DNA from: Geothrix edaphica
GTDB taxonomy: Bacteria; Acidobacteriota; Holophagae; Holophagales; Holophagaceae
NCBI RefSeq assembly: GCF_030268045.1
Contig: NZ_BSDC01000003.1
Coordinates: 62,001 to 126,000, forward strand
Length of the DNA: 64,000 nt
Direction of reading: 5' to 3'
Below, one piece after another: positions 1-64,000 of the stretch. The position numbers were made by a program, and so were the translations under genes. The first letter of the stretch is position 1, and the number at the start of each line of letters is the position of its first letter. The notes beneath the pieces were generated by a model. It did no database searches. It had not been told where the DNA came from and worked only from the letters and a program-made list of their open reading frames with translations.

Positions 1-401
1 TGGTCAACGGGGAGTGTATGACCTGCCACGCACCCCACGCCTCCCAGTTGCCCTCGCTGCTGGCCGGCAATCCCAAGGACCTCTGCCTCCAGTGCCATGA
101 CGGCCTGCAGAAGCAGGCCGAGCAGGCCGCCTCGCGGCACCAGCCCGTGATGGCGGGCCAGTGCGCCACCTGCCACACTTCCCACGGCGGCGAGTCCAAG
201 GGTTTCCCCAAGGGCGACATCCAGAAGACCTGCCTCAGCTGCCACAAGGACAAGAGCGGGAATCATCCCCAGGCCAACCACCCCACGGGCGGCGTCACCA
301 ACCCCTCCACTGGCAAGCCCCTGACCTGCCTCTCCTGCCACCAGCCACATTTCTCCAATGAACCCAACCTGCTCTACGTGGGCTGCACCAACTGCCACTA
401 A
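1..401 (+). CDS. Giant multiheme cytochrome c, C-terminal end (5' end outside window)
   Basis: The reading frame is open from the first base, so the start lies upstream. The visible 133 residues carry six CXXCH haem motifs (CMTCH, CLQCH, CATCH, CLSCH, CLSCH, CTNCH), mostly with a following histidine of the doubled-CXXCH type. The segment aligns closely with the last ~130 residues of the 42-haem cytochrome at 30.4-33.5 kb; shared stretches include GKPLTCLSCHQPHFS and GNP..LCL.CH. It is therefore probably the end of a second giant secreted or periplasmic cytochrome. Known for the family: covalent c-type haems arranged as an electron wire. The total haem number cannot be read from this window. 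Confidence 0.9.
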   Translation, partial: VNGECMTCHAPHASQLPSLLAGNPKDLCLQCHDGLQKQAEQAASRHQPVMAGQCATCHTSHGGESKGFPKGDIQKTCLSCHKDKSGNHPQANHPTGGVTNPSTGKPLTCLSCHQPHFSNEPNLLYVGCTNCH

Positions 402-457
402 CACGCCGGAGCGGGGCCCATCCCAGGCTCCGCTCCCTCCCCACAAACCCTGAACCC

Positions 458-847
458 ATGAGGTCCCACATGAACCGAACCCTGATCCTCCTGTCCTTGC
501 CCCTGACGCTGGGCATCCTCGCCTGCCGCCGCGACGTTGCCCCTCAGGCGACGGAAGCTGCCCCCCAGGCCTCCGCTCAGGCCGCTCAGGCTGTCGGCTC
601 CACCGCATCCGGGGTCGTGCTCGAGACGATGGACGCCAGCAATTACACTTATGTCCGCTTCAAGGTTCCCAGCGGCGAGCTGTGGGCGGCAGGCCCGCAG
701 ACCCAGGTGGCGGTCGGCGACAAGATCGAGGTATCGCTGGAGATGCCCATGGCGCAGTTCCACAGCGCCACGCTGAACCGGACCTTCCCCGCCATCTACT
801 TCACTTCCCGCATCGTCAAGCAGCCTGCCACACCCGCAGCCCACTGA
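458..847 (+). CDS. NrfJ-like small lipoprotein
   Basis: 129 residues. A short basic N-terminus, a hydrophobic stretch and an ILAC lipobox indicate lipid attachment at Cys23 (or Cys19 if translation begins at the second ATG, at 470). An Ala/Gln-rich linker precedes a compact beta domain: a GVVLETMDASNYTYVRF segment, then ELWAAGP, VGDKIEV and a C-terminal NRTFPAIYF. This is the NrfJ-like fold pattern seen beside cytochrome c nitrite reductase and multiheme genes. A paralogous copy forms the first half of the lipoprotein at 16.7-17.6 kb. It follows the giant cytochrome by 56 bp, so co-transcription is likely. A periplasmic helper role is inferred, not shown. Confidence 0.75.
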   Translation: MRSHMNRTLILLSLPLTLGILACRRDVAPQATEAAPQASAQAAQAVGSTASGVVLETMDASNYTYVRFKVPSGELWAAGPQTQVAVGDKIEVSLEMPMAQFHSATLNRTFPAIYFTSRIVKQPATPAAH

Positions 848-875
848 TCCTGCGGAACCGTTCCCGGTTTCGACG

Positions 876-906
876 CCGCCCGCCCCGATCCATGAGGGGC
901 GGGCGG
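876..906. terminator. Bidirectional hairpin terminator
   Basis: A perfect 11-bp GC stem (CCGCCCGCCCC / GGGGCGGGCGG) with a 9-nt loop lies between convergent genes. TTCTTA follows on the plus strand. It probably ends both the NrfJ-like gene and the minus-strand tetraheme operon. Confidence 0.7.
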
Positions 907-909
907 TTC

Positions 910-1719
910 TTACATGAGGTGGCAGCTCAGGCAGAGCGCGGAACCCTGCGTGGTGACCCTGAGGAAAGGCGCCGTGCCGCCGGCGCTCCCGTAGTTGTGG
1001 GGGTCATGGCAGGAACCGCACTGGACCTTGCCCCCGGAGACGTTGGACGGATAGAGGCGCACGCCGACGAGTTCGGTGGGATGCCGCAGGGACTTGTTCA
1101 GGTCGTCGCGGTAGGTCATGGAGATGGGATGGACGCCTGTCAGGTCGTGCCCGATCGTGTTCGCCCCCTGCATCAGGCCCGTGCCGGGGTTCACGCCCCC
1201 GCCCTGAGCCTGCGAGTAGTCCCCATTCCCTCCGCCGGGAGGGGCCTCGTGGAGGGCTCCCATGGCCAGGGTCCCGTCGTGGCAGGAGAGACAGGCCAGG
1301 CTCGGCCCGAGGGGCTGTGGGTCCACAACCCCCTTCATGGTGGCGTTGGAGTACATCAGGAACTGCGTGGTGGTGGTCTCGTGGTTCCAGATGGGGATGG
1401 CTTGGTTGATGCCCGAGACGGCCTGGTGCGGGGTATGGCAGAAGGTGCAGGTCTCGGTGCTGTGGGTGACCTTGTAGGGCCCCGTGGCGCTGAGGTCGTG
1501 GGCCGTGCCGACCAGCCCGCGGACCGGGATCGCTCCCGCAGCGAGGGTGGGTTCCTGGAGGGCCGACACGGCCATCACCGCCAGCCTCGCCACCAGGGTG
1601 AGCGCCGCCATGCACGCCGTCGACCAGATGAGCTTCCGCTCGTTCGGGTCGTACCACCGCCGCCCCCGCCAGCGCAGCGAGAACTTTCGGCGGGTATAGG
1701 CTGGATGGCTCTTTCTCAT
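910..1719 (-). CDS. Tetraheme cytochrome c (paralog A)
   Basis: 269 residues. The ATG has a CCGAGG ribosome site about 8 bases upstream. An unusually long basic N-terminus (about 35 residues) precedes a hydrophobic segment ending VSALQEPTLAAG, so export is by signal peptide or anchor; the internal Met that begins MAALTLVARL is an alternative start. Four CXXCH motifs occur: CTFCH, CLSCH, CGSCH, CLSCH. Conserved blocks are GTAHDLS, IPIWN, SLACLSCHDG, HPISMTY and VQCGSCHDPHN...FLR...ALC. It shares all of these with two other tetraheme proteins in the window (9983-10708 and 28072-28725). It is the last gene of the porin operon and is separated by 173 bp from the spermidine-synthase-like gene. Role inferred: electron carrier or filament-type cytochrome. 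Confidence 0.88.
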   Translation of the reverse strand: MRKSHPAYTRRKFSLRWRGRRWYDPNERKLIWSTACMAALTLVARLAVMAVSALQEPTLAAGAIPVRGLVGTAHDLSATGPYKVTHSTETCTFCHTPHQAVSGINQAIPIWNHETTTTQFLMYSNATMKGVVDPQPLGPSLACLSCHDGTLAMGALHEAPPGGGNGDYSQAQGGGVNPGTGLMQGANTIGHDLTGVHPISMTYRDDLNKSLRHPTELVGVRLYPSNVSGGKVQCGSCHDPHNYGSAGGTAPFLRVTTQGSALCLSCHLM

Positions 1720-1892
1720 GGCGTTCGCCTCGGGGCCGATTGCCGTTCTTACGGCCACCAGAGGCGCAGGCTTGAGCCTGAACCGCGCGGGCCCGGCGGC
1801 CGGTCCGCGCACTCCCGGAGGATGGGCAGACTCTCCCCAAGGATCCAGCGTGAACCGGCAGATTTCGCCGCGCTCTGCCTGCAGGCGCCCGC

Positions 1893-3494
1893 TCAGTCCA
1901 GCAGGATCTCGGGAGGCGCGGCCAGGGTCTTCCGGGACTTCAGCTTGGTGGCGGCGCCATGGGCCTCCATGGGGCACCAGTCGTCCGTGTACCCCTCGCC
2001 GGCACTGGGGAGGCGGTACGGAGTGGCCATGAAGCCTTCCAGATACTGGGCGGCTGGCGGGTAGGGGGGAAGGAAGGTGCGCGGCGTCGGCCGGATGCCG
2101 GGTGTGAGCGATCCCACCAGCGTGAAGTTGACGACGGCGCCCGGGGCGGGATCGGGAGCCTCGAAGGCGGAGACTTCCGGAAAGACGCCCTGCATCGTGC
2201 GCAGGACGGCATTCAGCACCCGGTTCTCCTCCTCGGAACCGCCGGCCACGGCCGCCAGGTTGATGACCAGACCACCCCCGGGGTTCAGGCAACGCTTCAC
2301 CGCCTGGAAGGCCTCCCGGGTGAACATGTGGGAAGGCTCTGTCTCTGCGGAGAAGGCGTCCAGCAGCACCAGGTCGTAGGTCTCCCGGGTGGTCTCGAGG
2401 AAGTGGCGGCCGTCGGCCACGGCCAGCTTGAAGGCATCCTGCCGGTACCCGAAGTAGTCTCGCGCCACCTCTGCCACGCGGGGATCGATCTCTACCACCG
2501 TGCCCGACAGCCCGTACTTCGCCAGGCGGGCGGTCATCACGCCGGGGCCCAGTCCCACGATCAGCGCCCTTCGGGCCCGCGGCACGAAGGACAGTGCCGC
2601 CCGCTCGAGGAAATAGTCATAAGGGTAGACCGGCTCTCCCGAGACCACGTCGAGCCCGCCCTGAATGATCCCGCCGATGAGCATCTCCCGGGTGTGGTTG
2701 GGCGGATAGGTGTAGTCCACCACCCGGATGGGGCCGTAGAAGCTGCCCTGGCGGAAGACCACCTCGGCCCGGGTGCCGGAGTCGAGGACCGTCCGGGCCA
2801 GGGGCGGCGCCTGGAGGAAGCAGAGGGCCGGGAGCGCGATGGCCATGGCCCGGGCCTTCCGCAGGGTGACGCTGAGCAGCCCCCCCGCGAGGAGCAGGAG
2901 AACGAAAGCGCTGCCGCCCGCGATCTGATCCACATGGAAGGCGGGGATCAGCCAGAAGCCCGTGGCCACGGTGCCCAGGAAGCTGCCCACCGTGGAGAGC
3001 GCCGACAGGCGTCCCACGGTACTTCCCGTCTCCCGCACATCCCGGAGGAACAGCTTCACGACGAAGGGCGTGACCATGCCCAGCAGGGTGAGGGGGGCGC
3101 CGAAGAGGATCAGGGCCGAGAGGAGGGCCCCGCCGCGGATACCCGCCCTGGCGCAGAGCTGGAGGACCGGCGCACGGAGCCAGGGCACGACCATGAGCAG
3201 CAGGCCGGCGGCCCCCACCACAAAGGCGAGGGTCCGCAGATCTCCTCGCCGATCCGCCAGCTGGCCGCCCAGGAAGTAGCCGGCGGCCAGCGCCAGCAGC
3301 GTCACCGTGATGAGGGCAGTCCACACGAACAGGCTCACACCGAACCAGGGGCTCACGACCCGGGCCCCGAGGACCTCAATCTCCATCACCGCAGCGCCGC
3401 AGAGCACCGCCGTGGCCAGGACCAGCAGGCGGCCAAGGCCCCCGAGGCCGGATGCGCCCTGGGGCCCTGCCGAAGCCGCAATCCCGGAACTCAT
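1893..3494 (-). CDS. Membrane-anchored spermidine synthase-like protein
   Basis: 533 residues in two parts. Residues ~20-225 form about seven hydrophobic helices. Residues ~245-530 form a Rossmann methyltransferase/aminopropyltransferase domain with VGLGPG at 313-318, the acidic VEID at 334-337, ADGRHFL, and LLDAFS. This is the fused-MFS/spermidine synthase arrangement. The canonical GGGxG and catalytic DxxDP pattern of true spermidine synthases is altered, so the substrate may not be putrescine. The ATG lies one base after the stop of the PpiC gene, so translation is probably coupled. It sits inside the porin-cytochrome operon, which suggests a role in building or modifying the conduit; this is inference. 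Confidence 0.8.
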   Translation of the reverse strand: MSSGIAASAGPQGASGLGGLGRLLVLATAVLCGAAVMEIEVLGARVVSPWFGVSLFVWTALITVTLLALAAGYFLGGQLADRRGDLRTLAFVVGAAGLLLMVVPWLRAPVLQLCARAGIRGGALLSALILFGAPLTLLGMVTPFVVKLFLRDVRETGSTVGRLSALSTVGSFLGTVATGFWLIPAFHVDQIAGGSAFVLLLLAGGLLSVTLRKARAMAIALPALCFLQAPPLARTVLDSGTRAEVVFRQGSFYGPIRVVDYTYPPNHTREMLIGGIIQGGLDVVSGEPVYPYDYFLERAALSFVPRARRALIVGLGPGVMTARLAKYGLSGTVVEIDPRVAEVARDYFGYRQDAFKLAVADGRHFLETTRETYDLVLLDAFSAETEPSHMFTREAFQAVKRCLNPGGGLVINLAAVAGGSEEENRVLNAVLRTMQGVFPEVSAFEAPDPAPGAVVNFTLVGSLTPGIRPTPRTFLPPYPPAAQYLEGFMATPYRLPSAGEGYTDDWCPMEAHGAATKLKSRKTLAAPPEILLD

Positions 3495-3495
3495 C

Positions 3496-5127
3496 TCAGC
3501 GCACCACCGGGCTGTTCAGGTTCTCCGGGAAGGTCTTCACGGAAAGCCCGGCCTTGCCCTCGCCGTCCAGGTACCGCTTCACCACGGCGGCGCCCTCGAC
3601 CTTCACGAAGTCCTTCTGGACCTGCTCCAGGCAGTCCTTGAAGGGCAGCACCTCACCGGGCCTCCGCTCCAGCACCTTGAAGAGCATGGAACCCTCGGGA
3701 CTGGGCACGGGGCCGACGAGCGACCCCAGGGGCTGCTTCAGCATGGCCACCACGGCTTCCTTGGGCAGCACCTTCTGCAGGCCGGAGACCTCCAGCCAGC
3801 CTGCATCCCACTGGCCCGTGGATTCCTTGATGGCGTACTTGTCCACGAGCTGCTTCCAGGGCACTCCCTTCTGGGCCTCCCGCGCCGCCTGGTCCACCGT
3901 CTCAGGCAGGTCGGCCACCAGCAGGTAGACCTTCACCGCACCGATGGAGCGGAAGTGTTCGAGGTGCGCCTGATAGTGCGCGCTCAGTTCGGCCTCCTGC
4001 GGTTTGTAATCCTTCAGGAAGATCTGGGAGAACAGGTTGAAGGCCGCGGCCCGCTCCGAATCCCAGATGGCGGCCTTGATGCCGGGCTCCTTGGGCAGAC
4101 CCGCCTTCTCGGCTGCGAGGGTCAGCCGCAGGTCATCCGCCATGAGGTCAAGGAACTTCCCCTTGGTCTCGGGACCAAGGCCGTGGCTCGCCCCGCCCAC
4201 GTTCATGGCCTCGCCCATGAACAGCTTGAGGGCCTTCAGCGTGATCTCCTTGGAACCCACCTTCCCCGCCACACGCTTCTCGTCCCCCTCCACGGGAACG
4301 GTGGTGCGGTCGATGCTGAGCACGGCTCGGTCCGCCTTCAGCGGGTAGGTGGCCCGCAGCGGCGCCAACACCGCCGGGCGGCGCTGGGTCTGGTTCATTT
4401 CCTCGAGGCCCGCCAGGAGGGCGGCCTTGTTCTGTTCGAAATCCGCGTCCGTGGGCGCCTTGACCTCCCGGACCTGGGCCACGTGCCAACCGAATTCGCT
4501 CTGGAAGGGGCCGCGCAGTTCGCCCACCTTGGCGCCGAAGACCGGGTCCGCGAAGGCCTGGACCACCTGGTCCCGCTTGATCCAGCCCAGATTCCCGTGG
4601 TTGCTCGCGGTGGAAGGGTCGATGGAAAGGGCCGTGGCGACCTTCTCGAAGCCTTCCCCCTTCTGGATCCGGCCCAGGGCCGCTTTCGCCTCGCTCTCGG
4701 TCTTGCAGACCAGGTGCACCACGCGGCGCTGCTCGTTCGACGCCATGAAATGGGCCTTGGCTGCGGCTTCCGTGAGGGGCGGAGCCCCGGGCTGGCGGTC
4801 CAGGTAGGCCCTGCTCAGCACCGCCACCCGGTTCTGCACCTTGAATGCTTCCCAGTTTTCGCCCTCCAGCAGGCCCCGCCGCTCAGCCTGTTGCCAGGCG
4901 ACTTCGCGCCTCAGCAGGTCCTCCAGGGCCACAGCCGGAGTGGCGGCCGGGTGGTGCTCCAGGTAGTAGGTCCACTCGGGCTGCCCCACCCAGGCGCGTC
5001 CCACCTGCGCCACAGGATGGGTCGGCTTGTCGCAGCCAAAGGCCGCGACCAAGAGGATCAGCGCCCCGGCCCACAGCGGGCGGCGAGGGCGGGCGGTTTC
5101 CGGGTGCTGTTCCGAGGGTGTGCGCAT
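3496..5127 (-). CDS. PpiC/SurA-type peptidyl-prolyl isomerase lipoprotein
   Basis: 543 residues from an ATG preceded by CCAGGAG; longer upstream frames lack a signal. The N-terminus has a hydrophobic run and lipobox AAFGC (Cys32). A SurA-like N-terminal helical segment is followed by a parvulin domain at ~134-220 (VHLVCKTE, GNLGWI, FGAKVGELRGPFQSEFGWH). A second, degenerate parvulin-like domain near the C-terminus has KVYLLVADLPE, WDAGWLEVS and VGPVPSPEG. A paralog lies at 28.8 kb. PpiC chaperones help exported proteins fold; here the likely clients are the cytochromes or barrel encoded alongside. It is 61 bp after the octaheme-type gene. Confidence 0.88.
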   Translation of the reverse strand: MRTPSEQHPETARPRRPLWAGALILLVAAFGCDKPTHPVAQVGRAWVGQPEWTYYLEHHPAATPAVALEDLLRREVAWQQAERRGLLEGENWEAFKVQNRVAVLSRAYLDRQPGAPPLTEAAAKAHFMASNEQRRVVHLVCKTESEAKAALGRIQKGEGFEKVATALSIDPSTASNHGNLGWIKRDQVVQAFADPVFGAKVGELRGPFQSEFGWHVAQVREVKAPTDADFEQNKAALLAGLEEMNQTQRRPAVLAPLRATYPLKADRAVLSIDRTTVPVEGDEKRVAGKVGSKEITLKALKLFMGEAMNVGGASHGLGPETKGKFLDLMADDLRLTLAAEKAGLPKEPGIKAAIWDSERAAAFNLFSQIFLKDYKPQEAELSAHYQAHLEHFRSIGAVKVYLLVADLPETVDQAAREAQKGVPWKQLVDKYAIKESTGQWDAGWLEVSGLQKVLPKEAVVAMLKQPLGSLVGPVPSPEGSMLFKVLERRPGEVLPFKDCLEQVQKDFVKVEGAAVVKRYLDGEGKAGLSVKTFPENLNSPVVR

Positions 5128-5188
5128 GGGAGACTCCTGGTCGGGTGCCGGCCCCGGAAACGGCGCTGAAGGGGACACGGCGGAACGC

Positions 5189-6514
5189 TCAGTAGCGTGT
5201 CTGGACGTGATCGTAGCCATGGCAGGTGAGCGTGCAGGTGCCGTGGCCCACACCATTTCTACTAAATTCAACCGCGCCTACAGTGGAGCGGGTCACAACT
5301 GCGGTATCGAACTGGATGAGCGCGGGCTGGCTCATGGAGCCGTGCGCCGTGTGGCAGGTGGCGCAGGGCGTCGGCACGCCAAGCCCCGCCGGCGGCGCCA
5401 GCGGGCGGCCCGCCTGGATCTCCCGCACCGTGCGGAGTCCCTTGACGGGCGCCTTCAGAGATGAGGCCGTGGTGAACCCCAGGAGGTGCTCCCGGTGGAA
5501 GGGGAAGGACCGGTTGGATTCGATGGAACGCTGGTCGTGGCAGGTGTAGCACAGGTCGTTGGAGCGCGCCCCCAGGAGCCCTGCATCGCGTTCGTAGCCG
5601 TAGCTGGCCTTCAGGAGGGAGGGGAAGCGCGACACGTGGGGCCCGCGGAGCCCCGTGGGATCGGGGTTGGCATGGCACGAGGTGCAGTCCAGGGGATCCT
5701 GGTTAGGGCTGGTGCGGAGGCTCGGCAGGTCCATGCGGTCCGAGGCCTTGCGCCCCATGCGATGGCTGGAGGCTGCGCCCTTGCTGAAGAGCAGCCCCAC
5801 ATCCGCCTTCCCCTGTTCCAGCGGCGCAGCCTCGTTCCCCGCATGGCAGCCGAAGCAGACCTGGGAGGCGGAGGCCGGTTTGACGCCGCGCAGAAGCTGG
5901 CCCCTGGCGTCGAAGGCGAGGGCCCGCAGCTTCTTGGGCGTCCGCCCGTGGGGATCGTGGCAAGCCGAGCAGCCCGACCGCAAGACCACCCGCGTGGGCC
6001 CCGCACCTACCACGCGGGTATAGCGAGCGGCAAGACTGCCGGGCCTCTGATTCACATGATCGGAACCACCGGCCGGCACCAGCAGCCCCTCCTCCCCCTG
6101 GCGCGACAGCCCCAGGGAACCGGCGCCTGCGGGAACCAGGCCCACGGCCCGGCCCAGCGTCTGACCCAGCCCCGGGCCAGCGGCCAGCGACTTGGAGGCG
6201 CTGGCCGGCAGCGGGTTCATGTGACAGGCCAGGCAGGCGGCATCGATGGCACTGCGCCTGATGCGGGCGACCTCCTCCCGACTGGCGGGATGACGTGACG
6301 CGGCCATGGGGGAGTTGTGCTCAGCGTGGCAGCCGGCGCAGCCCCGGTGGGCCTCTGAGGGGGCCGTTGGCGGGGCGGCCGGCGAGGCCAGCGCAAGAAG
6401 GCCTGCCAACACAAAGAGGCCCAGGCCGCGGCTGACCGCAGCCCTCCAACGACCCCATCGCCCGAAGGCCCGAGGCACCTGGAGAGATCGGTCCTGCCGA
6501 AGTCCGTGTGGCAT
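5189..6514 (-). CDS. Multiheme cytochrome c with seven CXXCH and one CX3CH
   Basis: 441 residues. An N-terminal hydrophobic segment (LGLFVLAGLLALASPAAP) directs export. Haem motifs in order are CAGCH, CLACH, CSACH, CFGCH, CTSCH, CYTCH, CATCH and the atypical CTLTCH eleven residues before the end. The ATG overlaps the stop of the upstream barrel gene by one base (TGATG), so the two are almost certainly made together. By analogy with porin-cytochrome complexes, it is a candidate for the periplasmic cytochrome that plugs the barrel. No PpiC, NHL or OB domain is present. Confidence 0.85.
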   Translation of the reverse strand: MPHGLRQDRSLQVPRAFGRWGRWRAAVSRGLGLFVLAGLLALASPAAPPTAPSEAHRGCAGCHAEHNSPMAASRHPASREEVARIRRSAIDAACLACHMNPLPASASKSLAAGPGLGQTLGRAVGLVPAGAGSLGLSRQGEEGLLVPAGGSDHVNQRPGSLAARYTRVVGAGPTRVVLRSGCSACHDPHGRTPKKLRALAFDARGQLLRGVKPASASQVCFGCHAGNEAAPLEQGKADVGLLFSKGAASSHRMGRKASDRMDLPSLRTSPNQDPLDCTSCHANPDPTGLRGPHVSRFPSLLKASYGYERDAGLLGARSNDLCYTCHDQRSIESNRSFPFHREHLLGFTTASSLKAPVKGLRTVREIQAGRPLAPPAGLGVPTPCATCHTAHGSMSQPALIQFDTAVVTRSTVGAVEFSRNGVGHGTCTLTCHGYDHVQTRY

Positions 6515-8292
6515 CAACGCTGCCCAAAACGGTAGAGGGCGACGGTGTCGAAGGCCCGCAGGAGGTCGACCAGGAACTGGGTGTAGCGGATGCCGTCCTG
6601 CCGCCGCACCACCTGGACCGAGAACCGCACATCCAGCAGGCCGGAGTTCAGGTCCAGATGGGTGCCGACGGTGGTGATGGCCGGGCTCTGGGAGGCCTGG
6701 TAGCGGGTCCAGAGGATGCCGTAGGGGAATCGACCCACACTGGAATTGAAGTTCAGCGTATAGAAGGAGGACGAGCTGGCCCGGTCGCCCATAACCAGGT
6801 AGGCCGGAAGGTCTGCCTGGGCCGTGGAGGTCATGGACTGCTCCGAGCGCCCAAAGCCGACCGAGCCGGAGAGCGTGGACCGCCCGAACAGCTCCGAGGC
6901 GTTCAGAGCCAGGTTCCGCTCCTCCCGGTGCACCCCCGCGAGGCCCAAGCCGTCGTCCCGGCGGAGGTCCCCCATGGTGAAGATGCGCAGGCCCTCCGCC
7001 ATCCTCAGGTCGCCGGTGATCCGCACCCAGTCCATCTTCCCGCCCTGCTCGTTCCGGATGTGGAACAGCTCGCTGGAGAAGCCGAGCTTGCCACCCTGGA
7101 GGATCCGCCGCCGCTGCATCTCCTGGGCCAGCTCCGAGGGCACGTAGCCCGGCGCATAGTCGTCCTGCACGCGACGCTGGAAGGCCTGGTCCGACAGGTA
7201 GAAGAGAGCCCGCTTCACCAGCGTGGGGACATCGCCCCCCTCGGAGATCCCCAGGTGGAAGGAGCGGGTGATCCCTTCGGCAGTGGAGGTCCCTGCGCCG
7301 GTGCTGAGGCCGTTGCTGTGCACCTGGGCGATGCTCATGTCCGCGGACACCCGCCACTGGGCCGTCAGCGCATAGGAGCCCCCCAGGGTCAGGGCCCCCT
7401 GCCGCGAACCGGGGAATCCTGCCGAAGCGGATTGATCGCTGGCCGAGAAGGCGCCGAAGGTGGAGAAACGTTCCACCGAGTAGATCAGCGACTGGGCAGC
7501 AGAATTCGACGCGGCCCGCCCCGCGGGGCTCTCGGATTCGTTGCGCCCCACATTGGTCTGGGTGATCCAGGCGCCCCACTGGCCCATCAGGTCGGCGGAC
7601 AGGCCTGTGGTGTGGGAGTCGGCCATGCCCTCGGCCGTCACGCTGGTGCGGAAGAACCAGGTGGGAGCCAACTTCGTCTCGAGGCTGCCGTACAAGAAAT
7701 CGTCCTTGAAGGCCGGACCACTACCCCGGGTGGCGAACTCCTGGTGGGTGGCCGTGAGATGGACCCGGGTGCCGCCGTACTGCTGGTTGGCGGTCAGGGT
7801 GCTGAGGGACCACGACTCGCCCTCCCCTGCCTGGCTGGCCGTTCCGTGCCGCAGGGTGATCTGCAGATCCTGGACCGTGCGCCCGCGATAGTTCAGGGCT
7901 GCACCGATGACGTCGTTATTGACCCGGGAGTAGCCCGCAAGGCTCGGCGACTGGGCGTGGACATAGTCCAGGCTCAGGTGGAAGGGGCGGTAGGGGAACA
8001 GGGTGGCCCGGAGGCCGTAGGTGTTGAGCCCCAGGGCGGACTGGGTTCCCGCCTCGCTGGAGAAGCGCTGGTAGTCCAAAGCTCCTGTCAGGGCCAGCGT
8101 GCCCAGCCGGTAGTCGATGACGGGCATGGACAGAGTGAAGTCGTAGTTGGCCTGCGTCATGTCGCTGGCCGACTGGTTCGACTGCCAGCGGGTGTAGTGG
8201 AGCTTGAAGGCCTGATTGAGCAGGAGGGCATCCTGGGCATGCCCACCCACCGCGGCGCTTGCCAGGGCTAAGCTCAGCAGAGGGACCTTCAA
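6514..8292 (-). CDS. Outer-membrane beta-barrel of a porin-cytochrome conduit
   Basis: 592 residues. I chose the TTG at 8292 because it gives a clean signal peptide (KVPLLSLALASAAVGGHAQ). Its leader also matches the tetraheme gene at 10.7 kb almost base for base: C-tract, then CGGAGCAAC, then start, then AAG. An in-frame ATG at 8340 would add 16 residues. The mature protein is a string of alternating polar/aromatic amphipathic strands with no haem motif or helical domain, and ends in a strand finishing YRFGQR. MtrB/PioB-type barrels have this size and build, but I see no family-specific motif. It is first in the operon with the octaheme-type cytochrome, PpiC, spermidine-synthase-like and tetraheme genes. 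Confidence 0.75.
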   Translation of the reverse strand: MKVPLLSLALASAAVGGHAQDALLLNQAFKLHYTRWQSNQSASDMTQANYDFTLSMPVIDYRLGTLALTGALDYQRFSSEAGTQSALGLNTYGLRATLFPYRPFHLSLDYVHAQSPSLAGYSRVNNDVIGAALNYRGRTVQDLQITLRHGTASQAGEGESWSLSTLTANQQYGGTRVHLTATHQEFATRGSGPAFKDDFLYGSLETKLAPTWFFRTSVTAEGMADSHTTGLSADLMGQWGAWITQTNVGRNESESPAGRAASNSAAQSLIYSVERFSTFGAFSASDQSASAGFPGSRQGALTLGGSYALTAQWRVSADMSIAQVHSNGLSTGAGTSTAEGITRSFHLGISEGGDVPTLVKRALFYLSDQAFQRRVQDDYAPGYVPSELAQEMQRRRILQGGKLGFSSELFHIRNEQGGKMDWVRITGDLRMAEGLRIFTMGDLRRDDGLGLAGVHREERNLALNASELFGRSTLSGSVGFGRSEQSMTSTAQADLPAYLVMGDRASSSSFYTLNFNSSVGRFPYGILWTRYQASQSPAITTVGTHLDLNSGLLDVRFSVQVVRRQDGIRYTQFLVDLLRAFDTVALYRFGQR

Positions 8293-8304
8293 GGTTGCTC
8301 CGGT

Positions 8305-8312
8305 GGGGGGGG
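8305..8312 (-). promoter_or_regulatory. C8 tract in the barrel-gene leader
   Basis: Eight consecutive C on the minus strand, 12 bases before the TTG start and directly before the CGGAG ribosome site. The same layout precedes the tetraheme genes. Confidence 0.5.
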
Positions 8313-8323
8313 TAGGGCTTTCT

Positions 8324-8337
8324 ATACCATTTGGTAT
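8324..8337. promoter_or_regulatory. Inverted repeat in the barrel/GT9 divergent region
   Basis: ATACCA-TT-TGGTAT dyad in the 138-bp gap between the barrel gene and the divergent SEC-C/TPR gene. A TATGAT -10-like hexamer on the minus strand lies next to it. It may be an operator or part of a promoter; no regulator is identified. Confidence 0.35.
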
Positions 8338-8430
8338 CATAATGCCTGGAGGCCCGCGTGCCCCCGACTTGTGACCAAATGCCAGGGCTGTTTCCAGACC
8401 TGGCGCAGGCTCCGGAAAAGGCAGTCGCCC

Positions 8431-9891
8431 ATGACCATCGTCGGTCGAAATGATCCCTGCCCCTGCGGCAGCGGCAGGAAGTTCAAGAGGTGCTGCGCGG
8501 ACCGGGAACCAGCGGTGAAGGCCCCGCATGCCGCGGCGGCGGGCGCCCTGGTCGACGCGGCCTGGCGGCTTTTCGAACAGGGCGACGGCCTCGGGGCCAC
8601 CCGGCTTTGCGAGGACGCCCTGAGGCTGGATGACCACCATCCCGACGCCCTCCATGTGCTGGCGGTGGCCCAGTGCCAGCTGGGGAATCTCGACCGCGCC
8701 CGGACCCTGTGCCTGCAGGCCCTGGAGGTCCGACCCGGCCACCTCAACACGCTGAACAGCCTCGGCAACATCCTGCGCACCGGCCTCCGCTTTGACGAGG
8801 CGATTGAAGCCTTCCGCCGCGCGCTGGCCCTCAACCCGAGGTTCCCCCAGGCCCACCTCAACCTGGGGATCACCTACTGGCAGGCGGGCCGCCTGGAGGA
8901 CTCCTTCCGCTGCTCGGAGGCGGCCCTGAAGCTCGATCCCTCCTTCGCAGAGGCCCACTACAACCATGCCCTGCACTTGCTCCAGCGCGGCGATTTCGCC
9001 CAGGGCTGGCAGGAGTTCGGCTGGCGTTGGCGCGCGCCAGGCGTGGCTCCGCGGCACGGGTTCACGCAGCCGCGCTGGAAGGGCGAGGACTTCCGGGGCC
9101 GTACCCTGCTCGTTCACGCGGAGCAGGGGCTGGGCGACACCCTGCAGTTCATCCGCTTCGTGCCGCAGGTGGCCGGGCGGGGCGGCACCGTCCGGGTGGC
9201 CTGCCCGCGGGAGCTGGTCGCCCTCCTGGGCCCGGCGTTGCCGGGCATCCAAGTCCTCGATGAAGGCGCCGCCCTGCCCCCCTTCGACCTCCAGTGCCCG
9301 CTGATGGACCTGCCCGGCGTCCTCCGAACCACCGGAGAGACCCTGCCCACCACGACGCCCTACCTCTTCGCCCAGGAGGACGCCGTAACCTCCTGGCGGG
9401 GTCGCTTCGCCGGGGCGGGCCTGAAGGTGGGCCTGGTCTGGCGCGGCGGGTTCCGCTACGCCCTGGACGCCATGCGCTCCCTGTCCCTCGAAACCCTGGC
9501 GCCTCTGGCGGAAGTTGAGGGCGTGCGCTTCGTGAGCCTGCAGAAGGAGCTGCTGCCCGCGGAGGCGGAGACACCCCTGCTCGCGCGTTGCGACGCGGCG
9601 GGACCGGACCTGCCCGACTTCGCTGCCACCGCCGCCGCCGTGGCGGCCCTGGACCTGGTCATCTCCGTGGACACCGCCGTGGCCCACCTGGCGGGGGCCC
9701 TGGGCCGGCCCACCTGGCTGCTACTGCCCCATCCTTCGGACTGGCGCTGGGGGCTCGAGGCCTCCAGCACGGTCTGGTACCCGAGCCTGCGACTCTTCCG
9801 GCAGGACCAGGCCGGGGATTGGACGGGGGTCGTTCACCGCGTGACCCGCGATATCAGGGCTCTCGCCACGGAAACGCAACGGCCCGCCTGA
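8431..9891 (+). CDS. SEC-C / TPR / glycosyltransferase-9-like protein
   Basis: 486 residues. The ATG gives MTIVGRNDPCPCGSGRKFKRCC, a SEC-C zinc-binding motif at the very start; an in-frame GTG 60 bases upstream has nothing ahead of it. About five TPR units follow (~residues 40-195, e.g. HLNTLNSLGNILRTGLRFDEAIEAF). The C-terminal ~250 residues resemble the GT9/heptosyltransferase fold: HAEQGLGDTLQFIRF, VGLVWRGG, and DLVISVDTAVAHLAGALGRPTW. TPR-GT proteins of this kind modify proteins or surface glycans. The substrate is unknown. It lies divergent from the barrel operon and may serve it, but that is inference. Confidence 0.8.
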   Translation: MTIVGRNDPCPCGSGRKFKRCCADREPAVKAPHAAAAGALVDAAWRLFEQGDGLGATRLCEDALRLDDHHPDALHVLAVAQCQLGNLDRARTLCLQALEVRPGHLNTLNSLGNILRTGLRFDEAIEAFRRALALNPRFPQAHLNLGITYWQAGRLEDSFRCSEAALKLDPSFAEAHYNHALHLLQRGDFAQGWQEFGWRWRAPGVAPRHGFTQPRWKGEDFRGRTLLVHAEQGLGDTLQFIRFVPQVAGRGGTVRVACPRELVALLGPALPGIQVLDEGAALPPFDLQCPLMDLPGVLRTTGETLPTTTPYLFAQEDAVTSWRGRFAGAGLKVGLVWRGGFRYALDAMRSLSLETLAPLAEVEGVRFVSLQKELLPAEAETPLLARCDAAGPDLPDFAATAAAVAALDLVISVDTAVAHLAGALGRPTWLLLPHPSDWRWGLEASSTVWYPSLRLFRQDQAGDWTGVVHRVTRDIRALATETQRPA

Positions 9892-9936
9892 GCCTCAGCC
9901 CACCCGCCCCCGCTTCCACGAGGTTTCCGGTACAGC

Positions 9937-9964
9937 CACGGGGGAGGGCAAGCCCTCCCCCGTG
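9937..9964. terminator. Bidirectional hairpin between convergent genes
   Basis: CACGGGGGAGGGC pairs perfectly with GCCCTCCCCCGTG around a 2-4 nt loop. It separates the plus-strand GT9-like gene from the minus-strand tetraheme gene. There is no U-tract on either side. Confidence 0.65.
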
Positions 9965-9982
9965 CTGAACAGGTGACTCTGA

Positions 9983-10708
9983 CTACTTCTTGTGGCAGGC
10001 CACGCAGAGGGCGGAGCCGGTGTTGTTGTCGATGCGGAGGAAGGGCGTGCCGCCGAAACCGGTCTTGGGGGACAGGGACCAGTTGTGCACGTCGTGGCAG
10101 GAGGCGCACTGCACCTTGTTGTTGAAGAGGGGCAGGCCGGCGGCGACCACGGTGGCCTTGGGCTGCAGGCCGAGGTCGGCCACTTCGTCATAGGTGATGG
10201 CGATGGGGTGGTCGTTGGTGAAGTCGCCGCCGGCGCCGACCACGTGGTTGATGAGCTTGCCGGTCGCGTCGATGCTGGTGCTGGCGGTGTAGGCGGTGGT
10301 GGTGCCGTAGGGGGCGTTGATGATGGACCCGATGGCGATGCTGCCGTCGTGGCAGGAGATGCAGGCCAGGCTCACGCCGGTGGGGGCGGAGTCAACGACG
10401 CCCTTGAGCTGGGAGGCGTCGCTCTTGGCGTTGGTCTGGTTGTACATCGTGAAGGTGGTGGTCGCCGTGTTGTTGTGGTTCCACAGGGGCACGAGCTGGG
10501 TGTAGGTGGGATCGGCCTTGGCGTGGTCGCCCATGTGGGGGGCGTGGCAGTAGACGCAGGTCTGGGTGTAGACCGTGGTGGACCCGGCGCGGGTCATGAC
10601 GGCCTTGGCGGACAGGTCGTGCATGGTGCCCTTGACGCCCGAGGCGGGCGAGGCGGCGGTCAGAGCCATGCTGGCGCCGGCGACGAGGAGGAGAAGAAGG
10701 CTCTTCAT
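9983..10708 (-). CDS. Tetraheme cytochrome c (paralog B)
   Basis: 241 residues. The signal peptide is MKSLLLLLVAGASMALTAASPASG. Four haem motifs occur: CVYCH, CISCH, CASCH, CVACH. The shared family blocks GTMHDLSA, VPLWNH, GVSLACISCHDG, NDHPIAITYD and VQCASCHDVHNW...TPFLR are present. The size and pattern match the small tetraheme group that, as I recall, includes the filament-forming OmcE of Geobacter; this needs a search. It is a single-gene unit with its own strong upstream module (CRP-like box, 11-bp repeats, C-tract) and a CGGAG ribosome site. That suggests high, regulated expression. Confidence 0.9.
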   Translation of the reverse strand: MKSLLLLLVAGASMALTAASPASGVKGTMHDLSAKAVMTRAGSTTVYTQTCVYCHAPHMGDHAKADPTYTQLVPLWNHNNTATTTFTMYNQTNAKSDASQLKGVVDSAPTGVSLACISCHDGSIAIGSIINAPYGTTTAYTASTSIDATGKLINHVVGAGGDFTNDHPIAITYDEVADLGLQPKATVVAAGLPLFNNKVQCASCHDVHNWSLSPKTGFGGTPFLRIDNNTGSALCVACHKK

Positions 10709-10726
10709 GGTGTTGCTCCGTAGGGT

Positions 10727-10741
10727 GGGGGGGGGAGGGGG
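10727..10741 (-). promoter_or_regulatory. C5-T-C9 leader tract of tetraheme B
   Basis: On the minus strand the mRNA leader reads C5, T, C9, A, starting 33 bases before the ATG. An identical C5-T-C9-A tract stands before the tetraheme gene at 28.07 kb. It is a possible slippage or post-transcriptional control site. Confidence 0.5.
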
Positions 10742-10807
10742 TTGGTTCGGGTCGTTCCAGGGGTACTGGGTTTCATGACCTCGACATGGCTAATGTGAGA
10801 CCCGAAC

Positions 10808-10825
10808 CTTAAAAGCAGCTTAAAA
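10808..10825 (-). promoter_or_regulatory. 11-bp-period direct repeat (TTTTAAG-N4-TTTTAAG)
   Basis: On the minus strand, two TTTTAAG heptamers start exactly 11 bases apart, the spacing of OmpR/PhoB-family binding sites. The matching region of tetraheme C has the same repeat. The OmpR-type regulator at 16 kb is an obvious candidate, by inference. Confidence 0.5.
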
Positions 10826-10840
10826 CCCGACCGAAACCTG

Positions 10841-10856
10841 AGTGACCCCGGTCACA
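10841..10856. promoter_or_regulatory. CRP/FNR-family-like box
   Basis: AGTGA-CCCCGG-TCACA, a near match to the TGTGA-N6-TCACA consensus of CRP-type regulators. It lies 15 bp beyond the direct repeats, upstream of tetraheme B. Confidence 0.55.
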
Positions 10857-10914
10857 CATTGAACACTTACTTATCGTCTAACGAGGGTTGGGCCTCCCAC
10901 AGCCCGGTACGCGA

Positions 10915-10944
10915 AAAGGCGCGGAGGATCAGCTCCGCGCCTTT
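10915..10944 (-). terminator. Rho-independent terminator of the long minus-strand operon
   Basis: A 12-bp stem (AAAGGCGCGGAG / CTCCGCGCCTTT) with a 6-nt loop, ending in TTTT on the minus strand, 17 bases after the NHL gene stop. Confidence 0.8.
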
Positions 10945-10961
10945 CGATCCACCCGTTCCCG

Positions 10962-12098
10962 TCAGCCCTTCGGCTTGGGCTCGGCCGGGGCGTCCTTCTT
11001 TTTCTCCGGGAAGTACTGGAAGCGCTGGATCCGAGCGTTCATCTCGTCGGCCACATAGATGCCGCCGTCCTTCCCGATGGCGATGCCCGCCGGGATCTGG
11101 AACTGGGCCTTTCCGGGCCCGCCGCGCCCCACATGTTCGAGCACCTGGCCGTCCAGGCGGAAGATCTGGAAATTGCAGAAGGTGGAGTCCACCACGTAGA
11201 GGTTGCTGTCGGAGTCCACGGCAATGCCCTTGGGTCGGGCAAAGGTGCCCGAAGAATCGCCGGGCTTGCCGAAGGCCCGGATGAACTTGCAGGCGTAGTC
11301 GAAGATCTGGATCCGGAAGTTGCCGGTGTCGCAGACGGCAAAGCCGGTGCCGGGGATCACGCAGCAGAAGGTGGGATAGTTGAACTGGCCCACCTTGTCG
11401 CCCCGGCTGCCGAACTTCTTGACCAGCTTCAGGGCGCGGTTGAACACCAGGATGTTGTGGTCGCCGCCGTTGACCACGATCACCATGTCCCGGGCCTCAT
11501 CCACGGCCACGCCCACGGGGCGCTTGAGGCCGTCGTTGACGGTGAGCCCCTGGATGAAGTGGCCCTGCTTGTCGAAGACCGCCAAGGCGTTGGCGTTGGC
11601 GTCGGTGGCGTAGACGAACTTGGAGTCGACAGCCACCCCGGCCGGCGCGTTCAGTGAGCGCTGGGAGACATCGGCGAAGCGCCACATCTTGTGATTCACG
11701 GGATCGATGGCCGTAATGCCCAAACCGAAGTCGCCCACGAAGATCGTGCCCTTCTCATCTACCGCCACAGACAGGGGCCGCTTGAGCACCAGGGACTCCT
11801 GCCCCTTGCCCGTGAGCCGGTCCATGAAGCTGGTGCGTTTCTTGGCGCCCACGTCGAACTCGTTGCGGTACTCCGCCACCCACTTGATGCGGGGTTCGTT
11901 GGGCGGGGGTGGCCACTGCAGATCCTCGCCGGCCTTGGCCTTCCCCTGCCCGTGCAGGGCCGGAAGCGGCAGGGCCAGGAGCAGGAGCGCCCCCAGGGCC
12001 ACCCGCCGCAAGGCGGCGATGCGGGCCCGGAACGGACGGGGGTGCTGCGGGGAACAGGATTGGCTGGTGCGGATCACGGTCGGCCTCCGGAATCTCAT
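10962..12098 (-). CDS. Secreted NHL-repeat beta-propeller protein (paralog 1)
   Basis: 378 residues. The ATG has a weak site; a GTG at 12077 is preceded by CGGAGG and is an equally good start. After a signal peptide ending LHGQG, the protein opens with PPNEPRIKWVAEYRNEFDVGAKKRTSF, then about six NHL blades (PLSVAVDEKGTIFVGDFG, RPVGVAVDEARD, GTGFAVCDTGNFRIQIFD, RPKGIAVDSDSNLYVVDS). The Lys-rich tail is KKKDAPAEPKPKG. It closely resembles the 26.8-kb NHL protein, including the IKWVAEYRN start. NHL genes often neighbour multiheme cytochrome genes; a scaffold or assembly role is inferred. It is the last gene of the operon. Confidence 0.85.
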   Translation of the reverse strand: MRFRRPTVIRTSQSCSPQHPRPFRARIAALRRVALGALLLLALPLPALHGQGKAKAGEDLQWPPPPNEPRIKWVAEYRNEFDVGAKKRTSFMDRLTGKGQESLVLKRPLSVAVDEKGTIFVGDFGLGITAIDPVNHKMWRFADVSQRSLNAPAGVAVDSKFVYATDANANALAVFDKQGHFIQGLTVNDGLKRPVGVAVDEARDMVIVVNGGDHNILVFNRALKLVKKFGSRGDKVGQFNYPTFCCVIPGTGFAVCDTGNFRIQIFDYACKFIRAFGKPGDSSGTFARPKGIAVDSDSNLYVVDSTFCNFQIFRLDGQVLEHVGRGGPGKAQFQIPAGIAIGKDGGIYVADEMNARIQRFQYFPEKKKDAPAEPKPKG

Positions 12099-12130
12099 CG
12101 TACCTGAAGACCCGGCGCCGCCCAGCGCGG

Positions 12131-12146
12131 GGTGACGGGGATCACG
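12131..12146. promoter_or_regulatory. CRP-like dyad at the HAO-like/NHL junction
   Basis: GGTGA-CGGGGA-TCACG overlaps the stop codon of the HAO-like gene, 33 bp before the NHL start. It has the same GTGA-N6-TCAC core as the tetraheme promoters. It might give the NHL gene its own promoter. Confidence 0.35.
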
Positions 12147-13461
12147 GCTGGAAACCGCCGCCCTCCAGCACCGCCGCCTTCTCCCGCCGGTAGGCCTCGG
12201 GCGTGATGCCGCCGCGGTCCAGCTTGGCCTTCAGGGCCCGCAGGCGTGCCTCGATGCCCTCAGCCGCAGGGGCTGCCGCGGCCTGCGGCGGACGCTTGCG
12301 CTCCCGCAGGCGCTGCGCCTCGGCCTTGATGTCGACCAGGTCCATCTTCAGCTCGGCGTTGCCGTACCAGTGGGTGTAGGCCGGGTTCTGGTGGAAGGCG
12401 CCCTTGATGGTTTTGGCGAAGTCGTACTTCTTCATCTTGAAGAACAGGCGCTCGATGTGGGAGGTGTCCTCGTAGAGCATCTGAGCGTCCAGCACCAGGG
12501 CCCTGCCCCGGAGCGGGTGCGGGGGGCGCTCGCCTGGCATGGGGTCGAGCAGGCCGTGGTCGAAGAGGTCGCCGATGATGGCTTCGGCCTCCTTGACGAG
12601 GGCCATGCTCTCCTGCTGCACGGCGTCATCCCGCTCCAGTTCCCTCTTGGCGAAGGCGGTGCTGTGGCAGGCCAGGCAGATCTGAACCATCTCCGCCCTA
12701 CGGGCCGTCCTTGGCGCATCGGGAAGCCGCTCCCCGCCGGAGGTCAGTGTCAGCCCCGCGGACACGTCGTGACTGCCCCTGGGCATGTGGCAGGTCTGGC
12801 AGGTGGGCCCGGTGCCCGACGGGGCGCTGGTGGAGAGGGTGCCGTGCCGGGAGGTTTGCCACATTTCCCACTGGGGATGGTCGGGCCCCATGTGACAGGT
12901 GGCGCACACGTTGGGATCGCGGGCGATCTTCAGATCGGTGCCGTGGTTGCTGTGACAGGTGGCGCAGGAAGCCTCCACCTGGTGGCAGGCGTTGCAGCCC
13001 ACCTGCCCCATGGCCGCGCTCTGCTTGAGGAAGCGGGCGCACTGCACGGTGGAGGTGGGCAGGCCGGTGCCATCTTCGTGGCAGAACTGGCATTCCTTCG
13101 CGTTCCGGCCCGGCAGGTTGCGCACGCAGCCCCAGCCCGTGTGCAGGGCCATGCCGTGGCGGCTGGCCTGGTGCTCCCCCAGGGCCCGCTTATGGCAGGC
13201 GCCGCAAACCTTGAGGTCCACCCGGGCCTCGCCTTTTTCGATGCGGGCGTGGTCGGATCCATGGCATGTGGCACAGCCCACCTTGACTCTGGCATGGGCA
13301 CTCAGCTCCCACTGGCGCACGGCGCCGGGCGTCTTCTGGCGGTGGCAGGGGAGACAGTCTTCTGCGCCCACGACCGGGATCGCCAGCGCGGCGAAGCAGG
13401 CCATGATGAAGGGGGGGAGACCGCGGAGGAGGCTGCGGGGGAGCGCTTCGGAGAACCTCAC
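12142..13461 (-). CDS. HAO-like nonaheme cytochrome c with SHOCT-like tail
   Basis: 439 residues from a GTG whose bases overlap the upstream stop (GTGA); this start gives a proper signal peptide (LPPFIMACFAALAIPVVGA). Nine CXXCH motifs occur: CLPCH, CATCH, CGACH, CQFCH, CNACH, CATCH, CATCH, CQTCH, CLACH. The haem-7 region CATCHMGPDHPQWEMWQTSRHG and the C-terminal GAFHQNPAYTHWYGNAELK are typical of the hydroxylamine oxidoreductase superfamily. The last ~35 residues (RLRALKAKLDRGGITPEAYR) look like a SHOCT oligomerisation motif, also present in the adjacent propeller gene. The reaction is unknown: nitrogen oxidoreductase or plain electron carrier are both possible. Confidence 0.82.
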   Translation of the reverse strand: MRFSEALPRSLLRGLPPFIMACFAALAIPVVGAEDCLPCHRQKTPGAVRQWELSAHARVKVGCATCHGSDHARIEKGEARVDLKVCGACHKRALGEHQASRHGMALHTGWGCVRNLPGRNAKECQFCHEDGTGLPTSTVQCARFLKQSAAMGQVGCNACHQVEASCATCHSNHGTDLKIARDPNVCATCHMGPDHPQWEMWQTSRHGTLSTSAPSGTGPTCQTCHMPRGSHDVSAGLTLTSGGERLPDAPRTARRAEMVQICLACHSTAFAKRELERDDAVQQESMALVKEAEAIIGDLFDHGLLDPMPGERPPHPLRGRALVLDAQMLYEDTSHIERLFFKMKKYDFAKTIKGAFHQNPAYTHWYGNAELKMDLVDIKAEAQRLRERKRPPQAAAAPAAEGIEARLRALKAKLDRGGITPEAYRREKAAVLEGGGFQP

Positions 13462-14588
13462 GGCGCGGGCCTTCGGGTGCGGTAGTCCTCGGCCGAGACC
13501 AGGCCTTCGCTGAGCCACTTCCGGAGCTCGCGCAGCCGGGCCGCATCGGCAGCGCCCAGGGGCGGCGCGGCATCCTCGGGAAGCCCCGACACCCAGTGAA
13601 GCCGACCGCCCTCAGCCAGCAGGAGCGCCTCGCCCTTCCCCGTGAAGAAGCCCCGAGTCTCCGCCGGGAAGGAAACCAGCAGGCGCCCATCCCGGAAGAG
13701 CTGGCCATCCAGCAGGAGGGTGCGGCCAGAAGGGGACATGGCCACGCGCCGTCCCGGCACCGGAAGGGTGGCGAGCGTTTCATCACCCCAGGGGTCCGCC
13801 AGCTGACTGGCCATGACGCCGTCGCCGTAGAGGATGCAGTCGCCCCGGCCGGAGAAGCAGGCGCCGCCAGCCTCCATGGCCACTTCGGCGAGCACCCGTG
13901 TCTGACCGGTGTCCAGGTGATGCAGCACGAGCCGGAGCTGGGAGGCCAGGGCCGGCGGGTTGTAGAGCCGGTAGTACAGGATCTCGTCCTGCAACGGAGA
14001 GAGGGCGAGGCCGAGGATCCGTGGGAGCTGGTCCTTCAGGGATTCGGCGACCTTCGGCATGAGCGTGCTTCCGTTCAGCACCTGGGCCTTGGGCCGGCCC
14101 CTGCCGTCCCACTGGTGGAGCACCTGGGCCATGCGCGTCCCGAAGCGGAAGGGTTCGAGCTCCACGGTCAGCACCAGCCAGGTGCCGTCGTTCCGGGCCT
14201 GCAGGCCGGTCACCCGTCCCGGGAGATCCACCTCGGCCCCCGGGCGTCCCTTGGCGTCGAAGAGGCGGAGGCGCGCCTTCCCTTCCGCCTCAAAAGCGGC
14301 GGCCAGAGTGGCCCCGTCCGCGGACCAGGCGAGTTGAGTGGGGAGCTCCGTCGAGACAGCCTGTTCGACGCCGGCGAGGTCCCGGATGCGGAGCCCTCGG
14401 CCCAGATAGGCCACCCTGGTTCCGCCACGGTCGATGGCCACAGGACCTGCCGCGTCTGTCCCGGCGAGCTCCACCATGCGGATGCCTGCCGGCAGGGCCA
14501 TGGGCGGCGCGGCTGCGAGGTTAGGACTGCCCCAGGCGAGGCAGGACAGGCCGAACAGCAGGCAGCGGAAGCTGTGGCGGTTACGCAT
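13458..14588 (-). CDS. Secreted TolB/WD40-like beta-propeller with SHOCT-like tail
   Basis: 376 residues. A signal peptide (LLFGLSCLAWGSPNLAAA) is followed by repeating ~45-residue beta units with WSADGATLAAAF, ALSPLQDEILYYRL and AMSPSGRTLLLDG motifs, typical of WD40-like/TolB propellers. The end, AARLRELRKWLSEGLVSAEDY, resembles SHOCT and matches the tail of the next gene. No catalytic motif is evident. Its start lies within the last codons of the histidine kinase and its stop overlaps the HAO-like start, so it is embedded in a coupled operon. A structural partner of the HAO-like cytochrome is plausible through the shared tail. Confidence 0.72.
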   Translation of the reverse strand: MRNRHSFRCLLFGLSCLAWGSPNLAAAPPMALPAGIRMVELAGTDAAGPVAIDRGGTRVAYLGRGLRIRDLAGVEQAVSTELPTQLAWSADGATLAAAFEAEGKARLRLFDAKGRPGAEVDLPGRVTGLQARNDGTWLVLTVELEPFRFGTRMAQVLHQWDGRGRPKAQVLNGSTLMPKVAESLKDQLPRILGLALSPLQDEILYYRLYNPPALASQLRLVLHHLDTGQTRVLAEVAMEAGGACFSGRGDCILYGDGVMASQLADPWGDETLATLPVPGRRVAMSPSGRTLLLDGQLFRDGRLLVSFPAETRGFFTGKGEALLLAEGGRLHWVSGLPEDAAPPLGAADAARLRELRKWLSEGLVSAEDYRTRRPAP

Positions 14589-15993
14589 GGGCGGCGCCTA
14601 GGGGCAGGGTGACTGTGAAGGTGGCGCCGCCTTCGGGGCGGTTGGCGGCGCGGAGGGTGCCGTGGTGCTCGGCCACCACCCAGGCGGCGATGGCCAGGCC
14701 CAGGCCCGTGCCTGGCGCGCGGGTGCGGGTGCGGGAGGGATCCACGCGGTAGAAGCGGTCGAAGATCCGCTCGAGGTCCTCCTCGGGAATGCCGGGGCCG
14801 GTGTCGCTGACGATGACCTGGAGGGCCTGCGGGGTGCGGGCCATGTCCACGAGCACCTTCCCCCCTCGGGGCGTGTACTTGATGGCGTTGCTCAGCAGGT
14901 TGCTCACGACCTGGTGAAGCCATCCTTCATCGCCCAGGATCTCGTCGTGGATCAGGGGCCCCACCTGCACCTCCAGCCCCCACTCCTCGGCCTGGGGAAG
15001 GCGCGCCTCCACCTGCGCCTCGACGATGAAGGCCAGGTCCACGGGCCTCGCCTGCATCACCATGCGCCCCGAGTCGGCGCGGGCCAGCAGAAGCAGGTCC
15101 TCCGCCAGGGACCGGATGCGGTCCACCTCCTCGCCAACGCTGCGCAGCGCCGCCTCCTGCTCCTGGGGCGTCCGTGCCTGCTCCAGGGTCACGTCGATGG
15201 TATTGCGGATGGTGGCCAGAGGGCTGCGCAGCTCGTGGGAGGCATCGGCCGTGAAGCGCTTCATGGCCTCGAAGGCGTTCTCGAGGCGGCCGATCATCCG
15301 GTTCAGCGTGTCGACCAGGCGGCCGATCTCGTCATCCACCCCGGGATGGGGGAGGCGCCGGTCGAGGCTGTGGGCCTCGATCTCCTTCGTCAGTGTGATG
15401 ATGCGCGTGACCGGAGCCAGGGCCCGGCCCGAGAGCATGTACCCGCCGAGGAAGGAGACCAGGAGGCCCACCGGAACGAGGTGGAAGAAGGCCAGCCGGA
15501 GCCGCTTCAGCGTGGCGTCCACGGCCCCCAGCTCCTCGAGGATCCAGATGGTGCTGTGACGGGCGCCGGGCGGATGGCGGTGGATGATGAGAACCCGCCA
15601 GTAGTCTCCGTTCTGCACGAAGGTCCGGAGGGCGTTGGGTTCGCCCTCCGAATTGGGAAGGGCGGAGATCCGGTCCATGATGGAGGCGTTGTACAGCTCC
15701 GGGGACTCGTAGACCACGAGGTCGCGCCCCACCAGATTCTGCGCGATGGCCACCTTGCCCAGCCGGGCCAGCCGGGTGGTCTGCCAGGGGGTGAAGTCGT
15801 GGCCGGGCCCACCCTGGGCCAGGATCTGCAGGGCCGTGGCGCCGCGCAGGCTGATGGCCTCGTCGTGGTTGGTCATCAGGTGCCGTTCCGCCAGGCCCAG
15901 GAGGACGCCCCCGAACACGACCATGCCCGCCGCCAGGGCGATGCAGTACCAGGCCGTGAGGCGAAAACGCAGCGTGCGGGTGATGCGCTTCAC
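14581..15993 (-). CDS. Sensor histidine kinase (HAMP, HisKA, HATPase)
   Basis: 470 residues from a GTG overlapping the regulator's stop (GTGA). Transmembrane helices at ~12-35 and ~170-190 flank a periplasmic sensor region of about 135 residues. A HAMP segment (SGRALAPVTRI...RLVDTLNRM) follows, then the H-box DASHELRSPLATIRNT, N-box HQVVSNLLSNAIKYT, G1 DTGPGIP and G2 GTGLGLAIA. It pairs with the adjacent OmpR-type regulator. The sensed signal is unknown; position among cytochrome genes suggests redox state, electron acceptor or metal. Confidence 0.92.
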   Translation of the reverse strand: MKRITRTLRFRLTAWYCIALAAGMVVFGGVLLGLAERHLMTNHDEAISLRGATALQILAQGGPGHDFTPWQTTRLARLGKVAIAQNLVGRDLVVYESPELYNASIMDRISALPNSEGEPNALRTFVQNGDYWRVLIIHRHPPGARHSTIWILEELGAVDATLKRLRLAFFHLVPVGLLVSFLGGYMLSGRALAPVTRIITLTKEIEAHSLDRRLPHPGVDDEIGRLVDTLNRMIGRLENAFEAMKRFTADASHELRSPLATIRNTIDVTLEQARTPQEQEAALRSVGEEVDRIRSLAEDLLLLARADSGRMVMQARPVDLAFIVEAQVEARLPQAEEWGLEVQVGPLIHDEILGDEGWLHQVVSNLLSNAIKYTPRGGKVLVDMARTPQALQVIVSDTGPGIPEEDLERIFDRFYRVDPSRTRTRAPGTGLGLAIAAWVVAEHHGTLRAANRPEGGATFTVTLPLGAAHA

Positions 15994-16670
15994 GGGTGAT
16001 CCTGGATCATGTAGCCTGCGCCGCGGATGGTCTGGATGAGCTTGACGGACTGCCCCTGGTCGATCTTCTTCCGGAGGAAGTTGACGTAGACCTCCACGAG
16101 GTTCGAGCCCCCGTTGTAGTCGGAATCCGAGGGCCAGACGTGGTCCATGATCATGGCGCGGGTCAGCACCAGGCCCTTGCGGCTCAGCAGGTATTCCAGG
16201 ATGCCGAACTCCTTGGGCGTCAAGTCGATGAGCTTGCCGCCGCGGCGGACCTCGTGGCTTTTCGAGTCCAGTTCGAGGTCGGCCACGGTCAGCTTGCTCC
16301 GGATTTCCACCTGGGGCCGCCGCGTGACGGCCCGCAGCCGCGCGAGCAGCTCCTTGAAGTCGAAGGGCTTGGAGAGGTAGTCGTCGGCGCCGAAGTCGAG
16401 CCCCCGCACGCGGTCGTCCACATTGGTCCGTGCCGTGAGCATCATCACCGGAAGGGTGCTGCGGGTCTTGCGGATCCTGGATAGGACCTCGAAGCCATCC
16501 ATGGCGGGGAGCATCACATCCAGGATGACGGCGTCGTAGCTGCCCGAGAGGGCCATCTCCAGGCCGGTGGCGCCGTCCCCGACCCAGTCCGCGATGTAGC
16601 CGTTCTCCTTCAGGCCCTGCTGGAGGATCTGGGCCAGCTTGGTCTCGTCTTCGACGATCAGGATCTTCAC
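15990..16670 (-). CDS. OmpR-family response regulator
   Basis: 226 residues. The GTG start with CAGGGGG upstream gives VKILIVEDE. The receiver domain has the acidic pocket VEDE, the phospho-Asp in AVILDVMLPAMDGF and Lys in LSKPFDF. The winged-helix output domain (~130-226) contains LTPKEFGILEYLL and VEVYVNFLRKKID...IRGAGYM. Regulators of this family bind direct repeats with an 11-bp period, and such repeats lie before two tetraheme genes in this window. That link is a hypothesis. Confidence 0.94.
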   Translation of the reverse strand: MKILIVEDETKLAQILQQGLKENGYIADWVGDGATGLEMALSGSYDAVILDVMLPAMDGFEVLSRIRKTRSTLPVMMLTARTNVDDRVRGLDFGADDYLSKPFDFKELLARLRAVTRRPQVEIRSKLTVADLELDSKSHEVRRGGKLIDLTPKEFGILEYLLSRKGLVLTRAMIMDHVWPSDSDYNGGSNLVEVYVNFLRKKIDQGQSVKLIQTIRGAGYMIQDHP

Positions 16671-16696
16671 GGGTTCCCCCTGGGGGCGGTGCGGGC

Positions 16697-17584
16697 CTAC
16701 CTCTTCTCGAGGGCGGCGTCTTCGAGGAGCACTTCGTAGGCGTAGCCGGAACCGAAGTCCTTGCGGGTCCGCACCACACCCCGGGCCGTCACGACGGTGC
16801 CGGGAGCCGTCTGATCGGTCGTGGTGACTGCGAGGTCGTGAGTGCCCTTTCCCGCATTTCCGCTGCCGTCCTGGAGGTGGATCCAGTTCTTGCCCATGAC
16901 ACCGGCGTTGTACTTCACGACTTGGCCGCGTACGGTCACGGCCCGCCCGGCCAGTTGCTCCTTCTGGCTCCAGATCTCGGCCACGGTGCGGGAATCGGGG
17001 CCGGTGGCCCTGCCGACCTTGCCGACCGCGGCGCGCGTCGCCGCCGGCTTGCCGTGGGTGCTCTGGTGGGGATTGCCGTGGGGGCTCGCGTGAGGATCTG
17101 CCGCCGGGGCCGCGCCGGCGCCGGTGCCGGCCAGGGTGCCGAAGTAGATTCCCGGGAAGGTGCGCTTGAGGGTCTTGGACTCGAAGTTGTCCATCAACAC
17201 GGGATCCTCCACCACCACTTCGGAGCCCACCTCGAGCTTCGCGTCGGGGATCGCAGCCCACACCTCGCCCTGAGCGGTCTGGAGGCGCAGGTAGCAGTAG
17301 GGCATGGCCACGATGCGCTCGAGCAGCCTGCCTGTGAGTGTGTTGGCCTGGGCGGGCTTTGCAGGCGCCTTCGCGGAGGAGGCGGCCGTCTCCGTCGTGG
17401 CTCGTGCCGGCGCTGCCGCGGGGGCGAGCGGCTTCGGAGGTTCCGCCGCCGCGAGCACAGACGCAGATGCGGGCAGGGGCGCGAGAGCCGCGGCCGGAGT
17501 CGCGGATTCGGCGGCCCTGGGCCGGTTGCCGCGGCAGCCGAGCGCGCAGGCCGCGAGGATCAGAAGCATGAGGGCCGTTCGCAC
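16697..17584 (-). CDS. Lipoprotein with NrfJ-like and OB-fold domains
   Basis: 295 residues. GTG start with CTAGGAG site. Lipobox CALGC. An Ala/Pro linker leads to an NrfJ-like domain (AMPYCYLRLQTAQGEVWAAIP, VGSEVVVEDPVLMDNFESKTLKRTFPGIYF), then a His-rich linker, then an OB-fold nucleic-acid-binding-like domain (VRGQVVKYNAGVMGKNWIHLQDGSG...VTARGVVRTRKDFGSGYAYEVLLEDA). The first domain is the paralog of the 458-847 lipoprotein. The His-rich linker (DPHASPHGNPHQSTHGK) could bind metal. A periplasmic role in cytochrome assembly is inferred from position. Confidence 0.75.
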   Translation of the reverse strand: MRTALMLLILAACALGCRGNRPRAAESATPAAALAPLPASASVLAAAEPPKPLAPAAAPARATTETAASSAKAPAKPAQANTLTGRLLERIVAMPYCYLRLQTAQGEVWAAIPDAKLEVGSEVVVEDPVLMDNFESKTLKRTFPGIYFGTLAGTGAGAAPAADPHASPHGNPHQSTHGKPAATRAAVGKVGRATGPDSRTVAEIWSQKEQLAGRAVTVRGQVVKYNAGVMGKNWIHLQDGSGNAGKGTHDLAVTTTDQTAPGTVVTARGVVRTRKDFGSGYAYEVLLEDAALEKR

Positions 17585-17595
17585 GGAGAGGGCTC

Positions 17596-19044
17596 CTAGT
17601 GGGGATGCAGCGTGGGCATCTTGTCGCCCAGGTGGCTGAAGTGCCGGCGGTAGGCGCGCATCATCTCCTGGCAGGCGCTGAGGAGGTACCGGCGCTTGAA
17701 GCCATCGGGGAGGGCCCGGATGCGGGGGATCTTCTGGGCGTAGAAGTCCATGTAGCAGCGGCCCAGCGCGATGGTCACTTCTTCCAGCGTCATGGCGTAG
17801 GGCTCGATGATGGGCGTGGCCAGGTTGTACTTCGCGTAATCGTGGACCCGCACACGATCCCTCAGGTCCTCGTAGAGGGGGGTGAAGGGCATGGGCGTCA
17901 GCACCGGGAAGACGGCGATGTCGGGGTCCATGCGGATGGCCACCTCGATGGTGCGCTCGACGGTGGCCCAGGTCTCCGTGGGGTGCCCGATCATGAAGGA
18001 GGCTTCGGTGACGATGTCGTGCTCGCGGGCCAGGCGCAGGGCGTGGGTGATGGCGTTCACGTCGTTGCCCTTGTTGAGGGCCGCCAGCAACTCGTCCGAC
18101 CCGGCCTCGGCGCCGATGTAGAGGTGCACCACGCCGGCCTCCCGGTACTTGGGCAGCAGGTCCGCGTCGCGGACGATGTCCTCGGCACGGGTCTCCATGA
18201 GCAGGCGCACACCGAAGTCCTCGGCGATGAACAGGTCCAGCAGGCGCTCCCAGCGGGCCCGGTCACTGGTGGGATAGGGATCGATGAGGGTGATGGACTC
18301 CACCCCGTAGCGGGTCACCAGGAGGCGCACCTCCTCGATCACGGCCTCGGGCCTGCGGGCCCGCCAGTCCGCCCGCCAGAAGGCCCGGTGGCTGCAGAAG
18401 GAGCAGCTCATCATGCAGCCGCGGGAGGTGAGGATCGAGGCCATCCGGCCCGCGGGCTCGATGCGGTAGCGGTAGGCGTCCCAGTCCAGGAGGTGCCAGG
18501 CGGGCCGGAGGCGGTCCAGGTCCTGGATGTGGGGCCGCGTCTCGGTGGCCATCACGATGTCGTCGCGCAGGAAGGCGATGCCGCGCACCCGGTCCAGGGG
18601 CCCCGGCAGGGCCCCCAGCAGCTCCGCCAGCGTGTCCTCGGCCTCGCCGCGCAGCACGATGTCCACGGCGCCGGAGGGATCGTGCAGCAACTCCTGGTAG
18701 CGGAAGGTGGGGAAGGGTCCGCCGATGAGGGTGGTGATGGCGGGATCCACCTCCTTGGCGATGGCCAGGGCCCTCAGAGCCGCGGGCACGACGGCGGTGC
18801 TGATGGCGCCGGTCACGGGCAGGTAGTCGAAGGCCACCACGACCTGGGGGCGGACGCGGGCCACCTCGGCCCGGATGCTCTCGAAGTCCGCACCATCGCG
18901 GTTCATGGCGTCGAAGATGCAGGCCTCGTGCCCCGCTTCCTCCACGGCGCCCGCCAGGTAGGCCACCTGGAGGGGTGGCCAGGTGCCGATGGCCTCCACA
19001 CCCCAGCTGGAGTAGGGCGGCACCACGAAGAGGACCTTGCTCAC
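17596..19044 (-). CDS. B12-binding radical SAM protein
   Basis: 482 residues from a GTG. The N-terminal B12-binding-like domain (~1-165) is followed by a radical SAM core with the cluster motif CMMSCSFC (CX3CX2C) near 208-215. Further core segments are LIDPYPTSDRARWERL, VVHLYIGAEAGSDELL and SFMIGHPTET. This is the BchE/HpnJ-type P-methylase or cyclase architecture. The B12 ligand DxHxxG is not obvious, so cobalamin binding is uncertain. The substrate is unknown. Its gene is 11 bp ahead of the NrfJ-OB lipoprotein in the cytochrome operon, so it may modify a haem, cofactor or peptide there. Confidence 0.82.
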   Translation of the reverse strand: MSKVLFVVPPYSSWGVEAIGTWPPLQVAYLAGAVEEAGHEACIFDAMNRDGADFESIRAEVARVRPQVVVAFDYLPVTGAISTAVVPAALRALAIAKEVDPAITTLIGGPFPTFRYQELLHDPSGAVDIVLRGEAEDTLAELLGALPGPLDRVRGIAFLRDDIVMATETRPHIQDLDRLRPAWHLLDWDAYRYRIEPAGRMASILTSRGCMMSCSFCSHRAFWRADWRARRPEAVIEEVRLLVTRYGVESITLIDPYPTSDRARWERLLDLFIAEDFGVRLLMETRAEDIVRDADLLPKYREAGVVHLYIGAEAGSDELLAALNKGNDVNAITHALRLAREHDIVTEASFMIGHPTETWATVERTIEVAIRMDPDIAVFPVLTPMPFTPLYEDLRDRVRVHDYAKYNLATPIIEPYAMTLEEVTIALGRCYMDFYAQKIPRIRALPDGFKRRYLLSACQEMMRAYRRHFSHLGDKMPTLHPH

Positions 19045-19150
19045 GGGTTCGGCCTCATGATCACTCGCTTCACAGGGGTGGCGGGCCGGAAAGGCGAGCC
19101 CGCGCTCAAATCAGAAGTCTAGGTCCCAAATAGTTGTTGTGGGTCACAAC

Positions 19151-19978
19151 TCATTGGAAGTACGCGGAGTGCAGGGAGGGGATCAGGAACGGGAAGATGA
19201 ACGCGGTCAGGATGGACACCCCGAAGCAGCCGATGGCGATCCAGGCCGTGGCCCGGGGGCCCAGGCGGTAGAACAGCCGCAGATGCAGCAGCGTGCCGAA
19301 GCAGAGCCAGGTGACCAGGGACCAGGTCTCGATGGGATCCCAGCCCCAGTAGCGGCCCCAGGACTGGTGGGCCCAGATGGCCCCCGCGATGATCGTGGTG
19401 GACCAGAACACGAAGCCGAAGCCCACGAAGCGGATCATGGAGGCATCCAGTACTTCCGCGGCGGGAAACCGCTCCAGGAAGCGGCTGGTGGAACCCTTCA
19501 GCTTCCGCAGCAGGATCACGGCCGCCGCGAAGGCCAGCAGGAAGGCCCCCACCGCCAGCTTGGTGAAGAAGATGTGGAAGATGAGCCAGATGGAGCGCAG
19601 GGTCGGGGGCAGGTCCTTCGCTTCGGGGCTGGCGAGCAGGCCCAGGCCCATCATGAGGATGCATCCTGGCAGGGCCACCAGGGCCAGCCCTGCCCAGCTG
19701 GGGCGGCGCCACAGGACGATGAGCAGCATGAGCACGGCGATCCAGGCGTTCGAGGACAGCACCTCGTACTTCGCCATGTAGGGCCCGTGACCCACCTCGA
19801 TCCAGCGGATGACGAGGGCCGCTCCATGGGGCAGCAGGCCCAGGGCCGTGAGCCACCGGGCCCAGCGGACCCGGTGGACGTGGTTCCACAGCAGGGCGTG
19901 GACAAAGAGGATCGTGGCCAGGATGTAGAAGCCCACCGCCACCCAGTGGAGCAGTGTCTCGAGCAGGAACGGTTTCAT
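19151..19978 (-). CDS. ccsA: Cytochrome c biogenesis protein CcsA (system II)
   Basis: 275 residues, about eight transmembrane helices. The haem-handling tryptophan-rich signature reads SWGRYWGWDPIETWSLVTWL, with His residues flanking it (HGPYMAKYE upstream, WAHQSWG). CcsA with ResB/Ccs1 exports haem and attaches it to CXXCH cysteines in the periplasm. The ATG overlaps the upstream lipoprotein stop (ATGA). Location in the cytochrome operon suggests maturation dedicated to the local cytochromes. Confidence 0.92.
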   Translation of the reverse strand: MKPFLLETLLHWVAVGFYILATILFVHALLWNHVHRVRWARWLTALGLLPHGAALVIRWIEVGHGPYMAKYEVLSSNAWIAVLMLLIVLWRRPSWAGLALVALPGCILMMGLGLLASPEAKDLPPTLRSIWLIFHIFFTKLAVGAFLLAFAAAVILLRKLKGSTSRFLERFPAAEVLDASMIRFVGFGFVFWSTTIIAGAIWAHQSWGRYWGWDPIETWSLVTWLCFGTLLHLRLFYRLGPRATAWIAIGCFGVSILTAFIFPFLIPSLHSAYFQ

Positions 19979-20514
19979 GGCTTCGGTCCCTCCTTCACCG
20001 GCGGACTCATCATGCCGTGGGCGTCCTTGGCGTCGATGTTCCAGGGGACTTCCTTGCGCCCCACCTGGGGCGGCGCCGTGAACCTGGTCTCCTCCACCAG
20101 CCAGGTGCCCTTGTGGTAGCTGAAGCGGTAGAGCATCTCGTAGTGGTCCACCGAGGCTTCGCCCACCTGCCGGCCGGTAGCGGCGCTCACATCCCGGTAG
20201 CGCCACTGCTCCCGGGTGCGGACTTCAAGATCCTCCTTCCCCTGCTCCACCCCGGTCACTTCCAGAGCCTCGAGGCGGGCGTCCAAAATGAGGCCCATAT
20301 CCATGCGCACACCGATCAGACCGAGGAGGCGCTTTCCGTCGGGGGCGTCCGGTCCCACCACCTCGTCGATGAGGCGGACATCATTCTTCCGGTAGGCCTC
20401 GCTCACCACCTGGTTGTAGCGGGCCACCAGCATCCTGGCTTCGCTGGGAGACACCCGCGAGCAGCCGAGGGTGAGCGCCAGAGTGGCCAGGGCAAAGAAC
20501 GTCCGCATCGTCAC
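19975..20514 (-). CDS. Lipoprotein between resB and ccsA, function unknown
   Basis: 179 residues. The GTG start overlaps the resB stop (GTGA); a second Met is two codons on. Lipobox LTLGC. The C-terminal half (QWRYRDVSAATGRQVGEASVDHYEMLYRFSYHKGTWLVEETRF) resembles NTF2-like/IMS domains that form a cone-shaped pocket. Its stop overlaps ccsA, so it is translated with the maturation pair. A role in apocytochrome or haem handling is plausible but not shown. Confidence 0.65.
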   Translation of the reverse strand: MTMRTFFALATLALTLGCSRVSPSEARMLVARYNQVVSEAYRKNDVRLIDEVVGPDAPDGKRLLGLIGVRMDMGLILDARLEALEVTGVEQGKEDLEVRTREQWRYRDVSAATGRQVGEASVDHYEMLYRFSYHKGTWLVEETRFTAPPQVGRKEVPWNIDAKDAHGMMSPPVKEGPKP

Positions 20515-21836
20515 ACCTCACCTCCATGGTCCCGCACCAGGCGCTCGAAGCGCTCCTGGAACAGGGGAGCGAACCGGTGGGGGCGGAGCGCCACCACCAC
20601 CCGTTCCCTGTCGTCTTCGGGGGTCACGGCGACCAGCTCATCCACCCGCACCACGCCATAGGTGAGGGCCGCCCCCAGCAGCGCCAGGGTGAAACCCAGG
20701 TAGGCCAGCCCGATGGCGGCATCGTGGTTGCCGTGGAGCCGGGCCCAGTAGGGCAGGCCGTGGAGCTTCAGCAGGCCGCCACCGGGGAGGGTCAAGGTCT
20801 CCCCGGGTTTGAGGACACCCTCTGCGAGGCGGGAGGCGCCGTCAAGGATCCGTATTTCGGCGCGGTCCGGGCGTCGGCCATCGGCGGGCATGGGCACCCG
20901 GATGCGGGCCCGGAGGGTTCCGGGCCCCTGGGTGTAGGCTCCGAAGGCGGCGGTCTCCTTCTTCTCCAGCAGGACGGCCGAGCCGATGGGTGCGCTCGAC
21001 GGGGCCGTCCATTCCACCAGCGCCGCGGGCCCATGCTGGGCGTCGACGTAGAGGCGGCCCCGGCTGACGGGCAGTTCCTCATTGATGCCCATCTCGCGGA
21101 TCTGGTCACCGCCGGGCCCCGCTTCGGCCAGCTTCAACCGGAGGGTCATCAGGTCGCCGGCTTCATATCGGGTGCTTGCCACCGACAGCAGCCTCAGGGG
21201 TTCGTCCAGGCGGAAGGGCCGCCCCAGGGGGCCTGGCCACTGGGCGCCCCAGGCTTCCACCGTGGCGGGGAGCGTCTCGCCCTCGTAGACATCCACCACG
21301 GCCTGGACGCCGAACAGGGCCTGCAAGGCGCCGGCGAGGATCACGCAGAGGAGGCCGGTGTGGAACAGGGGCGAACCTGCCAGGGCCAGGCGCCCCTGGG
21401 TGCGGATGTGCGTCGCCGCCACTGCATCCGTGGACGTGGGCCGTGTGAACTCGCGCCGGAAGGGCGCGTTCCGGAACTGGGCCTCCGTGGGAACCTGGCC
21501 CCAGGCAGCGCGGAGCCGCCGGATCTGCTCGACCACCACGATGGATAGCGAGGCCGTGGCGGAGACGAGCGCCACCAGGAACCACAGGCTCGTGAAGACG
21601 TGATCCAGGGCCAGTCCCTGGACGAGAGTCCTGGCGAGAGTGCCGTGCTGCTGCAGGCGGGCCACCTCGGCTGCGGAAGACCGGCCGGCCTGGGCCAGGC
21701 TGGCCCCCAGGATGCAGGCGGCGGTGATGACGAGGATCTCCGCCACGATGACGGCCGGTCGGCGCAGGAATCGCTTCAGGGGCCCGAAGAGGGCCCATCC
21801 CGCCGCGGGTCGCGGAGTCGTGGCGCCACGGTTCAC
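20511..21836 (-). CDS. resB: Cytochrome c biogenesis protein ResB/Ccs1
   Basis: 441 residues. GTG start at 21836, chosen because it overlaps the stop of the small upstream frame in the GTGA manner used throughout this operon; another GTG precedes it directly. Four hydrophobic helices: AVIVAEILVITAACILGASL, SLWFLVALVSATASLSIVVV, FHTGLLCVILAGALQALFGV (with the conserved His) and LAYLGFTLALLGAALTYGVV. A large extracytoplasmic domain separates helices 3 and 4. This is the ResB layout. It works with CcsA on haem ligation. Confidence 0.85.
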   Translation of the reverse strand: MNRGATTPRPAAGWALFGPLKRFLRRPAVIVAEILVITAACILGASLAQAGRSSAAEVARLQQHGTLARTLVQGLALDHVFTSLWFLVALVSATASLSIVVVEQIRRLRAAWGQVPTEAQFRNAPFRREFTRPTSTDAVAATHIRTQGRLALAGSPLFHTGLLCVILAGALQALFGVQAVVDVYEGETLPATVEAWGAQWPGPLGRPFRLDEPLRLLSVASTRYEAGDLMTLRLKLAEAGPGGDQIREMGINEELPVSRGRLYVDAQHGPAALVEWTAPSSAPIGSAVLLEKKETAAFGAYTQGPGTLRARIRVPMPADGRRPDRAEIRILDGASRLAEGVLKPGETLTLPGGGLLKLHGLPYWARLHGNHDAAIGLAYLGFTLALLGAALTYGVVRVDELVAVTPEDDRERVVVALRPHRFAPLFQERFERLVRDHGGEV

Positions 21837-22039
21837 CACGTTCCCACTCGTGTCCCAGAGAGCGCGCTGTGGTGAACGGACGTGTAGCAATTGCCCGTCG
21901 CGAAGTTGTGTGTCGGATCCGTCGCCAACAAGGCAACACCCGTCATCAGGACCAGAGTGGTGGGCCCTGGGGGAAGTACCCTGCGGAGCCTTCCTATGGA
22001 GAGCCACACGAGGTGCATACCAGCCGGGGAAGAGGTCAA
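21833..22039 (-). CDS. Small secreted protein, possibly a cytochrome relic
   Basis: 68 codons from a TTG with an AGGAG site seven bases upstream, 17 bases after the 13-haem cytochrome. A hydrophobic segment (TTLVLMTGVALLA) is followed by TDPTHNFATGNCYTSVHHS. That resembles the mature start of the neighbouring cytochrome (ADPPHNIATTNAYG...CTTCH), but the haem motif is broken to CYTSVHH. The stop overlaps the resB GTG. It is either a real coupled small protein or the stub of a lost cytochrome; I cannot tell which. Confidence 0.4.
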   Translation of the reverse strand: MTSSPAGMHLVWLSIGRLRRVLPPGPTTLVLMTGVALLATDPTHNFATGNCYTSVHHSALSGTRVGTW

Positions 22040-22056
22040 ACCCAGCTCCTTGTGGA

Positions 22057-25035
22057 CTACCAGGATTCGGAAGGAGAAACCGCGGCGTTGTGGTAGCACG
22101 AGGTCTGGCAGCTGCCGTCCTGGGAGTAGCCCGTGGCCGTGGTGGGCTTCTTGAAGCCGGTGATCTTCATGTTGCTCACGGTGTTGTTGTAGGCGTACCG
22201 GGCGGGCATGGTGGTGCCAGCACCGCTGTAGCCCATCAGGCGCGACATCTTGCTGCCGTGGGGGATTACGATGTGGCAGTTCCAGCACTGGTACCCGTTG
22301 TGGTTGCCCGTGTTGTGCGCCGTGTTGTTGCTCAGTGTCAGCGTATGGCAGTTGGTGCACCAGCTGGTGCTGGCACTGCTGAGGGTGATGTTGGGCCAGT
22401 TGGCGGGGTTGGTGCCGCGCAGCATGAACTGGGCGGCGGAGCCGTGGGGACCCTGGGCGGCGGGCGAGGCCGCATCGGTGTTGTGGCAGTCGGAGCACAT
22501 CATGGTCTGGGTGCCCAGGTTGGTGGCCCAGGGGGCCTTCATGGTGGTGGCGGCCAGGGCTTTGGGTGCGGCACTGCCTGAGTAGTTGTTCAGCCCGGTC
22601 ACCACGGGGTGCCCCGAGCGGTTGGCAGGGTTGAACTCCTGGGCCAGATCCGTCTCCTGCAGATAGATCGGGCCGGCCAGCAGGTAGCGGTAGACGCCCG
22701 TGGCACCGGTGAAATTGCCGCTAAGGGTCAGGTGTGTGGCGTCTGTCACGGCGGTGATGGTGTAGGTGCCCGTCACGCCATTGGCCTGGATGGTGCTGCC
22801 CACCAGGGTCGAGGTCCAGGCGGTGCCGTAGCCGGTGACGGCGTTGCTCCCGTTCGTGAAGCTGGCGCCTGGGTGGATGTAGAAATCCTGGGGCGTGGTG
22901 GAGGTGGTGGCCGTGACGATGGTCAGGCTGGTGGCGGAAGGTACGGCGGTGATCCGGTAGGCCGTGGTGTTGCCGCTGGTCATGGCGAAGAACTGGTTGA
23001 TCAGGGCGCTGGTCCAGGTGGTACCGGAGCCGGTCACGGTCGTTGTGGCGGTGATGGCGGCGGCATCGCGGGTCTCGTAGGCAACCGAGGCCGTGGTGGT
23101 CTGGCCGAAGGAACTGGAGATGGTCAGCGAGGTGGTGCTGGCCACGGCGGTGACCCGGTAGTTGGTGCTGGTGGAGCCCGTGGGACGGATGTACTGGCCG
23201 ACCATGTTGGCCGTGGTCCAGCTGGTCCCGGTTCCCGTGACTGTGGTGCTGGCGTTGGTGAATTTTGCAGTGCCCGTGCCCGCCACCCAGGGTTGGGTGG
23301 TACCCGAGACCAGCGTCAGGGGGCTGTTCCCGCCGGATGTGATGCCGTTGGGCGGCGTGCTGCCGAAGGAGTAGCTGGTGTGGCACTTGAAGCAGACCTG
23401 GTATTCGAATTCGGCGCCGCTGGCGGCCACGGCGGGCGACCCGCCGGCGATCTTGGTGAAGTTCCCGGAGGAGGTGGCGGCCCACAGGCCCAAGCCGGAG
23501 TAGTTGATAGCCACGCCATCCACGCCCCGCAGGGCGTACATGTTGTTCAGCACGCCACCGGCGGCGGCACGAATGCGGTTCCGGTTGAGATCGGCTGTGG
23601 TGGCGTAGGTGTGCACGCCGGCCGTGGCCATGTGGGGGTTGTGGCAGTCCGCGCAGCCCACCAGACGGCCGGTGTTGTTCTCGACGGGATGGTGGATGGT
23701 CTTGGTGATCTGGGTGCGGACGTCCTTGGTCGAGGGGCCGTTGCTGTCGTGGCAGGTCTCGCAGAGGTTGTCCTGCTCGGCGCCGAGGGCATTGGCGTAC
23801 TTGCCGCCCGGGTTGTTGGCATCGGGCCAGCCGTGGGGGGTGTGGCAGTTCTTGCAGGCGCCCCGATCCGTCGCCAGGGTGTAGGCGGGGTAGGTGCTGC
23901 CGCCGTACCCATCACCCGGCCAGAGGATGCCGGTGGTGGGGTTGGTGTGCGTGTTGGCAGTGGTGGTATCGGCCAGGGTGTGGCAGTCCGTGCAGAGGGC
24001 CGTGGAATTGCTCACCCGCAGCAGCATGCCCGCAGGCGTGGTGGTAGTGGGGGCGCCGTGGATGTCATGGCAGGTGAGGCACTCGACGTTGCCCAGGGTG
24101 TTGAGGACCAGCGAGGCCGAGGGCGTTTTCGTGTTGGGGGCGGACGCCAGGTTCACATGCACGGGATGCGAGGTGCCGCCCTTGCCCACGTTGCGGGCGG
24201 CGTGGCAGTCACCGCAGAGGGCGCCGCCATTGTTGGCCACCCGCTGGAAGTGGCGGTTGTTGGTGGTGCCCGCGGTGTAGGTGGGGGATGCGGCGGGGTC
24301 GAAGGGGGCCAGGGCCTGCAGGTGCTGGTCATGGCAGGTCGAGCACATGATCTTGCCGCTCTCGAGGCGGCTGGTCATGGCGCCGTTGGCCGGGGCACGG
24401 AGGTCGGCGCGCACGTAGACGTAGAAGATGTCGTTGAGGTTGAAGGTGCCGGTGCTGGAGAAGGCCAGGGAGACGCCGGTGGCACCGAGGGGCGTGGCGG
24501 CGGTACTGGTGGGGACACCGGTGGTGACGGTGCCGAAGTTGGTGGTGCCGGGCGTGGTCATGCTCCAGTCGAATTTGGCCGCCCCCGTGGCTCCGGCCGT
24601 GGAGATCTTGATCTGGATGGTGGAAGCGTAGGCGCCGGTGTAGGCGCCGGACGGTGTGAGGGTGCCCGTGGAGGTGTTGGGCGAGCCCTTACTGAGGCGG
24701 CCCTGGGACCCGGAATCCCAACGGTGGGAGGTGCCGCCGGCGGTGGCGCCGGCGAGGCCGGCGGGCACGGCCTGGATCGAGTTGGGCATGGCCCTGTTGG
24801 TGGCCGAACCGCCCGAGACATGGCAACTCTGGCAGAGGTTGGCGTTGCCGGCCACGGTGGTGAGGCTGGCGCCGCTGGCCCCGCCCATGACCTTGTGGCA
24901 GGTGGTGCAGTAGTTGGAGGATCCGTAGGCGTTCGTCGTGGCGATGTTGTGCGGCGGATCCGCCGCGAACAGACAGGTGTGCGCGGCGAGCAGCAGACCC
25001 AGGATGGAGGCGGAGCGGGACCTGAGGCGGTTCAC
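22057..25035 (-). CDS. Large secreted cytochrome c, 13 CXXCH, with three inserted beta repeats
   Basis: 992 residues from a GTG overlapping the NHL stop. Signal peptide ends HTCLFA. Haem motifs: CTTCH, CQSCH, CSTCH, CGDCH, CLTCH, CTDCH, CKNCH, CETCH, CADCH, CFKCH, then CSDCH, CTNCH, CWNCH. The C-terminus has an atypical CQTSCYH. A beta-rich insert lies between haems 2 and 3. Three tandem ~65-residue repeats lie between haems 10 and 11, each with VTGxGTxWT, a TAV motif and SLTI/HLTL. Ser/Thr/Asn richness is typical of outer-surface proteins. A surface-exposed terminal reductase or conductive element is inferred. Confidence 0.88.
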   Translation of the reverse strand: MNRLRSRSASILGLLLAAHTCLFAADPPHNIATTNAYGSSNYCTTCHKVMGGASGASLTTVAGNANLCQSCHVSGGSATNRAMPNSIQAVPAGLAGATAGGTSHRWDSGSQGRLSKGSPNTSTGTLTPSGAYTGAYASTIQIKISTAGATGAAKFDWSMTTPGTTNFGTVTTGVPTSTAATPLGATGVSLAFSSTGTFNLNDIFYVYVRADLRAPANGAMTSRLESGKIMCSTCHDQHLQALAPFDPAASPTYTAGTTNNRHFQRVANNGGALCGDCHAARNVGKGGTSHPVHVNLASAPNTKTPSASLVLNTLGNVECLTCHDIHGAPTTTTPAGMLLRVSNSTALCTDCHTLADTTTANTHTNPTTGILWPGDGYGGSTYPAYTLATDRGACKNCHTPHGWPDANNPGGKYANALGAEQDNLCETCHDSNGPSTKDVRTQITKTIHHPVENNTGRLVGCADCHNPHMATAGVHTYATTADLNRNRIRAAAGGVLNNMYALRGVDGVAINYSGLGLWAATSSGNFTKIAGGSPAVAASGAEFEYQVCFKCHTSYSFGSTPPNGITSGGNSPLTLVSGTTQPWVAGTGTAKFTNASTTVTGTGTSWTTANMVGQYIRPTGSTSTNYRVTAVASTTSLTISSSFGQTTTASVAYETRDAAAITATTTVTGSGTTWTSALINQFFAMTSGNTTAYRITAVPSATSLTIVTATTSTTPQDFYIHPGASFTNGSNAVTGYGTAWTSTLVGSTIQANGVTGTYTITAVTDATHLTLSGNFTGATGVYRYLLAGPIYLQETDLAQEFNPANRSGHPVVTGLNNYSGSAAPKALAATTMKAPWATNLGTQTMMCSDCHNTDAASPAAQGPHGSAAQFMLRGTNPANWPNITLSSASTSWCTNCHTLTLSNNTAHNTGNHNGYQCWNCHIVIPHGSKMSRLMGYSGAGTTMPARYAYNNTVSNMKITGFKKPTTATGYSQDGSCQTSCYHNAAVSPSESW

Positions 25036-26435
25036 TGGACACCTCCAGCGGGCAGGACGCGGACGTCGGCGATGCTTTCGAAGGAGCGCCCGTCAGTGAG
25101 GCGCCCGGAGACCACCAGGAAGGCCTCGCCATCGGGCATGGTGGCCAGGAGGCGGTTGTGGTCGAACCAGGCCCGGAACTCGAAGGTGCCGTCGCCGTCG
25201 AAATCCCCGATGTAGGCGCCGGGCACGACCGCCGCCCGCAGGCCGTTGGCGGTGATGGAGCCCACCTGGATCTGCGAGAGGGTCAGGCCGGGGACCTTGA
25301 GGAGGACGGCCACGAGACCCGGCCGCTGGTTGCGGTTGGCGGCGGCGCGGGCGAGCCCCCTGGCGTGCTGGGAGGCCTGGCCGCCCTCCCATCGGAAGCG
25401 ATCCGGCGTGGGTGGTTCCTGGAGGTCCGCTTCCGGGCCGCCATCGACCTCGGGGGCCGCCTTCCGCTGCCACTCGGCCGGCGTCACGGTGGCGTCTGCG
25501 AAGACGATGGGCGCGGGATCGGTGTAGGCGTCCAGGCCGAAGACTTCGATCCGGGCATTGCCCGCGGTCGCCACGAAAAGCCGGTTGTTGCGGTCCAGGA
25601 CCAGGCTGGCGGGACCGCTGAGCTGGCCGGGGCCAGTCCCGAACGCCCCGATGCTGGCGATGGAGGTGCCCGCGCCATCGACCACCTTCACCACCCCTCG
25701 ATAGGAATCCGCCAGGTAGATCCGGCCCTGGGCGTCGGCCAGCAGACCCTGAACGCGCCCGTATGCCGTGTTGTTGCCGAGCATGCCCACGGTGCCTCCG
25801 AACTTGCGGAGGAAGGTCCCGGCAAGGGTGAAGACCTGGACCCGTTCGTTGCCCTGGTCGGACACGAAGACCTCGCCCTGGGGCGTGACGACGAGCCCCG
25901 TGGGGAAGCTGAACTGGCCGTCCAGCCTGCCGGGGCCGCCGAACTGCCTCGCCAGCTGGTTGTCCGGCCCGTAGACCTTCACCAGGCCGGCCGTGCTGTC
26001 CACCACGAAGACCGTGCCGTCGGCGGTGATCTGGAGGTGGTTGGGCATCTGGAACTCGCCCTCGCCCTGCCCCAGGTACCCGGCGGGAACCCATTCGGAG
26101 GTGAAGATCGCGACGCGGCCCTTTCCGGCTTCGCAGACGAAGATCCGGCCCGCCCCGTCCACGGCCACGCCGAGGGGCCGGCTAAGCCCGCGCTTGACGG
26201 CCAGCAGGTGGCCCGATTCATCGCGCACGGTGATGAGGCCCAGCCGGGGATCGGCGACGAAGAGGCGCCCCGCCCCGTCCGTGGCCAGGCGCACGGGCTC
26301 CCGGAAGCCCTGGGCATAGGCGCGCAAGGGCACGGCCACGGGGACCGGCACCTGGGCGGACAGGACCTGGGCGCCGCAGGCGATCACCGCCATGATCCGC
26401 AGCACGCCTCGGAGGGAAGTCAGTGTGCCGTTCAT
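25032..26435 (-). CDS. Secreted NHL-repeat beta-propeller protein (paralog 2)
   Basis: 467 residues. Signal peptide ending GAQVLSAQ. About six NHL blades: FREPVRLATDGAGRLFVADP, RPLGVAVDGAGRIFVCEAG, FPTGLVVTPQGEVFVSDQGNERVQVF, VQGLLADAQGRIYLADS. A C-terminal domain of about 110 residues (VKVP-like segment GLTLSQIQVGSITANGL, DFDGDGTFEFRAWFD, LVVSGRLTDGRSFESIADVRV) has a calcium-binding-like DxDxDG loop. It opens the operon and overlaps the 13-haem gene by GTGA. The homopolymer of 33 G/C stands 30 bases before its ATG. Confidence 0.85.
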   Translation of the reverse strand: MNGTLTSLRGVLRIMAVIACGAQVLSAQVPVPVAVPLRAYAQGFREPVRLATDGAGRLFVADPRLGLITVRDESGHLLAVKRGLSRPLGVAVDGAGRIFVCEAGKGRVAIFTSEWVPAGYLGQGEGEFQMPNHLQITADGTVFVVDSTAGLVKVYGPDNQLARQFGGPGRLDGQFSFPTGLVVTPQGEVFVSDQGNERVQVFTLAGTFLRKFGGTVGMLGNNTAYGRVQGLLADAQGRIYLADSYRGVVKVVDGAGTSIASIGAFGTGPGQLSGPASLVLDRNNRLFVATAGNARIEVFGLDAYTDPAPIVFADATVTPAEWQRKAAPEVDGGPEADLQEPPTPDRFRWEGGQASQHARGLARAAANRNQRPGLVAVLLKVPGLTLSQIQVGSITANGLRAAVVPGAYIGDFDGDGTFEFRAWFDHNRLLATMPDGEAFLVVSGRLTDGRSFESIADVRVLPAGGVQ

Positions 26436-26464
26436 GCGTGGGCACCTCGTCAGGGGGATCTGTA

Positions 26465-26499
<35 letters not shown>

Positions 26500-26580
26500 C
26501 CGGAACTGCGGCACGGCCTTCCGTTCCATGGGCCGGATTCATCACTCAGAATAGGGAGTTATGAGCTTTGTGGATCATGG

Positions 26581-26596
26581 TGTGATCTATCGCACA
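26581..26596. promoter_or_regulatory. CRP-like box in the divergent NHL region
   Basis: TGTGA-TCTATC-GCACA, nine of ten bases of the CRP consensus. It is centred about 60 bp before the expected start of the plus-strand promoter at 26612. The 350-bp gap also holds the G33 tract and a second half-matching site, CTTGA-TGGACA-TCACA, at 26665-26680. Confidence 0.5.
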
Positions 26597-26611
26597 TGAC
26601 ATGGATTCAGA

Positions 26612-26641
26612 TTGCCAAATCCAACTGTTTAAAAATACAAA
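26612..26641 (+). promoter_or_regulatory. Sigma70-like promoter for the NHL/tetraheme unit
   Basis: TTGCCA (-35) and TACAAA (-10) with an 18-bp spacer, in an AT-rich island unlike the rest of the window. It points toward the NHL gene at 26786, leaving a long leader of about 135 nt. Confidence 0.4.
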
Positions 26642-26785
26642 TTTTATAGGTAAAAACACGGGGTCTTGATGGACATCACAAGTATCCGCCCCGGAGTATC
26701 CGAGCATGGGTCCTACACTGGGTTCCCTGGCGCGGGGGCTTGTGCCCACCCGATCCGCGGATCCAGCCCGCCCGAGGAAGCCGCC

Positions 26786-27862
26786 ATGCCCACCTGCTCC
26801 TTCCGCCTGCTGCTTGCCGCCGCCCTGTTTGCGGGATGGGGTGGAGGCTCCCTGGGCGCCCAGACCGCCCCGCCCCCCCCACCCGCGGAGGACACGGCGG
26901 AGGTCCTGGCCTGGCCCTCGCCGCCAGCCGCCCCCCGCATCAAGTGGGTGGCGGAGTACCGCAACGCCTTCGATGTGGGCGCCAAGAAGAAGCGCACCTT
27001 CCTGGACCGCCTGGCGGGCAAGGCCGAGGAGGTGATCTGGCTCGAACGCCCCCTGAGCGTGGCAGTGGACGAGCAGGGCCTGATCTTCGTCGGGGATTTC
27101 ACCCGGGGCATCATCGTCATGGATCCCGTCAACAAGGCCATCCGGGCCTTCTCGGCGGTGAACGGCGCCGTGCTCCCCACGCCGACCGGCCTGGCGGTGG
27201 ACTCCAAGCTCGTGTTCGCCACCAGCTCCAACCTGAACCAGGTCCTCGTCTTCGACAAGAAGGGCCGCCAGCTCAGCGCATTGAGCAAGGCGGACGGCAT
27301 CAACCGGCCCGTGGGCATCGCCGTGGACGAAGCCCGGGACCTCGTGGTCCTCGTCAACAGCCAGGAGCACGCCGTGCGGCTCTACACGCGGACGCTTCAA
27401 CTCATCAAGGTCGTCGGCGAGCGCGGGAGCGAGGACGGGCAGTTCAACATGCCCTCCTACGCCTGCATCATTCCTGGCGTGGGCTTCGCCGTGGCGGACA
27501 CCGGCAACTTCCGCATCCAGATCTTCGACTTCGAGGGGAAGTTCATCCGCGCCTTCGGCAAGGTGGGGAACATGCCGGGCGACTTCGCGCGCCCCAAGGG
27601 CATCGGTGTGGACCCTGACGGCCATCTCTATGTCGCGGATGGGATCTTCAACAATTTCCAGATCTTCGACCAGGAGGGCCACCTCCTCCTCTTCGTGGGG
27701 CAGGTCGGCGTGAGGCGCGGGCAGTTCCAGGTGCCTACCGGCCTCGCCACCGACACCAAGGGCGGCGTCTTCGTCGTGGATCAGATCAATGCGCGGATCC
27801 AGAAATTCCAATACCTCCCCGAGGAGAAAACCGCTCCGCCTGTCCCGGCCAAGCAGCCCTAG
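26786..27862 (+). CDS. Secreted NHL-repeat beta-propeller protein (paralog 3)
   Basis: 358 residues. ATG with GAGGAAG upstream; signal peptide FRLLLAAALFAGWGGGSLGAQ. The mature start, APRIKWVAEYRNAFDVGAKK, and the blades (PLSVAVDEQGLIFVGDFTRG, RPVGIAVDEARDLVVLVN, GVGFAVADTGNFRIQIFD, RPKGIGVDPDGHLYVADG) make it a clear paralog of the NHL protein at 11-12 kb, differing mainly in the Pro-rich N-terminal linker and tail. It precedes tetraheme C by 209 bp. Same inferred role: scaffold or assembly factor for a cytochrome structure. Confidence 0.87.
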   Translation: MPTCSFRLLLAAALFAGWGGGSLGAQTAPPPPPAEDTAEVLAWPSPPAAPRIKWVAEYRNAFDVGAKKKRTFLDRLAGKAEEVIWLERPLSVAVDEQGLIFVGDFTRGIIVMDPVNKAIRAFSAVNGAVLPTPTGLAVDSKLVFATSSNLNQVLVFDKKGRQLSALSKADGINRPVGIAVDEARDLVVLVNSQEHAVRLYTRTLQLIKVVGERGSEDGQFNMPSYACIIPGVGFAVADTGNFRIQIFDFEGKFIRAFGKVGNMPGDFARPKGIGVDPDGHLYVADGIFNNFQIFDQEGHLLLFVGQVGVRRGQFQVPTGLATDTKGGVFVVDQINARIQKFQYLPEEKTAPPVPAKQP

Positions 27863-27896
27863 GGCAGGCGGCGAGCCGCGAGATGCCCGCTCCTTT

Positions 27897-27912
27897 CGTG
27901 ACAGGCATCACG
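27897..27912. promoter_or_regulatory. CRP/FNR-family-like box before tetraheme C
   Basis: CGTGA-CAGGCA-TCACG, a perfect 5+5 dyad with N6 spacing. It has the same position relative to the 11-bp direct repeats as the box before tetraheme B. Confidence 0.55.
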
Positions 27913-27927
27913 CACTTTTGTTGTCTT

Positions 27928-27945
27928 TTTTAAGCCCACTTTAAG
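27928..27945 (+). promoter_or_regulatory. 11-bp-period direct repeat (TTTTAAG-N4-CTTTAAG)
   Basis: Two heptamers 11 bp apart, followed by AGGT..CG..CTCA as in the tetraheme B promoter. This is a candidate OmpR-family site overlapping the -35 zone. Confidence 0.5.
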
Positions 27946-28044
27946 GTCCCGACCTCAGATTGTCTCCGTGGAAGTGGTCTGAGATTTCCCTCCTGGGCAG
28001 ACTTCTTTCCCAAGGATATTTCGATCTACCGCGTTTATTTCACA

Positions 28045-28059
28045 CCCCCTCCCCCCCCC
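28045..28059 (+). promoter_or_regulatory. C5-T-C9 leader tract of tetraheme C
   Basis: C5, T, C9, A directly before the CGAGG ribosome site, 13 bases from the ATG. It is identical in composition to the tract before tetraheme B. Confidence 0.5.
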
Positions 28060-28071
28060 ACGAGGCACCCC

Positions 28072-28725
28072 ATGAAGTCCCGCGTTCTCCTCCTCCTGGT
28101 CGCCACCTCCCTGAGCCTGTCCGCGACCATTGCCGGCACGAAGCACGACCTCAGCTCCTCAGGCCCCGGCGTCAAGACCAACATCACCCAGAAGTGCGTG
28201 TTCTGCCACACGCCGCACGGCTCCGCCACCGGCACGGCCCAGATCATCCCCCTGTGGAACAAGACCACCACGGTGACCACCGGCTTCACCATGTATTCCA
28301 GTGGCACCATCTCCGGCACCGTGGACACCACGCCCACCGGCGCCTCCATGGCCTGCTTCACCTGCCATGACGGCACCCAGGCTGTGGGCAACATGATCAA
28401 CCTGCCCAACGGCGTAGCCAGCGTCACCTACACCGCCGGTGGCGGCGTGAATGCGACCGGTTTCATTGCATCGGGTGTGAACCTGCTGGGCAAGGACCTG
28501 TCCAACGACCACCCGGTGTCCATCACCTACACGCAGAACCTCGACTCTGGCCTGGTGAACCCCACCAGCTTCGCGCCCAACACCGTCCAGCTGTTCCCCA
28601 CCAACGCCAATGGATCGAAGGTGCAGTGCGCCTCCTGCCACCAGGTGCACGACAACACCAACCCGCCTTTCCTGCGGGTGAGCATGACCAACTCGGCCCT
28701 CTGCACCACCTGCCACATCAAGTAG
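28072..28725 (+). CDS. Tetraheme cytochrome c (paralog C)
   Basis: 217 residues, the shortest of the three. Signal peptide MKSRVLLLLVATSLSLSATIA; mature start GTKHDLSSSGP. Haem motifs are CVFCH, CFTCH, CASCH, CTTCH. Blocks IPLWN, TGASMACFTCHDG, NDHPVSITYTQ, VQCASCHQVHDNTNPPFLR and ALCTTCHIK define the family. It has its own promoter module and is closed by a strong terminator. It is possibly a filament-type or diffusible carrier cytochrome, by analogy with the OmcE-like group. Confidence 0.9.
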   Translation: MKSRVLLLLVATSLSLSATIAGTKHDLSSSGPGVKTNITQKCVFCHTPHGSATGTAQIIPLWNKTTTVTTGFTMYSSGTISGTVDTTPTGASMACFTCHDGTQAVGNMINLPNGVASVTYTAGGGVNATGFIASGVNLLGKDLSNDHPVSITYTQNLDSGLVNPTSFAPNTVQLFPTNANGSKVQCASCHQVHDNTNPPFLRVSMTNSALCTTCHIK

Positions 28726-28745
28726 GCTGTTCGAGCGCCACACCA

Positions 28746-28771
28746 AAGGGGGCGGACCTGTCCGCCCCCTT
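28746..28771 (+). terminator. Rho-independent-type terminator after tetraheme C
   Basis: A perfect 11-bp stem (AAGGGGGCGGA / TCCGCCCCCTT) with a CCTG loop, 20 bp after the stop. Confidence 0.85.
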
Positions 28772-28822
28772 GCTCATCCCGCCCGGGTCCAACGGGCCTC
28801 AAATCCTGGGGAGGGATCGTCC

Positions 28823-30373
28823 ATGCCCGTTCCGCCCACCCTGCGAAGCCCGGTGGCACTCCTGCTCCTCCTGGCCGGTGGCCCAGCCCTGGAGGCCAAG
28901 GCGCCTCTCCGGGCCGCCGCGAAGGAACCGGCACCGGCCCCCGGCCTGCTGCGCAAAGCCCTGCTCGAGGTCCATCCGGGCCTTGCCCCCGAAGCCCTGG
29001 AGGCCATGCTGCGGCGCCTGGAGACGGCGTGGTCCCGCGCCCAGGCCCTGGGCCTCCTGACCGGAGTCGAGTGGCAGGAGTCCGTCCGCGAAGGCCGGTG
29101 GGAGATCCTCGGGAGGGCCTTTCTGGACCGCCGCCCCGGCCACGTCCCCATGACCGAGGAGCAGGTCCGGGCGGCCTTCCTCGCCCAGGGGGACCAGCGC
29201 CGGATCTCGCACATCCTCTGTCCGACGGAAGCGGAAGCCGCCGCCGCCCTGGCGCGGATCAACCGGGGCGAGGCCTTCGCGAAGGTGGCCGCCGACGTCT
29301 CCCGGGACCCGGGCTCGACTCGGAGCGGCGGCGACCTCGGCTGGGTGCGGCAGAAGGAACTGGTGCCGGCCTTCGGTGAGCCCGTGTTTGCCGCCGCCCC
29401 CGGCACCCTGGTGGGCCCCATCCACTCGGAGTTCGGCTGGCACCTGGCCAGGACCTCGGAGGTGCGCCGACCGAACCCCGCGGACTTCGAGGCGCAGCGC
29501 GGGATCCTGCTGAAGCAGGCGGCCGAGGCCCAGCTGGCCGTGAAGCGGGAGGCCGTGATCGAAGGGCTTCGGAAGCGCTACCCCCTCCAGGCCGACCTGG
29601 ACGTGCTCGACGCCGACCGGTCCACGGAGCCCCTGCCCGGCGACGAGGCGCGCATCGCTGGCCGCGTCGCCGGTGCCTCCATCTCCCTGAAGACCCTGAA
29701 GCGCTACTTGGCGGACCGGCTCAAGGCCGCGGGCCAGAGCCATTCCCTTGGAGCCTCCACCAAGGCGCGGTTCATGGAGGACTTCGCAGACCGGGCCCGG
29801 TTGGCCGCGGCCGCGCAGAAGCAGGGCCTGGCGCGTCTGCCGGAGGTCCGGGCCGCCCTATGGGTGGACCAGCGCGAACGGGCGCGCGAAGCCTTCGCCA
29901 CCTCCCACCTCGCCGCCGTGAAGGTGGCCGAGGTCGATCTCCAGGGCTTGTACGAGCGCGCCCCGGACCGCTTCCGCCCAGTGGGGGCGCTCCGCCTGCA
30001 GGTCCTGGTGGCCGACAGCAAGGCGCGCGTGGACGAGGCGCTGGACCAGGTCCGGAAGGGGATGCCCTGGCGCGTGGCGGCGGGACGGTACGGCAGCGCT
30101 GAGGCCACCGGGGACCCGGAACCCGGCTGGGTCGAGGTGGAGGCCCTCCGCCGGATGGTGCCCCCCACGCTGCTGCAGCCCCTCCTGACCGGCCCTCTGG
30201 GTCAGCCCGTGGGACCGATGCTCGGGGCGGACGGATTCATGATCTTCAACGCCCTCGAGCGCCGGCCGGGACCGGTGCCGCCCCTGGCCGAGTGCCGGGA
30301 TGCCGTCCGGGCCGAGTACCTCCGGGAGCGTGGCCAGGCCCTGGTGGATCAGGAGCTGGACCGTCGGCCTTGA
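28823..30373 (+). CDS. PpiC/SurA-type peptidyl-prolyl isomerase
   Basis: 516 residues. Signal peptide (VALLLLLAGGPALEAKA) without a clear lipobox, unlike its paralog at 3.5-5.1 kb. Parvulin domain at ~127-215 (ISHILCPTEAEAAAAL, GGDLGWVRQKE, GTLVGPIHSEFGWH), then a long helical region (SLGASTKARFMEDFADRARL) and a second parvulin-like segment (LRLQVLVADS, EPGWVEVEAL, VGPMLGADGFMIFNALE). The same SHxLG.xTKxxF motif occurs in the paralog. It lies between tetraheme C and the 42-haem gene. A chaperone for local secreted cytochromes is likely. Confidence 0.87.
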   Translation: MPVPPTLRSPVALLLLLAGGPALEAKAPLRAAAKEPAPAPGLLRKALLEVHPGLAPEALEAMLRRLETAWSRAQALGLLTGVEWQESVREGRWEILGRAFLDRRPGHVPMTEEQVRAAFLAQGDQRRISHILCPTEAEAAAALARINRGEAFAKVAADVSRDPGSTRSGGDLGWVRQKELVPAFGEPVFAAAPGTLVGPIHSEFGWHLARTSEVRRPNPADFEAQRGILLKQAAEAQLAVKREAVIEGLRKRYPLQADLDVLDADRSTEPLPGDEARIAGRVAGASISLKTLKRYLADRLKAAGQSHSLGASTKARFMEDFADRARLAAAAQKQGLARLPEVRAALWVDQRERAREAFATSHLAAVKVAEVDLQGLYERAPDRFRPVGALRLQVLVADSKARVDEALDQVRKGMPWRVAAGRYGSAEATGDPEPGWVEVEALRRMVPPTLLQPLLTGPLGQPVGPMLGADGFMIFNALERRPGPVPPLAECRDAVRAEYLRERGQALVDQELDRRP

Positions 30374-30385
30374 GGCAGGAGCGCC

Positions 30386-33300
30386 CTACTTGTGGCAGGC
30401 TTCGCAGTCCGTGACGGACAGGAGCTTCTCGTTCTTGGAGAAGTGGGGCTGGTGGCAGGACAGGCAGGTCAGGGGTTTCCCCGTCGCCTTGACGATCCGG
30501 TCCGAACAGGGGTGGTTGACGGACGGGTGATCCATCCGCTGGGCCCGGTGGCAGCCGATGCAGATGGCCTGGATGTTGCCGCGGGGGAAGCCCTTGGCCT
30601 CCCCGCCGTGGGGTGTGTGGCAGAGGGCACACTGGCCCTCCATGAACGGCCGGTGCTTGGACATCGACTTCCTGGCCTCCTCGCGCAGCGACTCGTGGCA
30701 CCGGAGGCAGAGCTCGCTTGGATTGCCCATCAGGAGGGTCGGCAGCCTGGAGGCGTGGGGGGCGTGGCAGAGGGTGCATTCCCCGTTGGCCACTGGCGAA
30801 TGGGGGAAGGGCATCTTCGCAGCGCTGGCGACGCCCGGGTGGCAGCCGAAGCAGAGGCCGGGTTGGGCGGCCCGGGTCGCGAAGGGCCTGGCGGAGGTCG
30901 ACGGGGCGTGGCAAGTCTCGCAGCTGCCCTTCGCCACTGGCGCGTGGGCGGTCGGGCGCAGCATGCCCTGGAGGTTGGAGCCATGGGGATCGTGGCAGGT
31001 GAGGCAGTCCCCGGGCGGGACGGGATAGCCCCGGTGGGCCTTCCCCATGTCCTTCATCTCGTGGCAGGTGGTGCAGAGCCGCTCCACGGGCCTGAGCAGC
31101 CCCTTGGGCTGGCTGCCCGCATGGGCCACGTGGCAGGCACCGCAGTCGCCAGAGGCGGCGGGCCGATGGGGATGTTTCGCCTGCAGCGCAGGGCGGAGTT
31201 TTTCGTGGCAGGACAGGCAGAGATCCAGGGGCTTCTCCCGCAGGAGGTGCTTCCCTTCGGTGTAGTGCGCCAGGTGGCATTCCCGGCAGCTTCCCTCCAC
31301 ATAGGGTTTGTGCGCCCAGCCCTCCTTCGGCGGTTGGGGCTGTCCGTGGCAGGTGAAGCAAAGCTGGTTCCCCGGGGCTTCCAGCAGGGCCTCGTTTCGG
31401 GAGGCGTGAGGCTGGTGGCAACTGAGGCACTCGCCGGCCTGGAAGGGCTGGTGCTGGTGGACGGCGCCCTTGGGTTGCACACCCGGATGGCAGCCCAGGC
31501 AAAGCTGGGTCACGGGACGGACGAAGGCCATCCGGCCCTCGGAATTCCGCCCGGGGACCGGGGGCTTGTGGCAGATCGGGCACCCCTCGGGGCCGACATG
31601 GCCCTTGACCAGGCTTGCCGCGAAGGGGGCGTGCACCTTCTTCTGGAGGAGGCCCGCTTTCTGGGAGGCGTGGGGCTCATGGCAGCCGAGGCAGTCCACC
31701 TTGCCCAACGCCGCGCCGAGGTGTTTCTTCCGCAGGCCCGAGTCGTCGAGGTCGTGGCAGCCCGAGCAGGTGTCCTGGAGGGTCGAGGCCTTGAGCAGGG
31801 CCCCGCCGGTGCCGGAGTGCGGATCGTGGCAGCCGCTGCAGGCGCCTTCCTTCACGGGCTGATGCACCACCTGGAACCGGTCCTGCCGCCGGTGGCAGGC
31901 ATAGCACCCTTCGGGCTGGTCGCGCTTCAGGTGCTTCGCCTTGGTCCCCCCGTGGGGGTCATGGCAGGCGAGGCAGCCGTTCTTCCCGATGGCCGGCTTG
32001 TGGATGGTGTCTCGGTCCAGGAGCTTGGCGTGACAGCCGGTGCAGAGCTTCTCGGACTCGTCTTTCAGCAGCTTGCGGAGGGGGCCCCCGTGGGCCGCAT
32101 GGCAGGCGCTGCAGTTCCCCTCCTTCACAGGGCCGTGCAGCCTGGGCCTCGCCAGGATCTTCTTGTGACAGCCGCCGCAGGCCTCCGCCTGCCCGCCGCG
32201 GATGAGGTGGGCTGAGCCGCTCGCGTGGGGCACGTGGCAGGTGAAGCACTGCCCCTTCTTCACGGGGTCGTGCGACACGGGCCCCTTGGACACGCCCGTG
32301 TGGCAGCCGGCGCAGAGGGCCTGCTTCGCCTGCCGGAGGACCGGCGGCGTCGCGCCGGCGTGGGCTTCATGGCAGGACAGGCATTCGCCCTTCACCACCG
32401 GGGCGTGCTGGCTTGCGCCCTTGGCCAGGTCCGTGTGGCAGGTGAGGCAGAGCTTGGTAGCGGGTGCGATGAGGAGGTGCTTGTCCGGGGATTCATGGGG
32501 CCTGTGGCAGGCGAGACAGGCACCCTTGCGGAAGGGCGTGTGCTGGGAGGCGCCCTTGGCGAGCGCCCCGTGGCAGGTGAGGCAGAGCTCCTGCGGGGCC
32601 GAGGTCAGGAGGCCCTTCCCGTCAGCGGCGTGGGGCCGGTGGCAGGTCAGGCAGGCGCCGGCCTGGACCGGCTGGTGCTGGGTGCCCGGGCCTGGAACCG
32701 AGCGGTGGCAGTCCTGACAGAGGCCGGGCACGGGCTTCACCAGCTGGACGGCCTTCCCTTCTGCAGGCCGGTGGCAGTCCGAACAGCGCCCCGCCTTGAA
32801 CGGCGCGTGGGCCTGGTCGCGCACCAGACCCTTGGCCGCGGAGCCGTGCGGGTTGTGGCAAGTGACGCAGGCCCCGGCCTGCAGGGGAAAGCCCGCATGC
32901 GAGGCAGGGGAAGGGCTGGCGCCGTGGCAGCTCTCGCACTGGCCCGGCTGACCTGGCTTCAGCAGGTAGCGGGTGGGGGAGGGATGCGGCGCATGGCAGG
33001 CCATGCAGTCCTCGGCGGCGGCATGGGGATGGGCGCTGTCCATGCGCGCCCTGACCTCGGCATGGCAGGAGAGGCAGAGTTCCTGGGCCGGCTTCCGCAG
33101 CAGGCCACTCCGGCCGGAATCGTGGGCATCATGGCAGGCTCCGCACCCGCCCCGGCCCTCGAAGCGATGGGCCGCCCGCTCCCCCGGGGCCGGTGCCAGA
33201 GACTTGTGGCAGAGCACGCACAGGGGCCGTCCGCCCCCGGCGTGGAGGATGTTCATGTTGGCTTCGCCATGGGGGCGATGGCACCACTGGCACCGGCCCT

Positions 33301-33457
33301 CGCGCAGCGGCTTGTGGGCAGTGGCCGATGAGGCCCGGCTGGCCACTTTCGGGTGGCAGTCCTGGCAGGTGGCAGGCGCCGCCAGCAGCACCGATGGAAG
33401 GAGCGCCAGAGCCGTGACCAACAGGCAGCGGCGGATATACCGGATGCGGTCGGTCAT
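30386..33457 (-). CDS. 42-haem cytochrome c
   Basis: 1023 residues. ATG with CCAGGA site; signal peptide CLLVTALALLPSVLLAAP. I count 42 CXXCH motifs, one per ~24 residues, from CQDCH near residue 31 to CEACH four residues before the end. They form about twenty imperfect ~50-residue doubled-CXXCH units of the type CLxCHxPHxS...LCxxCHxxL...H.P...GxC. Almost no haem-free domain exists; the longest spacers surround CPICH (haem 26). The last ~130 residues match the truncated cytochrome at the window start. It is probably an extended secreted or periplasm-spanning electron wire. GT9 lies 77 bp upstream on the same strand. Confidence 0.93.
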   Translation of the reverse strand: MTDRIRYIRRCLLVTALALLPSVLLAAPATCQDCHPKVASRASSATAHKPLREGRCQWCHRPHGEANMNILHAGGGRPLCVLCHKSLAPAPGERAAHRFEGRGGCGACHDAHDSGRSGLLRKPAQELCLSCHAEVRARMDSAHPHAAAEDCMACHAPHPSPTRYLLKPGQPGQCESCHGASPSPASHAGFPLQAGACVTCHNPHGSAAKGLVRDQAHAPFKAGRCSDCHRPAEGKAVQLVKPVPGLCQDCHRSVPGPGTQHQPVQAGACLTCHRPHAADGKGLLTSAPQELCLTCHGALAKGASQHTPFRKGACLACHRPHESPDKHLLIAPATKLCLTCHTDLAKGASQHAPVVKGECLSCHEAHAGATPPVLRQAKQALCAGCHTGVSKGPVSHDPVKKGQCFTCHVPHASGSAHLIRGGQAEACGGCHKKILARPRLHGPVKEGNCSACHAAHGGPLRKLLKDESEKLCTGCHAKLLDRDTIHKPAIGKNGCLACHDPHGGTKAKHLKRDQPEGCYACHRRQDRFQVVHQPVKEGACSGCHDPHSGTGGALLKASTLQDTCSGCHDLDDSGLRKKHLGAALGKVDCLGCHEPHASQKAGLLQKKVHAPFAASLVKGHVGPEGCPICHKPPVPGRNSEGRMAFVRPVTQLCLGCHPGVQPKGAVHQHQPFQAGECLSCHQPHASRNEALLEAPGNQLCFTCHGQPQPPKEGWAHKPYVEGSCRECHLAHYTEGKHLLREKPLDLCLSCHEKLRPALQAKHPHRPAASGDCGACHVAHAGSQPKGLLRPVERLCTTCHEMKDMGKAHRGYPVPPGDCLTCHDPHGSNLQGMLRPTAHAPVAKGSCETCHAPSTSARPFATRAAQPGLCFGCHPGVASAAKMPFPHSPVANGECTLCHAPHASRLPTLLMGNPSELCLRCHESLREEARKSMSKHRPFMEGQCALCHTPHGGEAKGFPRGNIQAICIGCHRAQRMDHPSVNHPCSDRIVKATGKPLTCLSCHQPHFSKNEKLLSVTDCEACHK

Positions 33458-33534
33458 GGCGTCCTGGTTCCGAGGGCCCGGCCATCGAGACGCGGGCATT
33501 CTCTATCCTATCGTCCCCATTGGACGGGCCAAGG

Positions 33535-34554
33535 TCACGATTGCCCCAGGGACGGGACCGGACGCACTCCGGTGGGTGCCAGGAGCGCCCCGGCCACCCA
33601 CTCCGGGGGGAGCTCCTCCAGGCACTGCCGCCGCTGGCAGGCCCGCTCCCGACAGGGCGAGCAGCTGATGCCCGTGCGCAGGACAGTGCCCGCGCCCGGG
33701 GGCAGCCCGGCCACCACCGGATCGCTGGACCCATACAGTCCCAGGGCCGGCACGCCCAGCACCACGGCCAGATGCAGCAGGCCCGTGTCCGGGGCAACCA
33801 CTTGATCCGCCTGCCGGAGCGCTGAGGCCAGCTGCCAGAACCCCAGGCGCGGCAGGGCCGGTACGCCCGTGGTCTCCGGCAGCCAGGCCCGCAGGTCCTC
33901 CTCTTCGGGTCCCAGGGACCACCGCAGGTCCCACCGGTCCTTCAGCATCCGGGCCAGGGTGATCCAGTGCCGCAGGGGCCAGCGCTTGATCGCGCCGCGC
34001 CGGGAGGCCCCGGGCACCAGGACCGCCCGGGGCTTCCCGGCCTGGCCCCAGATGGCGCCCGGGTCGGGCAGCTCGGCCGCCTGCAGGACCGGCTTGAAGC
34101 GGCCCAGCCCCTCCCTGCCCCGGCTCAGGCCGAAGGCCCCGGACAGCCCCAGGGCCTGGTCGTAGCGGGTCTGAGGGCGGAACGGCAGCGGATGGGTCTG
34201 GAGGGAGCCGGCGAACTCCTTGGTAACGCCATCTCCCCAGCGCTCCGGGATGGCGGCCAACCGCGGGATGAGGGCCGCCTTCAGGATGCCGTGGAAGTCC
34301 AGGCTGGCCTCGGCGTCCCGGACCAGGCCCGCCACACGCCGCAGCTCGGGCAGGGCCGTCAGCGGATTGGAGAGCCTCCCCCTCCGCACAATCACAGGTT
34401 CCAGCCAGGGCAGCGGCTCCAGCAGGAAGGCGTGGCGATCCTCCACCACGGCCCGGAACCGCGCCTCCGGGAAGGCCTCCCGCAGGTTCGCCCAGGCGGG
34501 CAGGACGCGGAGGATGTCACCGAGGGCGGAGAGGCGGAGCAGGACCAGATCCAT
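33535..34554 (-). CDS. Glycosyltransferase family 9 (heptosyltransferase-like)
   Basis: 339 residues. It begins LVLLRLSALGDILRVLPAWANLREAFP, the typical GT9 N-terminus. VPGASRRGAIKRWP and ADQVVAPDTGLLHLAVVLGVPALGLYGSSDP form the nucleotide-sugar-binding half. The C-terminal CSPCRERACQRRQCLEEL cysteine cluster is common in WaaC/WaaF-like enzymes. It probably transfers a heptose or related sugar to the lipopolysaccharide core. Its promoter region with the divergent acyltransferase gene is only 38 bp. Confidence 0.87.
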   Translation of the reverse strand: MDLVLLRLSALGDILRVLPAWANLREAFPEARFRAVVEDRHAFLLEPLPWLEPVIVRRGRLSNPLTALPELRRVAGLVRDAEASLDFHGILKAALIPRLAAIPERWGDGVTKEFAGSLQTHPLPFRPQTRYDQALGLSGAFGLSRGREGLGRFKPVLQAAELPDPGAIWGQAGKPRAVLVPGASRRGAIKRWPLRHWITLARMLKDRWDLRWSLGPEEEDLRAWLPETTGVPALPRLGFWQLASALRQADQVVAPDTGLLHLAVVLGVPALGLYGSSDPVVAGLPPGAGTVLRTGISCSPCRERACQRRQCLEELPPEWVAGALLAPTGVRPVPSLGQS

Positions 34555-34592
34555 GCCCCCATGCTACCTGCCGATGCCGCTAGGCTGGAGCC

Positions 34593-35414
34593 ATGAAGCC
34601 CTTCGCCAAGGATCAGTCCAAGAATCCGCCACCCGCGAACTGGCTCGACCGCCTGCTGCGCCGGTTCTCACGCATCGCCTACGGACTGGCGGTCCTGCTG
34701 ATGTACACCCTGGCCTCATCCGCGCTGGGACTGGCCCTGGCGCCCGCCCTGTGGGTCTGGCCCCTCCTGCACCGGTGGTCGATGTGGCTCCCGGGCCCCC
34801 TGCCCTGGATCCTGTCCGGCTTCGGGCTGGCCCTCTGCTTCTTCCTCTTCGGCCTGGCCCTGCTGGTGGTGATCCCCATCTACAACTGGGTGCTGCCCAC
34901 CCGCGTGAGGCCGTTCAGGGGCGGCTACTACACCATCCACGCCCTGCCCTGGTTCCTGCACAACGGCCTGTTCTACCTGGTGCGGTTCACGTTCCTGCCT
35001 TTTGTCACGCTCACGCCCTTCGGCGTCTGGTTTCTGAAGGCCATGGGCATGAAGATCGGCCGCCATGCCTTCATCAACACGGAATACATCAGCGATCCCC
35101 AGCTCATCACCATCGGGGACGACGCGGCCCTGGGCGGCAGCGTACGCATCTTCGCCCACTACGGCGGCGGCGGGAACCTCGTCATCGCCCCGGTGACCGT
35201 GGGGCATCGGGCCACCCTCGGCCTGGCCTGCTGTGTCATGGGCGATGTGATCATCGGGGACGACGCCACCATCCTGCCCGAGAGCGTGGTGCTGCCCGGG
35301 AGCCGGGTCGGGGCCGGGGAGACCTGGGGCGGCGTCCCTGCGCGGAAGATCGAGCGGGAGGAGATGGAGAAGATCAAGGCCGAAATCCGGGGAATGTCCG
35401 AAGCCCTGGGGTGA
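34593..35414 (+). CDS. Membrane-bound hexapeptide-repeat acyltransferase
   Basis: 273 residues. Two or three hydrophobic helices in the first ~140 residues (LAVLLMYTLASSALGLALAPAL, GFGLALCFFLFGLALLVVIPI) precede a left-handed beta-helix (MKIGRHAFINTEYISDPQLITIGDDAALGGSVRIFAH...VTVGHRATLGLACCVMGDVIIGDDATILPESVVLPGS). The signature resembles LpxA-like O-acyltransferases and the acyltransferase module of Pls-type proteins. It may acylate a surface sugar; the neighbouring GT9 gene supports envelope work. The acceptor is unknown. Confidence 0.8.
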   Translation: MKPFAKDQSKNPPPANWLDRLLRRFSRIAYGLAVLLMYTLASSALGLALAPALWVWPLLHRWSMWLPGPLPWILSGFGLALCFFLFGLALLVVIPIYNWVLPTRVRPFRGGYYTIHALPWFLHNGLFYLVRFTFLPFVTLTPFGVWFLKAMGMKIGRHAFINTEYISDPQLITIGDDAALGGSVRIFAHYGGGGNLVIAPVTVGHRATLGLACCVMGDVIIGDDATILPESVVLPGSRVGAGETWGGVPARKIEREEMEKIKAEIRGMSEALG

Positions 35415-35521
35415 CGAAACCTTGGGATAAGGCGACATCCGATCCTGGGACTAGTCAAGGCCGGTGGATCCCGGAACAATGGAAGTTTCCCCCCCGGGGC
35501 CTCCCCCCTTCATCTTGGGTC

Positions 35522-36406
35522 ATGCTGATGCGCACCTTCGCCCTTCTTCCCGCCCTTCTCCTTCCCGCCGCCCTGATCGCCCAGGCCCCCGCCCCCTCCC
35601 TCGGGGACCGGGTGAAGGCCGAGCGGCCTGCCGTAGACAAGCTGATGGCGGACCTCCAGTTCCCCGAGGCCCTGAAGCGGGCCGAAAGCCTGCTCCCCGC
35701 CACGAAGCCGGTGTTCGACAAGACCGACAACCAGGCGCTGGTCCAGAGCGCGGTGATCTACATGGATCTCGGCCAGGCCTACCGGATGGCGGTGGAGACC
35801 GCCGATGCCGCCGGCAGCTGGGAGAAGGCCCTGGAATACGCCAAGACCGCCAAGGCCCTGAGCGCCGAGAGCTATGCCGCGATCAAGGATCCCTTCACCC
35901 AGACGGTCACCTACTACACGCAGGCTGGGGCCCGCGCCAAGCAGGTGCTCGAGGAGAACGACGCCCACATCAAGGAACTGAAGGGCAAGAGCGTCCTCGA
36001 TGCCGGCGAGCGCCAGGAACTCGACCTGGCCATCGGCGTGGAAAAGGAATTGGTAGATGACGCCAAGTGGGTGAAGTTCTTCCAGACCTACCTGGATGTG
36101 GTCAAGCGCGAGAGCGAGGCCTACGATCCCCTGGTGAAGGTGATGGAGGACAAGCTCAAGGGCGAGGCCGACCAGGTGGCCGACTACAAGGCCGGCAAGG
36201 GCGAAAAGACCAAGTGGGTCGAAGCCGTCGTCTCCAGTCCCGCCTACCTGGAAGCCCAGGGCGACAAGGCCGGCAAGGCGCGCTTCCTTTACCGCCTGTC
36301 GGTCCTGGATCCCGAGAACAAGAAGGTCCAGCACCAGCTGGATGTCCTGTTCGGCCGGGCCTCGGCGGCTCCCGCCAAGCCCGCCAAGAAGGGAAAGAAG
36401 GGCTGA
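35522..36406 (+). CDS. Secreted helical protein, function unknown
   Basis: 294 residues (292 if the second ATG is used). Signal peptide LLPALLLPAALIAQ. The rest is charged and alpha-helical with TPR-like stretches (YMDLGQAYRMAVETADAAGSWEKALEYAKTAKA, RFLYRLSVLDPENKKVQHQLD) and a strongly basic tail (AKPAKKGKKG). No catalytic motif. The leader carries two C-runs (C7 and C6). It is followed 28 bp later by the RNase R gene. I do not recognise a named family. Confidence 0.7.
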   Translation: MLMRTFALLPALLLPAALIAQAPAPSLGDRVKAERPAVDKLMADLQFPEALKRAESLLPATKPVFDKTDNQALVQSAVIYMDLGQAYRMAVETADAAGSWEKALEYAKTAKALSAESYAAIKDPFTQTVTYYTQAGARAKQVLEENDAHIKELKGKSVLDAGERQELDLAIGVEKELVDDAKWVKFFQTYLDVVKRESEAYDPLVKVMEDKLKGEADQVADYKAGKGEKTKWVEAVVSSPAYLEAQGDKAGKARFLYRLSVLDPENKKVQHQLDVLFGRASAAPAKPAKKGKKG

Positions 36407-36434
36407 TCTCTTCCAGGGCCTGTACCCTGAGGAC

Positions 36435-38720
36435 ATGGCCCGTCGTTCCGCCCCCCGCATCCCCGTCCGCTCTCCTGCCCGCACGCCCGATCGGCGGGAA
36501 ACGCCGAAAGCCCCGCCCCCCCAGGCCGCGGGGCTTCGTCCGTACGAGACCTTCGAAGCCACCTTTTTGGGCCACCCCGAGGGCGCCGGCGGCTTCCTGA
36601 GGCTGGCCGGGGCCCGGAAGGGTCCGGGCATGGACCTGCTGGTGGACTGGCGCGACGCCCGTGGCGCCATCCACGGCGACCGCGTGATCGCCGAAGTATG
36701 CGGCGAGGGCTGGGATGGCCGCCTCAAGGCCCGGGTGCTGGAGGTCAAGGGACGGGGCGACATCCCCCTGCCCGGCACCCTCCAGCAGCAGCCCTGGGGC
36801 TGGCGCGTGGTACCCCTGGAGCCCCGCCTGCCCCAGGTCATCGCCGTGCCGCCCACAGATCTGGCCCAGGATGGCGAGCTGGTGAGCGTGCGGCTCGATC
36901 CCGATCCCGAGGCCAAGCAGCTGCGGGGCACCGTGGTGGCCCGGCTGGGGAAGAAGACCGACCTGAAGATCGAGAACAAGCTGACCGCGGCCCTCTTCAA
37001 CCTGCGCACGGACTTCCCCGAGGCCGTCATGCGCGAGCTGGCGCCCTTCCCCACGGCCATCCCCGCCGAGTGGATCCAGGGCCGGGAGGACCTGCGCGGG
37101 ACGCTTACCTGCACCGTGGATCCCCCCACGGCCAAGGACTTCGACGACGCCATCAGCCTGGAGGTGCTGCCCAGGTCCGAGGGCGGCGGCTGGCTCCTGG
37201 GCGTCCACATTGCGGACGTGAGCCACTATGTGACCGAGAACGGCCCCCTGGACGAGGAGGCCCGCCTGCGGGGCACCTCCGTCTACTTCCCGGACGAGGC
37301 CATCCCCATGATCCCGGACCGGCTCAGCGGAGACCTGTGCAGCCTCCGCGAAGGCGTGGACCGCCTCACCATGACGGCCTGGATGACGATCTCGCCCGAC
37401 CTGGAAGTCGTGGAGACGCGCCTCTCCGAGAGCGTCATCCGCAGCGCGAAGCGCCTCACCTACGACGAGGTGAAGGAGGCCTGCATCGACCTGTCCCCGC
37501 GGAAGCGTGCGGAGCTGGGGGAGCCCCTCTGCGCCCTGCTGGACGAGTCCCTGGTGCTGTCGCGCCGCCTCACGGAGATCCGCCTGGGCCGGGGCGCCCT
37601 GAACCTGGACACCGAGGAGGCCGAGTTCATCTTCGATGCCGAGGGCCGTCCCGTGGATGCCCGCCGCTACCCGCGCCACGACGCCCACCGCATGATCGAG
37701 GAGTTCATGCTGCTGGCCAACGAGACCGTGGCCCAGTTCTTCACGCGGAAGAAGATCCCCACGATCTACCGCATCCACGACGAGCCGGATCCCCTGAAGC
37801 TGGAGATCTTCGCGGAAGTCGCCCGCACCTTCGGCCTGCTCAAGCCCAAGGAAGTGCCCACGCCCGAGCACCTCAACGCCATGCTCGACAAGATCCGGGG
37901 CGGCCCCCTGGAGGCCATGATCAACACCCTCCTGCTGCGCAGCCTCAAGCGGGCCGAGTACAGCGCGGAGAACATCGGCCACGCGGGCCTGGCCCTCCAG
38001 GACTACCTGCACTTCACCAGCCCCATCCGGCGCTACCCGGATCTCGTCGTCCACCGCTATCTGAGGAAGGTCCTGCGAGGCGAGCGCCTGCCCGAGGCCC
38101 TGCAGAGCCACCTGGCCGTGCTGGCCAAGGGCGCCAGCGACGCCGAGCAGAAGGCCACGGAGGCCGAGCGCGAGAACGACAAGTGGAAGGCCTGCCTCCT
38201 GATGAAAGACCGCATCGGCCAGCGCTTCCAGGGCCGCATCCAGGGTTTCTCCGCCAAGGTGGTGTTTATCACGCTCGACGCCCCCTTCGTGGAGGTGGGC
38301 GTGCCCCTGGCGGCTCTGGGGGGCAACTTCTGGATCGACGAGCACCGCACCCAGGCCACCGGCCTGCGCGGCACCGTGGTGCTCACCATCGGCGATGCCG
38401 TGGCGGTGGAGATCACCGCCGTGGACGAGGACCTGCGCCGCATCAGCGCCTGGGTTACGGAAGTGAAGGCGCAGGATGCCCACGGGAAGGTGTTCCATTT
38501 CGTGCCCACCCTCGCCGCGCCGGCCATGCTGCGGGAAGGCGACCTGGAGAAGCCCCGGCTGGGCCGCTCCCAGACCCAGGAGACCCGGAGTCGGCGCGAG
38601 GCTGCTCCCAAGGGCCGCCCGCCGAAGAAGGCCCGCGAAACGGCCGGGAAGCGCCGCGAGGCCAGTCCCAAGCCCCCGAAAGGCACTGTCCGGGGCACCG
38701 GCAAGCGGAAGGGCCGATGA
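36435..38720 (+). CDS. rnr: Ribonuclease R (RNB-family exoribonuclease)
   Basis: 761 residues. ATG with TGAGGAC upstream. Cold-shock-like N-terminal segment, then the RNB catalytic domain with DPPTAKDFDDAIS (metal-binding Asp cluster), HIADVSHYV, RGTSVYFPD, DRLSGDLCSL, and SPIRRYPDLVVHR. An S1 domain follows (GRIQGFSAKVVFITLDAPFVEVGV), then a Lys/Arg-rich tail. It degrades structured RNA 3' to 5' in the cytoplasm. Its stop overlaps ruvC (ATGA). Confidence 0.95.
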   Translation: MARRSAPRIPVRSPARTPDRRETPKAPPPQAAGLRPYETFEATFLGHPEGAGGFLRLAGARKGPGMDLLVDWRDARGAIHGDRVIAEVCGEGWDGRLKARVLEVKGRGDIPLPGTLQQQPWGWRVVPLEPRLPQVIAVPPTDLAQDGELVSVRLDPDPEAKQLRGTVVARLGKKTDLKIENKLTAALFNLRTDFPEAVMRELAPFPTAIPAEWIQGREDLRGTLTCTVDPPTAKDFDDAISLEVLPRSEGGGWLLGVHIADVSHYVTENGPLDEEARLRGTSVYFPDEAIPMIPDRLSGDLCSLREGVDRLTMTAWMTISPDLEVVETRLSESVIRSAKRLTYDEVKEACIDLSPRKRAELGEPLCALLDESLVLSRRLTEIRLGRGALNLDTEEAEFIFDAEGRPVDARRYPRHDAHRMIEEFMLLANETVAQFFTRKKIPTIYRIHDEPDPLKLEIFAEVARTFGLLKPKEVPTPEHLNAMLDKIRGGPLEAMINTLLLRSLKRAEYSAENIGHAGLALQDYLHFTSPIRRYPDLVVHRYLRKVLRGERLPEALQSHLAVLAKGASDAEQKATEAERENDKWKACLLMKDRIGQRFQGRIQGFSAKVVFITLDAPFVEVGVPLAALGGNFWIDEHRTQATGLRGTVVLTIGDAVAVEITAVDEDLRRISAWVTEVKAQDAHGKVFHFVPTLAAPAMLREGDLEKPRLGRSQTQETRSRREAAPKGRPPKKARETAGKRREASPKPPKGTVRGTGKRKGR

Positions 38721-39211
38721 TCGTCGCGCCCTCGCCCGTGCGCTGCCTGGGTGTGGATCCGGGCTCCCTGGCCTGCGGCTGGGCCGTGGTGGAGCGGTTC
38801 GGCTCCCGGATGACGCTGGTGGAGGCCGGCGTCATCCGCAATCCCCGCGGGGCCGACTTCGATCAGCGGGCCCTCTGCATCCATGAGCGGCTGTCCGAGG
38901 CCATCGCCGCCCATGCACCGGGCTTCATGGCCGTGGAATCGCCCTTTGTGGAGAAGAACGCCGCCACCGCCCTGAAGCTGGGCCAGATCCGCGGCGGCAT
39001 CCTGCTCACGGCGGCCCTCCACGGCCTGCCTGTGGGGGACTACAACCCCATGCAGGTGAAGAAGGCCGTCAGCGGCTACGGCTGGGCCGACAAGCACCAG
39101 GTGGGGAAGATGGTGATGACCCTGCTGAACTTGAAGGAGCCCCTGGCGGTGGATGCGGCCGATGCTGCGGCCGTGGCCATCGGTCATCTTCTGGCCTCCC
39201 GGCGGGCCTGA
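38717..39211 (+). CDS. ruvC: Crossover junction endodeoxyribonuclease RuvC
   Basis: 164 residues. RNase H-like fold with LGVDPGSLACGWAVVE (first catalytic Asp), AVESPFVEKNAATALKLGQIRG (Glu) and DAADAAAVAIGH (Asp pair). It cleaves Holliday junctions with RuvAB. ruvA and ruvB are not in this window. It overlaps the RNase R stop by four bases. Confidence 0.95.
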   Translation: MIVAPSPVRCLGVDPGSLACGWAVVERFGSRMTLVEAGVIRNPRGADFDQRALCIHERLSEAIAAHAPGFMAVESPFVEKNAATALKLGQIRGGILLTAALHGLPVGDYNPMQVKKAVSGYGWADKHQVGKMVMTLLNLKEPLAVDAADAAAVAIGHLLASRRA

Positions 39212-39260
39212 TCCGCTCCATGTACGACCTGAAGGTCATGTTTTTCAAGGCCTTGATAAA

Positions 39261-39281
39261 TTGTCACGCGATTCATGACAA
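39261..39281. promoter_or_regulatory. Inverted repeat upstream of a small gene
   Basis: TTGTCA-N9-TGACAA perfect dyad in an AT-rich, 167-bp gap after ruvC. Possible operator. Confidence 0.35.
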
Positions 39282-39307
39282 AAAAACACGTAACTCATGA
39301 CATTTCT

Positions 39308-39323
39308 TGTGATGTCCATCACT
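39308..39323. promoter_or_regulatory. CRP-like box upstream of a 66-aa gene
   Basis: TGTGA-TGTCCA-TCACT. Sixteen bases, CTTGTGATGTCCATCA, recur exactly in reverse orientation at 26665-26680, in the NHL divergent promoter. Confidence 0.5.
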
Positions 39324-39378
39324 AGCATTGGTGATCATCAAAGACGATGATGATGTCCAGCAAGCAAGTGGAGCGGCC

Positions 39379-39579
39379 ATGCACATGGATACCAGCGTTC
39401 GACAGCACAACCCGGCCTTCTGGACCACCGCCGAGCGGCTGCACGAAGTCTTCAACCAGCTGGAGCGCCAGATGAGCGCCTCCCCGCGCGGTCTCGCCGT
39501 CCTCCGGCAGGTCCAGGCGCTCGAGGCCGAGCTCGAGGCCGAGGTCATGCACCGCAGTCACCGGACCTTCGCGGCCTGA
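39379..39579 (+). CDS. 66-residue protein of unknown function
   Basis: ATG with GTGGAG site. The protein is soluble and helical (TTAERLHEVFNQLERQ, GLAVLRQVQALEAELEAEVM), with no signal peptide or Cys. It has its own regulatory region and terminator. I do not recognise it. The shared CRP-like box with the cytochrome locus makes it a candidate member of the same regulon. Confidence 0.6.
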   Translation: MHMDTSVRQHNPAFWTTAERLHEVFNQLERQMSASPRGLAVLRQVQALEAELEAEVMHRSHRTFAA

Positions 39580-39591
39580 GCCCGGTTCCTG

Positions 39592-39626
39592 CGCAGAACG
39601 GCCCGGCGATGCCGGGCCGTTCTGCG
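39592..39626. terminator. Bidirectional hairpin terminator
   Basis: A perfect 16-bp stem (CGCAGAACGGCCCGGC and its complement) with a GAT loop between convergent genes. Confidence 0.85.
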
Positions 39627-39637
39627 TACGGAGCAGC

Positions 39638-41380
39638 TCAGGGTTTGGGAGGCTCCATCCGGAAGGCGAAGGTCTTCCAGGGGGCATCCAGCAGCACCCG
39701 GGTCTCGCCACGCCAGCCGGTGCCGGGATCCTCGCCGCGGATCAACAGGCTCGCACCGGCTTTGGAGGCATCCACCAGGACCCTGGGCCTGAACTCCGTC
39801 CAGGGTCCCACGGTGTAGGTCCCATCCTGGCGCCTCTCCCCGATCTGGACGGTGCCCAACACTCCGGCGCCGTCCGCGGGCAGCAGGTCCAGCTTCAGGT
39901 TGCCGCGACCGCTCACGCGGAGCTGCAGCGTGATCCGGCCGCCGCTTCCCCGCCGGAGCACACCCTGGATTTCACCCTCTGCCAGCGATGTCTCCGGCTG
40001 GACGGCCTTCGCCGCCAGCACGCCCAGCACCATCTCCCGGTAGCGGGTCGCCTCTTCGGTGATGCGCCCCTCGTCCAGGGCCTTCTCGCCGCAGTTGTAG
40101 GCCGCCACGGCCTTCTGGACGTCCCCATGGTAGCGGTCCAGCAGGAAGCGCAGGTATTTCGCCCCCGCCGCCATGACCTGGGCGGGATCGTCCAGATCCT
40201 TCGCGCCATAGGTCCGGGCCGTCCCGGGCATGACCTGGAGCAGCCCCGTGGCGCCCATGGGGCTCCTGGCCGCGGTGTTGAAGCCGCTCTCCACCCAGGC
40301 CATGCTGCGGAGCAGCTGGGGGTCCAGGCCCTCCTGGGCCGCCAGGGCGTCCAGCTTCGCCACCACCTCGGCGGGCGCGCCGATGGGAGGGGGTTCCGGG
40401 GCCGCCGCGCGCAGGGCCAGGACCAGGCAGGGGGCCAGCAGGAGGGTCAGGAAGCTCCAGGAAGAGCCGCCGACGGGCCTGGGGGAGAGCAGACGTTCGA
40501 TGCGGGTGAGCAAGTGTCCTCCTCGGGCCGCGAGGGCCGGGAACAACGGGTGGGGGAGGGTGCGCTGGAGATCGTCCAGCGCGTTGAGGGCCAGCGCCAG
40601 GCGGCGTGGATCACCAAGCCCCTGGGCCGCCAGGTCATCGGCCAGTTCCTCGCGCTCGGCCCGGATCCTGGCCGAGAGCCACCAGACGGCGGGATGGAAG
40701 AAGAGCAGGGTCTCGGCCAGGCTCTGGAGGAGGTTGTACAGGTGGTCCTGCCGCCGCACATGGGCCAGCTCGTGGGCCAGGAGCGCCTCCAGGTAGCCAA
40801 GGGGCAGGCTGGTGAGCAGGGCCGCGGGGACCAGCACCACAGGCTTCCAGAGCCCGAGGACCATGGGCGTGTCGCCCTGCCCCGCCAGGAGCAGACGGAT
40901 CGGCCACGGGATCCCCATGCGCCGGGTGAGGGCCTCCAGCCGCTCCTGCCACTCGCCCGGCGCGGAAACCGCCTGGCGCCGCCACTTCAGGCTGAGGGCG
41001 TAGCCTCCGCCGAGGCGCAGGGCCATGAGGCTGGCCCCCAGGGCCCAGAGGGCCACCAGGAGCGGCAGGCGGGGCTGCAGGGAGGCCTCCAGCCGGACCA
41101 GCAGCGGCCTGGACGGGGGATTCCGGAGCGGGGTGGCGGATGCCGCCTGGGCCAGGTCCATGGTTGCGGCCTGCCCGTACTCAGCCGGCGCGGGGCGATG
41201 GAAGCGCCAGCCTGTGGCGACGGGCAGCACCAGGCAGAGGAGCAGGACCAGGCCATTCAGCCGGTGCCGGGCCCGGCCGTGGAGGGCGGCCCCGCCCACG
41301 GCCGCCAGCGCGACGAGCAGGCAGCCCTGCCAGAGCGCGTGGACAAGGGCCCAGCCGAGGATCTGGACGAAGGCCTCCAT
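39638..41380 (-). CDS. M56 (BlaR1-like) metalloprotease fused to lytic transglycosylase
   Basis: 580 residues. The N-terminal ~340 residues are a BlaR1/MecR1-type membrane zinc protease: several helices, then LLAHELAHVRRQDHLYN (HEXXH) and the downstream EREELADDLA Glu ligand. Instead of the usual penicillin-binding sensor, residues ~345-465 form a Slt-type transglycosylase domain: GLDPQLLRSMAWVESGFN (catalytic Glu), SPMGATGLLQVMPGTARTYG, AGAKYLRFLLDRYHGDVQKAVAAYNCG. A ~110-residue beta domain ends it. The gene is coupled to the BlaI repressor by a TGATG overlap. Role inferred: sensing and responding to peptidoglycan damage. Confidence 0.87.
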   Translation of the reverse strand: MEAFVQILGWALVHALWQGCLLVALAAVGGAALHGRARHRLNGLVLLLCLVLPVATGWRFHRPAPAEYGQAATMDLAQAASATPLRNPPSRPLLVRLEASLQPRLPLLVALWALGASLMALRLGGGYALSLKWRRQAVSAPGEWQERLEALTRRMGIPWPIRLLLAGQGDTPMVLGLWKPVVLVPAALLTSLPLGYLEALLAHELAHVRRQDHLYNLLQSLAETLLFFHPAVWWLSARIRAEREELADDLAAQGLGDPRRLALALNALDDLQRTLPHPLFPALAARGGHLLTRIERLLSPRPVGGSSWSFLTLLLAPCLVLALRAAAPEPPPIGAPAEVVAKLDALAAQEGLDPQLLRSMAWVESGFNTAARSPMGATGLLQVMPGTARTYGAKDLDDPAQVMAAGAKYLRFLLDRYHGDVQKAVAAYNCGEKALDEGRITEEATRYREMVLGVLAAKAVQPETSLAEGEIQGVLRRGSGGRITLQLRVSGRGNLKLDLLPADGAGVLGTVQIGERRQDGTYTVGPWTEFRPRVLVDASKAGASLLIRGEDPGTGWRGETRVLLDAPWKTFAFRMEPPKP

Positions 41381-41751
41381 CAGTCCTCCCCGCCCAGCAC
41401 CTCGCGGATGCGGGCCTTCTCTTCGGGGCTGACCGCGCCGGACCGGAGGGCCGCGAGCACCAGCGCCCCGGCGGAGCCCCCGAAGAGGCGCTCGGTCAGG
41501 TCCGTCACCAGGCCGCCCTCCATGGCCGCGCGGCTGTGGGCCGGGGCATAGACATGACTGCGCTGCCCCTCGTCACGGGTCACCAACCCTTTGTCCAGCA
41601 TCACCTGGAGCATCCGCAGCACCCCGGTATAGGCGTAAGCCTCCCGGCGGTTCAGGCAGGCATGGACCTCCTTCACGGTGGAGGGCCCCAGGTCCCAGAG
41701 GACCCGCAGGAACTTGAGCTCCACGTCCGTCGGCTTGAGGGGGCGTTTCAT
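41380..41751 (-). CDS. BlaI/MecI-family transcriptional repressor
   Basis: 123 residues. Winged helix: LKPTDVELKFLRVLWDLGPSTVKEV, AYTGVLRMLQVMLDKGLVTRDEGQRSHVYAP. A C-terminal dimerisation region follows, of the kind cut or released when the partner BlaR1 protease is activated. A strong dyad stands directly upstream. It probably represses its own operon with the M56-transglycosylase gene. Confidence 0.93.
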   Translation of the reverse strand: MKRPLKPTDVELKFLRVLWDLGPSTVKEVHACLNRREAYAYTGVLRMLQVMLDKGLVTRDEGQRSHVYAPAHSRAAMEGGLVTDLTERLFGGSAGALVLAALRSGAVSPEEKARIREVLGGED

Positions 41752-41760
41752 GAGAGTCCT

Positions 41761-41788
41761 ACACAAGATGGTGTAGACCATTTTGTGT
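41761..41788. promoter_or_regulatory. BlaI-type operator
   Basis: ACACAAGATGGT-GTAG-ACCATTTTGTGT: 12-bp arms matching at 11 positions, ten bases upstream of the repressor ATG. Contains the ACA...TGT core typical of BlaI/MecI sites. Confidence 0.75.
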
Positions 41789-41789
41789 A

Positions 41790-42116
41790 GATTCACTCCA
41801 TTGTCAAGAGGCCCCCCTGGGGATTGAATGCCGACGACCCAGGGGAAGTGCAAAGCCCGGTTCTGCCGGGCTTGCACACGGGGGCCCGGGGGTGTTCGCG
41901 TAGCGAGCCCATAGATCCCTGCAACGCATGCGTTGCGGGGGGAACCCCCGGACAACGAAAGGGCACCCCGAAGGGTGCCCAAGTGTCTCGGCCGCTTGGA
42001 TCATGGGCCGGAAGGGGCTGGCGTAAACGGTCGCCCCGAGGGAGGAAAGAGGGTCTCTTCCCGCCCCCAGGCTACGTCGCGCGCGAACCCCCTCAAGGGG
42101 AAATTCTGTCCTGGCG
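41790..42116. other. Structured intergenic region, no gene seen
   Basis: 327 bases without a credible frame but full of hairpins. Examples are AAGCCCGG-TTCTG-CCGGGCTT with extended arms (41849-41877), the 16-bp palindrome GCAACGCATGCGTTGC (41921-41936), and GGGCACCC-CGAA-GGGTGCCC (41961-41980). On the minus strand the last has an extra-stable UUCG loop and could end malic enzyme transcription. A non-coding RNA or a folded repeat remnant is possible. No match to tmRNA, SRP RNA or RNase P cores was seen. Confidence 0.45.
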
Positions 42117-43847
42117 TCAATCCGCCTGGCGCGGTGCCCCGGCCCGGTAGGCGGTGTAGTGCGGCTCCCACTGGGCCTTGACGATGATGGCGTCCAACTG
42201 CTCGTCATCCAACAGCCGGCCGAGCCCCGCGTCCCGTGCCTCCCGGCTCACGGCCTTGGCCACGGCGGCCGAGACCTGGCGGATGTCCTTCATCTCCGGC
42301 AACAGCAGGCCCGTGGCCTCCTGCTCCGGCGTGACGAAGGTGCTGATGGCCTTGCTGGCCGCCAGGAACATGCTGTCCGTGATCCGGGTGGCCTTGCAGA
42401 CCAGGGCGCCGAGGCCCACGCCGGGGAAGATGTACATGTTGTTGCACTGGGAGGCCTGGAGCGTACGGCCCTTCCAGTCCACAGGTGCGAAGGGGCTGCC
42501 CGTGGCCACCAGGCCCTTGCCGTCCGTGGCCTTCCAGACCGCCTCGGGCGAGCACTCGCACTTGTGGGTGGGGTTGGAGAGGGCCAGGACGATGGGACGC
42601 TCGGAATGCTTCGCAGTCTCCGCCAGGATGGCCTCGCTGAAGAGGTTCGGCTGGGCGGTGACGCCGATGAGCACCGTGGGATGCGCGTTGCGCACCACGT
42701 CCTGCAGGCCGATGCGGGAAGGCTCGTCCAGCTTCCAGCCTTCCACCGCCGATCGGCACTGCGCCAGAGGCATCTGCGGGCCCTCCAGCAGCGGATCGCC
42801 TTCGATGAGCAAGCCCTGCATGTCCACGGCGAAGATGCGCTTGCGCGCCTCCTCGTCGGAGAGGCCTTCCGCCTTCAGCGCAGCGCGGATGTTCATGGCG
42901 ATGCCGGTGCCGGCCTGGCCCATGCCCACGATGACGTAGCGCTCGTCCTGGAATCGGCTCTTCTTGATGCGCATGGCCGTCATGAGGGCCGCCAGGGCCG
43001 TGGAGCCCGTACCCTGGATGTCGTCGTTGAAGGAGAGGATCCGCTCGCGGTAGCGGTCGAGGTTCTTGAAGGCCGTGTGCTTGGCGAAGTCCTCCCACTG
43101 CAGCAGCGCGCCGGGGAAGTTGCGCTTCACGCCCAGGACGAACTTCTCGACCAGTTCCTCGTACTCGGCGCCGCGCAGCCGGGGCCTGCGGATGCCCAGG
43201 TAGAGGGGATCCTCCAGCAGGCGGGGGTTGTTGGTGCCCACGTCCAGCGTCACGGGCAGACACACACCGGGATGCACGCCGCCGGCGGCCACGTAGAGGC
43301 TCACCTTGCCCACGGGAATGCCCATGCCGTCCGAGCCCAGGTCGCCCAGGCCCAGGATGCGCTCACCGTCCGTCACGACAACGAGGTTCACCTGTGGCTG
43401 GGAGAGGCCGTGGAAGATCTGGTCGATGTTCCCGATGTTCTCGGGCGTGATGTAGATGCCGCGGTAACGCCGCTGGATGTGGCTCAGCTGGAGGCAGGCC
43501 TGCCCCACGGTGGGCGTGTAGACGATGGGCACCATCTCATCGAGGTGATCCACGAGGAGCCGGTAGAACAGGACTTCGTTCCGGTCGAGGAGGCCCGACA
43601 GGTAGATGTAACGCTCGATGTCATCAGGCTTGCGGAGGAAGGCCTCATAGGTCCGGTCCAGCTGGGATTCCAGCGTGGAGATGCCGGGCCGCAGCATGCC
43701 GTCCAGGCCCAGGCCCAGGCGCTCTTCCTTGGTGAAGGCGGAGGCCTTGTTCAGGTGGGGATTGTTCAGCAGCTGCCGGCCCCTGACGTAGACCTCGTAG
43801 TACTCCTCGCCCGTCAGCGGGTCGATCTTCAAGGCGAAGGTCTTCAT
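42117..43847 (-). CDS. NAD(P)-dependent malic enzyme
   Basis: 576 residues, full length for the large malic enzyme class. The motifs are PIVYTPTVGQACLQLSHI, VVTDGERILGLGDLGSDGMGIPVGK, FNDDIQGTGS (metal-binding Asp pair), VIVGMGQAGTGIAMNI (nucleotide fold), and ALSNPTHKCECSPEAVW. It converts malate to pyruvate and CO2 in the cytoplasm. Glu/Asp after the dinucleotide fold cannot be assigned surely, so NAD versus NADP preference stays open. Confidence 0.95.
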   Translation of the reverse strand: MKTFALKIDPLTGEEYYEVYVRGRQLLNNPHLNKASAFTKEERLGLGLDGMLRPGISTLESQLDRTYEAFLRKPDDIERYIYLSGLLDRNEVLFYRLLVDHLDEMVPIVYTPTVGQACLQLSHIQRRYRGIYITPENIGNIDQIFHGLSQPQVNLVVVTDGERILGLGDLGSDGMGIPVGKVSLYVAAGGVHPGVCLPVTLDVGTNNPRLLEDPLYLGIRRPRLRGAEYEELVEKFVLGVKRNFPGALLQWEDFAKHTAFKNLDRYRERILSFNDDIQGTGSTALAALMTAMRIKKSRFQDERYVIVGMGQAGTGIAMNIRAALKAEGLSDEEARKRIFAVDMQGLLIEGDPLLEGPQMPLAQCRSAVEGWKLDEPSRIGLQDVVRNAHPTVLIGVTAQPNLFSEAILAETAKHSERPIVLALSNPTHKCECSPEAVWKATDGKGLVATGSPFAPVDWKGRTLQASQCNNMYIFPGVGLGALVCKATRITDSMFLAASKAISTFVTPEQEATGLLLPEMKDIRQVSAAVAKAVSREARDAGLGRLLDDEQLDAIIVKAQWEPHYTAYRAGAPRQAD

Positions 43848-43964
43848 GGGAGCCCCTTTATCACAGGGTCATGCGAACGCGCCTGAATCCGTGGAGGGCC
43901 GCGCGAATGACCACCCCAGTGTAGCCAATCTGACCAGGGCAGAGGGTCACAGGAGGGGCCGCGG

Positions 43965-45959
43965 TCAGGCGAGGAGCGCCGCCAGTTCGACCGGTGAAGT
44001 CACCGGCCGGGCGCAGGTGCGGCCCCGGCAGACGAAGGCGAAGGGACCTTCCTCGGAGGCGGCGCGATCCTCGCGCAGAGGGAGGAGCTGGTCCTCCGAT
44101 ACGGACAGGACCCGGCCAGGCAGGTGGCGGCAATGGACCTCCGCCAGCAGGGCCCGCACCGCCGGGCTGCCGGGATCACCGGAGATGGCCACCTCCACCG
44201 GCTCGCGCAGGGCCAGGTCGAGCACGCCGAGCAGGCCCAGGAAGGCCCGGGGCGCCCGCTGCATCCAGGGCCCAAAGCAGCGGAGGGCGCCCTCTGCGGC
44301 CAACCGGAACTCCTCCCGCTGGAGGTGCCGCGACAGCCGCAACAGGGCCCGGGCCGCCAGGGTATTGCCGCCGGGGACGGCGTTGTCGAAGCCCGGTTTC
44401 TGCCGGAAGATCAGATCGGCCTGATCCGCCTCTGTGCTGAAGAAGCCCCCCTCCGCAGAGTCCTCGAAGCGGGCCAGCAGCCCCTCGGCCAGAGCCTCGG
44501 CCCAGCTCAGCCAGGCGGGATCGAAGCCGGCCTCATAGAGATCCACCAGGCCGTCCACCACCGCGGCACTGTCCTCCAGGAACCCCGGAGTGTGGGCCTG
44601 GCCCTGGCGCCACACCCGCAGCAGGCGGCCATCCCGCCACAGCTCCCGGCGCAGGAAGCCGGCGCAGGCCTGTGCCGCGTCCAGGTAGCGCGGGTCCCCC
44701 AGCACCTGGTAGCCCCGGGCCATCGCCGACAGGGCCAGCCCATTCCAGGCGGCCAGCACCTTGTCGTCCTTGCCGGGGCGCACGCGCCGGTCCCGCCAGA
44801 GTCTCAGTTGCTCGCGCAGGGCCCGGTCGTCCTCCTCCGCCAGGCGCGCTCGGGGCGGGCAGGAGAATCGGTGCACCACGCTGCGCCCGTGCTCGAAGTT
44901 CCCCTGTTCCGTGATGCCAAAGGCGGTGCAGAAACGGGCGCCGTCGACCTCCCCCAGGGCCTCGCGCACCTCGGCCGGCGTGAAGACGTAGAACTTCCCC
45001 TCTTCGCCTTCGCTGTCTGCATCCTCGCTGGAATGGAAGCCCCCGCTGGGATCGCGCAGGTCGCGCAGCAGGTAATCCAGCGTCTCCCCGGCCACCTGCG
45101 CGTACCGGGGCTCGCCCGTGGCCTGGAACGCCGTCAGGTAGGCGCAGGCCAGCTGCGCGTTGTCGTAGAGCATCTTCTCGAAGTGGGGCACCAGCCACTG
45201 GCCGTCCACGCTGTAGCGGGCAAAGCCGCCGCCCAGGTGGTCGTACATGCCGCCCTCCCACATGGCGTCGAGGGTGCGGAGCGCCATGGCTCGGTCCTCC
45301 ACCGATCCCCGGGCCAGGATCAATTCCACGGCCAGCTGCTGCGGAAATTTGGGCGCGGGACCGAACCCGCCCCAGCGGGCATCGAAGCCCTGGCGGAGCT
45401 GCTGGAGGGCAGCGTCGACCACCGGGGCGTCCGGCAGCCCGTCGCCGGGCTCCACCGCCGCCTGGCGCTGGAGCTCTGCGGCCAAGGCCCGGGCCTGGCC
45501 CACCACCCCGGCCCGATCCTCCCGCCACACCTCCGCGATGCGGGTGAGCAGAGGAACGAAGCCTGGCATGCCACCCCGGGATTCGGGAGGGAAGTAGGTG
45601 CCCGCGTAGAAGGGTTCCAGCTCCGGCGTGAGCCACACGCTCATGGGCCAGCCGCCCCGGCCCGTGAGCGTCTGCACGGCGTCCATGTAGAGGTCATCGA
45701 GATCGGGCCGCTCCTCGCGATCCACCTTGATGCTCACGAAGTGGGCGTTCAAAACCCCGGCCACCGTGGGGTTCTCGAAGCTCTCCCGCTCCATGACGTG
45801 GCACCAGTGGCAGGCGCTGTAGCCGATGCTGAGGAAGATGGGCTTCTGCTCCGTCCTGGCCTTCGCCAGGGCCGCCGCGCCCCAGGGATGCCAATCCACC
45901 GGATTGTGGGCGTGCTGGAGCAGGTAGGGACTGAGGCTTCCGGCCAGCTGGTTGGACAT
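43965..45959 (-). CDS. DUF255 thioredoxin-fold protein (YyaL/SSP411 family)
   Basis: 664 residues from the ATG with GGTGGAG upstream (an in-frame GTG is four codons earlier). N-terminal thioredoxin-like domain: [59 protein letters not shown]. The remainder is an (alpha/alpha)6 barrel-like region ([32 protein letters not shown]). The biochemical role of this widespread family is not settled; sugar-epimerase-like and redox roles have been proposed. Cytoplasmic; no signal peptide. Confidence 0.9.
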
Positions 45960-46062
45960 ATCCGACTCCACCGGATCGGATTATGACCCAGGATGCCTTT
46001 CGTGACAGGGAAATGACTTCGCACGTCGGTAGAATGGAACTTTCGTACCGACCCGGAGTCCC

Positions 46063-47421
46063 ATGTTCGACAGCCTCACCCAGAAGCTCAGCCAGGCGAT
46101 GAAGTCTCTCCGGGGCCAGTCCAAGCTGACCGAAGCCAACCTCGAAGCCGTCCTCCGCGAAGTCCGCATGGCCCTCCTGGAGGCGGACGTCCACGTGAGC
46201 GTGGCCCGCACCTTCCTCCAGCGGGTGAAGGAGAAGGCCCTGGGCGCCGAGGTCATGCAGGGCCTCAACCCGACCCAGGCCTTCATCGACATCGTCCACC
46301 GGGAGCTGGTGGAGATCATGGGCGGCCAGGCACCGGAATATCCCATCACCTTCGCGGCCAAGCCGCCGACAGTGGTGATGATGGTGGGCCTCCAGGGCGC
46401 CGGCAAGACCACCACCTGCGGCAAGCTGGCGGTCTTCCTCAAGAAGCTGGGCCGCTCCCCCCTGCTGGTGCCCGCCGACGTCTACCGCCCCGCGGCCATC
46501 GAGCAGCTGCACGTGGTGGCCAAGGATGCCGGCGTGCCCTCCTTCCGCACCGGGGAGAAGGATCCGGTCGCCATCTGCGCCGCGGCCGTGGCCGAGGCGA
46601 AGCTGAAGGGCTGGGACACGGTCATCCTCGACACGGCGGGCCGCCTGCACTTGGACGAGGCCCTCATGGAGGAGCTGGCCAGGATCAAGTCGGCCACCGG
46701 CCCCGACGAGATCCTCTTCGTGGCCGACGCCATGACGGGCCAGGACGCGGTCCGCAGCGCCACGGCCTTCCACGAGAAGCTGGGCATCACCGGCGTGGTG
46801 CTCACCAAGACCGACGGCGACACCCGCGGCGGCGCGGCCTTCAGCATCAAGCAGGCCACGGGCCAGCCCCTGAAGTTCGTGGGCGAGGGGGAGAAGCTGG
46901 AGGACTTCCAGCGCTTCCACCCGGATCGCATGGCCCAGCGCATCCTCGGCATGGGCGACGTGCTGAGCCTCATCGAGCACGCCAAGGACAAGATCGACGA
47001 GAAGGAAGCCGAGGTCATGGCCAGGCGCCTGGCCAAGAACCAGTTCACCCTGGAGGACATGCGCAAGCAGTTCCAGCAGGTGCAGAAGCTGGGCTCCATG
47101 AACAAGATCATCGGCATGCTGCCGGGCCTGGGGCAGATGAAGGACCAGCTGGCGAGCGTGGCCACGGACAAGCGCATCAAGCACCTGGAGGCCATCATCA
47201 ACTCCATGACTCCCGCGGAGCGCGCCAACCACAACCTGCTGGACGGCAAGCGCAAGCGCCGCATCGCCGCGGGCTGCGGGCGCCCGGTGAGCGAGATCAA
47301 CCAGCTCATCAAGCAGTACGTGGAGACGAAGAAGATGATGGGCCAGATGAACGATCCCAAGTTCATGGCCCGCATGCAGCGCATGGCCAAGATGGGCGGC
47401 GGACCCAACCTTCCCTTCTAG
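46063..47421 (+). CDS. ffh: Signal recognition particle protein Ffh
   Basis: 452 residues. N domain, then a GTPase with GLQGAGKTTTCGKLA (P-loop), DVYRPAAIEQL, DTAGRLHLD and TKTDGDTRGGAA. The methionine-rich M domain (IIGMLPGLGQMKDQL; MMGQMNDPKFMARMQRMAKM) binds SRP RNA and signal peptides. It directs nascent membrane proteins to FtsY. Its last codons lie in a 13-bp tandem repeat. Confidence 0.97.
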   Translation: MFDSLTQKLSQAMKSLRGQSKLTEANLEAVLREVRMALLEADVHVSVARTFLQRVKEKALGAEVMQGLNPTQAFIDIVHRELVEIMGGQAPEYPITFAAKPPTVVMMVGLQGAGKTTTCGKLAVFLKKLGRSPLLVPADVYRPAAIEQLHVVAKDAGVPSFRTGEKDPVAICAAAVAEAKLKGWDTVILDTAGRLHLDEALMEELARIKSATGPDEILFVADAMTGQDAVRSATAFHEKLGITGVVLTKTDGDTRGGAAFSIKQATGQPLKFVGEGEKLEDFQRFHPDRMAQRILGMGDVLSLIEHAKDKIDEKEAEVMARRLAKNQFTLEDMRKQFQQVQKLGSMNKIIGMLPGLGQMKDQLASVATDKRIKHLEAIINSMTPAERANHNLLDGKRKRRIAAGCGRPVSEINQLIKQYVETKKMMGQMNDPKFMARMQRMAKMGGGPNLPF

Positions 47422-47462
47422 CCTTCCCTTCTAGCCTTCCCTTACAGCCTTCCCTTCCAGAG
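47411..47462 (+). repeat. 13-bp tandem repeat across the ffh stop codon
   Basis: Four copies of TTCCCTTCTAGCC, the last two diverged (TTCCCTTACAGCC, TTCCCTTCCAGAG). The first copy supplies the final Pro-Phe codons and TAG of ffh; the last runs up to the next gene's leader. Confidence 0.85.
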
Positions 47463-47471
47463 GTCCCCCAG

Positions 47472-48956
47472 GTGCTTCCCCGACCCCTGACGTCCGCAAG
47501 AGCCTGGATGGTCCTCGGGGGGATCCTGGCCGTCTGCCTGGCCGGGGCGTGGCTGTGGCGATCCAGCGCCCACCGGGCCGGGACGAGGCGGGTGCTCGTC
47601 ATCAGCGCCGAGCCCTCCCAGCAGACCGACGTGAACCTCGGCCTCGAGACCCTGATCACGGACCACCTGGAGGTGCTGGCCGGCGTCACCGTGACCCATG
47701 CCCCGGTAGTCCCGCTCCCGGCGGTCCTCCGGAAGCTGCCTCCGGACCTGGCGCTGCTCCGGTTGCATGGGCGGCGGGAAGGCCAGCGGCTGGCCCTGAG
47801 CACCCAGTGGACCACACCCGCCGACCTGCTGGCGGGGCATCCCTGGAATCGCAGCGCCCAGCCGCCCATGGATCCGGGGCAGGCCATGGAGACCTGGCTG
47901 GCCCACTGGCCCCTGGAACGCCGGTATCGCTTCCGGGCGGACCTCTACCCCCGCCAGCCCGAGCGCTTCTGGGACCTCCTCCAGGCCATGGCCATCCGGG
48001 ATGACCGCGGAGCCACCGCGCACCTGGCGGCGACCCAGGCCCTGGCCGAGGCCGAGCCCATGTGCGCCACGGCCTGGACCACCCTGGGCGACCACCTCTA
48101 CCGCAGCCTGTGGGTGGACCCGGCCCAGGCGGGCATCGGCCTCAACTCCCGCACCCACAAGGCCTTCCAGCGGGCCGTGAGCCTGGTTCCGGGCCACCCC
48201 CGGGCCACCTTCCTGTGGTCTCTGATGCTCACCGACACCGGAAACCAGGACCTGGGCCTGCGGCTGCTCGGCGAGGCCATGCGACTGAGGCCCGGGGTGC
48301 CGGACCTCTACCTGGGCCTCACCTACGCCGGCCGCACCTCGGGTCTGCTGGCCGGGGCGCGCTCGGCCATGACCCGGCGGGAAGCCCTCATCGCCCCCCT
48401 CGCCCCGACGTCGTTCTGGACCGTCGAGACCACCAACCTCTACCTTGGCGACTGGACGGCCTTCGAGCGGGACCTGCAGCAGGCCCGCGCCGTGCGGGAG
48501 GACGCGGGCGTCCTGTTCTACTTGGGCTACCTGGCCCTGCTGAAGGGCGATCGCCCGACCGCCCTCGCCCACATGAAGGCTTCCGAAGCGACGGCGGGCT
48601 CCAGCCCCTTCCAGGACCTCAGCCGGGTCTACCGCGCCTATCTGGAAGGACGCGGCGCGGACGGCCTGGCCGAGCTCAAGCGCATCGACGAGGTCCGCGG
48701 GAAGCTGCGCATCCCCGACGGTGAGCTGACCTTCAAGCAGGCCGAGGCCTACTCGGTCCTGGGCGACGCGGACCGGGCCGTGGACTGCGCCACCCGTGCC
48801 TTCGTCCAGGGGTTCAGCTGCTCCCGTTGGTACGAGACCTCGCCCTTCCTCGAGAAGATGCGGACCCATCCCCGCTGGCCGACCCTGCGGCGGAACATCC
48901 GGGAGCGCCAAGCCGTCCTCGAAGGCAGCTTCCCGCCCTCCAGCTTCGAACCCTGA
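47472..48956 (+). CDS. Membrane-anchored TPR protein
   Basis: 494 residues from a GTG. One N-terminal helix (WMVLGGILAVCLAGAWLW) anchors a mostly extracytoplasmic or cytoplasmic domain. Residues ~40-110 resemble the alpha/beta domain found in TPR-bearing adenylate-cyclase-like regulators (VLVISAEPSQQTDVNLGLETLITDHL). The rest is TPR (LFYLGYLALLKGDRPTALAHMKAS, EAYSVLGDADRAVDCATRAF). No enzyme motif. It sits between ffh and rpsP; function unknown. Confidence 0.75.
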   Translation: MLPRPLTSARAWMVLGGILAVCLAGAWLWRSSAHRAGTRRVLVISAEPSQQTDVNLGLETLITDHLEVLAGVTVTHAPVVPLPAVLRKLPPDLALLRLHGRREGQRLALSTQWTTPADLLAGHPWNRSAQPPMDPGQAMETWLAHWPLERRYRFRADLYPRQPERFWDLLQAMAIRDDRGATAHLAATQALAEAEPMCATAWTTLGDHLYRSLWVDPAQAGIGLNSRTHKAFQRAVSLVPGHPRATFLWSLMLTDTGNQDLGLRLLGEAMRLRPGVPDLYLGLTYAGRTSGLLAGARSAMTRREALIAPLAPTSFWTVETTNLYLGDWTAFERDLQQARAVREDAGVLFYLGYLALLKGDRPTALAHMKASEATAGSSPFQDLSRVYRAYLEGRGADGLAELKRIDEVRGKLRIPDGELTFKQAEAYSVLGDADRAVDCATRAFVQGFSCSRWYETSPFLEKMRTHPRWPTLRRNIRERQAVLEGSFPPSSFEP

Positions 48957-49013
48957 ATTTACGCTTGGGCGGAAGCCCTTTCCGAGATACACTTTCCTGC
49001 TCAGGGAGTGCCC

Positions 49014-49256
49014 ATGCTTTCGATCCGTCTTGCTCGCAATGGTGCCAAGAAGCGCCCGTTCTACCACATCGTCGTCTCCGAGAACGACCGCATCCCCACT
49101 GGCCGCGCCGTGGAGGTGCTGGGCTTCGTGAACCCCATCGCCGGTTCCGGCGAAGAGGTCCGCATCGACGCCGAGAAGGCGAAGTCCTGGCTCCAGAAGG
49201 GCGCCCAGCCCTCCAAGACCGTGCTCGATCTGTTCAAGAAGAACCAGATCCTGTAA
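49014..49256 (+). CDS. rpsP: 30S ribosomal protein S16
   Basis: 80 residues, typical S16 (MLSIRLARNGAKKRPFYHIVV, GRAVEVLGFVNP, WLQKGAQPS). ATG with AGGGAG site; an in-frame GTG two codons earlier is unlikely. It heads the rpsP-khpA-rimM operon. Confidence 0.97.
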   Translation: MLSIRLARNGAKKRPFYHIVVSENDRIPTGRAVEVLGFVNPIAGSGEEVRIDAEKAKSWLQKGAQPSKTVLDLFKKNQIL

Positions 49257-49319
49257 TCCGGTTTCCGACGTCCGAAAGCCGGGCCCTGGTCCGGCTTTCT
49301 TTGTTCGTGGAGCGACCAC

Positions 49320-49574
49320 ATGAATCCCGAAGCCTTCCTGCGTGATGTGCTGACCCCCCTGCTGGACCACCCGGAGGCGCTCCGGGTCGAGGTCAGCGGC
49401 GAAGGGAAGAAGCGCGACGTGCTGGTCTTCGCCAATCCCCGGGATCGCGGGCGCATCATCGGCAAGCACGGGCGCATGATCTCGGCCCTCCGCACCCTCT
49501 GCAAGGTCGCCGGCGAGAAGGCCGGCCTGGCGGTGAACCTCGAGCTGGATGACGAGGACGAACGGGAGGCTTAG
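49320..49574 (+). CDS. khpA: KH-domain RNA-binding protein KhpA
   Basis: 84 residues with a single KH domain (NPRDRGRIIGKHGRMISALRTL, GxxG loop GKHG). KhpA, often with KhpB/Jag, binds RNA in cell-envelope and division control. The rpsP-khpA-rimM order is classical. Its stop codon TAG is formed by the end of the MITE-like insertion; without it the codon would read TAA. Confidence 0.93.
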   Translation: MNPEAFLRDVLTPLLDHPEALRVEVSGEGKKRDVLVFANPRDRGRIIGKHGRMISALRTLCKVAGEKAGLAVNLELDDEDEREA

Positions 49575-49828
49575 GGCCTGGCTCCAGAATGGGGCGCGGC
49601 CCAAGCGAGACAAGGAAAGCGACGATGGCAATAGCGGCACTATTGACGAGGAGCTTGACGCAGGATCGCGCCGGGCGCCGCCCCTTGCCCTCCGGGACGG
49701 GCCCAGCCGCGCGCTCAGGTGCGTCACCGCGCTTGAACGATGTCCCGCATCGCCCTGCGCGCGCTTTCTTCCTGGATCACGCGGCTGGACCCGTCGCGGC
49801 TCGCATCCATTTTGAAGGCAGGCCCTAA
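49571..49828. mobile_element. MITE-like insertion between khpA and rimM
   Basis: The segment is bounded by inverted repeats: AGGGCCTGGCTCCAGAATGG at the left and, read from the other strand at the right, AGGGCCTGCCTTCAAAATGG (17 of 20 identical). Each is preceded by TT, making 22-nt ends, and a TA dinucleotide flanks both sides. No transposase is encoded. Removing the segment with one TA restores GAGGCTTAAATG, i.e. khpA stop directly before the rimM start. A non-autonomous element using TA targets (IS630/Tc1-like, or some IS5 groups) is the best reading. Confidence 0.8.
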
Positions 49829-50380
49829 ATGCTGCTGGCAGGCCATCTGGCCAAGGTCCAGGGACTCAAGGGCGAGTTCCTCTTCCATTCCGTCATGGAC
49901 GAGCCGGACCGGCTGGAGGGCATGGCGGGCCTGGTCCTGGCTCCGCCTCAAATGGACCTCGAGCATGGCGAAGCGGCTTCCCCGGCCCGGCCCGTGAAGC
50001 TGCGGAGCTTCCGCTGGCACCAGGACCGGCCCTGCCTCGCCTTCGCCGAGGTGCCCGACCGCACGGCCGCCGAGACCCTGAAGGGCTGGGCGCTGTGGAT
50101 GCCCGAAGCGGCCGCCACGCTCTCCGAGGGCGAGACCTTCCGGCACCAGTGGATCGGCTGCGAGGTCTTCATCGGCGGGCGCAAGGTGGGCGAGGTGCTG
50201 CGCCTGGATCCCGGCCCCGCCGGCTACGACATGGTGGTGATGCGCGACCTGCGGCCCGGCCGCACGGGCCAGCGCGACATCCCCTACATCAAGGCCTGGT
50301 GGACCCTGGACCTGCCGAACCGCCGCCTGGACCTGGATCCCCCGGAAGGTCTGCTGGACGTGAACCAGGTCGGAAGCTGA
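49829..50380 (+). CDS. rimM: 16S rRNA processing protein RimM
   Basis: 183 residues. N-terminal RimM beta-barrel (LAGHLAKVQGLKGEFLFHSVMDEPDRLEGM) and C-terminal PRC barrel (HQWIGCEVFIGGRKVGEVLRLDPGPAGYDMVVMRD, PYIKAWWTLDLPNRRLDLDPPEGLLD). It assists 30S head assembly with S19. Its ribosome site is now provided by the end of the MITE-like element (AAGGCAGG). trmD and rplS, the usual followers, are absent. Confidence 0.92.
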   Translation: MLLAGHLAKVQGLKGEFLFHSVMDEPDRLEGMAGLVLAPPQMDLEHGEAASPARPVKLRSFRWHQDRPCLAFAEVPDRTAAETLKGWALWMPEAAATLSEGETFRHQWIGCEVFIGGRKVGEVLRLDPGPAGYDMVVMRDLRPGRTGQRDIPYIKAWWTLDLPNRRLDLDPPEGLLDVNQVGS

Positions 50381-50391
50381 CAATCGGAGCC

Positions 50392-50877
50392 ATGTCCCCC
50401 CGCTTCGAACGCCTGAAACAGACCTTCGGCATGCGCCTGTTCGGGTGGCTGAAGATCCCCCTCCTGGCCTCCGTGCGCCCCAGCGTGGTCGAGCTGACGG
50501 AAGCCCGCTGCGTCGTGCGGATTCCGCTCCGGCGCTGGACCCGGAACCACCTGGGCTCCATGTATTTCGGCGCCCTGGCCATCGGTGCGGACTGCGCCGG
50601 GGGGCTGCTGGCCATGGACCAGATCAAGCGCTCCGGGAAGCCGGTCTCCCTGGTCTTCAAGGCCTTCCAGGCCACCTTCCTGAAGCGCCCGGAATCCGAT
50701 GTCTACTTCATCTGCGAGGAAGGCGCCGCCATCCGCGACCAGGTGCGCCGCACCCTGGAATCGGAGGAGCGCATCACCGAGCCCATGCGCATCCAGGCCT
50801 CGGTGAAGCTGCCGGACGGCACCTTCGAGCCCGTGGCGGAGTTCACGCTGGAGCTGAGCCTCAAGCGGCGCAGCTAG
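50392..50877 (+). CDS. DUF4442 hotdog-fold protein (1)
   Basis: 161 residues. PSVVELTEARCVVRIPLRRWTRNHLGSMYFGALAIGADCAGG is the DUF4442 core, related to PaaI-type thioesterases. The Asp in ADCAGG is in the usual helix. The likely role is acyl-CoA or acyl-carrier thioester hydrolysis, substrate unknown. A second family member is at 58.3 kb. It ends four bases inside the convergent marC gene. Confidence 0.8.
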   Translation: MSPRFERLKQTFGMRLFGWLKIPLLASVRPSVVELTEARCVVRIPLRRWTRNHLGSMYFGALAIGADCAGGLLAMDQIKRSGKPVSLVFKAFQATFLKRPESDVYFICEEGAAIRDQVRRTLESEERITEPMRIQASVKLPDGTFEPVAEFTLELSLKRRS

Positions 50878-51482
50878 GCGACCCGCAGCTGCAGCACGAA
50901 CTTCTGGATGCCGGCCAGCAGCATCTCGATGGCGATGGCCGTCAGCACCAGGCCCATGAGCCGCTCGAAGGCCAGGGTGACCTTCTCGCCGAGGAAGTCG
51001 GCGATCTTCTCCGCGAAGCCGAGCACCACCGCCGAGACCGCCATGGCCACGGACAGGGCGCCCAGCCATTCCCAGAGCCGCTGAGGCTCCCGGCTCACCA
51101 GCAGCAGCACCGTGGCGATGGCCGAGGGCCCGGCGATGAAGGGGACCGCCAGCGGCACGAGGAAGGGCTCCCCGTGGACCGGGAGGTCCGTGGGCCCCTC
51201 CGGGTGGGGGAACACCATCTTCAGCGCGATGAGGAAGAGGATCACGCCGCCGGCGATGCCCAGCGAGGTGTCCGTCAGGTGCATGAGGCGCAACACCGTC
51301 TGGCCGAAGAGGGCGAAGAACAGCAGGATGGCGAAGGCGAACAGCACCTCCCGGATGATGATCCGCTGGCGCCGGGCCGGATCCACCTGGCGCAGCAGCC
51401 CGATGAAGACCGGGATATTGCCCAGGGGATCCGTCACCAGCACCAGCAGGATGATGGCCGAGACGAAGGAGGAGGAATCCAT
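50874..51482 (-). CDS. MarC-family integral membrane protein
   Basis: 202 residues, six hydrophobic helices. Family marks: LLVLVTDPLGNIPVFIGLL near the start and PLAVPFIAGPSAIATVLLL in the middle. Function of MarC proteins is not established despite the name. Convergent with the DUF4442 gene. Confidence 0.92.
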   Translation of the reverse strand: MDSSSFVSAIILLVLVTDPLGNIPVFIGLLRQVDPARRQRIIIREVLFAFAILLFFALFGQTVLRLMHLTDTSLGIAGGVILFLIALKMVFPHPEGPTDLPVHGEPFLVPLAVPFIAGPSAIATVLLLVSREPQRLWEWLGALSVAMAVSAVVLGFAEKIADFLGEKVTLAFERLMGLVLTAIAIEMLLAGIQKFVLQLRVA

Positions 51483-51535
51483 GGCCTTTCAGCATAGCCC
51501 TGGAACCGGTCCCCCTTGGAAGGGAAGGCCCTCCC

Positions 51536-51850
51536 TCAGACCGAGGAGACCTCGCGCTTCAACACCTTGGCAAACCACCAGCGGAGGCCCACCAGCAGGA
51601 ATCGCCAGTCCTTGAAAAATTCCGGCGGCTTCCCTTCCACCGCATGCCCCAGGAACTGGAAGCACCAGCCCACGCCGAAGAAGAGCAGGCCGACCTTCCA
51701 GAAGCCCGGGCTCAGTGGAGCCGCCAGCAGCAGGAGGACCGACAGGGCCACCAGGGGGATCCCGACGGTATGGCAGGCCCGGTTGACGGGATGCTGGTGG
51801 CTTTGCGCATAGGCCTGGATCCATTCGGCCATGGGTCTGGTTCCGAGCAT
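51536..51850 (-). CDS. DUF962 / Mpo1-like membrane protein
   Basis: 104 residues. ATG with CCAGGAG. HPVNRACHTVGIPLVALSVLLL and GWCFQFLGHAVEGKPPEFFKDWRFLL hold the conserved His residues of the YGL010w/Mpo1 family, some of whose members are iron-dependent fatty-acid alpha-dioxygenases. Two hydrophobic helices. Activity here is inferred only from family. Confidence 0.87.
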   Translation of the reverse strand: MLGTRPMAEWIQAYAQSHQHPVNRACHTVGIPLVALSVLLLLAAPLSPGFWKVGLLFFGVGWCFQFLGHAVEGKPPEFFKDWRFLLVGLRWWFAKVLKREVSSV

Positions 51851-51899
51851 GGGTATCTCCTGGCACTGCGAGGCATCGTGCCCGGCGGGGCGGATCAGG

Positions 51900-53672
51900 T
51901 CACTTCAGTTCGAGTTCGAAGGGCAGCCGGGCGTAGACGCCCTGGGGATCGTTCAGCGAGGTCAGCAGGTCCAGCTGGTGCCGGAAGCCGTCCACGAGGC
52001 CGTCCACGGGACCCGGCTTCGCCAACTTGCGGGACTTCCCACCCAGGTTCTTCAGGAGCTCCTTGAGGGCGTCCGGCTCGCGCTCCGGCCCCACGACCTG
52101 GTAGTCATCCCCGGCCTTGATCCGCGAAGCCGCGTGCTTCACCGCCGCCTCGAGCCCCCCGATCTCGTCCACCAGCCCCAGCTTCACGGCCTCGTGACCG
52201 GACCACACGCGGCCCTGGGCGATCTCGTGGACCGCCTCCTTCTTCATCTTCCGGCTGTCGGCGACCTTGGCCACGAACTGCTCGTAGATGCGATCCACCA
52301 GGCCCTGGATGCGGGCCAGCTCCAGGTCGTTCTTGGGGCGGGCCAGGGTCATGGGGTTGGCCAGCTTGGCCGTCTGCACGCTGTCCCAGGTGATGCCGTG
52401 CTCGTTGGCCAGCTTCTTCACGTTGGGCAGCAGGCCGAAGACGCCGATGGAACCGGTGATGGTGCTGGGTTCCGCGAAGATGCGGTCGCCATAGGTGCTG
52501 ATCCAGTAGCCGCCCGAGGCCGCCAGGTGGCCCATGGACACCACGAGGGGCTTCGCCTTCTTGGTGAGGATGACTTCGCGCTGGATGAGCTCCGAGGCCG
52601 CGGCGCTGCCGCCGGGGCTGTTCACGCGGAGCACCACCGCCTTGATGCGGTCATCCAGGCGCAGGCGGCGCAGCTCGCGGCTGAGGCGCTCCCCGCCCAC
52701 CTGGTTGGCCTTCCCCTCGCCATCCACGATCTCGCCTTCGGCCACGACGACGGCGATGCGGGTCTTCCCGGTCCTCGCCTCGCCGGCGATGCCGGCGTAG
52801 GTGGCCAGGGTGATCTGGGGGAAGTCCTTGTCCTTGGGTTGCTTCCCGGCCAGCTTCTTCAGCTCGTCCAGCACCTCGTCATAGGGTGCGATGCGGTCCA
52901 CCAGGCCCAGCTTCTTCGCCTCCTCGGCCTCCACGAGCCCCTTCTCGTCGGCGATGACCTGGAGGTCCGCGGGGGCCTTCTTGCGGTCCCTGGCGACGGT
53001 CTCCTTCCACTCGCCCCAGATGTCATCCAGCAGCTTCTGCACCTGCTCGCGGTTGGGGTCACTCATGCGGTCGGTAATGAAGGGCTCCACCGCGCTCTTG
53101 TACTTGCCCACGCGGGTGACCTGCACCTCCACGCCGTACTTCTTGAAGGCCTCGCCGAAGAACATGGGCTCGCTGGCCAGGCCGTTCACCTCCATCTCGC
53201 CGAAGGGGTTGATGAACACGGTGGTGGCGCCGGCGGCCAGGTAGTAGTCCCGCTTGGCCCAGCCCAGGTTGTAGGCCAGCACGGGCTTCTTGGCCTTGAA
53301 CCGCTGGATGGCCTCCCGCAGCTCGCGCAGCTGGGCGGGGCCCGCCCCCTGGAGGCTGCCCGTGAGGAACAGCGCCGTGATGCGGCTGTCCGAAGCGGCC
53401 CGATCCAGGGCATCGATGGCCGCGGGCAGGGACTGGGTGCGCGCCCCGCCGCCGCTCAGGGCCTCGCTAAGGGCCTCGCTGGGCTCGGGATCGCGGTCCG
53501 CGTCGGACAGGCTGGTGTCCAGATCGAAGACCAAGACGGCCTTGCCCGGCACCGTGGGCTTCCCCGAGGATCCGATGGCCGCCAGCAGCCCGAAGAACAG
53601 GAAGATCGCCAGTCCGCCGGCCACCATCAGGGCCAGCAGCGCAGCGAAGAAACTCTTGAAGAAGTCCTTCAT
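51900..53672 (-). CDS. sppA: Signal peptide peptidase SppA, 67K type
   Basis: 590 residues with two tandem S49 domains. N-terminal anchor LLALMVAGGLAIFLFFGLLAAI. The catalytic Lys lies in GKYKSAVEPF (first domain) and the catalytic Ser in GHLAASGGYWIST (second domain). VNSPGGSAAASELI marks the oxyanion region. It cuts leftover signal peptides in the membrane. Confidence 0.95.
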   Translation of the reverse strand: MKDFFKSFFAALLALMVAGGLAIFLFFGLLAAIGSSGKPTVPGKAVLVFDLDTSLSDADRDPEPSEALSEALSGGGARTQSLPAAIDALDRAASDSRITALFLTGSLQGAGPAQLRELREAIQRFKAKKPVLAYNLGWAKRDYYLAAGATTVFINPFGEMEVNGLASEPMFFGEAFKKYGVEVQVTRVGKYKSAVEPFITDRMSDPNREQVQKLLDDIWGEWKETVARDRKKAPADLQVIADEKGLVEAEEAKKLGLVDRIAPYDEVLDELKKLAGKQPKDKDFPQITLATYAGIAGEARTGKTRIAVVVAEGEIVDGEGKANQVGGERLSRELRRLRLDDRIKAVVLRVNSPGGSAAASELIQREVILTKKAKPLVVSMGHLAASGGYWISTYGDRIFAEPSTITGSIGVFGLLPNVKKLANEHGITWDSVQTAKLANPMTLARPKNDLELARIQGLVDRIYEQFVAKVADSRKMKKEAVHEIAQGRVWSGHEAVKLGLVDEIGGLEAAVKHAASRIKAGDDYQVVGPEREPDALKELLKNLGGKSRKLAKPGPVDGLVDGFRHQLDLLTSLNDPQGVYARLPFELELK

Positions 53673-53714
53673 GACGGCTCCGGGAAGACGGTCCAGGATC
53701 GCATATCTCTGGGG

Positions 53715-54257
53715 CTACGAACGGAGCCGGGCTGCGAGGGCGAGAAAGCCGTCCAGGGTCTTCGGCACCGCCGCGGCGGTGCGGGGATCCGTCGGCACCC
53801 CCCGGGCGTCGAGCTGCTGGTCCGCGTGCGGGACCGTGATCGCGCCGGGGTAGGCCAGCGCGCCCATGTTCGCCAGCGTCGCCCGCCAGGCCACCAGGCC
53901 GCGGGCCCCGCCGAAGGCGCCGGGGCTGGCGGCGCACAGCAGCACCGGCAGGCCCTGCCAGGGGCTGGGGCCCATGGTGCTGAGCCAGTCCACCACGTTC
54001 TTCAGGTGGCCCGGGATGCCGGCGTTGTACTCCGGCGACACGATCAGCAGGCCCTGGGCCGCGTGGAGGGCGGCATGGAGGGCCTGCGCCTCCGCCGAGG
54101 GCGCCACGCCATCCTCGTAGAGCGGCAGGCGCAGGGCCGCTCCCGTGAAGGCGGAGACCTCGTGGCCCCTCGCCTCCAGCTCCGTCTCCAGGTGGCCCAG
54201 CAGGCGGGTGTTCAGGGACTCCGGGCGGAGACTTCCGCCCAGCAAGGCCATGCGCAT
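53715..54257 (-). CDS. NADPH-dependent FMN reductase-family protein
   Basis: 180 residues, flavodoxin-like. GGSLRPESLNTRLLGHLETEL is the phosphate-binding N-terminus; IVSPEYNAGIPGHLKNVVDWLS is the family signature; SPGAFGGARGL follows. It reduces FMN or quinones with NAD(P)H. Divergent from the bacilliredoxin gene. Confidence 0.92.
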   Translation of the reverse strand: MRMALLGGSLRPESLNTRLLGHLETELEARGHEVSAFTGAALRLPLYEDGVAPSAEAQALHAALHAAQGLLIVSPEYNAGIPGHLKNVVDWLSTMGPSPWQGLPVLLCAASPGAFGGARGLVAWRATLANMGALAYPGAITVPHADQQLDARGVPTDPRTAAAVPKTLDGFLALAARLRS

Positions 54258-54280
54258 GGTTCCTCCTCATCGGCCTGAAT

Positions 54281-54296
54281 TGTGACCTGGATCAAT
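54281..54296. promoter_or_regulatory. CRP/FNR-like site between redox genes
   Basis: TGTGA-CCTGGA-TCAAT in the 80-bp divergent gap between the flavin reductase and bacilliredoxin genes. Only a partial match on the right arm. Confidence 0.35.
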
Positions 54297-54337
54297 CTTT
54301 ACTTAATCGGTAAACTTTAAGCCCCGAGGAGGAAGTC

Positions 54338-54766
54338 GTGTCGAACTACCCCGAATACATGGTCGCCCCGATGCGTGAAGAACTGGTCCGGGAGGGCTTC
54401 CAGCAGCTCCTGACCCCGGCCCAGGTGGATGAGGCCCTCCAGCGCCCCGGCACCACCCTGCTGGTGGTGAACAGCGTCTGCGGCTGCGCCGCGGCGGGCG
54501 CCCGCCCCGGTGTCACCGAGGCCCTGCGCTCCCAGAACCTGCGCTTCGACCAGCTGGTGACCGTCTTCGCCGGCATGGAGAAGGACGCCACGGCCCAGGC
54601 CCGGGAGTACTTCGAGGGCGCCATGCCCACCAGCCCCCAGGCCGCCATCTTCAAGGACGGCCAGCTGGTCCACCTCATGCAGCGCCAGGATTTCCTGGCC
54701 CACAGCCCCGAGGAGATCGCCGCCACCCTCACCGAGGCCTACCGCCAGACCGTGGCCGCAGGCTGA
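54338..54766 (+). CDS. Bacilliredoxin (BrxA/BrxB family)
   Basis: 142 residues from a GTG with an excellent GAGGAGG site. Thioredoxin fold with the CGC active site in VVNSVCGCAAAGARPG. PTSPQAAIFKDGQLVHLMQR is conserved in the YphP/YqiW family. It removes bacillithiol or acts as a disulfide isomerase. Its neighbour, a flavin reductase, fits a redox-stress pairing. Confidence 0.92.
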   Translation: MSNYPEYMVAPMREELVREGFQQLLTPAQVDEALQRPGTTLLVVNSVCGCAAAGARPGVTEALRSQNLRFDQLVTVFAGMEKDATAQAREYFEGAMPTSPQAAIFKDGQLVHLMQRQDFLAHSPEEIAATLTEAYRQTVAAG

Positions 54767-54796
54767 GGAAGGCCCGCGGGACTTGAAGTAGGCTGG

Positions 54797-55930
54797 GTGT
54801 CGGAGAACCCGATGCCCAAGCCCCTGTCCCACTTCAGGATCGTGGATCTGTCCTGTGTGCTCGCAGGCCCCTTCTCGACCCAACTGCTGGCGGACTTCGG
54901 CGCCGAGGTGCAGAAGCTGGAACCTCCCGAGGGCGATCCCACCCGGGGCTGGGGCCCCCCCTTCGAAGACGCGGAATCCGGCGAAAGCGCCTACTTCCGC
55001 TGCGCCAACCGGGGCAAGCAGAGCCGCACCATCGACCTGCACACGGAAGAAGGACGGGCCGACCTCTTCGAGCTGCTGAAGGACGCCGATGTGCTGGTGG
55101 AGAACTTCCGCGCCGATTCCGCGGACCGCCTGGGCCTGGGCTGGAAGCGGCTCCACGCGAAATTCCCCAGGCTCATCCTGGCCTCCGTGCGGGGCTTCGC
55201 CTCGGATGTGACCGCCTCCCGCCGGGCCGGCTACGACTTCATCATCCAGGCGGAAAGCGGCTGGATGGCCATCACCGGTGAACCCGACGGCCGCCCCATG
55301 AAGATGGGCGTGGCCCTGGTGGACGTGCTGGCGGGCCTCTACTGCGCCAACGGCATCCAGGCCGCCCTGCTCCACCGGGAGCGCACCGGCGAGGCCATGC
55401 ACATCGAGGTGCCCCTCATGGAAGCCGCCCTGGCGGGCCTCGTGAACGTCGCCGCCGGCGCCCTCATGACCGGCCAGCGGCCCGGACGCTGGGGCAACGC
55501 CCATCCCCAGATCGTCCCCTATCAGACCTTCTGCTGCACGGACGGCGACGTGGCCATCGCCGTGGGCAGCGACCGCCAGTTCGAGGTGCTGGCCATGTGG
55601 CTGAACCTGGACCTGGAGGCCCGCCCCGAGTGGCGGAAGAACCGGGGCCGCGTGCAGGACCGCGAGGAGCTGGTCGCCCTCATCGAGGCCCGCACCCAGG
55701 CCAGCACGGTCGAAGAAGTCCTCGCCTTCTGCGAAGCCAACGCCATCCCCGCCAGCCGGGTGCGGAGCGTGGACGAGGTGCTGTTCCGCCACGGCGGCGA
55801 ACTCCACAACCTGCTCCAGCCCCTGTTCGAATCCGAGACCGGCGAGATGATCCCCACGCTGGCCACGCCCCTCCTGCTCAACGGGGAGCGCCCCTGCGCG
55901 CCCCTCCCTCCGCCCCGCTGGAACCCGTGA
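54797..55930 (+). CDS. CaiB/BaiF family CoA-transferase
   Basis: 377 residues from a GTG. VDLSCVLAGPFSTQLLADFGAEVQKLEPP and RCANRGKQSRTIDL mark the N-terminal half. The catalytic Asp is expected in GVALVDVLAGLY. NAHPQIVPYQTF belongs to the C-terminal half. Class III CoA-transferase or acyl-CoA racemase; substrate unknown. Overlaps the next gene by GTGA. Confidence 0.92.
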   Translation: MSENPMPKPLSHFRIVDLSCVLAGPFSTQLLADFGAEVQKLEPPEGDPTRGWGPPFEDAESGESAYFRCANRGKQSRTIDLHTEEGRADLFELLKDADVLVENFRADSADRLGLGWKRLHAKFPRLILASVRGFASDVTASRRAGYDFIIQAESGWMAITGEPDGRPMKMGVALVDVLAGLYCANGIQAALLHRERTGEAMHIEVPLMEAALAGLVNVAAGALMTGQRPGRWGNAHPQIVPYQTFCCTDGDVAIAVGSDRQFEVLAMWLNLDLEARPEWRKNRGRVQDREELVALIEARTQASTVEEVLAFCEANAIPASRVRSVDEVLFRHGGELHNLLQPLFESETGEMIPTLATPLLLNGERPCAPLPPPRWNP

Positions 55931-56334
55931 GGTCCAATCGCCGCCACGCCCCGCGCCTGGTGCCCCTGGGCGCCCGCCAGCCGGACCAGAAGGCCCTGGC
56001 CCGGCTCCGCCTGGCTTGGTCCTTCGTCGTCGGTCCCGCCCTGGCGGACCGCACCCGCCCTCTGCGTGTGGAGCGGAACGTGCTCGTGATGGGCTGCTGG
56101 GAGCTGACCCGCATCGGCCCCCTCCGCGACGCCGCCACCGCCGTGTGGCCCCAGATCCGCGACCGCATCCACCGGGCCCTGGATCTCAGCCTGACAGGCC
56201 TCCAGATCGTGCCCTGCGACCCTCCGCCGGAAACGCCCGCCCAGGCCCAGGATCCCGATCCCCTCCGCCGCGCCCTGCGCCTGCTCGAAGCCCGCCGCAA
56301 AGAGCGCGTCCGCCTCGGCCTGGAGAAGGAATAG
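55927..56334 (+). CDS. DUF721/DciA-like protein
   Basis: 135 residues from the GTG overlapping the CoA-transferase stop. LARLRLAWSFVVGPALADRTRPLRVERNVLVMGCWELTRIGPL follows the DUF721 pattern (W..VVG..LA..T.P..V....L.V), the domain of the DnaB loader DciA. The C-terminus is charged. A DNA replication role is inferred and uncertain. Confidence 0.65.
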   Translation: MRSNRRHAPRLVPLGARQPDQKALARLRLAWSFVVGPALADRTRPLRVERNVLVMGCWELTRIGPLRDAATAVWPQIRDRIHRALDLSLTGLQIVPCDPPPETPAQAQDPDPLRRALRLLEARRKERVRLGLEKE

Positions 56335-56381
56335 CCCCAGACTGGACGCCCCCGGCCGTTTCCAGTACAGTCAAACCTTCG

Positions 56382-56499
<118 letters not shown>

Positions 56500-56504
56500 A
56501 GCAG

Positions 56505-56790
56505 GCGAGAGGATTCGAACCTCCGAGTGGGACCGCCCGAGGCGTGCCTTGATGGCACGCCGAAGCGGGACCGGCGGCTGGCAGAGCCAGACGCAGTTCG
56601 AATCCGGGGCCTGGGTGGGTCGGAACCTCAGAAGGGTAAGCGGCCAACCTCCGAGTGGGATTTCGAAGGCGCCACTAGATGTGGCGCCGTAGAAAGACCG
56701 GCACACGGCGAAGCCGGGTGCGTTCGAATCCGGTGCCCTGGTGGGTCGGCGCCTGATACGGAGAATGGCCAACCTCCGAGTGGAATCCTG
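56505..56790. repeat. tRNA-derived inverted copy and ~126-bp tandem repeats
   Basis: Positions 56505-56526 are an exact inverted copy of the tRNA-Pro T-arm region (56430-56451). From 56518 the block AACCTCCGAGTGG recurs at 56646 and 56771 (128- and 125-bp spacing). Each unit carries an internal hairpin (GGCGTGCC/GGCACGCC, then GGCGCCAC/GTGGCGCC) and a T-arm-like GTTCGAATCC at 56436, 56596 and 56722. A minus-strand open frame here with [10 protein letters not shown] is a by-product of the tRNA-like sequence. The 455-bp gap to cutA holds nothing else I recognise. Confidence 0.7.
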
Positions 56791-56914
56791 GAGCCGTCTT
56801 GCGGTCAGACCACCCAAATGCCCCAGGCAGGCCACCTGGCCTTTCGTGATCCGCCTTAGCCCCGCTCCCAAGCTACAATGACCGGTTCCGCCCGCCGGGC
56901 GGGGAGTCCACCCG

Positions 56915-57241
56915 ATGAGCGACGCCTGCACCATCATGACCACCTGCGGCAGCGAGGAGACAGCCCTGACCATCGCCGCCGCCCTGGTGGATCAGGCCTA
57001 TGCCGCCTGCGTGAACATCGTCCCCAGCATCAAGAGCTACTACTACTTCAAGGGCGAGACCCACCTCGATGAAGAGGTCATGCTCATCATCAAGACCACC
57101 CGGGAGCTCTTCCCGCAGGTATCGGAAGTGATCACCGACCTGCACACCTACGAAGTCCCCGAGATTCTTATGTTTCCCGTGGAGGCCGGTTCCGAGGGTT
57201 TCCTCGACTGGATCCACCAGAGCGTGAACCGGCTCGCCTGA
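56915..57241 (+). CDS. cutA: Divalent-cation tolerance protein CutA
   Basis: 108 residues. [51 protein letters not shown] and [14 protein letters not shown] are diagnostic of the trimeric CutA1 family. Cytoplasmic; ion or small-molecule signalling role unsettled. Confidence 0.96.
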
Positions 57242-57273
57242 CCCTGCTTCGACCAGCCCCCGGGAGTCCCCCC

Positions 57274-58254
57274 ATGGAACAGACCCTGTCCCTCGAATTC
57301 CTGCGCGTGGTCGAACAGGCGGCCATCGCCTGTTCCTCTTCCACCGGCCACGGTCGCCGCAAGCACAGCGACAAGCTGGCGGTGGAGGCCATGCGCCACG
57401 CCATGGAGACCGTCCGCATGGATGGCACCATCGTCATCGGCGAGGGGGAGCGCGACGAGGCGCCCATGCTGTTCATCGGCGAGAAGGTGGGCATGGGGGC
57501 TGACCTGGATGGCGACCATCCGGCCGTGGACATCGCCGTGGATCCCCTCGAGGGCACCAACCTGTGCGCCACCGGCGCCCCCAACGCCATCGCCGTGCTG
57601 GCGGCCACGGAAAAGGGCGGCCTGCTGCACGCGCCGGATCTCTATATGGAGAAGCTCGTCGTGGGGCCCTCCGCCAAGGGCAAGGTGAGCCTCGACGCCC
57701 CTGTGCAGGAGAATCTCGAGATCATCGCGAAATCCCTGGACCGCCAGGTGTCCGAGCTCACGGTCAGCGTCCTGGACCGGGACCGCCACGCCCAGCTCAT
57801 CGCCGACATCCGCAAGGCCGGCGCCCGCATCCAGCTCATCGGCGACGGCGACCTCAGCGCCGCCATCAGCGCCGCCGTCAGCGGCACGGGCATCCACGCC
57901 GTCATGGGCACCGGCGGGGCCCCCGAGGGCGTCCTCTCCGCCGCCGCCCTGAAGTGCCTCAACGGCGAGATCCAGGGCCGCCTCAAGGTGGACACCAATA
58001 CCGCCAGCCGCGAGAAGGCCGAGGCCATGGGCGTGGACTTCAACCGCATCTACTTCACGGATGACCTCTGCCCCGGCAAGCAGATCGTGTTCGCCGCCTG
58101 CGGCGTGACCCACGGCAACCTCCTGAAGGGCGTGCTGCACTTCGGGCACGGCGTCCGCACCTCCAGCCTCATCCTCACCTACGGCGCGCGCCAGGTCCGC
58201 TTCATCGACACCGTCCACATGAAGGAAGGCGAGAAGGTCACGGTCCGCTTCTAG
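57274..58254 (+). CDS. glpX: Class II fructose-1,6-bisphosphatase (GlpX)
   Basis: 326 residues. [24 protein letters not shown] (metal-binding acidic cluster), VDPLEGTNL, and [16 protein letters not shown] are hallmark motifs. Removes the 1-phosphate of fructose 1,6-bisphosphate in gluconeogenesis. No class I fbp gene is seen nearby. Confidence 0.97.
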
Positions 58255-58263
58255 GCATCGGCC

Positions 58264-58725
58264 TTGCGCGAATCCCTCCGCACCCGCCTCTTCCGCTGGG
58301 CATTCAACGTCTGGCCCTGCTTCCGGGGCACGGGCGCCCGGGTGGCCTTCATCGCCTCGGACTGGTCGGAGATCCGCGTGCGCCTGCCCCTCTCCTGGCG
58401 CACCCGGAACTACGTGGGCACCATCTTCGGCGGCAGCCTGTACGCCGGCGTGGACCCCTTCTACATGCTCATGCTGATCCACCTATTGGGGCCGGAGTAC
58501 GTGGTATGGGACAAGGCCGCCTCCATCCGCTTCCGCAAGCCGGGCCGCAGCACCCTCTTCGCCACCTTCCGGGTGGATGAGGCCGAGGTGGCCGAGATCC
58601 GCCGCCTCCTCCGGGACCAGACCAAAGTGGACCGCACCTATCCCGTGGAGTTGCGCGACGGCCAGGGTGTCGTGCATGCGGAAGTGCAGAAGGTCATCCA
58701 CATATCCCGTCGAATCCCTTCCTGA
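58264..58725 (+). CDS. DUF4442 hotdog-fold protein (2)
   Basis: 153 residues from a TTG nine bases after the glpX stop. WSEIRVRLPLSWRTRNYVGTIFGGSLYAGVDPFYMLML is the DUF4442 core; the Asp in GVDPFY matches that of the 50.4-kb paralog. Likely thioesterase-related. Possibly co-transcribed with glpX. Confidence 0.8.
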   Translation: MRESLRTRLFRWAFNVWPCFRGTGARVAFIASDWSEIRVRLPLSWRTRNYVGTIFGGSLYAGVDPFYMLMLIHLLGPEYVVWDKAASIRFRKPGRSTLFATFRVDEAEVAEIRRLLRDQTKVDRTYPVELRDGQGVVHAEVQKVIHISRRIPS

Positions 58726-58757
58726 TAGGCTTTTGGCATCATCTTACGAGGTTATTC

Positions 58758-60782
58758 ATGGCTTCCCCCTTTCGCGCCTCACTCTGCCTCTGCCTGGGCT
58801 TGGCGGCCTTCTCCCTGGCCGCCCAGTCCAAGCCCGGCGTGGACCCGGCCAACCTCGACGCCACCGTGAAGCCCTGCGAGGACTTCTACCAGTACGCCAA
58901 CGGCGGCTGGCTGAAGACCCACGGCATCCCCGCGGACAAGGCCCGCTACGGCGCCTTCGAGGAGCTGAACGAGCGGAATCGGGCCATCCTCCAGCAGATC
59001 CTGAACGAAACCAGCGCCAAGACCACCTGGGCCAAGGGCAGCGTCCAGCAGAAGGTGGGCGACTTCTACGCCTCCGGCATGAACGAGGCCGCCATCGAAA
59101 AGCGCGGCCTGTCGCCCCTCAAGCCCGTGTTCGCCACCATCGATGGACTGAAGGACGCGAAGCAGCTCCCCGCCCTGCTGGCCAAGCTGCACAACCAGGG
59201 CCTCTCCGGCGGCTTCGGGTTCTTCGTGGGCCAGGACATGAAGCAGTCCACCCGCTACATGGGCAACCTCTCGCAGGGCGGCACCGGGCTGCCCGACCGG
59301 GACTACTACCTGAAGGACGACGCCCGCAGCAAGGAGATCCGCGCCAAGTACGAAACCCACATCGCCAAGATGCTGGAGCTGGCGGGCGACGCGCCCGGGC
59401 TGGCCCGGGCTCGCGCGAAGGTGGTACTGGATCTGGAGACCCGCATGGCCCAGGCCCAGTGGAGTCGCGTGGAGATGCGGAATCCCCAGAAGCGATACAA
59501 CAAGCGCACCCTGGACCAGCTCGTCGAGGAAGCGCCCGGCTTCGACTGGAAGGGCTATCTCAAGGCCCGCGGCGTGAAGCTGGCGGATCTCAACGTCAGC
59601 CAACCCTCCTTCTTCCAGGTCTTCGGCAAGCTGGCTTCCGAAGTGCCCGCTCCCCAGTGGCGCACCTACCTGCGCTGGCACGCCGTGAGCAGCTGCGCGA
59701 GCCTCCTGCCCAAGGCCTTCGGCGATGAATCCTTCGCCTTCCAGGGGAAGGTGCTGAACGGCACGCCTGAGCAGGAGCCCCGGGCCAAGCGCATCGAGGC
59801 GGCCACAGATCGCTCCCTGGGCGATGCCCTGGGCCAGCTCTACGTGAAGGTGGCCTTCCCGCCTGAATCGAAGAAGCGCGTGCTCGAGATGATCGAAAAC
59901 ATCCGCGTGGCCCTTCGGGAACGGATCACCGGGCTGGATTGGATGGGGTCCGAAACCAAGCAGCAAGCCATGAAGAAGCTCGATGCCATCGCCGTGAAGA
60001 TCGGCTATCCCGACAAGTGGAAGTCCTACGCCTTCGACATCAAGCGCGACGACTACTTCGGGAATACCCGCCGGGCCGCCGCGTTCCGCGTCCAGGAGAA
60101 CCTGGCCAAGCTGGGCAAGCCCCTCGACCGGAAGGAGTGGAACTGGACCCCGCCCACCGTCAACGCCTCGTACAACCCCTCCATGAACGACATCACCTTC
60201 CCCGCGGGCATCCTGCAGCCGCCCTTCTTCGATCCCAAGGCCGATGACGCGGTGAACTACGGCTCCCTGGGCTTCGTGATCGGCCACGAGATCACCCACG
60301 GCTTCGACGACAGCGGCAGCCAGTTCGACGCCGAGGGCAACCTGAAGAACTGGTGGTCCGAGGCGGACAAGAAGGCCTACCAGTCCCGCACGGACCTGGT
60401 GGTGAAGCAGTACGACGCCTACGAGCCCATCAAGGGCGAGCATGTGAACGGCAAGCTCACCTTGGGCGAGAACATCGCCGACATCGGCGGGCTGAAGATC
60501 GCCTTCGCCGCCTACCAGAACAGCCTCAAGGGCAAGCCGGTCCCGGCCCCCATCGACGGGTTCACCGGCCCCCAGCGCTTCTTCCTGGGCGCCGCCACCG
60601 TGTGGCGCAACCACATCCGCGAGGCGGCTCTCTCGCTGCGGCTCAAGACCGATCCCCACAGCCCCGGCCGGGAGCGCGTGAACGGGCCCCTCTCCAACCT
60701 GCCGGAATTCTACGATGCCTTCGGCTGCGCCGACGGCCAGCCCATGAAGCGCGACGCCAAGGTTCGTCCGACCATCTGGTGA
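58758..60782 (+). CDS. M13-family secreted zinc metallopeptidase (1)
   Basis: 674 residues, normal for neprilysin/PepO. Signal peptide LCLCLGLAAFSLAAQ. PCEDFYQYANGGW near the N-terminus; the NASYNPSMNDITFPAGIL substrate strand; GHEITHGFDD (HEXXH zinc site); ENIADIGG (third ligand Glu); C-terminal REAALSLRLKTDPHSPGRERVNG and W end. It cleaves oligopeptides outside the cytoplasm. Forms a tandem pair with the next gene. Confidence 0.96.
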   Translation: MASPFRASLCLCLGLAAFSLAAQSKPGVDPANLDATVKPCEDFYQYANGGWLKTHGIPADKARYGAFEELNERNRAILQQILNETSAKTTWAKGSVQQKVGDFYASGMNEAAIEKRGLSPLKPVFATIDGLKDAKQLPALLAKLHNQGLSGGFGFFVGQDMKQSTRYMGNLSQGGTGLPDRDYYLKDDARSKEIRAKYETHIAKMLELAGDAPGLARARAKVVLDLETRMAQAQWSRVEMRNPQKRYNKRTLDQLVEEAPGFDWKGYLKARGVKLADLNVSQPSFFQVFGKLASEVPAPQWRTYLRWHAVSSCASLLPKAFGDESFAFQGKVLNGTPEQEPRAKRIEAATDRSLGDALGQLYVKVAFPPESKKRVLEMIENIRVALRERITGLDWMGSETKQQAMKKLDAIAVKIGYPDKWKSYAFDIKRDDYFGNTRRAAAFRVQENLAKLGKPLDRKEWNWTPPTVNASYNPSMNDITFPAGILQPPFFDPKADDAVNYGSLGFVIGHEITHGFDDSGSQFDAEGNLKNWWSEADKKAYQSRTDLVVKQYDAYEPIKGEHVNGKLTLGENIADIGGLKIAFAAYQNSLKGKPVPAPIDGFTGPQRFFLGAATVWRNHIREAALSLRLKTDPHSPGRERVNGPLSNLPEFYDAFGCADGQPMKRDAKVRPTIW

Positions 60783-60833
60783 TCCATGCTCCGGAATGCT
60801 GCGCATTCCGGAGATAGAAAATAAGGAAATGGC

Positions 60834-62840
60834 ATGAAGAACCGCTCCGTACTGCTCACCCTGGCGCTGATGGCGCCGCTCTCCGCCCAGGTGCCCTACA
60901 AGGGGTTCAATCCCGCGAACATTGACCCCACCGTGAAGCCCTGCCAGGACTTCTTCCAGTACGCCGTGGGCGGGTGGGCCAGGCGCACGGCCATCCCCGC
61001 CGAGTACGAGCGCTACGGCGTGGACCAGGAGATCGACACCCGCACCCACCAGATCCTGCGGGAGATCATGGCCTCTGCGGCGGCCGCCAAGGCCGCTCCC
61101 GGCTCTGAAGCCCAGAAGGTCGGGGACTTCTACGCCAGCGGCATGGACGAGGCCGGCATCGAGGCGGCGGGGCTCAAGCCCCTGGCTCCGCTGTTCGCCC
61201 GCATCGACAGCGTGAAGGATGCGGCCTCCCTGGCCGCGGTGCTGGCGGACCTCCACCGCCGGGGCGCCTTCGCGGGCTTCTATTTCGGCGTCGAGCAGGA
61301 CGACAAGGAGAGCAGCCGCTACACCATGGTGCTGGCCCAGGGCGGCCTCGGTCTGCCGGACCGGGACTACTACCTGAAGGATGACGCCAAGTCGAAGGGA
61401 CTCCTCGCCACCTACCGGGCCCACGTGGGGAAGATGCTCGCGCTGGCCGGTTCCGATCCCAGGGAGGCTGACCGCATCCTGGCCCTGGAGACGCGGCTCG
61501 CCAAGGCCAGCATGACCCGCGTGGAGCAGCGCGATCCCAATGCCATCTACCACGCGATGACCCCGGCCCAGGTCCGCGCCGCCGCGCCCGGCTTCCCCGC
61601 CGATCTCTACCTCAAGGCCCTGGGGGTCCCCGCCCCGGACCGCTTCGTGGTCCGCCAGCCCGCCTTCCTGGCGGAGCTGGGCCGCATGGTCCAGGAGATC
61701 CCAGCAGACCAGTGGCGCATCTACCTCCGCTGGACGCTGCTGCGCAACGCCGCCCCGGGCCTGCCTGCGGCCTTCGAGCAGGAGGCCTTCGCCTTCTACG
61801 GAACGCAGCTCCAGGGCACCACGGCCCAGCACCCCCGCTGGAAGCGGGTGATGTTCGCCGCGGACCGCGGCCTCGGCGAGGCGCTCGGCAAGCTCTACGT
61901 CCAGCGGGCCTTCCCCGCCACCAGCAAGGCCAAGGTCCTGGAGATGGTCGAGAACCTCCGCACGGCCCTGAGGGCCCGGATCGATGGCCTCGCCTGGATG
62001 ACCGCCCCCACCAAGGTCAAGGCCCGGCAGAAGCTCGCCGCCATGCGCGTGAAGATCGGCTACCCGGACGCCTGGCGCGACTACGCGAAACTCGGGATCA
62101 AGCGCCAGCCTTACGTCCTGAACCTCCTGGAGACGCGGCGGTTCGAGTTCCAGCGGCGCCTGGCGAAGCTGGGGAAACCCATCGACCGGAACGAATGGGA
62201 GATGACCCCCCAGACCAACAACGCCTACTACAGCCCCACCATGAACGAGATCGTGTTCCCCGCGGGCATCCTCCAACCGCCCTATTTCGACGCAACGGCC
62301 GATGACGCCGTGAACTACGGGAACATCGGGGCCACCATCGGCCACGAGATGACCCACGGCTTCGATGACGAGGGCCGCCAGTACGACGCCGACGGCAACC
62401 TCAAGAGCTGGTGGACTCCCGAGGACGAGAAGGCCTACAACGTCCGCGCCGCCCTGGTGGTGAGCCAGTTTGATGCCTTCGAGCCCCTGCCCGGCCTCAA
62501 GCTCAACGGCAAGCTCACCCTGGGCGAGAACATCGCCGACCTGGGCGGCCTCAAGATCGCCTGGGACGCCTGGAAGCTGAGCCAGAAGGGCAAGGCCCCC
62601 GTGGGCCGGATCGAAGGTTTCACCCCCGAGCAGCGGTTCTTCCTGGGCTACGCTGAGACATGGCGGACCCTCACCCGGGAGGAGGCCACGCGCCTCCGTG
62701 TCGTCACCGACCCCCACAGCCCCGCCAAGTTCCGCGTCAACGGGCCCCTGGCCAACCTTCCCGAATTCTATGAAGCGTTCGACTGCAAGGACGGCGACCC
62801 ACTGAAGCGGCCCCTCAACGAACGACCTTCCATCTGGTGA
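60834..62840 (+). CDS. M13-family secreted zinc metallopeptidase (2)
   Basis: 668 residues. Signal peptide SVLLTLALMAPLSAQ; PCQDFFQYAVGGW; NNAYYSPTMNEIVFPAGIL; GHEMTHGFDDEG zinc site; ENIADLGG. It is clearly homologous to the preceding peptidase along its whole length, the product of tandem duplication. The 51-bp gap holds a short inverted repeat, CCGGAATG-CTGCG-CATTCCGG, which may moderate read-through. Confidence 0.96.
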   Translation: MKNRSVLLTLALMAPLSAQVPYKGFNPANIDPTVKPCQDFFQYAVGGWARRTAIPAEYERYGVDQEIDTRTHQILREIMASAAAAKAAPGSEAQKVGDFYASGMDEAGIEAAGLKPLAPLFARIDSVKDAASLAAVLADLHRRGAFAGFYFGVEQDDKESSRYTMVLAQGGLGLPDRDYYLKDDAKSKGLLATYRAHVGKMLALAGSDPREADRILALETRLAKASMTRVEQRDPNAIYHAMTPAQVRAAAPGFPADLYLKALGVPAPDRFVVRQPAFLAELGRMVQEIPADQWRIYLRWTLLRNAAPGLPAAFEQEAFAFYGTQLQGTTAQHPRWKRVMFAADRGLGEALGKLYVQRAFPATSKAKVLEMVENLRTALRARIDGLAWMTAPTKVKARQKLAAMRVKIGYPDAWRDYAKLGIKRQPYVLNLLETRRFEFQRRLAKLGKPIDRNEWEMTPQTNNAYYSPTMNEIVFPAGILQPPYFDATADDAVNYGNIGATIGHEMTHGFDDEGRQYDADGNLKSWWTPEDEKAYNVRAALVVSQFDAFEPLPGLKLNGKLTLGENIADLGGLKIAWDAWKLSQKGKAPVGRIEGFTPEQRFFLGYAETWRTLTREEATRLRVVTDPHSPAKFRVNGPLANLPEFYEAFDCKDGDPLKRPLNERPSIW

Positions 62841-62844
62841 CGCC

Positions 62845-63471
62845 ATGACGCGATCCACCCTCTCCCTGATCCTCCTGTCCGCTCTGGCGCTGCCCCTCAG
62901 CGCCCAGAGCGATCCCGGCGGCGAACGCACCGGCATCGCCGTGTCCTACCTGGCCCCGGTGGACAACCTGGACTCGGTGTTCAACCCCGGGTTCCAGGTG
63001 GGCTTCCAGATCCACTTCAACCGCGAAAGCCGCCACCTGGGGCGCTTCCGCATGGACTACCTGCGCATGGATGCCAAGCGCCCCGTGGTGGCGGGCACGC
63101 TCCTCACGCTGAGCGGCACCACCTGGGTGACGTCTCCGCTGATGGCCGACAGCCGCATGGAGGCCTACAGCGTGGCCTACGAGTGGATGCCCCACGTGGA
63201 GGAGCCCGCCCGCCACGGCCTGTTCGGCATCTTCGGCGTGGGGGGCACCCTGTGGAACGAGACCATGCGGAACCCCGTGCTCTTCGGCGGCAGCCACACG
63301 GACACCAAGTGGGGGCTCACCCTCAGCGGCGGCGCGGGGTGGCGGTTCAACCCGGCCTTCTCCGTGGAGGCCCGCTATGTCTACAGCGACCTGGCCTTCC
63401 ACGAGCATCGTGATGTCCGCTACGGTTCCACCCGGTCGTTCCTGACCTGTGGCGCCACCTTCCGATTCTGA
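62845..63471 (+). CDS. Outer-membrane beta-barrel protein
   Basis: 208 residues starting four bases after the peptidase stop. Signal peptide LSLILLSALALPLSAQ. Alternating beta-strands and a terminal strand ending TCGATFRF, with C-terminal Phe as in outer-membrane barrels. OmpW/OmpA-like size (eight strands). No function evident; grouped with secreted peptidases. Confidence 0.75.
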   Translation: MTRSTLSLILLSALALPLSAQSDPGGERTGIAVSYLAPVDNLDSVFNPGFQVGFQIHFNRESRHLGRFRMDYLRMDAKRPVVAGTLLTLSGTTWVTSPLMADSRMEAYSVAYEWMPHVEEPARHGLFGIFGVGGTLWNETMRNPVLFGGSHTDTKWGLTLSGGAGWRFNPAFSVEARYVYSDLAFHEHRDVRYGSTRSFLTCGATFRF

Positions 63472-63494
63472 TGGACCTGTTTCGAGGACTTTCC

Positions 63495-64000
63495 ATGCGT
63501 CTCCGCCCCATCGTCCTGCTCGCCACCCTCCTCGCCGCCGGCGCGGCCCTGGAGGCCTGCACCAACCTGCTCGTCACCAAGGGCGCGAGCAAGGACGGCT
63601 CGACCATGATCACCTACGCCGCTGACAGCCACACGCTCTACGGCGAGCTCTACTTCAAGCGCGGCGGGCGCCATCTGCCCGGCGAGATGCGCGAGATCCG
63701 CGAGTGGGACAGCGGCTACACCTTCGACACGGGCAAGAGCCTCGGGAGCATCCCCGAAGCGCCGGTGACCTACACCCGCGTGGGCAACATGAACGAGCAC
63801 CAGCTCACCATCGCCGAGACCACCTTCGGCGGGCGGAAGGAGCTGCACGTGCCCAGCGGCATCGTGGACTACGGCAGCCTCATCTACATCGGGCTGGAGC
63901 GCGCCAGAACCGCCCGCGAGGCCATCGAGGTGATGACCAGCGTCGCCGAGACCTACGGCTACGCCTCCGAGGGCGAGAGCTTCTCCATCGCCGATCCGGA
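63495..64000 (+). CDS. C69-family dipeptidase, N-terminal part (cut by window end)
   Basis: 168 codons visible, open to the end. A signal-like N-terminus (IVLLATLLAAGAALEA) places Cys at the mature start, CTNLLVTKGASKDGSTM, the N-terminal-nucleophile signature of peptidase family C69/U34. GNMNEHQLTIAETTFGG and VDYGSLIYIGLERARTAREAIEVM follow the family. Third secreted peptidase in a row, which suggests peptide use. Confidence 0.92.
   Translation, partial: MRLRPIVLLATLLAAGAALEACTNLLVTKGASKDGSTMITYAADSHTLYGELYFKRGGRHLPGEMREIREWDSGYTFDTGKSLGSIPEAPVTYTRVGNMNEHQLTIAETTFGGRKELHVPSGIVDYGSLIYIGLERARTAREAIEVMTSVAETYGYASEGESFSIADP

Follow-up and report, generated by a model that had tools for sequence, protein, structure and literature searches.

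A 42-haem cytochrome of Geothrix that probably unites an OscI/OscJ-type pair, and its possible role beside OmcE-type nanowires

The 42-haem gene and its neighbours

The window analysed here is a stretch of 64 000 nucleotides of Geothrix edaphica (contig NZ_BSDC01000003.1, positions 62 001 to 126 000). It contains the gene of a 42-haem cytochrome, P0001, among the features listed in Table 1. The gene is convergent with a prolyl isomerase gene, beyond which lie an OmcE-like gene, two NHL genes and a 13-haem gene, and this order was kept in six orthologous loci. The 13-haem cytochrome has long low-complexity stretches rich in threonine and serine. Among the neighbours of P0001, the subunit genes encode OmcE-like tetrahaem proteins and not OmcS-like hexahaem proteins. 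All three OmcE-like genes found in the genome are located between two 42-haem paralogs, in one stretch of 28 kb. The second paralog lies upstream, ~30 kb away; it also has 42 motifs and is 52% identical to P0001. A 7-haem gene and a barrel gene are part of the sister cluster in the window, and in most orthologous loci they are found inside the 42-haem cluster. The barrel matches outer-membrane barrels, MtrB among them, and together with the neighbouring 7-haem cytochrome it possibly represents a new type of porin-cytochrome conduit.

Table 1. Features in the window (positions count from its first nucleotide; 7TFS is the structure of the OmcE filament)
Feature	Position	Strand	Remarks
C-terminal end of second 42-haem paralog	1..401	plus	whole gene: contig C3, about 59375-62401
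Second OmcE-like tetrahaem protein	913..1707	minus	7TFS, E 4e-24
Second PpiC-type prolyl isomerase	3496..5271	minus	
7-haem cytochrome	5189..6466	minus	beside barrel gene
Outer-membrane beta-barrel	6517..8292	minus	592 aa; 28 strands predicted; no Pfam family
Third OmcE-like tetrahaem protein	9983..10708	minus	
13-haem cytochrome	22057..25035	minus	992 aa; syntenic in orthologous loci
NHL beta-propeller protein	25032..26435	minus	
NHL beta-propeller protein	26666..27862	plus	
OmcE-like tetrahaem nanowire subunit	28072..28725	plus	217 aa; PDB 7TFS, E 4e-35
PpiC-type peptidyl-prolyl isomerase	28823..30373	plus	516 aa; OscH-like role proposed
42-haem cytochrome (P0001)	30386..33457	minus	1023 aa; 42 CXXCH; stop included
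16-haem module, haems 27-42	30389..31501	minus	residues 653-1023; equivalent of separate OscJ-type protein
Junction/linker, haems 26-27	31502..31567	minus	residues 631-652; no 16-haem-protein signal peptide left
26-haem module, haems 1-26	31568..33379	minus	residues 27-630; equivalent of separate OscI-type protein
Probable Sec signal peptide	33380..33457	minus	residues 1-26; inferred from sequence; ortholog N-termini align

An earlier note on this DNA had counted 42 CXXCH motifs in 1023 residues, about one per 24, and this count was exact for the minus-strand ORF (23.7 residues per haem). The calculated mass of the mature protein is about 105.6 kDa without haems and about 131.5 kDa with them. 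A possible alternative start codon of the ORF (ATG at 33499) is present upstream, but the start codons of the orthologs coincide with the methionine of the 1023-residue protein. The motifs contain 84 of the 86 cysteines, and 2000 shuffled controls had a mean of 0.6 and a maximum of 5 CXXCH. Motif spacing ranges from 20 to 37 residues and is mostly 22-25; the widest spacing occurs solely at haems 25-26-27 (37 and 27 residues). Using Pfam, we found 20 doubled-CXXCH stretches (E 1e-201) and nothing besides these and related cytochrome families, which agrees with the proposed lack of catalytic domains. The claim that the protein is built of doubled-CXXCH units had to be modified: in the ligand pattern, 19 pairs are accompanied by four haems that stand alone (9, 26, 35 and 42). 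The 42 proximal and 45 conserved distal histidines are sufficient for bis-His ligation at every haem.

The 42-haem protein is real and not an assembly artefact. The repeats within the gene have diverged at the DNA level (best match ~82% over 44 nt), which makes a collapse or expansion during assembly unlikely. This possibility, named in the earlier note as a way in which the finding could fail, was rejected on the basis of the lack of near-identical DNA repeats together with the conservation of the homologs. The closest relatives of the gene are found in Geothrix and other Holophagaceae (the host genome has 3.16 Mb). Seven other genomes of the genus contain 42-haem homologs, and named species with such homologs include G. 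fermentans, G. terrae, G. paludis and G. fuzhouensis. The complete homologs found in Holophagaceae/Geothrix all had 42 motifs, apart from one with 43. Across 10 homologs from several genomes, 41 of the 42 motif columns were identical, the exception being haem 26.

Separate 26-haem and 16-haem proteins and the fused form

In four unrelated MAGs (a Desulfuromonas, a deltaproteobacterial, another acidobacterial and an Eisenbacteria MAG), neighbouring genes encode one protein with 26 motifs and another with 16. By visual inspection, each of these separate proteins carries its own export signal. A 26-haem homolog is encoded by 24 of the 141 genomes of the order to which a Geobacter MAG belongs, and all 24 homologs have exactly 26 motifs. 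The gene after the 26-haem gene in Geobacterales has 16 motifs wherever it is complete, except for one with 15; at L104:7101-8504 (minus strand), the 16-haem protein has just 15 CXXCH.

Published work on Geobacter sulfurreducens identifies GSU2495 as the 26-haem OscI and GSU2494 as OscJ, both listed as periplasmic. It describes GSU2500-GSU2493 as a 'nanowire secretion' block and osc as an OmcS-companion cluster. The Geobacterales block with the 26+16 pair has eight genes, matching this published block. An osc-type block containing the pair, next to genes for OmcS-like hexahaem proteins (PDB 6ef8, E 7e-127), was present in all 13 longer Geobacterales loci (L098-L110) and at L028, an acidobacterial locus. 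The acidobacterial MAG (L028:9935-23181) has a whole osc-like cluster, with OmcS-like, OscD-H, 26-haem, 16-haem and NHL genes. The separate proteins are probably the counterparts of GSU2495 and GSU2494, judging from the number of their haems, the arrangement of the genes and the OmcS-like proteins encoded next to them.

To compare the register of the fused and the separate proteins, we compared haem environments after masking the residues of the CXXCH motifs. The best offset of the fused proteins was 0 against the 26-haem proteins and 26 against the 16-haem proteins. In the junction alignment, the 26-haem protein stops just past haem 26. The fused proteins lack the signal peptide seen in the separate 16-haem protein. 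The best single colinear match of the 16-haem profile was in the C-terminal half of all fused proteins but one. The self-comparison of haem environments peaked at a lag of 26 haems, which marks haems 27-42 as an old copy, paralogous to haems 1-16. In the global alignment A2, the 16-haem proteins had been aligned to haems 1-16; this placement is explained by the internal duplication and is therefore no evidence against the C-terminal match. When the HMM scores of the 16-haem profile were added up, the longer 26-haem halves scored higher, an effect of the repeats.

We conclude that P0001 is almost certainly a fusion of an OscI/OscJ-type pair. The split form is spread over several phyla; the fused one is confined to Holophagaceae-like sequences. 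Judging from this distribution, the fused state is likely derived from split 26-haem and 16-haem genes.

The earlier note had suggested that a spacer-rich zone around haem 26 is a hinge between two wire halves. The place is indeed special, being the fusion junction. The long spacer is confined to P0001 and its sister L014, with ordinary spacing in the other orthologs; a hinge at this position is thus not supported, and a conserved hinge was rejected. In P0001 and L014, the old haem-26 site has been lost and a new CXXCH is present ten residues further on, and all other orthologs have retained the old site. The homolog L015 (L015:10259-13324), sister to P0001 and L014, has both sites and hence 43 CXXCH. 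It is an apparent intermediate in the replacement of a haem site. The simplest account of the sequences would be a gain followed by a loss, bringing the count back to 42.

Structure and proposed role

The AlphaFold model of P0001, which contains no haems, was weak (pLDDT 58.9, pTM 0.34), and the misplacement in alignment A2 may have contributed to this. A Foldseek search of the PDB with this low-confidence model gave a sole match, the haem wire MtrA (P0001 residues 185-421; VIA Z 10.7 over 220 residues). The NCBIfam model TIGR03508 (DmsE decahaem) matched nine stretches of P0001, with a total of 391 bits against a cutoff of 192. In a PDB search by sequence, matches were limited to chains of the MtrA, MtrC and small-cytochrome types and did not include the solved filament subunits OmcS, OmcE (7TFS) and OmcZ. 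The haem density, the sufficient bis-His ligands and MtrA as the only fold match are in line with the molecular wire predicted earlier, and the assignment of P0001 as a putative haem wire is well supported.

A very high haem density and conserved bis-His ligands would also be expected of a periplasmic electron store (capacitor), whose 42 haems hold electrons in the absence of an acceptor and have no defined filament path. Such a store would fit the finding that no porin directly adjoins P0001 in the host genome. However, deep divergence has left the order of the haems and their number of 42 unchanged, and both are tied to nanowire loci. Since the length of a store should be free to vary, we consider this explanation unlikely.

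We regard as somewhat less likely still that P0001 is a PCC3-type wire in the outer membrane or outside the cell, reaching the surface through a porin. In the PCC3 set, a porin is encoded together with giant cytochromes, extracellular and periplasmic, and with an inner-membrane protein of five helices. PCC3 cytochromes are very haem-rich (medians 34 and 21, up to 63 named) with a low residue-to-haem ratio, and the 28-strand barrel and the 7-haem cytochrome of the same region, clustered with the 42-haem gene in most orthologs, could be taken as the conduit. However, the barrel gene is partnered with the 7-haem gene and not with the 42-haem gene, no inner-membrane or extracellular PCC3 partners were recognised in the neighbouring genes that were examined, and the periplasmic listing of OscI and OscJ in Geobacter also speaks against this location.

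An assembly factor that helps nanowire subunits to acquire their haems, to fold or to be exported, its own haems lying off the main electron path, would suit the adjoining prolyl isomerase and NHL genes and the link, drawn in the Geobacter literature, of osc genes to OmcS folding, secretion and morphology, but it is improbable, as the conserved residues of P0001 are those of a haem wire and it has no other domain.

The genes next to P0001 point to nanowires as its context. In the genus, all eight genomes with a 42-haem gene also have OmcE-like genes, and one further genome, which is 72% complete, has OmcE-like genes and no 42-haem gene (P ~2e-7, from a hypergeometric count that ignores the relatedness of the genomes). 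P0001 probably functions with OmcE-type nanowires, and the OmcE-like subunit encoded next door is its likely partner.

Overall, we lean towards a fused 42-haem, MtrA-like wire in the periplasm that charges OmcE-type nanowires. P0001 would be secreted into the periplasm, a location inferred from its signal peptide and the Geobacter annotation, and fold as a bis-His MtrA-like wire. Its electrons would come from carriers in the inner membrane or from small ones in the periplasm, and it would hand them over where an OmcE-type nanowire has its base, at the outer membrane. The fusion would hold the 26-haem and 16-haem pieces at a ratio of 1:1, end to end. If P0001 is straight and has the haem spacing of MtrA (10 haems in about 100 Å), its length would be ~35-40 nm, enough for crossing the periplasm. 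That it does span the periplasm and charge the nanowires, with electrons flowing along the proposed route, has in our estimate an even chance. The constant number of 42 haems, kept through the replacement of a haem site, suggests that length may matter, as it would for a wire over a fixed gap.

More tentatively, a 42-haem envelope wire, either fused or as a 26+16 pair, could be a general feeder of unrelated nanowires, OmcS-type in Geobacterales and OmcE-type in Geothrix. The same giant wire would then be tied to two filament types without mutual sequence similarity, and the fusion would show directly that OscI and OscJ work end to end as one wire. From the fusion, one would expect the two unfused Geobacter proteins to bind to one another, always in the same order. 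A review of 2025 (PMC12307469) states that the anchoring of cytochrome nanowires and the entry of electrons into them are open questions.

Comparison with known systems

In the searched literature, we found no paper naming a 42-haem cytochrome of Geothrix. The fusion, the constant 42 haems and the partnership with an OmcE-type filament appear to be unreported; the kind of protein itself is known. The assumption that a close characterised homolog is lacking is not entirely correct, as the 26-haem part corresponds to the OscI (GSU2495) of a known nanowire cluster. A GSU2494 mutant is reported as wild type, and Geobacter may therefore be able to do without the 16-haem piece.

Adjacent pairs of 13-haem genes, often after genes for 9-10-haem proteins, were observed in MAGs of Phycisphaerales/Phycisphaerae (L038, L039, L041, L043, L044). 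They represent another modular giant-wire system.

With the PCC3 cytochromes of iron oxidisers, P0001 shares tens of haems, about 22-24 residues per haem and a repeat-built sequence. It differs in the gene partners seen near it and in a haem number fixed at 42, which in PCC3 is variable, as the two medians show. The MtrA/DmsE decahaem family is similar by the above-cutoff score of TIGR03508 and by the Foldseek match to MtrA, but P0001 has four times the haems and no directly adjoining MtrB-type porin. The OmcE of the nanowire (7TFS) is a tetrahaem filament subunit, whereas P0001 has 42 haems and, as described above, no PDB sequence match to OmcE.

Using Geobacterales alignments, whose sensitivity was limited, we detected neither of the channel-like proteins OscE and OscG in the host genome. 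The P0001 locus was accordingly not classed as an osc cluster; only its giant cytochrome was regarded as a homolog of the two osc cytochromes. As in the osc cluster, prolyl isomerase and beta-propeller genes are located near the giant cytochrome gene, but the partner filament of the osc cluster is OmcS-like and the likely partner at the P0001 locus is OmcE-like. P0001 resembles OscI and OscJ in having 26 and then 16 haems in matching register with the Geobacterales homologs, and in the doubled CXXCH pattern. Unlike the two genes of Geobacter, it is encoded in Geothrix by a single fused gene.
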